Of a DNA stretch of 32,282 nucleotides, positions 1 through 32,282 are shown piece by piece; positions within the stretch are counted from its first letter, which is position 1, and each line of letters opens with the position of its first letter. Under the pieces are notes generated by a model that worked only from the letters and a program-made list of their open reading frames with translations, was not told the DNA's origin and searched no databases. The position numbers and the translations under genes are program-made. Source of the DNA: an uncultured Clostridia bacterium (GTDB lineage Bacteria; Bacillota; Clostridia; Oscillospirales; Ruminococcaceae); the NCBI GenBank assembly GCA_947177735.1, contig CAMWVP010000018.1, positions 1 to 32,282 on the forward strand, in the 5' to 3' direction.

Positions 1-1211
1 CCGTTGAAATGGGACGGTTTGACGGCAAGAAAGTCATCAAGACCAAGGTATCCGACGGTATCAAGATACCCGAGGAGCTTATCAACAGGATAGAAGCCGG
101 CGACGCTCCCGTTTATCATCACGCGGGCGCAAAGGACGAATCCGAATCGGGCGACAATGAAAGCTTCGGCAGAAAGCTCTACAAGCACCTTATGAACGGC
201 GTTTCCAATATGCTGCCGTTCACGGTGGCGGGCGGTATCTTTATTGCGATAGCGTTCCTGATTGATACGATAGCGGGCGCTCCGCAGGACGGCAATTTCG
301 GTTCGCATATCGCGGCGGCGGCGTTCTTCAAGAAGATGGGCGACTTTACGTTCAGCTTTATGGTGCCGATACTCGGCGGCTATATCGCGATGTCTATTGC
401 CGACAGACCGGGTTTCCTCGTTGGTATGGTGGGCGGTTATCTCGCGTCTACGGGTTCGACGTTTGCGAGCGTCGGCGGCGGTATCCCCTCGGGATTCCTC
501 GGCGCACTGCTTGCGGGCTTTGCGGGCGGCTTCTTAATGCTTGGTATTGAAAAGCTCTGCGACAGAATGCCGAGAGCGCTCAACGGAATAAAGCCCGTTC
601 TCATCTATCCGCTGGCAGGTCTGGGGCTTATCTCAGTGATCATGTGTGCGGTCAATCCGTTTATGAGCATGATAAACACGGGGCTATCCAATCTGCTGGA
701 AAACATGGGCGGCTCGAGCAAGATAGTTCTCGGCTGCATACTCGGCGCTATGATGTCGATCGACATGGGCGGTCCGTTCAACAAGGCGGCATACGTTTTC
801 GGTACAGCGGCTATCGCTTCGGGCAGCTACGATATTATGGCGGCTGTAATGATAGGCGGTATGGTGCCTCCCATCGCGATAGCTCTCGCGACCACGTTCT
901 TCAAGAACCGTTGGACAGAGGAGGAACGGAAAAACGGTTTGGTAAACTATATAATGGGTCTTAGCTTCGTAACAGAGGGCGCTATCCCTTACGCGGCTTC
1001 CGATCCGCTGAGAGTTATCCCGTCCTGCGCAATAGGCGCGGCGACCGCGGGTGGACTTTCAATGGCGTTCAACTGCACGCTTATGGCACCTCACGGCGGT
1101 ATCTTCGTAATCGCGGTAGTCGGCAACTGGGCACTGTATCTGCTGGCGCTGGCAATTGGCTCGGTAGTCGGAATGCTGCTTCTGGCACTTCTGAAAAAGA
1201 AGAGAGTTTAA
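1..1211 (+). CDS. PTS fructose-type transporter EIIBC, 3' part (cut by window edge)
   Basis: This is the membrane permease of a phosphoenolpyruvate sugar phosphotransferase system; it imports a sugar, probably fructose, and phosphorylates it. The reading frame is open to the window edge upstream of the first ATG (position 9), and the first residues (VEMGRFDGKKVI) look like the end of an EIIB-Fru domain, so this is an internal methionine and the gene starts outside the window. After a short linker (residues 25-55 from that ATG) comes an EIIC domain with about eight or more hydrophobic segments, rich in Gly-Gly pairs, including the FruA-like stretches GGYIAMSIADRPG and MAPHGGIF. HPr and EI follow on the same strand, so the general and sugar-specific PTS parts are linked. 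Fructose specificity is inferred from family resemblance. Confidence 0.9.
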   Translation, partial: VEMGRFDGKKVIKTKVSDGIKIPEELINRIEAGDAPVYHHAGAKDESESGDNESFGRKLYKHLMNGVSNMLPFTVAGGIFIAIAFLIDTIAGAPQDGNFGSHIAAAAFFKKMGDFTFSFMVPILGGYIAMSIADRPGFLVGMVGGYLASTGSTFASVGGGIPSGFLGALLAGFAGGFLMLGIEKLCDRMPRALNGIKPVLIYPLAGLGLISVIMCAVNPFMSMINTGLSNLLENMGGSSKIVLGCILGAMMSIDMGGPFNKAAYVFGTAAIASGSYDIMAAVMIGGMVPPIAIALATTFFKNRWTEEERKNGLVNYIMGLSFVTEGAIPYAASDPLRVIPSCAIGAATAGGLSMAFNCTLMAPHGGIFVIAVVGNWALYLLALAIGSVVGMLLLALLKKKRV

Positions 1212-1221
1212 TGCGGAAAAT

Positions 1222-1235
1222 GCCGCGCTTGCGGC
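1222..1235 (+). other. Small GC hairpin between EIIBC gene and ptsH
   Basis: GCCGC (1222-1226) pairs with GCGGC (1231-1235) around a 4-nt loop. There is no pure T-run after it, so it is more likely a processing or stability hairpin, or a leaky terminator, than a full stop. An AGGAGG-type ribosome binding site for ptsH follows at about 1260-1265. Confidence 0.4.
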
Positions 1236-1273
1236 GTAAAATACAGTTAATATTTTATTAGGAGGACATTATT

Positions 1274-1540
1274 ATGGTATCGAAAAAGGTAATGGTAATC
1301 AACGAACAGGGTATGCACATGCGACCCGCAGGCGAGCTTGCAAAGGCGGTAAAGGCTCATCCCGACTGCGAGGTAACACTCAACGCGAACGGCAAGACGG
1401 TAAAGGCTAAGGCTCCCATGCAGATAATGAGTGCTTGCATGAAGAAGGGCTGCGAGGTCGAGATCGTATGCGACGGCGCTGACGAGCAGGCTGTTCTTGA
1501 TGAGATCGCGGGAATGTTCGAGAGCGGTTTTGGTGAATAA
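1274..1540 (+). CDS. ptsH: HPr-family phosphocarrier protein lacking the regulatory Ser46
   Basis: HPr is the small cytosolic carrier that takes phosphate from EI and passes it to EIIA domains. At 88 residues it is the usual length. The active-site His is present at residue 15 in GMHMRPA (usual GLHARPA). Aligned to Bacillus HPr through GKTV, the regulatory Ser46 position (K-S-I-M-G) reads K46-A47-P48-M49-Q50, so the HprK phosphorylation target is Ala. The protein should therefore serve transport but should not be able to act as the P-Ser co-repressor of CcpA. A strong GGAGG site precedes the ATG. It lies between EIIBC and ptsI and is probably co-transcribed with them. Confidence 0.93.
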   Translation: MVSKKVMVINEQGMHMRPAGELAKAVKAHPDCEVTLNANGKTVKAKAPMQIMSACMKKGCEVEIVCDGADEQAVLDEIAGMFESGFGE

Positions 1541-1547
1541 TATCAGC

Positions 1548-1580
1548 AACAGCGCTGTCGGTTTTCGCGGCGGCGCTGTT
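1548..1580 (+). other. Hairpin between ptsH and ptsI
   Basis: AACAGCGC (1548-1555) is the reverse complement of GCGCTGTT (1573-1580). No U-tract follows, so this is probably a stability or processing hairpin that sets the HPr:EI ratio rather than a terminator. That role is inferred. Confidence 0.45.
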
Positions 1581-1603
1581 ATCATCGAATAAGAGGTGAG
1601 AAT

Positions 1604-3238
1604 ATGAAAAAGTATCAAGGCAAGGGCGTTTACGGAGCTGTCGCGATCGGCAAAATATCGCTGTTCAAAAAGCCCGACGCGGTGGTAAAGCGTATTCATG
1701 TCGTGGATACCGAGAATGAGAAAACACGCTTTGAGCAGGCGAAATCTCTGGCGGTAAATCAGCTTCAGGAGATATACGACAAGGCGTTAAAGGAGGTCGG
1801 CGAGGCAAACGCGGCGATCTTCGAGATACACCAGATGATGCTGGACGACGACGATTACAACGATTCCATCAACAACATAATCGACAGTCAGAGCGTGAAC
1901 GCGGAATATGCCGTGGCGGTGACGGCGGACAATTTCGCGGAGATGTTCGCGGCAATGGACGACGCGTATATGAAAGCCCGCGCGGCGGACGTGCGTGATA
2001 TTTCCAACCGCCTTATCAACAACCTCTCGGGCAATTTCTCTATCGAAAACAAGTCCGATGAAAAGGTCATTATCTGCGCGAACGACCTCGCGCCGAGCGA
2101 GACCGTAGCGCTCGACAAGGACAAGGTTCTCGCGTTTGTGACGGCGCACGGCTCGTCAAATTCGCATACCGCGATACTCGCGCGGAACATGAATATCCCG
2201 GCGATAATCGGCGCGGGCGACGAGTTCCTCAACGAGATAAAGGACGGCGGCGAGGCTATTGTCGACGGCTACACGGGTGAGATCTTTGTCGATCCCGACG
2301 AAGAAACGCGCGCTAAGCTCCTCGAAAAACAGCTTGCCGACGAGGAGAAAAAACGCCTGTTACAGGAGCTTAAAGGCAAGGAAAACGTTACGCTTGACGG
2401 TAAGAAGATAAAGGTTTACGCGAATATCGGGAGCGTCGGAGATATCGGAAAGGTGCTCACAAACGACGCGGGCGGAATAGGACTGTTCCGCAGTGAGTTC
2501 CTTTACCTCGAAAACTCCGATTATCCTACCGAGGAGCAGCAGTTTTCGGCTTACAAAAGGGTTCTCGAAAGCATGGCGGGTAAAAAGGTCATCATCCGCA
2601 CGCTTGATATCGGCGCGGACAAAAAGGTGGATTATTTTGACCTCAAGCCCGAGGAAAACCCCGCGCTCGGCTACCGCGCGATACGCATATGCCTGACGCG
2701 TCCCGATATCTTCAAAACACAGCTCAGAGCGCTTTACAGAGCCTCGACATTCGGAAATCTCGGAATTATGTTCCCGATGATAACGAGCGTTTCGGAGCTT
2801 GAAAAAATACTCGCGATATGCGATGAAGTCAAAACGGAATTAAAGAAACAGGGCGCTGAATTTTCCGATAAGGTTGAACTCGGCATCATGATCGAGACGC
2901 CTGCGGCGGCAGTAATAAGCGACAGATTAGCGCCTATGGTGGACTTCTTCAGCGTGGGCACAAACGACCTCACGCAGTATACGCTCGCGTGCGACAGACA
3001 GAACCCCGATATCGAACAGTTTGTCGATACGCACCATGAAGCTATTCTGCGGCTTATCGAGATGAGCGCCGAGAACGCTCACAAGCATGGCGCGTGGATA
3101 GGCATCTGCGGTGAGCTTGCCGCGGATACCTCGCTTACCGAAACGTTCCTGCGCATGGGTATCGACGAGTTGTCGGTCTCGCCGACGTTCGTGCTCAAGG
3201 TACGCGGCGCGGTGAGAAGCATAGACCTGTCAAAATAG
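1604..3238 (+). CDS. ptsI: PTS enzyme I (phosphoenolpyruvate-protein phosphotransferase)
   Basis: Enzyme I takes phosphate from phosphoenolpyruvate and transfers it to HPr, the first step of all PTS transport. The 544 residues are slightly short of the usual 570. The N-terminal HPr-binding and phosphohistidine domains carry the active-site His188 in NSHTAILAR, aligned with E. coli His189. The C-terminal PEP-binding barrel shows GIGLFRSEFLY, the SVGTNDLTQY segment and the catalytic Cys in GICGELAAD. The start is supported by AGAGGTGAGAAT just upstream. It follows ptsH by 63 bases with a hairpin between. Confidence 0.97.
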   Translation: MKKYQGKGVYGAVAIGKISLFKKPDAVVKRIHVVDTENEKTRFEQAKSLAVNQLQEIYDKALKEVGEANAAIFEIHQMMLDDDDYNDSINNIIDSQSVNAEYAVAVTADNFAEMFAAMDDAYMKARAADVRDISNRLINNLSGNFSIENKSDEKVIICANDLAPSETVALDKDKVLAFVTAHGSSNSHTAILARNMNIPAIIGAGDEFLNEIKDGGEAIVDGYTGEIFVDPDEETRAKLLEKQLADEEKKRLLQELKGKENVTLDGKKIKVYANIGSVGDIGKVLTNDAGGIGLFRSEFLYLENSDYPTEEQQFSAYKRVLESMAGKKVIIRTLDIGADKKVDYFDLKPEENPALGYRAIRICLTRPDIFKTQLRALYRASTFGNLGIMFPMITSVSELEKILAICDEVKTELKKQGAEFSDKVELGIMIETPAAAVISDRLAPMVDFFSVGTNDLTQYTLACDRQNPDIEQFVDTHHEAILRLIEMSAENAHKHGAWIGICGELAADTSLTETFLRMGIDELSVSPTFVLKVRGAVRSIDLSK

Positions 3239-3241
3239 AAA

Positions 3242-3361
3242 GAACCCGTCCACATAGCCGTTCAACGCTTGTCTTTCGGGCAATGTGGACAGGTTCAAAG
3301 TGTTGAACAAAAGATACAGATAAGAGGGGCAAGAAGCCAACGGTTTTTTGCCCCGATTTTT
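3242..3361 (+). promoter_or_regulatory. Structured leader with terminator hairpin upstream of fbp
   Basis: Between ptsI and fbp lie several inverted repeats. A 14-bp stem with one mismatch pairs 3242-3255 with 3283-3296, with a smaller stem in its loop. GTTCAA..TTGAAC (3293-3308) overlaps its 3' arm, and GTTCAAC near 3260 can also pair with GTTGAAC near 3302. Then GGGGCAA (3326-3332) pairs with TTGCCCC (3348-3354), followed by GATTTTT, an intrinsic-terminator shape ending just before the fbp ribosome binding site (3363-3370). This may be only the ptsI terminator region, or an attenuator for fbp. I recognise no known riboswitch class. Confidence 0.55.
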
Positions 3362-3376
3362 CAGGGTGGTAATCTT

Positions 3377-5293
3377 ATGAACGAAAAATATCTGCAATTG
3401 CTCGCCGAAAAATTCCCGTCTGTCGAAAGCGCGGCAAGCGAAATAATCAATCTTTCCGCGATCCGGAGCCTGCCAAAGGGTACAGAGTACTTTTTCAGCG
3501 ACCTCCACGGCGAGTACGGGGCTTTTTTGCATATGCTGAAAAGCGCGTCGGGAACTATCAAGAACAAGATAGATATCTTGCTCGGAAAAACACTTTCCGC
3601 CGCCGAACGTGAGCGTCTTGCCACGCTTATTTACTACCCCGACCACGAGATAAAGCGTATACGCGAGCGCGGCGAGTGGAATGACGAATGGCAGAGGCTC
3701 ACTATTTACAGATTGGTGCTTGTGTGCGAGACGGTCTCGGCGAAGTATACGCGTTCGCGCGTCCGCAAAAGCGTCCCGGAAAAGCTGCGGTATATCGTCG
3801 ATGAGCTGCTAAACGTTACCGACGACGTAAATAAGGACTATTATTACGACAAGATAATCGGCTCAATAATCGAAACCGGCATCGCGGAGAGCTTTATAAT
3901 CTCGTTCTGCGAGCTGATACAGGCTCTTGCCGTCGATAAGCTCCACATAATCGGAGACATCTTCGACCGCGGTCCGCGCCCAGATATTATCCTCGACGAG
4001 CTTTTGAAAATGCACGACGTCGATATCCAGTGGGGAAATCACGACGTTTCGTGGATAGGCGCAGCGGCGGGATGCCGCGCGCTTATCGCGAACGTTATCC
4101 GCATTTCGATAAAGTACAACAATTTTGATCTTCTCGAGGACGGCTACGGTCTCAACCTCCGCGCACTCGCGGTTTTCGCCCGTGAGACCTATGGTGCGGA
4201 TGAATGTACAATATACTATCCTCATGTTTTCGATGACAACGTATACGACCCTATAGACCCAAAGCTTGCCGCGCAGATGCACAAGGCTATCGCAGTGATA
4301 CAGCTTAAGCTTGAAGCGCAGTTGCTCGTCGCTCACCCCGAATGGGAAATGGAGGAGCGCAGTCTGTTTGTCAAGGCAGACTTTTCCAACGGGGAGATCG
4401 AGATCGGCGGCAAAAAATATCCGCTGCTAGACGCTAACTTTCCGACAGTCTTCCCCAACGATCCCTCGGCGCTTTCCCCGGCCGAGAACGAGCTTATGGC
4501 AATACTTGAAAACTCGTTCCTGCACAGCGAAAAGCTTCAACGGCACATACGTTTCCTGCTTTCCAAGGGCTCGATGTACAACGTCTGCAACGGGAATTTA
4601 ATGTTCCACGGCTGCATACCGATGGACGAAAACGGCGATCTGCAAAGTCTGGAAATAGGCGGTGTAAAATACAGCGGAAAACCGTTGCTCGACGAAATTA
4701 ACAAGTTGGTGAACAAAGCGTTTTTCTCCGAGGATAACTACGCCCGAGATTTTATGTGGTATTTGTGGTGTGGGGCGCGTTCGCCGCTCTACGGCAAGGA
4801 TAAGCTCGCGTTTTTCGAGCAGTACTATATCGGTGACAAGGAGCTTTGCAGGGAGCGCTACAACAGCTATTATGAATTTTCCGAGAACGCTGAGGTCTGT
4901 AGTGATATTATGAGACAGTTCTCCATTGACGAAAAGCGGGGGCATATCATAAACGGACACATTCCCGTAAAGATAAAAGACGGCGAAAGCCCTGTGAAAG
5001 CCAACGGAAAGCTCTTTGTTATCGATGGCGGCATTTCAAAGGCATATCAGCGGGCGACAGGTATCGCGGGCTACACACTGATCTACGATTCGCACAGCCT
5101 GAGCCTTGCCGAACACAAGCCGTTCATAAGTGAAAACGGCGGCGAAAGCCCCTTGATACGCATAGTTGAAAGACTTGAGAGACGTGCGAACATATCCGAT
5201 ACCGATAAGGGCGCTGAGCTTGCCGAGCAGATACGCGACCTTCACGAGCTGCTTGAGGCTTACCGCAGCGGCGCTGTCAAGGAGCGCGGATGA
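3377..5293 (+). CDS. fbp: Class III fructose-1,6-bisphosphatase
   Basis: The enzyme hydrolyses fructose-1,6-bisphosphate to fructose-6-phosphate in gluconeogenesis. The start is the ATG at 3377, preceded by AGGGTGGT; the frame stays open further upstream but runs through a terminator-like hairpin. The 638-residue product fits the long Bacillota-type family (about 640-670). Metallophosphatase motifs are visible: FFSDLHGEYGAF (Asp42, His44), GDIFDRGPRPD, WGNHDVSW and, near the end, IINGHIPVK. Its place after the PTS genes links fructose entry to hexose-phosphate balance. No clear terminator follows. Confidence 0.96.
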   Translation: MNEKYLQLLAEKFPSVESAASEIINLSAIRSLPKGTEYFFSDLHGEYGAFLHMLKSASGTIKNKIDILLGKTLSAAERERLATLIYYPDHEIKRIRERGEWNDEWQRLTIYRLVLVCETVSAKYTRSRVRKSVPEKLRYIVDELLNVTDDVNKDYYYDKIIGSIIETGIAESFIISFCELIQALAVDKLHIIGDIFDRGPRPDIILDELLKMHDVDIQWGNHDVSWIGAAAGCRALIANVIRISIKYNNFDLLEDGYGLNLRALAVFARETYGADECTIYYPHVFDDNVYDPIDPKLAAQMHKAIAVIQLKLEAQLLVAHPEWEMEERSLFVKADFSNGEIEIGGKKYPLLDANFPTVFPNDPSALSPAENELMAILENSFLHSEKLQRHIRFLLSKGSMYNVCNGNLMFHGCIPMDENGDLQSLEIGGVKYSGKPLLDEINKLVNKAFFSEDNYARDFMWYLWCGARSPLYGKDKLAFFEQYYIGDKELCRERYNSYYEFSENAEVCSDIMRQFSIDEKRGHIINGHIPVKIKDGESPVKANGKLFVIDGGISKAYQRATGIAGYTLIYDSHSLSLAEHKPFISENGGESPLIRIVERLERRANISDTDKGAELAEQIRDLHELLEAYRSGAVKERG

Positions 5294-5659
5294 TCCGATA
5301 TAATCTGTTTGGCAGTACACAGGTTTTATCTTGGAATTGGCTTGGTCTGATCGTTTGGAAAAAATCAAGCGTACAAAAAGAGCATAAATTGTTCGTTTGT
5401 TAATTTCATATTTATATTATATCACACTTTTTTCTAAATTTAATACATTTATGTGAACACGCTCTAATCATTCAAAAACGATTGGAATACGTATTCTTAA
5501 ATTTTGGACTTTTCGGCACGTATGTGCACCCCCTAGATTTTTCTTGCCGGTGTTATAAGCAGCAAGCGCCTATCCCTCCGTTTTTTTAGAGCATAAAGAA
5601 CGCTATAGACTCGCATTTTGGTATTGATCTCTCCTTTGACATTTTTTTATTTTATATGC
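5294..5659. other. AT-rich intergenic stretch with a possible 27-codon ORF
   Basis: About 366 bases without a convincing gene. It holds a perfect 12-bp palindrome GAATACGTATTC (5485-5496) and a short GCAC/GTGC dyad near 5516. On the minus strand, positions 5616-5533 encode a 27-residue very basic peptide (MRVYSVLYALKKRRDRR..) with GGAGAG about 10 bases before its ATG. It begins 43 bases after the stop of the next gene on that strand. There is no homology evidence for the peptide, so it is noted only as a possibility. Nothing else is recognised. Confidence 0.35.
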
Positions 5660-6331
5660 TTATATATCGCCTTTTGTCTTAATTGTATAAGGTATTATAC
5701 AATACGTACTGCGGTCTTCGTAGCTGCCGGGATCGCCCCAATATGAGAGCCTCACGCGCTGATTCTTATAATGATCGACGAGTTTTCTGAGCAGCGCCAT
5801 GTCCTTTTCATCGCTTATATCGAATGTACCTTTTTCCGTGACGATGTCGATGCCGTCAATGCAAATATTTTCGGGTTGGATAATATTCGCGCTTGAACTG
5901 ACATAAGGCATATTTCCGTCATTTACACCGATAAACATTGCCCGTTCGTTGTGATATTGCGCAAAGTCGGCGAGGAAATCCCCGACTTTCGGATTTTTCA
6001 GGTCGCGGTTCAGTTTTGACAGCTTGTTCTTGCACACAAGAAATTCAATGCCGAATAACTCGCATATAACGAAACCCTCGGGAATGGGCTCTTTTTTTGT
6101 TCCGTAATCTCCATAGAAGTGATATGCGGACATGACATATTTGACATCGGGATCTATTTTGTTCGCCCGCGGCGTGAACCCGATGCCGGTGTACTTAAAC
6201 GTCCATTCATAGCGCGTTCTAATGTCCGTGTTGTAAAGGTCGATACCGTTTTCTTTTGCGAAAGCAATGAGTTCTTCTTCCGTTTTCAGCTGCTTTATTT
6301 TCTCGATTTGTTCCGGTGTAGGTCTTTTCAT
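5660..6331 (-). CDS. Uncharacterised protein with Nif11-leader-like N-terminus
   Basis: I do not recognise the full 223-residue protein. Residues 1-32 (..LKTEEELIAFAKENGIDL..) resemble the helical N-terminus of Nif11-type leader peptides, where a Thr-Glu-Glu-Leu helix is followed by AKENGI(D/E)L. The rest is an alpha/beta, Tyr- and Asp-rich soluble domain without signal peptide or membrane segment. The ATG has a good AGGAGGA site. It is last in a same-strand series led by the transglutaminase lipoprotein, but a terminator hairpin (6389-6420) separates it from the gene before it, so it may have its own promoter. Confidence 0.75.
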   Translation of the reverse strand: MKRPTPEQIEKIKQLKTEEELIAFAKENGIDLYNTDIRTRYEWTFKYTGIGFTPRANKIDPDVKYVMSAYHFYGDYGTKKEPIPEGFVICELFGIEFLVCKNKLSKLNRDLKNPKVGDFLADFAQYHNERAMFIGVNDGNMPYVSSSANIIQPENICIDGIDIVTEKGTFDISDEKDMALLRKLVDHYKNQRVRLSYWGDPGSYEDRSTYCIIPYTIKTKGDI

Positions 6332-6388
6332 AATCGTTCCTCCTGTTGCTCTGTTATGTGCGATGTGTCGTTCTCTTTCATTCGGCGG

Positions 6389-6420
6389 AAAATCCCGAAC
6401 AGCGTTTCTGCCGTTCGGGA
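6389..6420 (-). terminator. Intrinsic terminator after the zinc-ribbon/TM gene
   Basis: TCCCGAAC (6393-6400) and GTTCGGGA (6413-6420) form a perfect 8-bp stem with a 12-nt loop. Read on the minus strand it is followed by TTTTCC. It lies just after the stop of the gene at 6434-6754. Confidence 0.75.
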
Positions 6421-6433
6421 GGGGCTTTATTCT

Positions 6434-6754
6434 TTAATTACTCAGCAGCCAAAACACGATAATCGCCACAATAACAACAACGAGCCAGCCGCCCTTACCG
6501 CCTTTTTCCTGCTTTTGAGCCTTTCGCGCGTTTTCGTATTCTCTCATAGCGGCTTTTTGAGAGCGTAAGGCTCTGCCAACGTCATTGGATGCGCTGTTGA
6601 ACCTGCTCATTGCGCTGTTCATGCTTTGGCGGGAGGATGACGTGTCAACGGACGGCGACGGACGATACTCCGTGTAACCGCAGACATTGCAGCGCCAATT
6701 TGACGAACCCAAAGTCGCGGGTGACAAGCTGCCGGTTTTACATTTCGGACACAT
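6434..6754 (-). CDS. Small zinc-ribbon protein with C-terminal membrane anchor
   Basis: This 106-residue protein begins with a zinc ribbon, MCPKCKTG..WRCNVCGY (two CxxC pairs at residues 2-5 and 22-25). A Ser/Arg/Ala-rich helical linker follows (about 35-85), then a Gly-Lys turn and a single hydrophobic helix (about 89-104, WLVVVIVAIIVFWLL) at the very end. This is a tail-anchored topology with the ribbon in the cytosol. Its function is unknown. The neighbouring kinase also begins with a zinc ribbon, so a shared binding partner is possible but unproven. The gene starts 23 bases after the 6778-7059 gene. Confidence 0.8.
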   Translation of the reverse strand: MCPKCKTGSLSPATLGSSNWRCNVCGYTEYRPSPSVDTSSSRQSMNSAMSRFNSASNDVGRALRSQKAAMREYENARKAQKQEKGGKGGWLVVVIVAIIVFWLLSN

Positions 6755-6777
6755 TATGTATCACATCCCAAAATCGA

Positions 6778-7059
6778 TCAATTTGCACCGAATATCTTGG
6801 AGAGCACGTTTTTCACCTCGGCGTTGACGCTTTCCTCGGTAGGCGATGAAACCTCGTAGCAGTACACGCTGAGAGTTCCTTGAACATCATCTCCCTCACC
6901 TATTACCGAATAGGTGACCTGAACGTCCCATTTTTTGTCCGCGCCGAACTTTTTGATCAATGCTGCCTCTACCTTTTCACTGATCTCGCTCTTATCCGCA
7001 TCGGTAAAATCACGCATTTCACCTGCTTTGAAATAAACGCTTGCGTTTGCACTAACCAT
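6778..7059 (-). CDS. Small uncharacterised soluble protein
   Basis: A 93-residue product starting MVSANASVYFKAGEM. A slightly earlier ATG exists, but its codons overlap the GGAGG ribosome binding site, so the ATG at 7059 is preferred. The sequence predicts a compact alpha/beta fold with no signal peptide or membrane segment: a strand, a helix (SEISEKVEAALIKKFG), two strands and a final helix. I recognise no family. It sits between a membrane protein gene and the zinc-ribbon/TM gene on the same strand and is probably co-transcribed with the latter. Confidence 0.75.
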   Translation of the reverse strand: MVSANASVYFKAGEMRDFTDADKSEISEKVEAALIKKFGADKKWDVQVTYSVIGEGDDVQGTLSVYCYEVSSPTEESVNAEVKNVLSKIFGAN

Positions 7060-7162
7060 AATAGTTTCCTCCAAAAAAATTTAAATTCCGCGTCCGCCTC
7101 AAAGTGTGACAACCGGACAGCCTGGCGGGCGCATGAAAAAAGCTGTTCAAGGTTTATTTAAT

Positions 7163-7180
7163 GCACCGCCTGCGCGGTGC
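7163..7180 (-). terminator. Possible terminator after the membrane-protein gene
   Basis: GCACCGC and GCGGTGC form a perfect 7-bp stem with a 4-nt loop, 17 bases past the stop codon on the minus strand. The following bases (ATTAAATAAACC) are AT-rich without a T-run, so termination may be partial. Confidence 0.45.
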
Positions 7181-7196
7181 GGATAAACATCTGCTG

Positions 7197-7748
7197 TTAA
7201 AGGCGGTTGCGTATATCTTTATCCCATTGCGATGCGGTATTCGCGTCGCACCCGTATTTACGCTGGCTCAAGTTTTCCGCCTCACGCCGTCGGCTTTCGG
7301 CTTCAAAAGCTTCTTGTCTTCTTCTGCGCTCTTCCTCAAATTCTTCATCTCGCCGTCTTCTGATATCTTCTTCCGCCGACATTTGCTGTTCTCTTGCCGC
7401 ATAATCATAGCTGCCGGAGCTGTACGTGCCGATTCCGCCGCTGTATCCGATACGGTATCGGCGCATACGCTTTTCCTCTTTGTTAAAGCGTCTCGCCTTT
7501 ATACCGATTATCAACACTATGCCGATACCCAAGAACGCTTCAAAAAAATCAAAGTAGAGTAAACGTCCCACGCCGTAAATACCTATGGGTACGGCTAAGA
7601 CGCTGAAAATCTTCTTCATCGCGTCATACGGGAGAACAGCCGCGGCAATGAACCACAAAAGCAACCACGAATCGAACGATTCGCTTAAAAAAAATCCCGC
7701 TCCTCCCAGAGCGAACAAGCCGCTCAATATACATCTTAAAACAAACAT
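7197..7748 (-). CDS. Small membrane protein with charged cytoplasmic tail
   Basis: The 183-residue protein has two or three hydrophobic segments in its first 85 residues (about 4-24, 28-45, 48-82). A Gly/Ser/Tyr-rich linker (about 98-118) follows, then a highly charged helix (about 123-165) with runs such as RRRRDEEFEEERRRR, likely a coiled coil on the cytoplasmic side. No enzymatic motif is visible and I do not recognise the family. The ATG has an AAAGGTGAT site. It follows the transglutaminase-like lipoprotein by 43 bases, which suggests an operon and an envelope-associated role. Confidence 0.75.
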   Translation of the reverse strand: MFVLRCILSGLFALGGAGFFLSESFDSWLLLWFIAAAVLPYDAMKKIFSVLAVPIGIYGVGRLLYFDFFEAFLGIGIVLIIGIKARRFNKEEKRMRRYRIGYSGGIGTYSSGSYDYAAREQQMSAEEDIRRRRDEEFEEERRRRQEAFEAESRRREAENLSQRKYGCDANTASQWDKDIRNRL

Positions 7749-7791
7749 AATGGTATAATCACCTTTCCCGAAATCACCGCGTTATGGTCGA

Positions 7792-8787
7792 TCAAAAAAT
7801 TACTTTCCCACCTTGCCCACTGCTGTCCACATACGAATAACCGTCCGCTTCCTCGTGAACCTCCAGTTCTTTTCCGTCAAAATCAAATAGGCGCAAATCG
7901 GAAGATATCTCCGAAATATCAGGTTTAGCACCGCCGTAGCCGTAGCCGTTGAAGGTAGTGCACCAATCTATTACAGTATTTTTGGGTAAACCATGACGGC
8001 TTGAACCGAGTATGAGTGTATCCGGTCCGCCGACAAAATCCGTATATGTCCATTGACCGTCGATTTTCACGGCATTCCACGCATGATTTATGTTGACATT
8101 TTTGCAATACAATGTATCTATGCCGCATTTGGAAAGTATTAAGCACGCGGCTTTCGCATATGAAGAGCATTTTCCGCCGTGCTTGGTAAGAAGGTAGTTA
8201 ACTTCGTCTTCTGTACTAAAAGCTTTGCCTGCATTGTAAATCGCATCTGCAGTCCCAACTAATTCATAGTCATACTCCGTATTATCGCTAAACCATTTTC
8301 CCAAAATGCAAAGCTTTTCCATGTCCGTTTTCTTATTATTGTTTAAGTCAAGCTCGTCAATCAGAGCGTCTACCAATTTCTCTGCCTCGGTTGATGGACT
8401 CTTAAAACCAATCGATTTATCGTCATCATACTTGGAGTTGTCGTCATTCCAATCGACGGTGCAGACGATATCGGGATACTTGGTTTCGGATTGTGTGGAA
8501 GCAGCAGCACTATCATCAGTGCCGGAGCCGCTGTTGCTGTCGGGATAGCTTATCTCGGACTGCGAAAACGATGTAGATTCATCGGTTTGGGTTGACGAAG
8601 TATCGAGCGTGCTTTCGGTATTTGACGCGTTGGGCGTGACAGGTTCGGAAACGGTCGAAACGCTTGATACGCTCGAATAATCATCATACGAAAAAGCGTT
8701 CGAGCGCTCGTTATCGGTATTACAGCCCGCAAGCCCGAGGACAGCCGCAAGCACGGCAGCCGCAATAATATTTTTGTTGTTCTTCAT
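7792..8787 (-). CDS. Secreted transglutaminase-like lipoprotein
   Basis: A lipoprotein signal peptide with lipobox LAGC (Cys22) is followed by a long Ser/Thr/Asp-rich linker (about 23-105) that would span the cell wall. The C-terminal domain has the transglutaminase/protease triad: Cys207 in HGGKCSSYA, His225 in NINHAWNAV and Asp240 in WTYTDF. It may cross-link, cleave or otherwise modify wall or surface substrates; the substrate is unknown. The start has a strong AAGGAGG. It is transcribed away from the kinase gene, whose outer domain aligns with it without gaps around the Cys position. Confidence 0.9.
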   Translation of the reverse strand: MKNNKNIIAAAVLAAVLGLAGCNTDNERSNAFSYDDYSSVSSVSTVSEPVTPNASNTESTLDTSSTQTDESTSFSQSEISYPDSNSGSGTDDSAAASTQSETKYPDIVCTVDWNDDNSKYDDDKSIGFKSPSTEAEKLVDALIDELDLNNNKKTDMEKLCILGKWFSDNTEYDYELVGTADAIYNAGKAFSTEDEVNYLLTKHGGKCSSYAKAACLILSKCGIDTLYCKNVNINHAWNAVKIDGQWTYTDFVGGPDTLILGSSRHGLPKNTVIDWCTTFNGYGYGGAKPDISEISSDLRLFDFDGKELEVHEEADGYSYVDSSGQGGKVIF

Positions 8788-8844
8788 GTAAGTTCCTCCT
8801 TAGGTTTTATGTTCCACATATATCGACAATTCTTTACAATTTAT

Positions 8845-8912
8845 ATTATACACGAGTAAAACGCGTTTTTGGTCTGCAATTTAGGAATACTAATTATTTT
8901 TTTCGCGAAAAA
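8845..8912. promoter_or_regulatory. Divergent control region with two CGCG-centred palindromes
   Basis: The spacer between lipoprotein and kinase genes holds a TATAAT -10 box on the minus strand (8845-8850) for the lipoprotein. Just upstream of it is the palindrome AAAACGCGTTTT (8858-8869), and further on is TTTTTCGCGAAAAA (8899-8912). They could be operators for one regulator serving both directions; which regulator is unknown. No good -35 was found for the lipoprotein promoter, which would fit activator dependence. Confidence 0.45.
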
Positions 8913-8955
8913 GGTCTTGTTCCGACCTTATATCAGTAAAATCTCCAAAAAGTGC

Positions 8956-8984
8956 TTGAATATTTGAAAAAAATATGGTATACT
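8956..8984 (+). promoter_or_regulatory. Sigma-A promoter of the kinase gene
   Basis: TTGAAT (8956-8961), 17-bp spacer, TATACT (8979-8984), with an extended -10 TGG. Transcription would begin near 8991, after the upstream ATG at 8986, so translation must begin at the ATG at 9010. Confidence 0.8.
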
Positions 8985-9009
8985 TATGTTCGGAAAGGTG
9001 TGTGAACAA

Positions 9010-11391
9010 ATGATAGAGATCAACGGCAGGCAATTCTGCGAAAATTGCTTTGAAACAACAACGGGAACGGTGTGCAAAAGCTGCGGGTTCAATTCTGCGG
9101 ACAGCGCCCCCGACCCGTCAATGCTCGCACCGGGGAGCGTTTTGCTGAACCGCTACGTTATCGGACGCGTGATAGGAAAAGGCGGCTTCGGTATCACATA
9201 TCTGGCTTATGACGCGCTTGTGTGCAAAAAAGTAGCCATAAAAGAGTATTATCCTTACGGGCTTGCTCAGCGTACGGCCGAAAGCACCGAAGTATCGGTC
9301 ACATCCGCCGACAATGCCGAAGCGTTTAAGCTCGGAGCGGAAAAATTCTATAACGAGGCAAAGCTGGTCACGAGATTTAACGGCAACCCCAATATAGTAG
9401 GCGTTTATGATTGCTTCTATGAAAACGACACCGTATACATAGCCATGGAGTATCTTCGCGGCTGCACGCTCAAGGAGTATATCCGCGAGCATGGCGTACT
9501 CGGCGCATCGCAGGCGCTGTTTGCGGCAAAGAACATAGTTAACGCGCTTATCGTAGCGCACAGCGCGTCCGTGCTGCATAGGGATATTACGCCCGACAAT
9601 GTTATCCTGTGCGAAAACGGAGATGTAAAGCTTATCGATTTCGGCGCGGCGCGGCAGGTAGTCGCGGAATATTCACAGACCTTTTCGGTAATATTGAAAC
9701 CGGGCTTCGCGCCGCCCGAGCAGTATAGGAAAAAGGGAAATCAAGGTCCGTGGACGGACGTTTACGCGCTGGGAACAACGCTTTATTTTATGCTTACCGG
9801 AGATATTCCCGAGGATCCCTCGGGGCGTTTTGACGATGACGACACGTTTAAGGAAAATATCTTTGACGTTGAGCCCTCTCTGTGGGAGATAATCACCAAA
9901 GCCACCAAGCTCAACATTGACGAAAGATACCCGGACGCTTACGAGCTGAAAAAAGCGCTTGACAGGATCGACATCAAGCCCGAGCCGATAATAATGCCAG
10001 GCGAAACCTCGAATGAAGACGCGGAGTCTCAGCCCGGGGTTGTAGGAAACGTTACGAAGATGAACGTTTCCATTAAGCCGATAAAGCCCAAGCAGAGCTT
10101 TTTCCGCCGGCATATCCGCACGTTTATTGAGATAACCTGCGGCGTGCTGGTCGCGGCGATCATTATACCGCTTGCAATAAGGGCGTACAAGCCCATTGCC
10201 AACATCACGCCCGACACAAGCGGCGGCTCATCCCCGGCGGGAGGCGACACATCAACCTCCGACGGCGGAGTGATCACCACTATCGGAAACGGTTCCGATC
10301 TGGAAAAGGAAGGTTTTACCAAGCCTTTGTATTCGTGTCTGAGCGGCGACACAAAAGCGCTTTACGAATACATATTTGTAGGCGTCAGAGCAAACGAGAA
10401 GAATATAGTCCTGCCCTCGCTTACATATAAAGTCGGCGATATAGATAAGATCTTCAATTTTGTACTGAACGAAAATCCGGCTTTAAATGATACGCAGGGT
10501 TACAATCTCAACTATAACGATCTGAACAGTAATAAAGAACCCGATCCCGATGAGTATGTCATTTCAATATCTCCGATATATACGGGAATTGACCGGATGG
10601 TTGCGAACGATTATATAGTTCAATCCATTCATGATACGGTCAGATATGACGATCCCACGACAAGGATAAAACTTCTTTGCGATATCCACGATATGATATT
10701 AGACGAGACCGAGCATGTGCCGCGCAATTCGGAACCTACCGCCTCAAGTACCCACGGCGTGCTGATAGATCACGCGGCGGACGATCTCGGCGTTGCGAGA
10801 ACACTCTGCGATTATGCGCAAAGAATGGGATTCGACAGCTTTGTTGTTGAAACGGATGGGGAAGAAGACTATTCTGCAATAGTTCGTATAAAGATCGATG
10901 ATGAGTGGTATAATATCGACACCTTTACAGACGGACTTATGCCTTTAGGTGCGGTACACGAGATACCGCTTACCGAAGACGGTAAAATCACTCATTTTTG
11001 GTTCCTTTACTCTGACGTGTGGTTTAAAGCAGGTGCTTTTGAAATTCTCGGAGATTTCGGCGAGGAATATTCATTGATAATTCCGTTCTACGACGAGGAA
11101 TTAGACGACCCGATCGTAACAAATTACTACATTGATGATTATCTGAACAAGCAATTATACTTTGGCTCGGACGACTCTATTTATAACTCCATACTTGAGG
11201 ATACGAAAAATTGGTTCGACAGCCAAGATGGACCGTTCGAGATTTATTTGATGTATGATTATGTCGACGAATTTTGGGCAATATTGCAAGAATCGTACAT
11301 TTCCGACCTTTCGGAAAAATACGGGATAACCGTTTCCGGGTTTACCGGAGAGTACACGGGCGATGCCATTCGCATTACGTTTGAAATGTAA
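9010..11391 (+). CDS. Membrane Ser/Thr protein kinase with zinc ribbon and inactive transglutaminase-like ectodomain
   Basis: Start chosen at 9010 (793 residues): AAAGGTG is properly spaced, and the promoter places the earlier ATG (8986) outside the transcript. A zinc ribbon (Cys10, 13, 22, 25) precedes a Hanks-type kinase: Gly loop GKGGFG (56-61), Lys78 in VAIK, HRDITPDN (Asp192, Asn197), DFG (Asp210) and APPEQ. A transmembrane helix lies at about 371-392. The outer part contains a segment (about 585-640) that aligns with the triad region of the neighbouring lipoprotein. In it Cys is replaced by Asp592 and His by Ser622, and only Asp637 remains. I infer a sensor kinase whose ectodomain kept the fold and lost catalysis. 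Confidence 0.9.
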   Translation: MIEINGRQFCENCFETTTGTVCKSCGFNSADSAPDPSMLAPGSVLLNRYVIGRVIGKGGFGITYLAYDALVCKKVAIKEYYPYGLAQRTAESTEVSVTSADNAEAFKLGAEKFYNEAKLVTRFNGNPNIVGVYDCFYENDTVYIAMEYLRGCTLKEYIREHGVLGASQALFAAKNIVNALIVAHSASVLHRDITPDNVILCENGDVKLIDFGAARQVVAEYSQTFSVILKPGFAPPEQYRKKGNQGPWTDVYALGTTLYFMLTGDIPEDPSGRFDDDDTFKENIFDVEPSLWEIITKATKLNIDERYPDAYELKKALDRIDIKPEPIIMPGETSNEDAESQPGVVGNVTKMNVSIKPIKPKQSFFRRHIRTFIEITCGVLVAAIIIPLAIRAYKPIANITPDTSGGSSPAGGDTSTSDGGVITTIGNGSDLEKEGFTKPLYSCLSGDTKALYEYIFVGVRANEKNIVLPSLTYKVGDIDKIFNFVLNENPALNDTQGYNLNYNDLNSNKEPDPDEYVISISPIYTGIDRMVANDYIVQSIHDTVRYDDPTTRIKLLCDIHDMILDETEHVPRNSEPTASSTHGVLIDHAADDLGVARTLCDYAQRMGFDSFVVETDGEEDYSAIVRIKIDDEWYNIDTFTDGLMPLGAVHEIPLTEDGKITHFWFLYSDVWFKAGAFEILGDFGEEYSLIIPFYDEELDDPIVTNYYIDDYLNKQLYFGSDDSIYNSILEDTKNWFDSQDGPFEIYLMYDYVDEFWAILQESYISDLSEKYGITVSGFTGEYTGDAIRITFEM

Positions 11392-11406
11392 CACCTATAA
11401 AATCAG

Positions 11407-11438
11407 TATCCTCCCCGGAAGTCTCGGGGAGGATATTT
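11407..11438 (+). terminator. Terminator after the kinase gene
   Basis: TATCCTCCCC (11407-11416) and GGGGAGGATA (11426-11435) form a perfect 10-bp stem with a 9-nt loop, followed by TTTCAT. Confidence 0.75.
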
Positions 11439-11439
11439 C

Positions 11440-11510
11440 ATACTAATCACCGTTAAAACACTTGACAAGATTGGCGCAAAGATGTCAAGTTTTTAATGAG
11501 TGATTAGTAT
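11440..11510. repeat. Long palindrome (two 28-nt arms) between convergent genes
   Basis: The arm at 11440-11467 and the reverse complement of 11483-11510 match over 28 nt with only a few central mismatches. The outer 11 bp (ATACTAATCAC) and inner 8 bp (ACTTGACA) are perfect. The loop is 15 nt. It lies directly before the stop of the XRE-like gene, so it could terminate that transcript (TTTTTAATG in the 3' arm), or be a small non-autonomous mobile element. Confidence 0.65.
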
Positions 11511-11514
11511 CAGT

Positions 11515-11913
11515 TTATATAACGCTTTTGCCCCAGATGAAATCCACAGCGTCAAGGTACTCCATATGATGTTTCACCGCATAGAACACTCTTGCGTCCA
11601 CGATATTGCGAACGTACAGCTGCGGCTTTTCCGCTAGCCGAAGCAAATAATTGATCTGATTTATATCCAGTTTTAATATCAGAGATATTTGAAGCAGGAT
11701 ATTCCTTGTGAGGGGACGCGTTCCGTTTAATATCTGATAACCGTAATTACGGGCAACATTGAGTATTCGGATAACATCGGCTTTGGTCATTTTCTTTTCA
11801 TCTATGTATTGGCTTAAAACATCGGGAAGCTCCGGAGGGGCGTTATTCTCGATCATTTCCTTGTCAAAGACTCCGGGGGTATTAAGATTTTCCTCAAGAT
11901 CTGATGTCAGCAT
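11515..11913 (-). CDS. XRE-like helix-turn-helix protein
   Basis: The 132-residue protein has an acidic N-terminus (1-35), then a five-helix XRE/Cro-like domain (about 37-95: KKMTKADVIRILNVARNYGYQILNGTRPLTRNILLQISLILKL in segments), then a C-terminal helical part. Proteins of this style, with the YGYQI.NGTR turn, are in my experience often encoded next to Ser/Thr kinases in clostridia. Here the gene is convergent with the kinase gene, so a partnership or phospho-target role is plausible but inferred. The ATG is preceded by AGAGGAG. Confidence 0.85.
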   Translation of the reverse strand: MLTSDLEENLNTPGVFDKEMIENNAPPELPDVLSQYIDEKKMTKADVIRILNVARNYGYQILNGTRPLTRNILLQISLILKLDINQINYLLRLAEKPQLYVRNIVDARVFYAVKHHMEYLDAVDFIWGKSVI

Positions 11914-11982
11914 AGAGTTACTCCTCTTTTATTCAAGTTTGTGCCACATCGGCGCGGATATTTCCAATATTCCATTGTGTTT

Positions 11983-12011
11983 ATTATAACATATTCTGAT
12001 AAAAAAATCAA
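11983..12011 (-). promoter_or_regulatory. Sigma-A promoter of the XRE-like gene
   Basis: On the minus strand, TTGATT (12011-12006), 17-bp spacer, TATAAT (11988-11983). A dyad GATATG-TATG-CATATC (12025-12040) lies just upstream of the -35 and is a candidate binding site for the encoded protein or another regulator. Confidence 0.7.
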
Positions 12012-12040
12012 TATTTTTTAAATCGATATGTATGCATATC

Positions 12041-12264
12041 AATATCATGTTAAACCGGACACGATATTTTTCGTCAAGCGGTTATAAATAAATGAAGATT
12101 CTCCGCGCTCGATAGAGCAGCGGAGGATCTTCGGCAGATATACACCACATTTTTAATTCCGATGTTCTTTTTTTGTTCTTTATTGTTACAAAAAACCACT
12201 AAAAGTTACGACAAAAGCGGTTCTCGTGAATTGCTGTAAACAGCTCAGCTATGCGGAATTTTAA
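12041..12264. other. Gene-free stretch with one strong hairpin
   Basis: No coding signal seen. A 13-bp stem with one G-T pair joins 12094-12106 and 12120-12132, with a further GCTC/GAGC stem in the loop. No T-run follows directly, so its role (terminator, processing site or small RNA) is open. Confidence 0.4.
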
Positions 12265-12420
12265 AGCTTGCTAAAAGTTGCAATAAGCACTCATTCAGCT
12301 TCTATTTCTGTCACAGCCTCTATTCTTGCGCGTTTAGGTCAGTCTAACAACCTTTCTATGCGTCCGCTCGGTTGGTTGTCACCTATCGAATTCCTCAAAA
12401 AACTTGTCCAATATCATTGA
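12265..12420 (+). pseudogene. Relic of a transposase C-terminus
   Basis: An open frame without a start ends NNLSMRPLGWLSPIEFLKK..QYH then TGA. The RPLGWLSPIEFL ending is typical of DDE integrase-type transposases, where a final Leu-Gly..Ser-Pro-Glu-Phe motif closes the protein. The last 44 coding bases recur at the right edge of the window on the other strand, with the same stop codon and mostly synonymous or conservative differences. Upstream residues (before about 12325) do not look like a transposase, so the copy is truncated or frameshifted. Confidence 0.55.
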
Positions 12421-12429
12421 TAAACTTAC
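12377..12429 (+). repeat. Dispersed repeat, copy 1 (IS end)
   Basis: These 53 bases match the reverse complement of 32230-32282 with 6 differences, all transitions. Similarity stops abruptly after AAACTTAC, which probably marks the end of an insertion sequence. Confidence 0.75.
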
Positions 12430-12504
12430 TTTTTTTCAAAAAGTCGTATAAACTTTGATAAACCACAAACAAAACCGTTCGCATATCACTCCATAAAAGA
12501 GAAC

Positions 12505-13089
12505 TCATTCTTTGTATATCTCCTTCCCGAATTGAAACGCAGCAGACAGATGTTCGGTCTTGTCGATCTGAGGCTTACCGTTCGTATCACCGCAGCCTCC
12601 GGCGAGCAGCATACCCCTATCATGAAACCCAATATAATTGACTAATGTAAACTTGTAGTACGACACAGCCTGTTCAAATGTCCAGAAGAAGTTATCAGCC
12701 GCAGTCATAAGCAATGCGCAGTCCTTTTCGGGATACCGCTCATATCGACCTAACGGCGACTCCTTATCCTCCTCGGCAATGCAGTAGAATCTTTCGATAA
12801 AAGCCTTTATGCGCGATGATATTGTCCAGAAGTAAAGCGGAGAAGCAAATACAAGCATATCGGCAGCCATGATTTTCGGAACTATTTCGTTGAAACTGTC
12901 CTTTTGAACGCATGGCTTCCCGTATCGGCAGGCGTTGCACCCGAGACAGCCTTTGACTTCGTTCTTTATAAGAGATATGATCTCAACCTCATGACCCGCG
13001 TCGTCAGCGCCTTTGGCGAACGCTTTCACAAGCTGATCCGTATTTCCGTTCGGACGTCCGCCGCCCTGAATGATCAATATTTTCTTCAT
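12505..13089 (-). CDS. NAD(P)H-dependent FMN reductase / flavodoxin-fold oxidoreductase
   Basis: A 194-residue flavodoxin-fold protein. The N-terminal FMN-phosphate loop is GGGRPNGNTDQL (9-20). A Cys cluster, GCLGCNACRYGKPC (about 47-60), is like that of iron-sulfur flavoproteins. SPLYFWTISSRIKAFIERF (about 84-102) is the classic second FMN-contacting segment of this family. It likely reduces quinones, azo or other small electron acceptors in the cytosol; the substrate is unknown. The ATG is preceded by GGGGGTAA. It stands alone behind its own promoter and after the AraC gene on the same strand. Confidence 0.9.
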   Translation of the reverse strand: MKKILIIQGGGRPNGNTDQLVKAFAKGADDAGHEVEIISLIKNEVKGCLGCNACRYGKPCVQKDSFNEIVPKIMAADMLVFASPLYFWTISSRIKAFIERFYCIAEEDKESPLGRYERYPEKDCALLMTAADNFFWTFEQAVSYYKFTLVNYIGFHDRGMLLAGGCGDTNGKPQIDKTEHLSAAFQFGKEIYKE

Positions 13090-13155
13090 AGCATTACCCC
13101 CGTAAAATTATAGATCCCACGTTGATTTAACGCATCCGAGTATTCCGTCAAATAT

Positions 13156-13184
13156 ACATTACCACTCTTTGTTTGTTTTGTCAA
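13156..13184 (-). promoter_or_regulatory. Promoter of the flavodoxin-fold reductase
   Basis: Minus strand TTGACA (13184-13179), 17-bp spacer, TAATGT (13161-13156), with an extended -10 TGG. It sits between the AraC stop and the reductase start. Confidence 0.65.
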
Positions 13185-13219
13185 GTCTTTTTATGAGAAA
13201 TTAAAATCCGATACACACT

Positions 13220-14038
13220 CTATATCATATCGTTCTTGGGCGGACAGCCGAAACGTTTTACATACGCGCGGTAGAATGACGAATAGTCGCCGAAGCCCGT
13301 GCTCTCGGCAGCGCTGCCTACAGGCTCGCCGCGGCGTATCCTCTCCCTCGCGGCGGTCAGGCGTTTTATCGTGATGTATTCCCACGGCGAGGCTCCCGTT
13401 GCCTTACGAAATACCCTGCCGATCTGCGACGGACTGAGGAAAAAACGCTCCGCCAGCAATGAGACGGACAATTCGTTAAAAAGGTGGTCGTTGACATATG
13501 CGACAAGCTGCTCCGACAACTCCGCAGGCGGCGCGTATCCGTCCGTTCCGCGTTTGAGATATGCCTTGTATATCAGTTCCAACAGCGAAAAAAGCCGCGT
13601 TGATATAATAAGTCTGCGTTCGTATTCGTCTGTGCCGCCGCGCATTTCCTCAAAAAGCCGCGCCGCTTCATTGCCAAGCTCCCGCGCGGAATACAGATTT
13701 CCGCGCCCGAGCGGGCGGTCAAGAAACGGCTTCATCAGAATACGGCGGGGGTCGAGGATATCCGTCGCCGAAAACGAGAAATTCAACGCATATCGTTCGT
13801 ATTTTCCACTGCCGAGGATCCGCGCCCTGTGAGATTCGGCGGGGCGCATTATCAGTACGCTTCCGTTTTTCAGCGGATAACGCGCGCCCTCTACGAGATA
13901 CTCCGCGTCGCCCGATATAAAGCAATATATTTCGCACTGTTCGTGAATGTGCATTGTGAAGTCTTTGTCGTCGGGAGCATTATCGACCGCGTAACGAATA
14001 TACAGTTCCTCCGTATTGAATTCCTCAATAATATTCAC
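13220..14038 (-). CDS. AraC-family transcriptional regulator
   Basis: The N-terminal cupin (about 28-75) shows HIHEQCEIYCFISG and a closing PAESH motif, the usual sugar-binding arm of this family. The C-terminal pair of helix-turn-helix motifs spans about 172-268, with FFLSPSQIGRVFRKATGASPWEYI and STGFGDYSSFYRAYVKRFGCPP in separate parts. The start is a GTG; the one at 14038 has GGGGGG at 7 bases, while an alternative GTG at 14044 is too close to it. It is divergent from the sugar isomerase operon and very probably its local regulator. Confidence 0.92.
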   Translation of the reverse strand: MNIIEEFNTEELYIRYAVDNAPDDKDFTMHIHEQCEIYCFISGDAEYLVEGARYPLKNGSVLIMRPAESHRARILGSGKYERYALNFSFSATDILDPRRILMKPFLDRPLGRGNLYSARELGNEAARLFEEMRGGTDEYERRLIISTRLFSLLELIYKAYLKRGTDGYAPPAELSEQLVAYVNDHLFNELSVSLLAERFFLSPSQIGRVFRKATGASPWEYITIKRLTAARERIRRGEPVGSAAESTGFGDYSSFYRAYVKRFGCPPKNDMI

Positions 14039-14060
14039 ACTCACACCCCCCTTTTAATTA

Positions 14061-14140
14061 AGTATATCATATTATGCGCGAAATTGCAATATATTTTGCT
14101 TAAAATAACAATTGTAATGCAAATACAATTCTGATATACT
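14061..14140. promoter_or_regulatory. Divergent promoters between AraC gene and sugar operon
   Basis: Minus strand: TTGCAA (14089-14084), 17 bp, TATACT (14066-14061). Plus strand: TTGTAA (14112-14117), 17 bp, TATACT (14135-14140). Both have an extended -10 TGA. A dyad ATTGTA-N7-TACAAT (14111-14129) overlaps the plus-strand -35 and is a candidate AraC site; TTGCAAT-like half sites lie in both promoters. Confidence 0.75.
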
Positions 14141-14175
14141 TAAATCAAGCGAAAACCAATTTTGGAGGTTATAAT

Positions 14176-15003
14176 ATGAAATTCAGACTTGCAGCATTCG
14201 CGGACGAGGCGGACAGCAGCCTTGACGGTCAGATATCGGCGATGACGGAGAACGGCGTTGAGTACCTTGAAATTCGCGGTGTCGACGGCGAAAACATCTC
14301 GGACATTAAGGCGGATAAGGCGCGTGATATCCACGCACGGCTTGACGCGGCGGGTATATCGGTGTGGTCGCTGGGTTCGCCGTTCGGAAAGATCGGCATT
14401 ACCGAGGACTTTGAACCGCATCTGGATAAATTCAAACGCGGACTTGAGCTTGCCGATATCCTCGGCACAAGGCATATCCGCATATTCAGCTTCTATGTTC
14501 CGTACGATAACGCAGAGCATTATTCGGACGAGGTAATGAAACGGCTGGAAAAAATGCTTGTAGCGTCAAAGGGCAGCGGCGTAATGCTCTGTCACGAGAA
14601 CGAAAAGGGAATTTACGGCGACAATGCAGAACGCTGCGCAGAAATACATAAAATTTTCTCCGAGCTTCGCGCGGTGTTCGACCCCGCTAATTTCGTTCAG
14701 TGCGGGCAGGAAACAACGTCGGCATGGGAGCTGCTTTCGCCGTACGTCGAGTATCTGCATATCAAGGACGCTCTTGCGGACGGTTCAGTCGTGCCTGCGG
14801 GTAAGGGAATAGGTAACATACCGTATATTCTGCAAAGATATCGCGGCGAGGTGCTGACCGTCGAGCCGCACTTGTCGGTGTTCAACGGACTTGACAAGCT
14901 CGAGCGCGGCGACACTGCGGAGCGTAAATATTGCTATCCCGACTCGCGCACGGCATTCGGCGTGGCGGTAGACGCACTGAAAAAGATAATGGAGGAATTG
15001 TAA
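14176..15003 (+). CDS. Sugar phosphate isomerase/epimerase (AP-endonuclease 2 / xylose isomerase-like barrel)
   Basis: A 275-residue TIM-barrel protein of the family that isomerises or epimerises keto-sugars and inositol derivatives. Likely metal ligands are visible: Glu141 in CHENEKG, Asp169 in FDPANF, His195 in YLHIKD and Glu230 in TVEPHL. The start has TTGGAGG eight bases upstream. The stop overlaps the start of the next gene (TAATG), so the two are translationally coupled. The substrate cannot be told from sequence. It is first in an operon with an oxidoreductase and a transporter, divergent from the AraC gene. Confidence 0.92.
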   Translation: MKFRLAAFADEADSSLDGQISAMTENGVEYLEIRGVDGENISDIKADKARDIHARLDAAGISVWSLGSPFGKIGITEDFEPHLDKFKRGLELADILGTRHIRIFSFYVPYDNAEHYSDEVMKRLEKMLVASKGSGVMLCHENEKGIYGDNAERCAEIHKIFSELRAVFDPANFVQCGQETTSAWELLSPYVEYLHIKDALADGSVVPAGKGIGNIPYILQRYRGEVLTVEPHLSVFNGLDKLERGDTAERKYCYPDSRTAFGVAVDALKKIMEEL

Positions 15004-16172
15004 TGGATAAAATACGACTTGGAATAATCGGCGTTGGCAATATGGGAAGCGGACATCTGCGCAATGTCGCAGAGGGAAAATGTCCTAATGTCGAGGTGAC
15101 CGCGGTCGCCGATATAAACCCCGAAAAGCTTGACAACGCCTTGAAGATCTGTCCCTCCGTCCGCTGCTTCGATAGCGCGGAGAAAATGCTCGACAGCGGA
15201 CTTGTCGACGCGGCGCTTATCGCCGTGCCGCATTACGATCACCCCGTTTATGCGATTGAATGTTTCAAGCGCGGTATTCACGTTCTGACCGAAAAGCCCG
15301 CGGGAGTGACTGCGCGCAGCGTTCGCGAGATGAATGAAGCGGCGGAGCGCTCGGGGGTTAAGTTCGCGATAATGTTCAATCAGCGTACCGATCCTCTTTA
15401 CCGCAGGGCGCGGGAGATAGTCAGCAGCGGCGCGCTCGGACAGACCAAGCGGCTTGTCTGGATAATTACCAACTGGTACCGCACTCAAAGCTATTATGAT
15501 TCGGGCAGCTGGCGCGCCACCTGGAACGGCGAGGGCGGTGGCGTGCTGTTAAATCAAGCGCCGCATAATCTCGACCTCTGGCAGTGGATATTCGGTATAC
15601 CCAAAAGAGTTCGCGCGTTCTGTGCCGAGGGAAAGTATCACAATATTCACGTCGAGGACGACGTAACTATCTACGGCGAATACGAAAACGGAGCGACCGC
15701 GGTGTTTATTTCGTCAACCGGCGAGGCGCCCGGAACGAACCGTCTGGAAATAACCGGCGATATGGGCAAGCTCGTTTTGGAGAACGAAAAGCTGAAATGG
15801 TGGCGACTTAAAACCTCCGAACGCGAATTTTGCTTCACCGAGAAAAACGGTTTTGCCTGGCCCGAATCCGATTATGAGGAATTTTCGGAGAAATCTCCCG
15901 AGGGGCATCCTATTATACTGGAAAACTTTGCCGAAGCGATACTCAACGGCGCGGAGCTTATCGCGGACGGTCGCGAGGGTCTGAACTCGCTTTCGATATC
16001 AAACGCGGCGTATCTGTCGTCATGGACAAACGATTGGGCGGAGCTGCCGACAGACGAGGAAATGTTTGAAGCATATCTGAAACGATTGTGCGAGCAAGAG
16101 ACCGCACGTAAAAGCGTCGTTTCCGAGAACAGCGAAGAAACGCTCAGCGAACGCTGGAAAGTGAGATGGTAA
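15003..16172 (+). CDS. Gfo/Idh/MocA-family NAD(P)-dependent oxidoreductase
   Basis: The 389-residue product has a Rossmann fold with GVGNMG (10-15), the EKPAG motif (Glu97, Lys98) and a His in NQAPHNLDLWQW (His188), the usual catalytic Lys/His arrangement. Such enzymes oxidise or reduce sugar or inositol hydroxyls at the C1-C4 positions. The ATG at 15003 overlaps the stop of the isomerase gene; an upstream in-frame ATG lies inside that gene and is rejected. Together with the isomerase it probably forms a sugar or inositol oxidation-isomerisation pair. Confidence 0.95.
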   Translation: MDKIRLGIIGVGNMGSGHLRNVAEGKCPNVEVTAVADINPEKLDNALKICPSVRCFDSAEKMLDSGLVDAALIAVPHYDHPVYAIECFKRGIHVLTEKPAGVTARSVREMNEAAERSGVKFAIMFNQRTDPLYRRAREIVSSGALGQTKRLVWIITNWYRTQSYYDSGSWRATWNGEGGGVLLNQAPHNLDLWQWIFGIPKRVRAFCAEGKYHNIHVEDDVTIYGEYENGATAVFISSTGEAPGTNRLEITGDMGKLVLENEKLKWWRLKTSEREFCFTEKNGFAWPESDYEEFSEKSPEGHPIILENFAEAILNGAELIADGREGLNSLSISNAAYLSSWTNDWAELPTDEEMFEAYLKRLCEQETARKSVVSENSEETLSERWKVRW

Positions 16173-16176
16173 GCGC

Positions 16177-17025
16177 GTGACTGCCTTTTTGATGATGCTC
16201 GCCGTGACTGCTTGCTATACGGTCACGTCGCTCAATGACAAATACGCGTCGTCAGGCGCGAAATTCGGCGGCTGCGAATTCACATTTCTGATGTGCTCGT
16301 CAATGACGGTATTTCTGACATTCAGCCTGCCGTTTCAGAAGATATATTTCACGCTGACGTGGCAGTCGTTTGCCGCCGTTTTGCTGATCGCCGTCTGTAA
16401 GCTGCTCGAGTTTTATATGAGCGTTCTCGTGCTGCGGCAATTATCCGCGTTCGAGCTGAAAGCATGGCTCGGGATAACGCTTTTCGCTTCGTATATTACC
16501 GACGTCATATACGGAGCGCCAATTAGCGTGCTGAAGCTGATGTGCATCGTTATTACGGTCGTTGGGCTTATACTTATCGTAAGATCGGGCGAAAAGAAAG
16601 AGATCGGCTACAAAAAGATCGTGCTGCCACTGGCGCTGTATCTCGCGGCGAAATACGGCTACGGATTAGTCATAAAGAGCTTTTCGGAATATGCCTCGCC
16701 GACTATGCAGCTTCTGCCCGCTCTGGCGCTTATATCGCTTGTACTGCTGCCCAAAGCCGCTCCGTGGAAATTCATTAAGAAAGAGCCAAAGGGCACCGTT
16801 ATCGTAGTACTGGCGCGTATTCCCAACACGATCGGAATGCTTATTGAAAACGCCGTTATTTCGATAAGTCTCGCGAGCTATTCCTTTATTCAACCCATGA
16901 TACTTGTATCGCTGTTCGTTATCGCTCTGATACGTCGGGAGCAGTATTCAAAGCTTAACCTTATCGGCGGCGTTATCTGCGTTTGCGGGGTAATACTGTT
17001 TCAAACCGTGGGTAACATATTGTAA
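16177..17025 (+). CDS. DMT-superfamily (EamA-like) transporter
   Basis: A 282-residue integral membrane protein with about ten hydrophobic helices arranged as two EamA-like halves. The start is GTG at 16177, four bases after the oxidoreductase stop; an ATG at 16192 is an alternative. Being third in the isomerase/oxidoreductase operon, it may import the substrate or export a product. The substrate is unknown. A terminator follows at 17160-17201. Confidence 0.88.
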   Translation: MTAFLMMLAVTACYTVTSLNDKYASSGAKFGGCEFTFLMCSSMTVFLTFSLPFQKIYFTLTWQSFAAVLLIAVCKLLEFYMSVLVLRQLSAFELKAWLGITLFASYITDVIYGAPISVLKLMCIVITVVGLILIVRSGEKKEIGYKKIVLPLALYLAAKYGYGLVIKSFSEYASPTMQLLPALALISLVLLPKAAPWKFIKKEPKGTVIVVLARIPNTIGMLIENAVISISLASYSFIQPMILVSLFVIALIRREQYSKLNLIGGVICVCGVILFQTVGNIL

Positions 17026-17159
17026 TATAAAAAGTTGTATGAAATCTGGTTAATAGATACGCAATAGTCAAGTTATTGATCTTACCAATCTGAAACTTGC
17101 CATTCGTGTAGCTATGAAGTGCGACCTAAAACAGCGGCAAATAATAATTCTCGATAAAA

Positions 17160-17201
17160 ATACTGCTCGGGTAAAACGGTTTGCCCAAGCAGTATTTTTT
17201 T
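17160..17201 (+). terminator. Terminator of the sugar operon
   Basis: A 16-nt arm starting ATACTGCT (17160) pairs, with a few mismatches, with the arm ending AGCAGTAT (17195). A run of T follows. It lies 134 bases past the transporter stop. Confidence 0.8.
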
Positions 17202-17234
17202 CGCCTAAATTATAATACTCAGATGCCGAACCGA

Positions 17235-17720
17235 TCAGCTCTCTCTTTTTGCGATTTCCGCGTCGTATTCTCTTTGGGTAATACTTCCGTCAAGCAGAAA
17301 ATCTTTCAATTCGGTATCCGTATATTGGTACAGTTTGTCAGTATCAACGGATTCCGATGAGTCGTCGGAAACGCTTTGAGATGAGGATATTTCCTCTACA
17401 CTGCCCACCGCGTTTGCGGACACATCCTCGGATAAGTACGTCTCGCTAAACTCGACCCTGTCAAAATTGCGCGAATTATTTGTCTGTGCAGCGTTCCGTT
17501 TCTCGTCAAAAGCTTCACGCGCCTTCGGATCATCCGGAGATCCGGCAACATACGAAACCTCGCCGCTGTGCTCGAATCTGTCATACTTGCGCGATTCATC
17601 CGCTTGTACAACAGCAGGCTCCTTTTCCATTACCTCCCGTGTTTTAGCGCCCTCCGAAGACTTCACGGATTGAATCGTCTTAGCCTGCATTGTACTTGCC
17701 GTGCCAATGTGTTCAATCAT
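17235..17720 (-). CDS. Acidic repeat protein with SHOCT-like C-terminus
   Basis: The ATG at 17720 is chosen because GGAG lies 8 bases upstream; a GTG at 17729 abuts that site. The 161-residue protein is hydrophilic and Ser/Asp/Glu-rich, without signal peptide or membrane segment. Two 40-residue tandem repeats (about 26-65 and 66-105) share K-x-R-E and SR(K/N)(Y/F)DR(F/V)E(H/F)S. The last 30 residues (TDTELKDFLLDGSITQREYDAEIAK) resemble a SHOCT domain, a short oligomerisation module. Function unknown. A copy of the MarR operator lies upstream (17810-17823), so MarR probably controls it. Confidence 0.75.
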   Translation of the reverse strand: MIEHIGTASTMQAKTIQSVKSSEGAKTREVMEKEPAVVQADESRKYDRFEHSGEVSYVAGSPDDPKAREAFDEKRNAAQTNNSRNFDRVEFSETYLSEDVSANAVGSVEEISSSQSVSDDSSESVDTDKLYQYTDTELKDFLLDGSITQREYDAEIAKRES

Positions 17721-17752
17721 ATATGACACTCCTTTCTAGAAATATATAGCAA

Positions 17753-17775
17753 GATCATTCGCTTATAGAATGATC
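17753..17775 (-). promoter_or_regulatory. 5' leader inverted repeat of the SHOCT-like gene
   Basis: GATCATTC (17753-17760) and GAATGATC (17768-17775) form a perfect 8-bp stem with a 7-nt loop, about 33 bases before the start codon on the minus strand. Confidence 0.5.
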
Positions 17776-17809
17776 AAATGCCCTTGTTTGCGATTGCTTC
17801 TCTAAAAAG

Positions 17810-17823
17810 AGTAGCAGGCTACA
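17810..17823 (-). promoter_or_regulatory. MarR operator copy upstream of the SHOCT-like gene
   Basis: Read on the minus strand the site is TGTAGCCTGCTACT. It differs in one end base from the perfect palindrome TGTAGCCTGCTACA in the marR promoter 512 bases away. A TATAAA-like -10 lies directly upstream on the same strand. Confidence 0.65.
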
Positions 17824-17829
17824 CTTTAT

Positions 17830-17860
17830 TTTATAAATAAAGCAGTCTTAAAAGACCGCC
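17830..17860 (-). terminator. Terminator after marR
   Basis: GCAGTCTT (17842-17849) pairs with AAGACCGC (17852-17859) with one mismatch. On the minus strand the stem is followed by TTTATTTATAAA. Confidence 0.6.
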
Positions 17861-17880
17861 TTATATGAGAGTTGTAAACA

Positions 17881-18297
17881 CTAAATATTTTCGCAAAAAA
17901 TGTTGATTATACGGCGAAATTCGGCAAGCTCCTCTTCGGAAAGCCCCTTCGTAAGCCTTTCTTCCATTTGCCTTTTCCCAACGCTCATAGCGTCTACTGT
18001 ATTTAGAGCTTTATCGGTCGCGCAAACGATTTTGTTGCGCCGATCTTTCTGATCCGTATGGCAGGAAACAAATCCGTTTTTCTCAAGCCGAGAGATAATT
18101 CCGACAACCGTTGGGTGAGAAACCTGCAAGTGATCTTCGATCTCCTTTTGCGTAGCACTGCCGCTTTGACTATATAAAAAGCCTATAACCAAAGTCTGCG
18201 AAAAGGTAATCCCCTGTTCTTTCAATAAAACGTCCACCGAAATCTTGATCTTATCCGCAAGCCTTTTGATAAGCAGTCCTATATCCCTTTCTTCCAT
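17881..18297 (-). CDS. MarR-family transcriptional regulator
   Basis: The 138-residue protein has the MarR winged helix: recognition region TQKEIEDHLQVSHPTVVGIISRLEKNGF followed by the wing with DQKDRRNK (about residues 46-90), flanked by the dimerisation helices. The ATG at 18297 is preceded by GGGAGG; the in-frame ATG seven codons earlier lies upstream of that site and is rejected. Its promoter carries a perfect 14-bp palindrome directly after the -10, so it probably represses itself. The same motif occurs before the next gene. The ligand is unknown. Confidence 0.93.
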   Translation of the reverse strand: MEERDIGLLIKRLADKIKISVDVLLKEQGITFSQTLVIGFLYSQSGSATQKEIEDHLQVSHPTVVGIISRLEKNGFVSCHTDQKDRRNKIVCATDKALNTVDAMSVGKRQMEERLTKGLSEEELAEFRRIINIFCENI

Positions 18298-18321
18298 ACG
18301 GTTCCTCCCAGGAGACATATC

Positions 18322-18364
18322 TGTAGCCTGCTACAATTATAGCATATTATTTGCGAAATGTCAA
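18322..18364 (-). promoter_or_regulatory. marR promoter with overlapping operator
   Basis: Minus strand TTGACA (18364-18359), 17-bp spacer, TATAAT (18341-18336): a perfect consensus. The palindrome TGTAGC-CT-GCTACA (18322-18335) begins at the next base, covering the transcription start, which is the classic position for autorepression. Confidence 0.85.
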
Positions 18365-18491
18365 TACTTTTGGAGAAATTTTCATCTTCCGGCAAACCGA
18401 AATAATTGACGGAATTACATTTCATCTGCGTCCGAACACCTTATATTTTATGTTATAGTACGATTATTCATTTTTTTGTCACAAAAGTGCA

Positions 18492-18520
18492 TTGATTTGC
18501 AGCTTCGGAAGTTGTATAAT
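18492..18520 (+). promoter_or_regulatory. Promoter of the lipoprotein esterase
   Basis: TTGATT (18492-18497), 17 bp, TATAAT (18515-18520). It lies after the more distant in-frame ATG at 18476, confirming the start at 18554. Confidence 0.75.
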
Positions 18521-18553
18521 TATAATAAAAGCATGACAAGGAGATATGATATT

Positions 18554-19573
18554 ATGAAGAACATCACAAAAACGGCGCTTTTATGCGCGGCGATGTTATC
18601 ATTAACGGCGTGCTCACCCGCCGATCCCGACGTTTCGGAGCCCGACAGCAGTGCAGTTTCCGACAGCAGTGTCGTTCCCAACAGCAGTGCCGAAACCTCG
18701 GAAGCCTCATCAGAAACGTCCACGGTCGAAACGCAAGAGGAGGAATCATATATGGAAAAGTACAAGGACATCATAACCGAGCTTGCGCCCAAGGAGATCG
18801 TTGGAAAGCGCGAGGGCGTGACCTATCCCGAATTTCAGCGGTTGACCTATTATTCGAGCACCGCCGAGCGTGACACGCCCGTAAACGTGCTCCTTCCCGC
18901 GGACTATTCCGAGGACAGGGAATATCCCGTGCTGTATATCCTCCACGGATATTATGACAACGAGGGTTGGATGGCGAGGGATATCGTCGGCGTAAGCGCG
19001 ATGCTTAACAATCTCTGCGCGGACGGCGACGCCGAGGAGATGATAGTTGTGCTTCCGTATATCTATTGCAGCAAGGATATGCCGTACTGCACGGGAATGG
19101 ACTTGCAGAATTCGCTGAACTATGACAATTTCATAAACGATCTGATGACCGACCTGATGCCGTTTATCGAGAGCAGCTTTTCAGTGGCGAAGGGCCGCGA
19201 AAACACCGCGATAACGGGCTTCTCTATGGGCGGGCGCGAGTCGCTGTTTATAGGGCTCTCACGTCCCGATGTGTTTGGGTATATAGGCGCCGCCTGCCCC
19301 GCGCCGGGGCTCACTCCCGTGCCCGGTTCGGCAGCGCACCCCGGACAGTTACAGGATCACGAGATGGTATTCGAGGACAACGCGCCTTATGTACTGCTGA
19401 TAAGCGCCTCAAAGAGCGACGGAGTTGTCGGCTTATACCCGTCAAATTACCGCGACAATTTCGATCTGAACGGCGTGGAAAACCTTTGGCATCAAATGCA
19501 GTCTACGGGTCACGACCACACAAGCGTCACGCCTCACCTGTACAACTTTATGAGGCTTATATTCAAGAAATAG
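18554..19573 (+). CDS. Secreted lipoprotein esterase (alpha/beta hydrolase, esterase D / feruloyl esterase-like)
   Basis: The start at 18554 has AAGGAGAT upstream and lies downstream of the promoter. The signal peptide ends in lipobox LTAC (Cys20), followed by a Ser/Glu-rich linker with three near-repeats of (D/N)SS (about 21-65). The hydrolase domain has an oxyanion-loop HGYYDNEGW (131-139), nucleophile Ser224 in GFSMGG and a His-rich end (His320 and His322), with an Asp such as Asp289 as the possible acid. Homologues deacylate plant cell-wall polysaccharides or other carbohydrate esters outside the cell. Substrate not determined. Confidence 0.92.
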   Translation: MKNITKTALLCAAMLSLTACSPADPDVSEPDSSAVSDSSVVPNSSAETSEASSETSTVETQEEESYMEKYKDIITELAPKEIVGKREGVTYPEFQRLTYYSSTAERDTPVNVLLPADYSEDREYPVLYILHGYYDNEGWMARDIVGVSAMLNNLCADGDAEEMIVVLPYIYCSKDMPYCTGMDLQNSLNYDNFINDLMTDLMPFIESSFSVAKGRENTAITGFSMGGRESLFIGLSRPDVFGYIGAACPAPGLTPVPGSAAHPGQLQDHEMVFEDNAPYVLLISASKSDGVVGLYPSNYRDNFDLNGVENLWHQMQSTGHDHTSVTPHLYNFMRLIFKK

Positions 19574-19594
19574 CGACACGTTATACGTAAAAAA

Positions 19595-19646
19595 AAAGCG
19601 CTTCCTCTCGGAGCTGCCTTGCCGGCTCTCCGAGAGGAAGTGCTTT
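19595..19646. terminator. Strong bidirectional terminator
   Basis: A 19-nt near-perfect stem (19595-19613 with 19628-19646) separates convergent genes. The A-run before it becomes a T-run for the minus strand, so it ends the Ter-type operon, and it can also end the esterase transcript. Confidence 0.85.
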
Positions 19647-19703
19647 ATCGTATTTTACAAGATTTTTAAAGCGTGACTTCGGTATTGCCGCTTATATCTT
19701 TCG

Positions 19704-20885
19704 TTACGCTTTCATTCTCTTCTTATAGTCTGCCTTGATCTGCTCGAGCGCCACGGCGTCCTGCTTGCGCTTTTCGCGAGCCTGATCCTGGATAGCCTGA
19801 ACCTCGTCGATACCGTCGACGATTGTCTGCCAGGTCTGCTGGAGTGTCTCTACCTTAATGGAGGAGTTCGCCGCCATACCCGCTACCATCTTGGACTGGT
19901 TGACGGTGTTCTGAGCGTTCTTGATAAGCATCTCGTTGGTTTTTTCGTCCAATGCCGCGAGGGAGTCGGCCTGTATCTTCTGGCGCTTTAGCATAATAGC
20001 CTGCGCGAGAGACTGCTTGAACACGGGCATTGTGATGATGAACGCGGAGTTTATCTTGCGCACGAGGTTAAGGTTGGAGTACTCCATCGTTTTCAGCATA
20101 GGCACGGTCTGGAGCGCAACGTTCTCGGCGATCTTCAGATCCATAACGCGCTGATCGAGTATCTCGCGCATCTGCTGCAAATTCGACAGATCCATACGGA
20201 TAGTGCCGTCGTCGGGATTAGCCTCGACCTTAGCCTTGTATTCCTCAATGAACTGATCCAGCTCCTTGACGCCCTGCTCGCCCGCCATTATATACTTCAC
20301 GAGCTGCTGATAGTAGCCGAGGTTCGCCTCGTACATATTGCCGAGCTTGGCGTTTGCCTGATCGATCTCGGTCTCGTACTGCTTGAGCTGAACGTAGATC
20401 TTGTCGATCTCCTTGCCCATGGTGTCATACTTGTTGAGTATCTTGTCGAGCTTCTTTTTGAGGTTGCCGAAGAATCCCGGCTTTTCGTCCTCAAGCTCCT
20501 TGATATCGAACTGATCCATTATCGCCGCGAGGTTTTTGAGCATTACGCCTGTGTCGTTGATCTGCTGGATGCTCATGGAGTTGAGCACCTGATCGGAAGC
20601 CTGCGAGATCTGATCGGCAGCCTCAGCGCCGAACTTAACGATCGTCGAGCTGTCGTTGACGTTGATGGTGGAGACGAGCTGATCTATCTCCTTGCTCGAG
20701 GCGAGCTGCTGCTTGATCTCGTCTGTCTTTACAACGATGTTGAAGTTCTTCGCTTCCTCGATCTTAGCGTCGAGAATAGCGGGAGCGGCAGTAGGCGTCG
20801 CGGTAGTGACGGTGGTTGCCGTGGCTTCAATTTCGGGGCTTGCCTGCTGAGCGGCAGCCGCGCCGGGTGTGAATTGTAATCCCAT
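19704..20885 (-). CDS. telA: TelA/KlaA-family toxic anion resistance protein
   Basis: The 393-residue protein is almost wholly alpha-helical with long coiled coils, no signal peptide and no membrane segment. An Ala/Thr/Pro-rich N-terminus (1-40) precedes the TelA domain, with typical helical stretches such as KKLDKILNKYDTM, LNLVRKINSAFIITMPVFKQ and NEMLIKNAQNTVNQSK. Family members are linked to tellurite and cell-wall-agent resistance in Bacillota (the Bacillus YceH type) by an unknown mechanism. It is the last gene of the operon, 61 bases after the YceG-like gene. Confidence 0.93.
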   Translation of the reverse strand: MGLQFTPGAAAAQQASPEIEATATTVTTATPTAAPAILDAKIEEAKNFNIVVKTDEIKQQLASSKEIDQLVSTINVNDSSTIVKFGAEAADQISQASDQVLNSMSIQQINDTGVMLKNLAAIMDQFDIKELEDEKPGFFGNLKKKLDKILNKYDTMGKEIDKIYVQLKQYETEIDQANAKLGNMYEANLGYYQQLVKYIMAGEQGVKELDQFIEEYKAKVEANPDDGTIRMDLSNLQQMREILDQRVMDLKIAENVALQTVPMLKTMEYSNLNLVRKINSAFIITMPVFKQSLAQAIMLKRQKIQADSLAALDEKTNEMLIKNAQNTVNQSKMVAGMAANSSIKVETLQQTWQTIVDGIDEVQAIQDQAREKRKQDAVALEQIKADYKKRMKA

Positions 20886-20946
20886 TTTCTAATCCTTTCT
20901 TGCAGCCGGTGCTGCTGTAATAGACTTCTCCGGTTCCCGAAGAGGT

Positions 20947-23118
20947 CTAATGTTTTCCGAACAGCTTTCCGAAAAAACCGCCGCTCTTCTCCTCGGAGGG
21001 TATCTTAAACTTCGGAACCTCCATGTCATATAAAAATTGATTCATTATATGCTCTTCAAACGCGTCCGGCGAGACGTAGGTCTCCAGGTTTTTATAGCCC
21101 GTCGGCGTGTAGATAAGGATATCATAGCCTATCAGATTGCACAGCACAAGCTGTATGCATTCCCAGACCGTAAACGTATCCTCAACCGCGTCGATATATA
21201 TAAGCTTCGGTATCGCCCGCGTGAAGTCAAATTTCTGTACTGTCTGCAGGAAAGCCTTGGTGACGATGTTCATTCCGTGGTAGAGTATCCTGCACATCAG
21301 CTCGTCCCCCTGCAGCTTCAGAAATCCGCACGAGGCTGTCTCCTGGAGCTTATAGAACATCATATCCTGAATCCTGTCGGGCAGATAGCTGAACTTGTTG
21401 AGCGTGCTCGCCTTGAGCTTTTCGACGTCGTACTGCCCGTTGCGGTAGAACTGACGGTAAACTCCCATATCCGGCTCGGGCTCCTCGGGGTTTTTCCCCT
21501 TGACGATGAGGGTCGTGTCTGGGGTGAGCCGTTGACGTATATCCTCCCAGTAGTTGTTGAGGTTGCCGTCCTCGACGCCGCTTATCTTGGCGAAGATATT
21601 CGGCACCGAGACGAGATTTCCCGCCGTTGTAAAGCCCGTCCGAAACCGCGCCTCCTGCTTCCACAGTATCGCGATCTCCTCAAACGTGGTCTTTAGCGTC
21701 ACCGATTGGCTGTTCGGGAACTGAAAGCTCCTGTAAATTCCCGTATCGCCGCCGTACAGCATCGTATCAAGATCGCGCTCGGCGGAATACGCCACCGTCG
21801 CGACCTTCATCTTTATTGACTTGTTCGGATAGCTTCCGCTCTCCTTGCTTTGCGGCAGCTCAAATATCTGCATTCTGCCGCCTAAGTTCTTGTCGATGAC
21901 GAGCGCGGAGTTCTTCTTGTCGGGTGAGATGTACACGGTATCGAAGCCGCACCGCGACATAAAATTGAGAAAGTACATCTCCGACTGCGATATATCTCCG
22001 TAGTAGAGTATCACGGGGATATCCTCATACCGCACGGCGTACTTGCGCGCCTGCGTGCAGCGGTAAAGCCATGTTATCAGCTTATTGCCGTAATTGAGCA
22101 CGACCGTCTGATTTCCCGTGTTCAGCTCGCCCAACAGCTCGGTGAGCGTTCTCCGCGCGAGCGCCGTCCGCGTAGGGTCGCCGCTCAGCGATATCGACAT
22201 CGCAAGCGCCTCTATCATCTCGGCGGTGCTTGTCCTCGGCACGCTGCCGAGCGCCCTTACCTCGTCCGCGTTCGGGTTTTCCAGAGGCTTTTCTATGAAG
22301 ATGAGCTGCTTTTTCAGCCCCGCGAAGCTCTCCTTGAACTTGACGAGCATATTCGTGTACACGGTCTCCTCGTCAAAGCCGATAAGCGCCGCCGAATAGA
22401 CGGGTATCTCGCCGTCCTCGGTAAATACGCCGCCGTTTCCGACAACGCGCGAGCGCCTGTCCTTGAGAATATCCTCGAACATACCCGCCGCCGACGTATC
22501 GAGCCGCTTTACGAGACCGCTCACGCGTTCGCACTCGGCTCTCATCTCGGCGCGCTTTGCCTCTTGAGAGAGGTCAATCTTAGAGAAATCTATCTGCAGC
22601 GGCGCGGTATTTCTGCCGCCCTTTATCGTCACATCGTCCTTGTACGGGAACTTTGAGAAATCCGTGTCCAGCCCGTAGCTCACGACCGTCACCTTAACGC
22701 CCGCCGCCGCGAGCATATACAGAAAATACAACTCGCGGAGAGCCGCCGAGCCAATATACAGCACTGCGGACGGTCTCACGCTCAGATACTTTATCAGCCA
22801 GCACAGCACCACAAAGTAAGTATTCTTTTTATTCGCCCCGCATTCCGCGACCGCCTGCGACATGATCTCGGCGAGCTTCGCACTGTCGCACGGGATATTC
22901 ACCTTATGCAGGAACATATCAAGACCGCGTTTGATATCCGCCGCGCTTTCAAAGCTTGAAGCGGTGAACTCCGCTGCCTTTGATATTTCATCGGTAGTCG
23001 CGAGCGGCAGCTTTTCCTTAAAGAACAGCCCGTTCTGACGCGTCGCCGCAAACTGCCCGATCAAGAAGCTCCGAAAACCGTCGGGGTCGTCATACCCGAC
23101 ATATCTCGTAAACTCCAC
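20947..23118 (-). CDS. YceG-like Ter-operon protein
   Basis: A 723-residue soluble protein, longer than Bacillus YceG (about 540). I recognise it mainly from context and overall character: an alpha/beta protein without signal peptide, sitting directly before telA. That position and style match the YceG family, which comparative genomics associates with a Ter biosynthetic module. Hydrophobic stretches such as SAALRELYFLYMLAAAGVKV suggest a Rossmann-like core near residues 120-150. The start is GTG with GGGGGA at 7 bases. The C-terminus ends in a Gly/Phe-rich tail (GGFFGKLFGKH). Enzymatic activity is unknown. Confidence 0.75.
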   Translation of the reverse strand: MEFTRYVGYDDPDGFRSFLIGQFAATRQNGLFFKEKLPLATTDEISKAAEFTASSFESAADIKRGLDMFLHKVNIPCDSAKLAEIMSQAVAECGANKKNTYFVVLCWLIKYLSVRPSAVLYIGSAALRELYFLYMLAAAGVKVTVVSYGLDTDFSKFPYKDDVTIKGGRNTAPLQIDFSKIDLSQEAKRAEMRAECERVSGLVKRLDTSAAGMFEDILKDRRSRVVGNGGVFTEDGEIPVYSAALIGFDEETVYTNMLVKFKESFAGLKKQLIFIEKPLENPNADEVRALGSVPRTSTAEMIEALAMSISLSGDPTRTALARRTLTELLGELNTGNQTVVLNYGNKLITWLYRCTQARKYAVRYEDIPVILYYGDISQSEMYFLNFMSRCGFDTVYISPDKKNSALVIDKNLGGRMQIFELPQSKESGSYPNKSIKMKVATVAYSAERDLDTMLYGGDTGIYRSFQFPNSQSVTLKTTFEEIAILWKQEARFRTGFTTAGNLVSVPNIFAKISGVEDGNLNNYWEDIRQRLTPDTTLIVKGKNPEEPEPDMGVYRQFYRNGQYDVEKLKASTLNKFSYLPDRIQDMMFYKLQETASCGFLKLQGDELMCRILYHGMNIVTKAFLQTVQKFDFTRAIPKLIYIDAVEDTFTVWECIQLVLCNLIGYDILIYTPTGYKNLETYVSPDAFEEHIMNQFLYDMEVPKFKIPSEEKSGGFFGKLFGKH

Positions 23119-23137
23119 AGTTTGTTCCCCCTTAATA

Positions 23138-23299
23138 AGAGCTTGTGTTCATAGGATTTGTGCGTGGATTTTTGAGCAAATTCAGCCGAGAACAAGGAAA
23201 AATTCCGCAGGCTTGCTGACGCAAGTCAAGGAATTTTGACGCAGTTATCAGCTGAATTTGCCAAAAAGACGCGTGCAATATCCTATGAATACATGCTCT
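23138..23299. repeat. Nested palindromic element inside the Ter-type operon
   Basis: The ends AGAGC (23138) and GCTCT (23299) begin arms of about 60 nt that match with scattered mismatches; GCAAATTCAGC and its complement GCTGAATTTGC are exact. Inside lie further stems: AAAATTCC with GGAATTTT, and CTTGC with GCAAG. At 162 nt with inverted ends and no coding capacity it resembles a MITE or a structured RNA element. It separates the TerD-fusion gene from the YceG-like gene. Confidence 0.7.
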
Positions 23300-23325
23300 A
23301 AATGAATTTGTGCGTATATTTGCGC

Positions 23326-24573
23326 CTACTGCTCGTTGACGACCTCAATGCCGTAACGGTTGCATAGCTTTGCCATACCGTCCTTGTAGCCCGCGCCGAC
23401 AGCCGATATCTTCCATTCGCCCTTGTACAGATAAAACTCCATAGCGACGACGGTAGCCTCGTTTGACAGACTGTCCATATTGAACGACGCTCTCTCTGCG
23501 CCCGCGCGTATCGATACACGCGGCTCCCGCACTGCCGAGAAGTTTCTCTGCGCGCCGCCGGCGTATATCGAATATGCGAGCGCGATCTTCTGAACTCTGA
23601 AATCGACCTTCGAGAGATCGACAGCCAGATGCCCGTCGTCGGGGAAGAAAACCGCCTCCCCGTTGTCGGAGTGTTCGTTGCCGAAGAATATCAGCCCCGA
23701 ATCGCCGAGCGACTGCTCGTCCTTTCCGAGCAGGAACAGATACGGATCGATCTCGTAGTCGCGCGGCTTTTCGCAGGTGAAAAAGATGTCAAAGCGGCTT
23801 CCTATGTACTTCGACATCGACACGCGCTGTCCGCGCTTCATTTCGAGCGGCGGCAGCGACATATCGGGCGCGCTGCTTTCCATTGAGATGACGTCCGTAG
23901 CCGTCCGTGTAACGGGCGTTACGGTAGGAACGGCTTTCGGTTTGTGCGAAAGATCTCGCTCGGGAGCGGTGTAGACGCGTTTTCCGTTTGCCGCGGCAGT
24001 ACCCGTGTTTGGTTTTCCCGTGAGGTAAATGCGACGCGTGAACTTGGTCTTGAACAGTATTTCGGCGTATAAATATGTCTGAGCCGAAATGCCGGAAACG
24101 GTCACGGTCAGCTCGTTGCGCCCCGCGTTGAGAACGTCGGGCGAGAGCGATACTTCCCGTATGCCGCACACGATCTCCGTTCTGTCGGGAACGTTGACCT
24201 CAAGCGTGAACGTATTCACGGCGTCGGCAGCAAATTCTCCCAGCTCGATAGTCCGCGGAACGTCGAAATACCCGTCCTCCGCGCCAAATCCGCGTACTCC
24301 GCCGAGCACCTCGATATCCTTTGCGGCGGCGAGCACGTTGGCAACAACAGCCGCCTCGTCGGGACTGCCCTCGGTGAGCTCCGCGCGGATATTCTCGATA
24401 GAAACGCCGTTTGAGTTTATTTCGATAACGGGCGAGCGTTTCGCCCAGATAGTGGTGTTTTGTCCCAGAAGGCGCAGGGGCTTGCTGATGACCAGCGGAC
24501 CCTCGAACTCGCCCGCCGGCAGCTTTACCGACGCTCCCGGCGGCGCATCCGCAATGATCTGCTTGATATCCAC
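23326..24573 (-). CDS. TerD-domain protein fused to an N-terminal beta-helix-like region
   Basis: The 415-residue protein starts at a GTG after GGGGGAGG. Residues 1-70 (GEFEGPLVISKPLRLLG, then SNGVSIENI) look like the start of a pectate-lyase-type right-handed beta-helix. Residues about 85-190 look like a beta-sandwich. A Pro/Thr linker follows, then a TerD domain (about 245-415: KRGQRVSMSKYIG.. to KISAVGAGYKDGMAKLC). In the TerD part the Ca2+ motifs are altered: DYEIDP instead of DFDLDA, and the GDGEGDDE loop is shortened to PDDGH. It probably binds Ca2+ weakly or acts as a partner of the canonical TerD encoded just upstream. Confidence 0.85.
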   Translation of the reverse strand: MDIKQIIADAPPGASVKLPAGEFEGPLVISKPLRLLGQNTTIWAKRSPVIEINSNGVSIENIRAELTEGSPDEAAVVANVLAAAKDIEVLGGVRGFGAEDGYFDVPRTIELGEFAADAVNTFTLEVNVPDRTEIVCGIREVSLSPDVLNAGRNELTVTVSGISAQTYLYAEILFKTKFTRRIYLTGKPNTGTAAANGKRVYTAPERDLSHKPKAVPTVTPVTRTATDVISMESSAPDMSLPPLEMKRGQRVSMSKYIGSRFDIFFTCEKPRDYEIDPYLFLLGKDEQSLGDSGLIFFGNEHSDNGEAVFFPDDGHLAVDLSKVDFRVQKIALAYSIYAGGAQRNFSAVREPRVSIRAGAERASFNMDSLSNEATVVAMEFYLYKGEWKISAVGAGYKDGMAKLCNRYGIEVVNEQ

Positions 24574-24608
24574 AAGCCCCTCCCCCTTTCAAATCATTTG
24601 TTTGTCGC

Positions 24609-25193
24609 TTAAACGTTTACACCGTAAGCTCTGCAAAGCGCTTCAAGACCGCCCTGATAGCCCGCGGCTACCGCGTTGAACTTCCAGTCGCCGTTGTAGC
24701 GGTATATCTCGCATACAACGATTGCGGTCTCGATGGAGAACTCCTCAACGAGATCGAAGCGGAGAACCTCTTCGCCGCCTACGTCATCGGGATTGTCGAT
24801 CTTTAAGACGCGCACGTAGGAATTGGACACCTGACCGAAGTTCTGGTGATTCTGCTCGGCGTTGAAGATGGTTACCGTAACTGCGATCTTCTCGATCTCC
24901 GCGGGGATCTTGGAGAAGTCGATGATGATAGCCTCGTCGTCGCCTTCACCGTCGCCCGTTCTGTTGTCGCCGGTGTGTACGACAGCGCCGTTTCTTGCGG
25001 AGAGATTGTTGTAGAAGATGAAGTCCTCGTCCTTAAGAACCTTGCCGTTTGCTCCAAGCAGGAACACACACGCGTCAAGGTCGAAGTCCTGACCGCCGTC
25101 ATAGCGGTTGGTATCCCAACCGAGACCGATCCTTGCCATAGTTACCGATTTGTCAAGGCTTACGCGCTGACCCTTAGAAAGATTTACTGCCAT
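24609..25193 (-). CDS. terD: TerD-family Ca2+-binding stress protein
   Basis: A canonical TerD of 194 residues: it opens [15 protein letters not shown] and has the Ca2+-site motifs DFDLDA (36-41) and [11 protein letters not shown] (about 77-87). The C-terminus [19 protein letters not shown] is also typical. TerD proteins are cytosolic Ca2+-binding beta-sandwich proteins tied to tellurite, phage and envelope stress resistance. The ATG has CGGAGGA. A strong hairpin sits between it and the Ca2+ ATPase gene before it. Having a Ca2+ pump and a Ca2+-binding protein side by side fits a shared Ca2+ role. Confidence 0.97.
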
Positions 25194-25221
25194 AGTTTAT
25201 TTCCTCCGTTAATTATTTGTT

Positions 25222-25258
25222 AAGCGGTCGGAGAGGGAACGCCCTCCCGCGACCGTCT
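25222..25258 (-). terminator. GC-rich hairpin between ATPase and terD genes
   Basis: CGGTCG (25225-25230) pairs with CGACCG (25250-25255) around an inner GAGGG/CCCTC stem. No T-run follows on the minus strand, so it may be a leaky terminator or a processing site that lets terD accumulate independently. Confidence 0.45.
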
Positions 25259-25263
25259 TAATT

Positions 25264-27987
25264 TTAGTTCCTTGCTCCCGCGTTTGCGACAGCTTTTCTG
25301 ATAAGGTCTATCGGGATTATCGAGATAGCCGGAATAAGCACTACCAGCCATTCGGTCGCGGTAAGACCCCAACCCGAAAGGATACCTCTGCCGAGATAAG
25401 TCATCAGTATCTGCACTACCGCGATGATTCCGAATACTGTCAAAAAGCCCTTGTTCTTGCCAAGGTTATCGAACAGGTTTACACGGTCGGTGCGCGCGTT
25501 GAACGCGTTAAATACCGCGACGAAGATGAAGAACGCGAAGTATGCCGTGTGGAGTATCGCGTGCTTCTCGCTGAAGCCTGCCACAGCGTCGTCTCTCAGC
25601 CAGCCCCACTGCTCGAGATAGCTCGTATCGCTGCCGCTCGGGAACGAGCCGAGGATAAGCATTATCAGTGAAAGAACGAACGTCCAGCCCGCGCCCACGA
25701 TGATCTCCGACATCATATACTTGCTGATGATCGGTTCGGTACGGCGCTTGGGCTTCTCCAGCATAAAGCGCTCGAGAGCGGGTTCGCCGCCGAACGCCAA
25801 CGCCGCGAGGGTATCCATTACCAGGTTTACCCAGAGTATCTGAATAACGGACAGCGGATTTTCCACGCCGATAAGCGGACAGATGAACGAAATAAGCACC
25901 GCCGCTACGTTGATAGTCAGCTGGAATACGATAAACTTGCGTATCGAGTTGAAGATCGTGCGCCCGTAAAGGATCGCGCGGTCGATAGAGTTGAAGTTGT
26001 CGTCGAGGATAACGATGTCGGAGGCTTCCTTTGCGACCTCCGTGCCGCCGCCCATCGCGAAGCCGACGTCGGCTTTCTTGAGGGCAGGGGAGTCGTTTAC
26101 GCCGTCGCCCGTCATACCCGCAACGAGGTCAAGCTCCTGCGCGAGACGCACCAGACGGCTCTTGTCGGTAGGCAGAGCGCGCGCGATAACGCGGATATCC
26201 TTGAGCTTCGCTTTGATATCGTCGTCGGACATTTTGGCAAGCTCGTCGGAGGTGAGCATAAGGTTGCTGTCGGAGTCAATGAGCCCCGCTTCCTTCGCGA
26301 TCGCGACTGCGGTCTCCTTGCGGTCGCCCGTGATCATAACGACCTGAACGCCCGCGCCCTTAACCTCCTTGATAGCGGTAACGGATTCGGGACGAACCTC
26401 GTCGCGTATTCCCAGACAGCCCACGAGCGTCCAGTTGTTGCCCGCGGGGAGGGCGTCCTCGCCGAGCGCGTCCTCGGAGGTAGCCACCGCCAGAACGCGA
26501 ATAGCGCGGTTTGCAAGCTCGTCGATCTTGGCGTTGAGCTGCTTCATATCAAACGGCTGCTTTTTGCCGTCCTTGTCGTAGTAGTGCGAGCAGCGCTGGA
26601 GAATCTTCTCGGGCGCGCCCTTGATGAGCGAGAGGTCATATTCGCCCTCGACCTGTGTCGCGGAGTACTTGTTGGTGGAGTTGAACGGGATATTCCCGAC
26701 AGCCTTTACAGCCGCGTTGCATTCGGCGTTCACAGCGTAGCCGAGGATAGCGCGCTCCGTTGCGTTTCCGCCTAGCACGCGTCTGTCCTTGCCCTCGCCC
26801 GAGATCATGGACAGCGTATTCTTGTGGATAGACAGCGACAGCAGATCGCCGAGCTTTCCGCCAACATCCTCAAATGTCTTGTACTCGTTCACAGCGCCGT
26901 CAATGAAGTTGATGGCTTCGAGCTTGCCCTTGGTGATGGTGCCGGTTTTATCGGAGAACAGGATGTTCAGCGAGCCCGCGGTCTCGATACCTGCGACCTT
27001 GCGCACCAATACGTTGTCCTTGAGCATTTTGCCCATATTCTGCGCCGAAACGATAGCTATCATCAGCGGCAGACCCTCGGGTACCGCCATTACGATAATG
27101 ATTACAGCCAGCATAACCGCTTGTATAACCGCCTCGATAAGCCCGAAAATACCGCCTGCCGCCCAGAACGCTGCGGGGCCTCCGGGAATGAACAGAATGG
27201 TCTTAGCCAGCATAGCCACCGCGATAGCGATACCGCCGATGTAACCGAACTTCGAGATGCCGTTCGCGAGCTTGCCTAGCTTGAGCTTGAGAGGTGTGTC
27301 GCGGTCGTCGTCGGTCTGGAGCTCGCTTGCGATCTTGCCGTAAACCGACTTGTCGCCGACAACGGTGACCTGCATAGTCGCGTTGCCCGAGCAGACTACC
27401 GCGCCGCGGTAAACCTTGTATTCGCTGTCGAAATCGGTGTTTTCGTCGGTATCCGTCCAGCCGTCGGGAACGGCGCGTTTCTTGGCTTCGCGGCTCTCGC
27501 CGTTCAGCACCGACTGGTCGACTTTGATGTCTCCGTCGACGATTATGCCGTCCGCGGGTATCTTATCGCCCGACTGGAGCAGGATAGCGTCGCCGACAAC
27601 AATGTCGTTTATAGCGACCTCGGCAATGACGCCGTTTCTGTAGACCTTGCAGAGTATGCGCGAGGCTTCCTCCTGGAGCTTCTGGAACGCGTTCTCGTTT
27701 CGGTATTCGGAGAACGTCGAAACCAGCGTCGCCAGACAGATCGCCACGAAAATGCCGAGCGGCTCATACCACTCGGGAGCGCCCTCCTTGATAACGCCGG
27801 CGTAGCCCAGCACGGACAGTACGACGTTTATCAGCAGCGCCACGATCAGTATCTTGATCATGGGATCCCCGAGATTGCCCTTGAGCTTATCCCAGAAGCT
27901 TTCGTGAGCCTGCTCAGTCATTGAGTTGTCGCCGTATTTCGCCTTGCTTTCGGCAACTTCTTTGTCTGTTAGACCGAATTTCTTCAT
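25264..27987 (-). CDS. Type II P-type Ca2+-transporting ATPase
   Basis: The 907-residue pump exports Ca2+ at the cost of ATP. It has the N-terminal cation ATPase segment, the TGES-type loop here as LNGES (161-165), PEGLP in TM4 (303-307), the phosphorylation site Asp346 in DKTGT, TGDGVNDSPALKKADVG in the hinge, and TM6 with WVNLVMDT, as in plasma-membrane Ca2+ ATPases. About ten membrane helices are present. The start has AGGAAAGG. Set between the kinase and terD genes, it takes the place where other Ter loci have the membrane protein TerC. Confidence 0.95.
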   Translation of the reverse strand: MKKFGLTDKEVAESKAKYGDNSMTEQAHESFWDKLKGNLGDPMIKILIVALLINVVLSVLGYAGVIKEGAPEWYEPLGIFVAICLATLVSTFSEYRNENAFQKLQEEASRILCKVYRNGVIAEVAINDIVVGDAILLQSGDKIPADGIIVDGDIKVDQSVLNGESREAKKRAVPDGWTDTDENTDFDSEYKVYRGAVVCSGNATMQVTVVGDKSVYGKIASELQTDDDRDTPLKLKLGKLANGISKFGYIGGIAIAVAMLAKTILFIPGGPAAFWAAGGIFGLIEAVIQAVMLAVIIIVMAVPEGLPLMIAIVSAQNMGKMLKDNVLVRKVAGIETAGSLNILFSDKTGTITKGKLEAINFIDGAVNEYKTFEDVGGKLGDLLSLSIHKNTLSMISGEGKDRRVLGGNATERAILGYAVNAECNAAVKAVGNIPFNSTNKYSATQVEGEYDLSLIKGAPEKILQRCSHYYDKDGKKQPFDMKQLNAKIDELANRAIRVLAVATSEDALGEDALPAGNNWTLVGCLGIRDEVRPESVTAIKEVKGAGVQVVMITGDRKETAVAIAKEAGLIDSDSNLMLTSDELAKMSDDDIKAKLKDIRVIARALPTDKSRLVRLAQELDLVAGMTGDGVNDSPALKKADVGFAMGGGTEVAKEASDIVILDDNFNSIDRAILYGRTIFNSIRKFIVFQLTINVAAVLISFICPLIGVENPLSVIQILWVNLVMDTLAALAFGGEPALERFMLEKPKRRTEPIISKYMMSEIIVGAGWTFVLSLIMLILGSFPSGSDTSYLEQWGWLRDDAVAGFSEKHAILHTAYFAFFIFVAVFNAFNARTDRVNLFDNLGKNKGFLTVFGIIAVVQILMTYLGRGILSGWGLTATEWLVVLIPAISIIPIDLIRKAVANAGARN

Positions 27988-28057
27988 TTGCTAAATATCC
28001 TTTCCTGTGTTTATTAAGTTATGTCAAAGCCACAATTTGGCATAATTCCGTACAATG

Positions 28058-29542
28058 CTACCCGCTCCTGATGACCATCGTTTCGCACAGCAGCCCGTTT
28101 TCCTTGTTGCTCATTCGGAACATCGCCATATCCTTGAGCTCCACCGCGCTGCCCTTCGGCACGAGTCTGCCCGACGGCGACATCATTCCCTCTATCCCGT
28201 TGTTGACGAGAAGCCACATACCGTTGTAATACGCGATATAAGCTCTCATAGCGGGGTCTGCCTTTTCATCGTTGTGGACATTCGAGAACACGTGCCAGTC
28301 GAAAAGCGGCATCTTGTCATAGACGATGACCTCGCTCTTTCCGCGATACACGCCCTTTTTGCCGCGCATTTCGCTTTTGAAGCCCAGCCGAATGATGTTC
28401 CTCGCGGCGCGCGTTCCGCAGAACGGGCAGACGGGGCTTTTTTCGTCGCGCAGTATGAACCACTTTTTTTCGCAGTTCGGGTTCGCGCACGGCACCAGCC
28501 TGTCCCAGGCCTTCAGCAGCTCGGTTTCCCACTCCATAGCGGTCGGTCGTTCCGAGGGGCTGTGCAGTCCGTCCACGAACGCTCTCAGAAACAGCTTTTC
28601 CAATCCTTTCGACAGCGATTGTATCGTCACTCCGAGATCGGGCGGTCTGTTCGAGCGGTCGTCTGGATTTTCGATAAAGGTAGCCATTTTTCCGAGAGCC
28701 AGATAATCGTCCTCCTCCGCGCTCGCGGTGCTGTATATTTTCGGACCTATGAGCGGGTGACGGAAGAACAGGTACTCATATATGAGTACGGGCAGCGCGT
28801 GCAGATCGGTCTGTACGCTCGGGAGCGCGCGCCTGCTGTCGTTAAACTCCAGCTCCATCGTCGCGAGAACTTCGGGCGCGATATAGCCGCGCGTTCCGAC
28901 GACCTCGGGCGCGTATTTGTTCGGCACGACGAGCGAATCGATATCGATCACAACAGCCGAGCCTGTTTTCGGGTCAATGAGTACGTTGTTGCAGGACAGA
29001 TCGGAGTGTGCAAGACCCGCCTGATGCATTCTCCGCACCGTTCTCGAAAGTCCTATCGCGGTCTTGAGCATCGTCCGGAAATCTCCGCGCTCGGAGGGCT
29101 CGAGGTATTTGCGGTTGCGCCCCGTGAACCAGTTCGACTTCTTGTCCTTGCCCTTGAGATTGAGCACGGTCGACGCGCCCTCGCCGAAGAAGAAGTTGCT
29201 CGGATATGTCGGGCAGACAATGCCGAATTGGGGGCTCTTCACGATTGCCACAGGCCAGCAGAAGCGCTGCCTGAAATAATCCGCGGTCTTTTCGGTGTTG
29301 CCGAGAGCGCCTCCGTCCGCCTCCGAGAGCGTGGGGTTGTATATGCCCACGATAGTGCGGATACGATCCTGCATACGCGGATTTGCGGAGTCGCGCGGGT
29401 CGTTGAAAAACTGAACCGCAAATTTCCTGTCGGGCGTGAAAAACGTGTGCTTCATACCGCCGCGCGGCGCGTTTGCGTCGAAAACATATTGAATTGAGTT
29501 GCCGTTTTCCAGCACGGCAGTAAGCACTTCGCCGCTTCTCAT
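28058..29542 (-). CDS. Kinase-like protein with zinc ribbon (Ter/TerY-associated)
   Basis: The 494-residue protein has a divergent protein-kinase domain: catalytic loop HSDLSCNN (179-186; Asp181, Asn186), metal motif IDID (Asp202 where DFG is usual), and GTRGYIAPEV (216-225). At the VAIK position it reads FAVQFF, so the usual Lys appears to be Gln44. A zinc ribbon follows (Cys352, 357, 372, 375), then a C-terminal beta-rich domain (about 385-494). It matches the kinase of the VWA/PP2C/kinase triads found in Ter loci. Its substrates are unknown, and TerY or TerD proteins are candidates. Confidence 0.88.
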   Translation of the reverse strand: MRSGEVLTAVLENGNSIQYVFDANAPRGGMKHTFFTPDRKFAVQFFNDPRDSANPRMQDRIRTIVGIYNPTLSEADGGALGNTEKTADYFRQRFCWPVAIVKSPQFGIVCPTYPSNFFFGEGASTVLNLKGKDKKSNWFTGRNRKYLEPSERGDFRTMLKTAIGLSRTVRRMHQAGLAHSDLSCNNVLIDPKTGSAVVIDIDSLVVPNKYAPEVVGTRGYIAPEVLATMELEFNDSRRALPSVQTDLHALPVLIYEYLFFRHPLIGPKIYSTASAEEDDYLALGKMATFIENPDDRSNRPPDLGVTIQSLSKGLEKLFLRAFVDGLHSPSERPTAMEWETELLKAWDRLVPCANPNCEKKWFILRDEKSPVCPFCGTRAARNIIRLGFKSEMRGKKGVYRGKSEVIVYDKMPLFDWHVFSNVHNDEKADPAMRAYIAYYNGMWLLVNNGIEGMMSPSGRLVPKGSAVELKDMAMFRMSNKENGLLCETMVIRSG

Positions 29543-29807
29543 ATTATAACCCTTCCGAATATTTTAATTTATCCGTTAATTTTTTGTGTGATATGAAAGT
29601 TTTTGCAGTCATTTGCAGCGGGCGTTTCCGAGAGCCGCAAACGCTGTGATTTCGGCATTTAAACAGCCCGTTTTTTGAACATTCTCGCGGACTTTAAAAC
29701 GCCGTTAATTGCGTCTGTAAAGCCAATGTCATCGGGGTGCTCCCGCGTGAGATGTCGTGAGATTTAACCGTTTTTCGGAAGCCTTTTTCAGCCCCGAAAT
29801 CCGCCTG
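29543..29807. other. Spacer between PP2C and kinase genes
   Basis: 265 bases, long for an operon, without a coding signal. One dyad GCGTTT/AAACGC (29622-29627 with 29639-29644) is seen. It may hold a second promoter or a removed gene; I found no consensus promoter. Confidence 0.35.
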
Positions 29808-31316
29808 TCACTTTCTCGGTATGCGCACCGCTGTAAGCGTCCTGTCGTCAAACGAGCCGCGCTCGTTGTAGTTGTCGAGCCATACGCGCAGACGCTCCTC
29901 GGGAGTGTCCCCGATATTCATTCTGAACGCCTCCAGAGAATGGCACCGCAGCATATTGCGCTTGTCCCAGAGCGCCGCCATGGCCGCGTCGGACTTGTCG
30001 CCGAGAAGCTGCTTGGCGTATTGCAGCGCAACGCTCTGCTGCGTGATTGACACCGAGCGGAACCGTATCGGCGCGGGATCCTCGCCGCCCTTGCCGCATT
30101 CCCCCTCCATCGGGAGTATGCCGTTCAGACAAAGGTCGAGATACAGCCGTTCCATCATCGGCTGCGCGGGGAAATAGTCATCCGCCACGCCGTCCGACAT
30201 AAGCAGCACGGTATCGGAGTTTCCGCGCGAAATACGCGTTTTTCCGCCGATGACCTCCGCTTTCGAGTTCTTTTCGGAGAGAAAATCCGTCTCCCCCGAG
30301 AATGCCCCGCTGTCCGCCTCGCCCATCAGCTTCAGGCAGTGAGAGCTGTCTGCGGTGCTGTCAATTGCACAGATACAGCCGTCGCCTATCTGCACGCACG
30401 CCATGAACGTCTGCGGCTTTCCGTCGACCTTCACGGGCACGATTACAGCTGCCAGAAACGTTGTTGAGAGGTCGCCGATAGCGGGCTTGCGACCCAGCGC
30501 GTCCTCGTATTTTTTATCCGCGGCAAGCTCGCCGAGGGTCTTCTGCTGCGCCGCGAAAGCCTCACGGGCTGCCTCCTGGACGAGAGGCGCGATACGTCCG
30601 CAGGCAGCCATAAATTCCGCCGAGCCGAGATCCGCCGCAAGCCCCGATTTTAACTCGGGCTTTGCCTTGAACAGCTCCGTCGTCTTGGTCTTGAGGTACG
30701 CCGTCGCGCTCTCGGCGCTGACACGCGAGCCGATCCTCGAAAGCGGCTTGGAGCCCGCGCCGTCGCACACCACCGTGATAACGCAGTCGTCGGTGACGGC
30801 GGTCTCGAAATAGTCGTCGCAGTTTGTGCCCTCATGCTTGTGCTTTTTGCCGCGCACGCGCGCGCCGATGACCTCGGCAAACGGCGTAACGGTGCGCTTT
30901 TCGTGATATTCCGAGTGCATCTCCGTGCCGTTGTCGGTGATCTCCTTATACTGCCATATGGAAGCGGTATGCTCCATTACCTCCATATCGGACAGATGGG
31001 GCGCGGGCTGAACGCTTTCCGCGGGCTTTTCGGTAGCCTTGGGCGCGTCCTTTTTCGCGCTTTGCGGCTCACCGCCCGGCTTGCTCTGCGCCTTGACAGG
31101 CTCGTCGGTCTTGGTCTGACCGGCGGGTTTATCCGCTTTTTTCTGCGCGGCAGTGCCGCCGCCTTTATTGAGCGACTTCTGTATTTTAAGGTACTCCTCC
31201 GTGGACATAACGCCGTTTTTCTTTTGCTCAATGTCGTCGAACGTAATCGACAGCTGCTGCTCGGCTATATCCGTGCTTTCGCCCGGGGGAGTGGGGTTAA
31301 GTTCGGTTTTATCCAT
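29808..31316 (-). CDS. PP2C-family protein phosphatase
   Basis: A 502-residue Ser/Thr phosphatase. Residues 1-130 form a Lys/Ala/Pro-rich disordered extension. The PP2C domain then shows the metal-binding motifs NCDDYF (Asp167, 168), CDGAGSKPLSRIGS (Asp185), a MSDGVADDYF segment and the final DDRTLTAVRI. It would remove phosphates placed by the partner kinase. The start has AGGTGA and lies 22 bases after the terY stop, so the two are in one operon. In Ter systems a PP2C commonly sits between TerY and the kinase, as it does here. Confidence 0.93.
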   Translation of the reverse strand: MDKTELNPTPPGESTDIAEQQLSITFDDIEQKKNGVMSTEEYLKIQKSLNKGGGTAAQKKADKPAGQTKTDEPVKAQSKPGGEPQSAKKDAPKATEKPAESVQPAPHLSDMEVMEHTASIWQYKEITDNGTEMHSEYHEKRTVTPFAEVIGARVRGKKHKHEGTNCDDYFETAVTDDCVITVVCDGAGSKPLSRIGSRVSAESATAYLKTKTTELFKAKPELKSGLAADLGSAEFMAACGRIAPLVQEAAREAFAAQQKTLGELAADKKYEDALGRKPAIGDLSTTFLAAVIVPVKVDGKPQTFMACVQIGDGCICAIDSTADSSHCLKLMGEADSGAFSGETDFLSEKNSKAEVIGGKTRISRGNSDTVLLMSDGVADDYFPAQPMMERLYLDLCLNGILPMEGECGKGGEDPAPIRFRSVSITQQSVALQYAKQLLGDKSDAAMAALWDKRNMLRCHSLEAFRMNIGDTPEERLRVWLDNYNERGSFDDRTLTAVRIPRK

Positions 31317-31338
31317 TCAATTCACCTGATATACCGTG

Positions 31339-31980
31339 TTACGGTACGATAACAAATCCCTGAGGAGGAGGCGGCAGCTCGATCGGGTCGCCGGGCTTGG
31401 CGTCGATACTCTTGGAGCTCGCCTTGATGGAGCTGGATACCCACGCGAAGAACTGCGCCATATCGCCTGCCGTGAGATTGTTCATCATGAGCACGTTGTT
31501 GGTGATCTTCTTAAGGGTATTCGCGTTTGCGTTAGCGCCCGCGCCGCAGGCGATGATGTTTCCCGTGGAGACCTTCTGCACCGCTTCTATTCCCTCGTCG
31601 AGGTTGTCTGTGGGCGCGCCGTCGGTCATAAGGAATACCAGCGGTTTCCAGTCGCCCTTTTGTGTGGCGGTGGAGGTGTGCACCTCGTTGGTTATGCACT
31701 CCGCGAGCACTTTAAGAGCGCCGCCGAGAGCTGTTGCGCCGCCTGCCTGTATCTGCGGCTCTTTAAAAAGCATAAGCTCCGTCAAAGGAGTTATCTGCCG
31801 CGCGGAGCTGTCAAAAGTAATGATTGACAGGAACGCGGTCTCAAGCGCCTGCGGGTCGCCCTTGAGCTCCGAGATAAGGGTCTTGATGCCCTGCTTGACC
31901 GCCTCGATCGGCTCGCCCGCCATTGAGCCGCTGCAGTCGAGCAGCAGGTATACGGGTAATCTTCTGATATAATCGGACAT
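31339..31980 (-). CDS. terY: TerY-like von Willebrand factor A domain protein
   Basis: The 213-residue protein is a single VWA domain with an intact MIDAS: DCSGS (Asp15, Ser17, Ser19), a Thr in GGATALGG and Asp in LMTDGAPTD. VWA domains bind a divalent metal and act as partner-binding modules. The ATG at 31980 is chosen because GGAGG is 8 bases upstream; an ATG 17 codons earlier lies beyond this site. It is the first gene of the Ter-type operon and is followed by PP2C and kinase genes, forming the known TerY-phosphorylation triad. Confidence 0.94.
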   Translation of the reverse strand: MSDYIRRLPVYLLLDCSGSMAGEPIEAVKQGIKTLISELKGDPQALETAFLSIITFDSSARQITPLTELMLFKEPQIQAGGATALGGALKVLAECITNEVHTSTATQKGDWKPLVFLMTDGAPTDNLDEGIEAVQKVSTGNIIACGAGANANANTLKKITNNVLMMNNLTAGDMAQFFAWVSSSIKASSKSIDAKPGDPIELPPPPQGFVIVP

Positions 31981-32036
31981 TTTTTTATCCTCCGTCATTA
32001 AATCGGGTGCCACATACCCATAAGTTTTCAATCTAC

Positions 32037-32075
32037 ATTATACCTTAATTTTCACGATCTGTCAATAGTTTTGAC
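32037..32075 (-). promoter_or_regulatory. Consensus promoter of the Ter-type operon with overlapping dyad
   Basis: Minus strand TTGACA (32065-32060), 17 bp, TATAAT (32042-32037): a perfect sigma-A promoter. A small dyad GTCAA-N5-TTGAC (32061-32075) covers the -35 and could be a regulator site. Confidence 0.8.
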
Positions 32076-32229
32076 GAAAAATTACGTGAAAACAAACAGT
32101 TAGCTGTGAAAAAACAACAAAAACGGCGGTTTAGCGCCAAGTATATGCCGCTTAATGAATGCTCGGATATTAAGCTAACACATGGCAATTTAAAGCGGCG
32201 CCGCATTTTACCGCATAAAATAAAAACAT

Positions 32230-32282
32230 GTAAGTTTGTCAATGATATTGGACAAACTTTTTGAAAAATTCGATAGGCGACA
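32230..32282 (-). repeat. Dispersed repeat, copy 2 (IS end at window edge)
   Basis: Reverse complement of 12377-12429 with 6 transitions. It continues past the window edge, so this is the end of a longer element. Confidence 0.75.
32239..32282 (-). CDS. Probable transposase C-terminus, cut by window edge
   Basis: On the minus strand the frame reads SPIEFFKKFVQYH then TGA, the same ending as the relic at 12265-12420. This is probably the 3' end of an insertion-sequence transposase lying outside the window to the right. Only 13 residues are visible, so the family cannot be fixed; the SPxEF ending fits DDE integrase-type transposases. Confidence 0.5.
   Translation of the reverse strand, partial: SPIEFFKKFVQYH

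Follow-up and report, generated by a model that had tools for sequence, protein, structure and literature searches.

The Ter-type locus of this uncultured Clostridia bacterium carries a gene for a Ca2+ ATPase next to terD, where other Ter loci have the membrane protein gene terC, and this raises the question of whether such a pump can stand in for TerC. The window, i.e., the whole stretch of 32,282 nucleotides analysed here, corresponds to an entire contig ending at position 32282, and contains an eight-gene operon, all on the minus strand, together with its predicted promoter:

32037..32065, minus strand: perfect sigma-70-type promoter site, TTGACA-N17-TATAAT (12/12 consensus), 56 bases 5′ of the VWA start codon
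31339..31980, minus strand: VWA protein (TerY-like; PF00092, 56.5 bits)
29808..31316, minus strand: PP2C-type phosphatase (PF13672, 104 bits)
28058..29542, minus strand: protein kinase (PF00069, 43.4 bits)
25264..27987, minus strand: PMCA-type (P-IIB) Ca2+ ATPase (TIGR01517, 589.9 bits, cut-off 507.05)
24609..25193, minus strand: canonical TerD (PF02342, 249.6 bits)
23326..24573, minus strand: TerD fusion (TerD domain at residues 244–407, 88.4 bits)
20947..23118, minus strand: YceG_bac protein (192.4 bits, two YceG stretches)
19704..20885, minus strand: TelA (323.6 bits)

The profile matches confirm the gene set and coordinates of an initial annotation made from the sequence alone, including its choice of the VWA start codon at 31980, and the canonical TerD, TelA and YceG_bac genes are all present, as expected for a Ter locus. 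None of the eight proteins matched the biosynthetic module (C-C lyase, PRTase, StiP, HAD), the pump's own HAD-type hydrolase domain aside. The initial annotation also placed the whole row under a single promoter. Perfect 12/12 sites number two in the window vs. none in 100 shuffles, and the same site, with a spacer of 17, lies upstream of the VWA gene in 16 of the 18 loci from the genus and its close relatives (window included). This call is a consensus match and not a transcript, and weaker 9/12 promoter-like sites occur within the operon at chance level.

The canonical TerD retains in the alignment the acidic stretches DFDLDA and GDNxTGxGxGDDE, and matches the solved TerD structure 2kxt (E 5.7e-62), an entry whose title mentions calcium-binding properties. 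In the TerD fusion, the TerD domain is degenerate, with most of the acidic motif residues lost, and follows a beta-rich N-terminal part with a weak NosD-like match (28.3 bits, far under the family cut-off); the AlphaFold2 model (mean pLDDT 87.6, pTM 0.52) was matched by Foldseek to the TerD structures 3ibz and 2kxt. The adjacent VWA, PP2C and kinase genes form what we take to be the triad named TerY-P. Positions at least 95% identical include D32, S34 and S36 of the VWA protein (24 sequences; numbering of a longer frame with a TTG start) and D167, D168, D185, D375 and D491 of the phosphatase (23 sequences). The kinase conserves the HSDL and DID motifs (26 sequences), and the single exception among the catalytic residues of the triad is Gln44, which occupies the expected position of the VAIK lysine. 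The kinase also carries a four-cysteine zinc-ribbon-like stretch (C352, C357, C372, C375) and a beta-rich tail; Foldseek matches of its AlphaFold2 model (mean pLDDT 88.6) are kinases. We rejected assignment to a known defence system, the PADLOC matches of the kinase being weak (best 28.8 bits, PD-T4-6) and the other seven proteins of the operon having no PADLOC match at E 0.001.

Among equivalog models, the pump exceeds the cut-off of TIGR01517 (PMCA, Ca2+) alone, reaching 398.2 bits vs. a cut-off of 798.3 with the PMR1-type model. The DKTGT motif and residues E304, N693, N721 and D725 are identical in all 50 Ter-locus pumps of its clade. The closest solved structure is the plant plasma-membrane ATPase 8 (8qmp), which shares with our pump and with Listeria lmo0841 (9euq) the DKTGT motif, PEGLP in TM4, an N in TM5, and an N and a D in TM6. 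The Ter-locus pumps of the clade mostly have NGE (48/50) at a site where TGE is found in 18 of the 21 compared pumps, and, unlike plant ATPase 8 or lmo0841, they are encoded within Ter loci. From these sequence features we infer specificity for Ca2+, although the pump might instead export Mn2+, or both ions.

No TerC was detected by profile search in the assembly, which is 98.96% complete (the control was found in 9 of 14 genomes), nor in any of the 37 genomes of the genus. TerC is rare throughout the order, whether or not a Ter locus is present: of 61 genomes searched, two gave a match, one of them over the cut-off. Its absence from the genus hence says little alone. We compared TerD loci more widely, taking TerC, a typical Ter component, as the gene that tells the two types of locus apart. 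In a first sample of 21 loci (the window and 20 fetched regions, which exclude G165, with its single weak TerD match and internal stop, and include the added G083), 11 carry the pump, 8 carry TerC, 2 carry neither and none carries both. Among 80 named TerD loci, the best of at least 503 confirmed matches, the corresponding numbers are 40, 26, 14 and 0 with a pump threshold of >200 bits, and 38, 26, 16 and 0 with >300 bits, two partial pumps at contig ends being dropped. At the latter threshold, 12.35 of these best 80 of at least 503 would be expected under independence to carry both (Fisher p 2e-10, relatedness ignored). Being the best of a longer match list, the 80 loci lean to relatives of the query; L124 and L163 occur in the phylum sample as well, L108–L113 are six close relatives of the window, and removing these eight from the best 80 of at least 503 leaves 30, 26, 16 and 0 at >300 bits.

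The position of the two genes is also similar. The pump usually adjoins TerD, as TerC does in other Ter loci, and lies on the strand of the nearest TerD in 11/11 loci of the first sample and 38/38 named loci; the same is true of TerC (8/8 and 26/26; named loci being the best 80 of at least 503). Furthermore, the G083 pump locus shares its C-C lyase, PRTase, StiP and HAD genes with the TerC-type locus L072. At the genome scale, TerD was found in 21 genomes of a draw of 348 Bacillota genomes, partly overlapping the 80-locus set, and TerC in none of the 10 pump-type genomes (window included) vs. all 11 other TerD genomes; it is likewise absent from the added genomes G083 and G048. The genomes behind the named loci were checked for TerC in 33 of 40 pump-type cases (32 genomes), in all 14 with neither gene and in one of the 26 with TerC. 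One pump-type genome (G488, locus L179) has TerC on another contig. Some of the loci with neither gene are cut by contig ends, and TerC lies elsewhere in 8 of these 14 genomes (from the best 80 of at least 503). The proposal of the initial annotation that the Ca2+ pump occupies the place of TerC is thus borne out by strand, position and the absence of any sampled locus with both, and the pump is no oddity of one strain, being present in the locus of 29 of the 37 genus genomes. These data suggest that TerC and the pump can do interchangeable jobs.

Mapping the two genes on the TelA tree requires just two pump/TerC changes, indicating few independent events and a strongly clade-structured split. 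In the pump tree, the pump of L139 clusters with pumps encoded outside Ter loci, and a topology uniting all Ter-locus pumps of the test was rejected (p-AU 0.014; 1e-5 with L139 and without L075). This test used 28 of the 73 rows under a mixture model, with a group picked after seeing a first, quick tree of the 73 rows in which long branches were flagged, so that the rejection of a single recruitment is moderate and post hoc. The clade is not strictly bound to Ter loci: around three of its pumps (L203, L204, L207) the fetched stretch contains no TerD, and no TerD match was obtained genome-wide in the two corresponding genomes searched (G068, G078). An origin from mobile elements gained no support. 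The viral contig scan, using one protein as query and detecting close relatives only, returned no relative; none of 131 records of a phage collection (15 listed) reached 60% identity, the best (48%) being an unannotated 4.5-kb scaffold; and among four plasmid records, those of Entomospira (46%) and Parabacteroides (36%) have no annotated Ter gene in the stretch, hypothetical proteins aside.

Within the genus, the locus of two genomes (G016, G026) is uninterrupted and lacks the pump, and neither genome encodes a canonical TerD anywhere. Conversely, canonical TerD is present in all 16 pump-bearing genus genomes tested; in four genus genomes (G002, G005, G007, G010) it lies on a contig other than that of the pump, and an apparent lack of the gene in G005 and G010 was refuted in this way. 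This joint absence suggests that the likely functional unit is the Ca2+ pump with a Ca2+-binding TerD. Both G016 and G026 retain VWA, PP2C, kinase, fused TerD, YceG and TelA, and the parts of the locus thus behave as two separable sub-modules.

We favour, with a probability of roughly 0.55, the reading of this locus as a Ter-type stress-response operon in which a PMCA-type Ca2+-exporting ATPase sits in the slot of TerC and works with TerD at the membrane. Its basis is what can be read from the genomes: the gene set, the orientation, the position by TerD, the exclusion of TerC in sampled loci and the joint absence of pump and TerD. Rather unlikely, in our opinion, is a Mn2+ (or Mn2+/Ca2+) pump that replaces TerC as manganese exporter and metalation partner, Ca2+ being incidental. 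The TerC proteins MeeF and MeeY show Mn2+ efflux and serve the metalation of exported enzymes (PMC10550928, in the text available), in C. difficile a Mn2+ riboswitch lies upstream of a P-type ATPase whose reported orthologue is a Lactococcus pump protecting against Mn2+ (PMC11477304, in the text available), and a paper title names a Mn2+/Ca2+ ATPase of Streptococcus; the profile scores and the closest solved structure given above argue for Ca2+ instead. We also discarded the Mn2+ riboswitch (RF00080) as regulator of the operon: the window has no match that exceeds the threshold, and a search of this genome, of low sensitivity (of 14 genomes, five showed the control, two of them over the cut-off), gave no match either. 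A further alternative is that the loss of TerC in Clostridia had other causes and that the pump is an unrelated addition to their Ter loci, the exclusivity reflecting ancestry and not shared function. The two changes on the TelA tree and the scarcity of TerC in the order speak for it, but we regard it as unlikely, since Enterococcus larvae, of a Bacilli lineage, has a pump-type locus and L139 points to a second pump recruitment. Moreover, TerC occurs in genomes without listed TerD of families f46 (G406), f80 (G149, G187, G421) and f81 (G152, G190) and of genus g214 (G343, G367), whereas pump-type members of the same groups have none, a comparison that takes two 348-genome draws as the same set on the basis of equal numbers and shared handles.

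The initial annotation went further and proposed a full Ca2+ signalling circuit, in which the pump sets Ca2+, TerD senses it and the kinase and phosphatase set the response. The genes for all these parts do follow one another, as in an operon, downstream of one conserved promoter site. In a Bacillota search with profiles built from relatives of the window's locus, which distant triads could escape, every triad detected belonged to a pump-type locus (6/11 in the first sample, 8/38 among the named loci), vs. 0/34 TerC loci (0/8 and 0/26; named loci being the best 80 of at least 503). The view that Ter loci with TerC often contain the triad finds no support in these data. Against the circuit, the other 30 named pump-type loci (from the best 80 of at least 503) show no triad, 8/38 being a lower bound as the triad of L127 falls below threshold, and in G016 and G026 the triad, fused TerD, YceG and TelA survive without pump or canonical TerD. 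We consider the complete circuit improbable.

Comparison with described systems places the locus close to, but apart from, known Ter loci. The Bacillus-type loci (the B. subtilis yceCDE-meeF operon, as described in the accessible part of PMC10550928; here L072, L083 and L138) share the same-strand row of TerD paralogues, an adjoining membrane protein, and YceG_bac and TelA nearby, but their membrane gene encodes TerC and not a P-type pump, the triad was not detected, and L072 has the C-C lyase, PRTase, StiP and HAD genes that the window's operon lacks. The Ter system described in 2012 (Anantharaman, Iyer and Aravind) shares TerD as ligand-binding part and TelA and VWA as sub-membrane parts; in the summary in PMC7824862, as far as available, its transmembrane component is TerC and no Ca2+ pump is mentioned, from which the full 2012 text may differ. 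Jug phages (PMC12363816) also encode TerD and a Ca2+ P-type ATPase, whereas in the available text the TerD regions and the ATPase are described separately, with adjacency unreported. A precedent for a LysE-superfamily protein and a Ca2+/Mn2+ ATPase with similar roles is yeast Gdt1, related like TerC to this superfamily, which interacts genetically with the ATPase Pmr1 and is thought to be functionally similar (PMC7380456, PMC10550928, accessible parts), and TerC itself is described as having no evidence for tellurite transport (PMC10550928, same part). In the literature searched, partly as excerpts, we found no statement of the TerC/Ca2+-pump alternation in Ter loci; priority is uncertain, as the 2012 paper may mention the pump.

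In our preferred reading, pump and TerD would cooperate on the inner side of the membrane: the ATPase would export divalent cations, Ca2+ being the most likely, and TerD would bind Ca2+ close to the pump, either as a buffer feeding it or as a switch reporting local Ca2+. In Bacilli, the equivalent role would fall to TerC, a Mn2+ exporter of the LysE superfamily. The triad, together with the fused TerD, YceG and TelA, would make up a second sub-module, possibly acting on the pump and TerD and able to persist without them. Much more tentatively, Ter systems might need a divalent-cation exporter as membrane partner, a slot filled by either of two unrelated transporters, TerC or a P-type Ca2+ ATPase, the ATPase having been recruited at least twice. 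Pump and TerD would then be a membrane unit for Ca2+ handling or sensing, linked in certain lineages with a kinase/phosphatase/VWA relay. To our knowledge, well-defined bacterial Ca2+ circuits are few. Should TerC and the Ca2+ pump prove to be alternatives within the same machine, their shared job would be the export of divalent cations coupled to the Ca2+-binding TerD, and a vaguely defined stress system would come with an ion and a partner pair (pump and TerD) that can be tested, and with a substitution experiment for a laboratory strain.

The operon runs in the order VWA, PP2C, kinase, P-type ATPase, TerD, TerD fusion, YceG_bac and TelA on C18, the contig of 32,282 bases that makes up the entire window and belongs to a 3.36 Mb assembly of 247 contigs (98.96% complete). 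The positions used here are:

31980 to 19704, minus strand: the eight-gene Ter-type operon
28058-29542, minus strand: the kinase gene
25264-27987, minus strand: the P-type ATPase gene (the pump)
29543-29807: the PP2C-kinase spacing, 265 bases (21 bases in the locus L102)
18336-18364, minus strand: a second perfect TTGACA-N17-TATAAT, a short distance upstream of the MarR-family gene at 17881-18318
7792-11391: two adjacent genes in divergent orientation, one for a Ser/Thr kinase of 801 residues and the other for a transglutaminase-like protein

The initial annotation had placed these eight genes behind a single promoter, which agrees with their order and with a putative sigma-70-type site of perfect consensus (TTGACA-N17-TATAAT) ending 56 bases upstream of the VWA start. 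Of 18 loci from the genus and close relatives (window counted; L111 is a repeat of L101), 16 have the identical site and spacer ahead of the VWA gene, the other two, L097 and L112, having no perfect TTGACA-N17-TATAAT within 200 bases before that gene.

In a survey of Ter loci for exclusivity of a Ca2+ pump and TerC, none carried both (0/21 and 0/80). TerD was present in 21 of 348 genomes drawn from the phylum, including that of the window; 10 of them are pump-type and 11 are not. TerC was found nowhere in the 10 pump-type genomes vs all 11 others, beside TerD in eight and elsewhere in three (G203, G366 and G165), and two further pump-type genomes outside the draw, G083 and G048, gave no TerC match. 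At the level of loci, the first sample (the window plus 20, with G083 included and G165 left out) comprised 11 with the pump, eight with TerC and two with neither; a second sample, which partly overlaps the first and consists of the 80 best TerD loci from named genomes, comprised 40, 26 and 14, respectively. The pump lies on the strand of the nearest TerD gene in 11/11 loci of the first sample and 38/38 of the second, as does TerC in 8/8 and 26/26, mostly at less than 150 bases (maximum 3,405 for the pump and 698 for TerC). The order TerD-TerD-TerD-pump-YceG-TelA of locus L139 is matched by TerD-TerD-TerD-TerC-YceG-TelA in L083, and the pump-carrying G083 and the TerC-type locus L072 have C-C lyase, PRTase, StiP and HAD genes in common. 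Judged by this shared strand, spacing, order and gene content, the replacement of TerC by the pump is positional. The pump-type locus of G293 has an AIM24-family gene between its TerD genes (L076:10448-11128, minus strand).

The VWA/PP2C/kinase triad was detected solely in pump-type loci in both samples: in 6/11 of the first (five complete) and 8/38 of the named loci among the best 80 (seven complete), vs 0/8 and 0/26 TerC loci. The pump-type locus L127 carries a divergent kinase/VWA/PP2C row after its TerD genes (10601-14195; 64, 64 and 28 bits), which falls under the threshold of this count.

Such exclusivity could be a pure lineage effect, with each gene type simply following ancestry. TerC is rare in the order of the window (2/61 genomes) and occurs in 87 of the 348 Bacillota genomes (81 above cut-off). 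Two pump/TerC changes suffice on a TelA tree of 64 rows (34 pump, 20 TerC and 10 neither), and 10 are required on a tree of 248 TerD proteins in several paralogue classes, many of them at weak forks. Against ancestry alone, TerC is present in other sampled members, without listed TerD, of the families f46, f80 and f81 and the genus g214, while the pump-type members of these groups lack it, a comparison for which the group sizes drawn are not given; moreover, the pump-type Enterococcus larvae comes from a Bacilli lineage. For 33 of the 40 pump-type loci in the best-80 sample, the source genomes (32) were covered: 31 gave no TerC match, and the exception, G488, has TerC on another contig of similar G+C content (0.577 vs 0.602).

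Nor is the pump a single-strain oddity, since it is kept across the genus, where none of the 37 genomes, the window's own assembly included, gives a TerC match. It lies on the contig of YceG in 25 of them (window's counted) and in the fetched locus of four more (G025, G027, G033 and G036), where it is either truncated at a contig end or broken in two. Pump and YceG are on different contigs in G003, G022, G023 and G024; G016 and G026 have an uninterrupted locus without the pump, G018 offers a short contig and no YceG was found in G028. In G025 the pump gene consists of two overlapping frames (L090:4906-7639).

The loci of G016 and G026, sisters on the TelA tree and therefore counted as one event, miss both pump and canonical TerD; they keep VWA, PP2C, kinase, fused TerD, YceG and TelA, and their sole TerD match genome-wide is the fused degenerate one. 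The locus of G044 shows only YceG and TelA, and this genome, too, has one degenerate TerD and no other. Canonical TerD was present in 16/16 pump-bearing genus genomes tested, on a different contig from the pump in four (G002, G005, G007 and G010). Pump and canonical TerD are thus present or absent together, and the remaining genes can do without both. The window's genome encodes a second canonical TerD off the operon, on contig C98 (L004:3435-4025, minus strand), adjoining an aminoacyl-tRNA editing domain gene.

The pump scores 589.9 bits against the PMCA-type Ca2+ model (cut-off 507.05), far below cut-off against the PMR1-type (398.2 vs 798.3) and SERCA-type (375.3 vs 703.4) models, and among solved structures plant plasma-membrane ATPase 8 and Listeria lmo0841 come nearest to it. 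Among the matches listed, its closest named relative is L108 of an Oscillospiraceae genome (94% identity). In a 73-row tree, one clade unites 50 Ter-locus pumps with three from outside Ter loci, a ratio (50/53) that overstates the association because most of the sequences chosen for the tree came from Ter loci. The L139 pump groups with non-Ter-locus pumps and L075 forms a long branch at the base; a 28-row mixture-model tree gave the same picture. A tree constrained to group L139 with both L075 and the main clade was rejected (p-AU 0.014), as was one that grouped it with the main clade alone (p-AU 1e-5), values to be read with caution as the constraint group was picked after the first tree was seen. 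This placement and the rejected trees make at least two recruitments of the pump into Ter loci likely. The spirochaete plasmid Entomospira culicis p98 encodes a PMCA-type pump with 46% identity to that of the window (L214:7602-10265), in a stretch without annotated Ter genes.

All 50 Ter-locus pumps of the clade retain DKTGT, E304 (TM4), N693 (TM5), and N721 and D725 (TM6), a combination expected of one-site Ca2+ pumps. Their actuator loop (residues 162-164) reads NGE in 48/50, vs TGE in 18/21 compared pumps. The fused TerD keeps few of the acidic residues of the motif; its predicted model matches solved TerD structures, with an overall pTM of only 0.52. A kinase fold is likewise predicted for the kinase, with Gln44 at the position expected for the VAIK lysine and Lys31 within the glycine-rich stretch (both conserved at ≥95% in 26 sequences), an arrangement presumably recalling WNK kinases.

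The gene set, its position, the exclusivity in the samples and the joint presence or absence of pump and canonical TerD are established from sequence. The pump would export Ca2+ (possibly Mn2+), beside which TerD would bind Ca2+; in the circuit put forward in the initial annotation, the kinase and phosphatase may adjust the response. The parts of the literature searched contained no statement of the TerC/pump alternation, which is new as far as they go; priority may fall to a central 2012 comparative study, outside the search, in which the pump might already figure among the neighbouring genes. TerC proteins are described as LysE superfamily members with Mn2+ efflux activity, involved in metalation of exported enzymes (PMC10550928). 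Yeast Gdt1, of the same superfamily, interacts genetically with the P-type Ca2+/Mn2+ ATPase Pmr1, and the two are thought to do similar jobs (PMC7380456). This pair therefore provides a parallel for a P-type pump in the slot of a LysE-type exporter.
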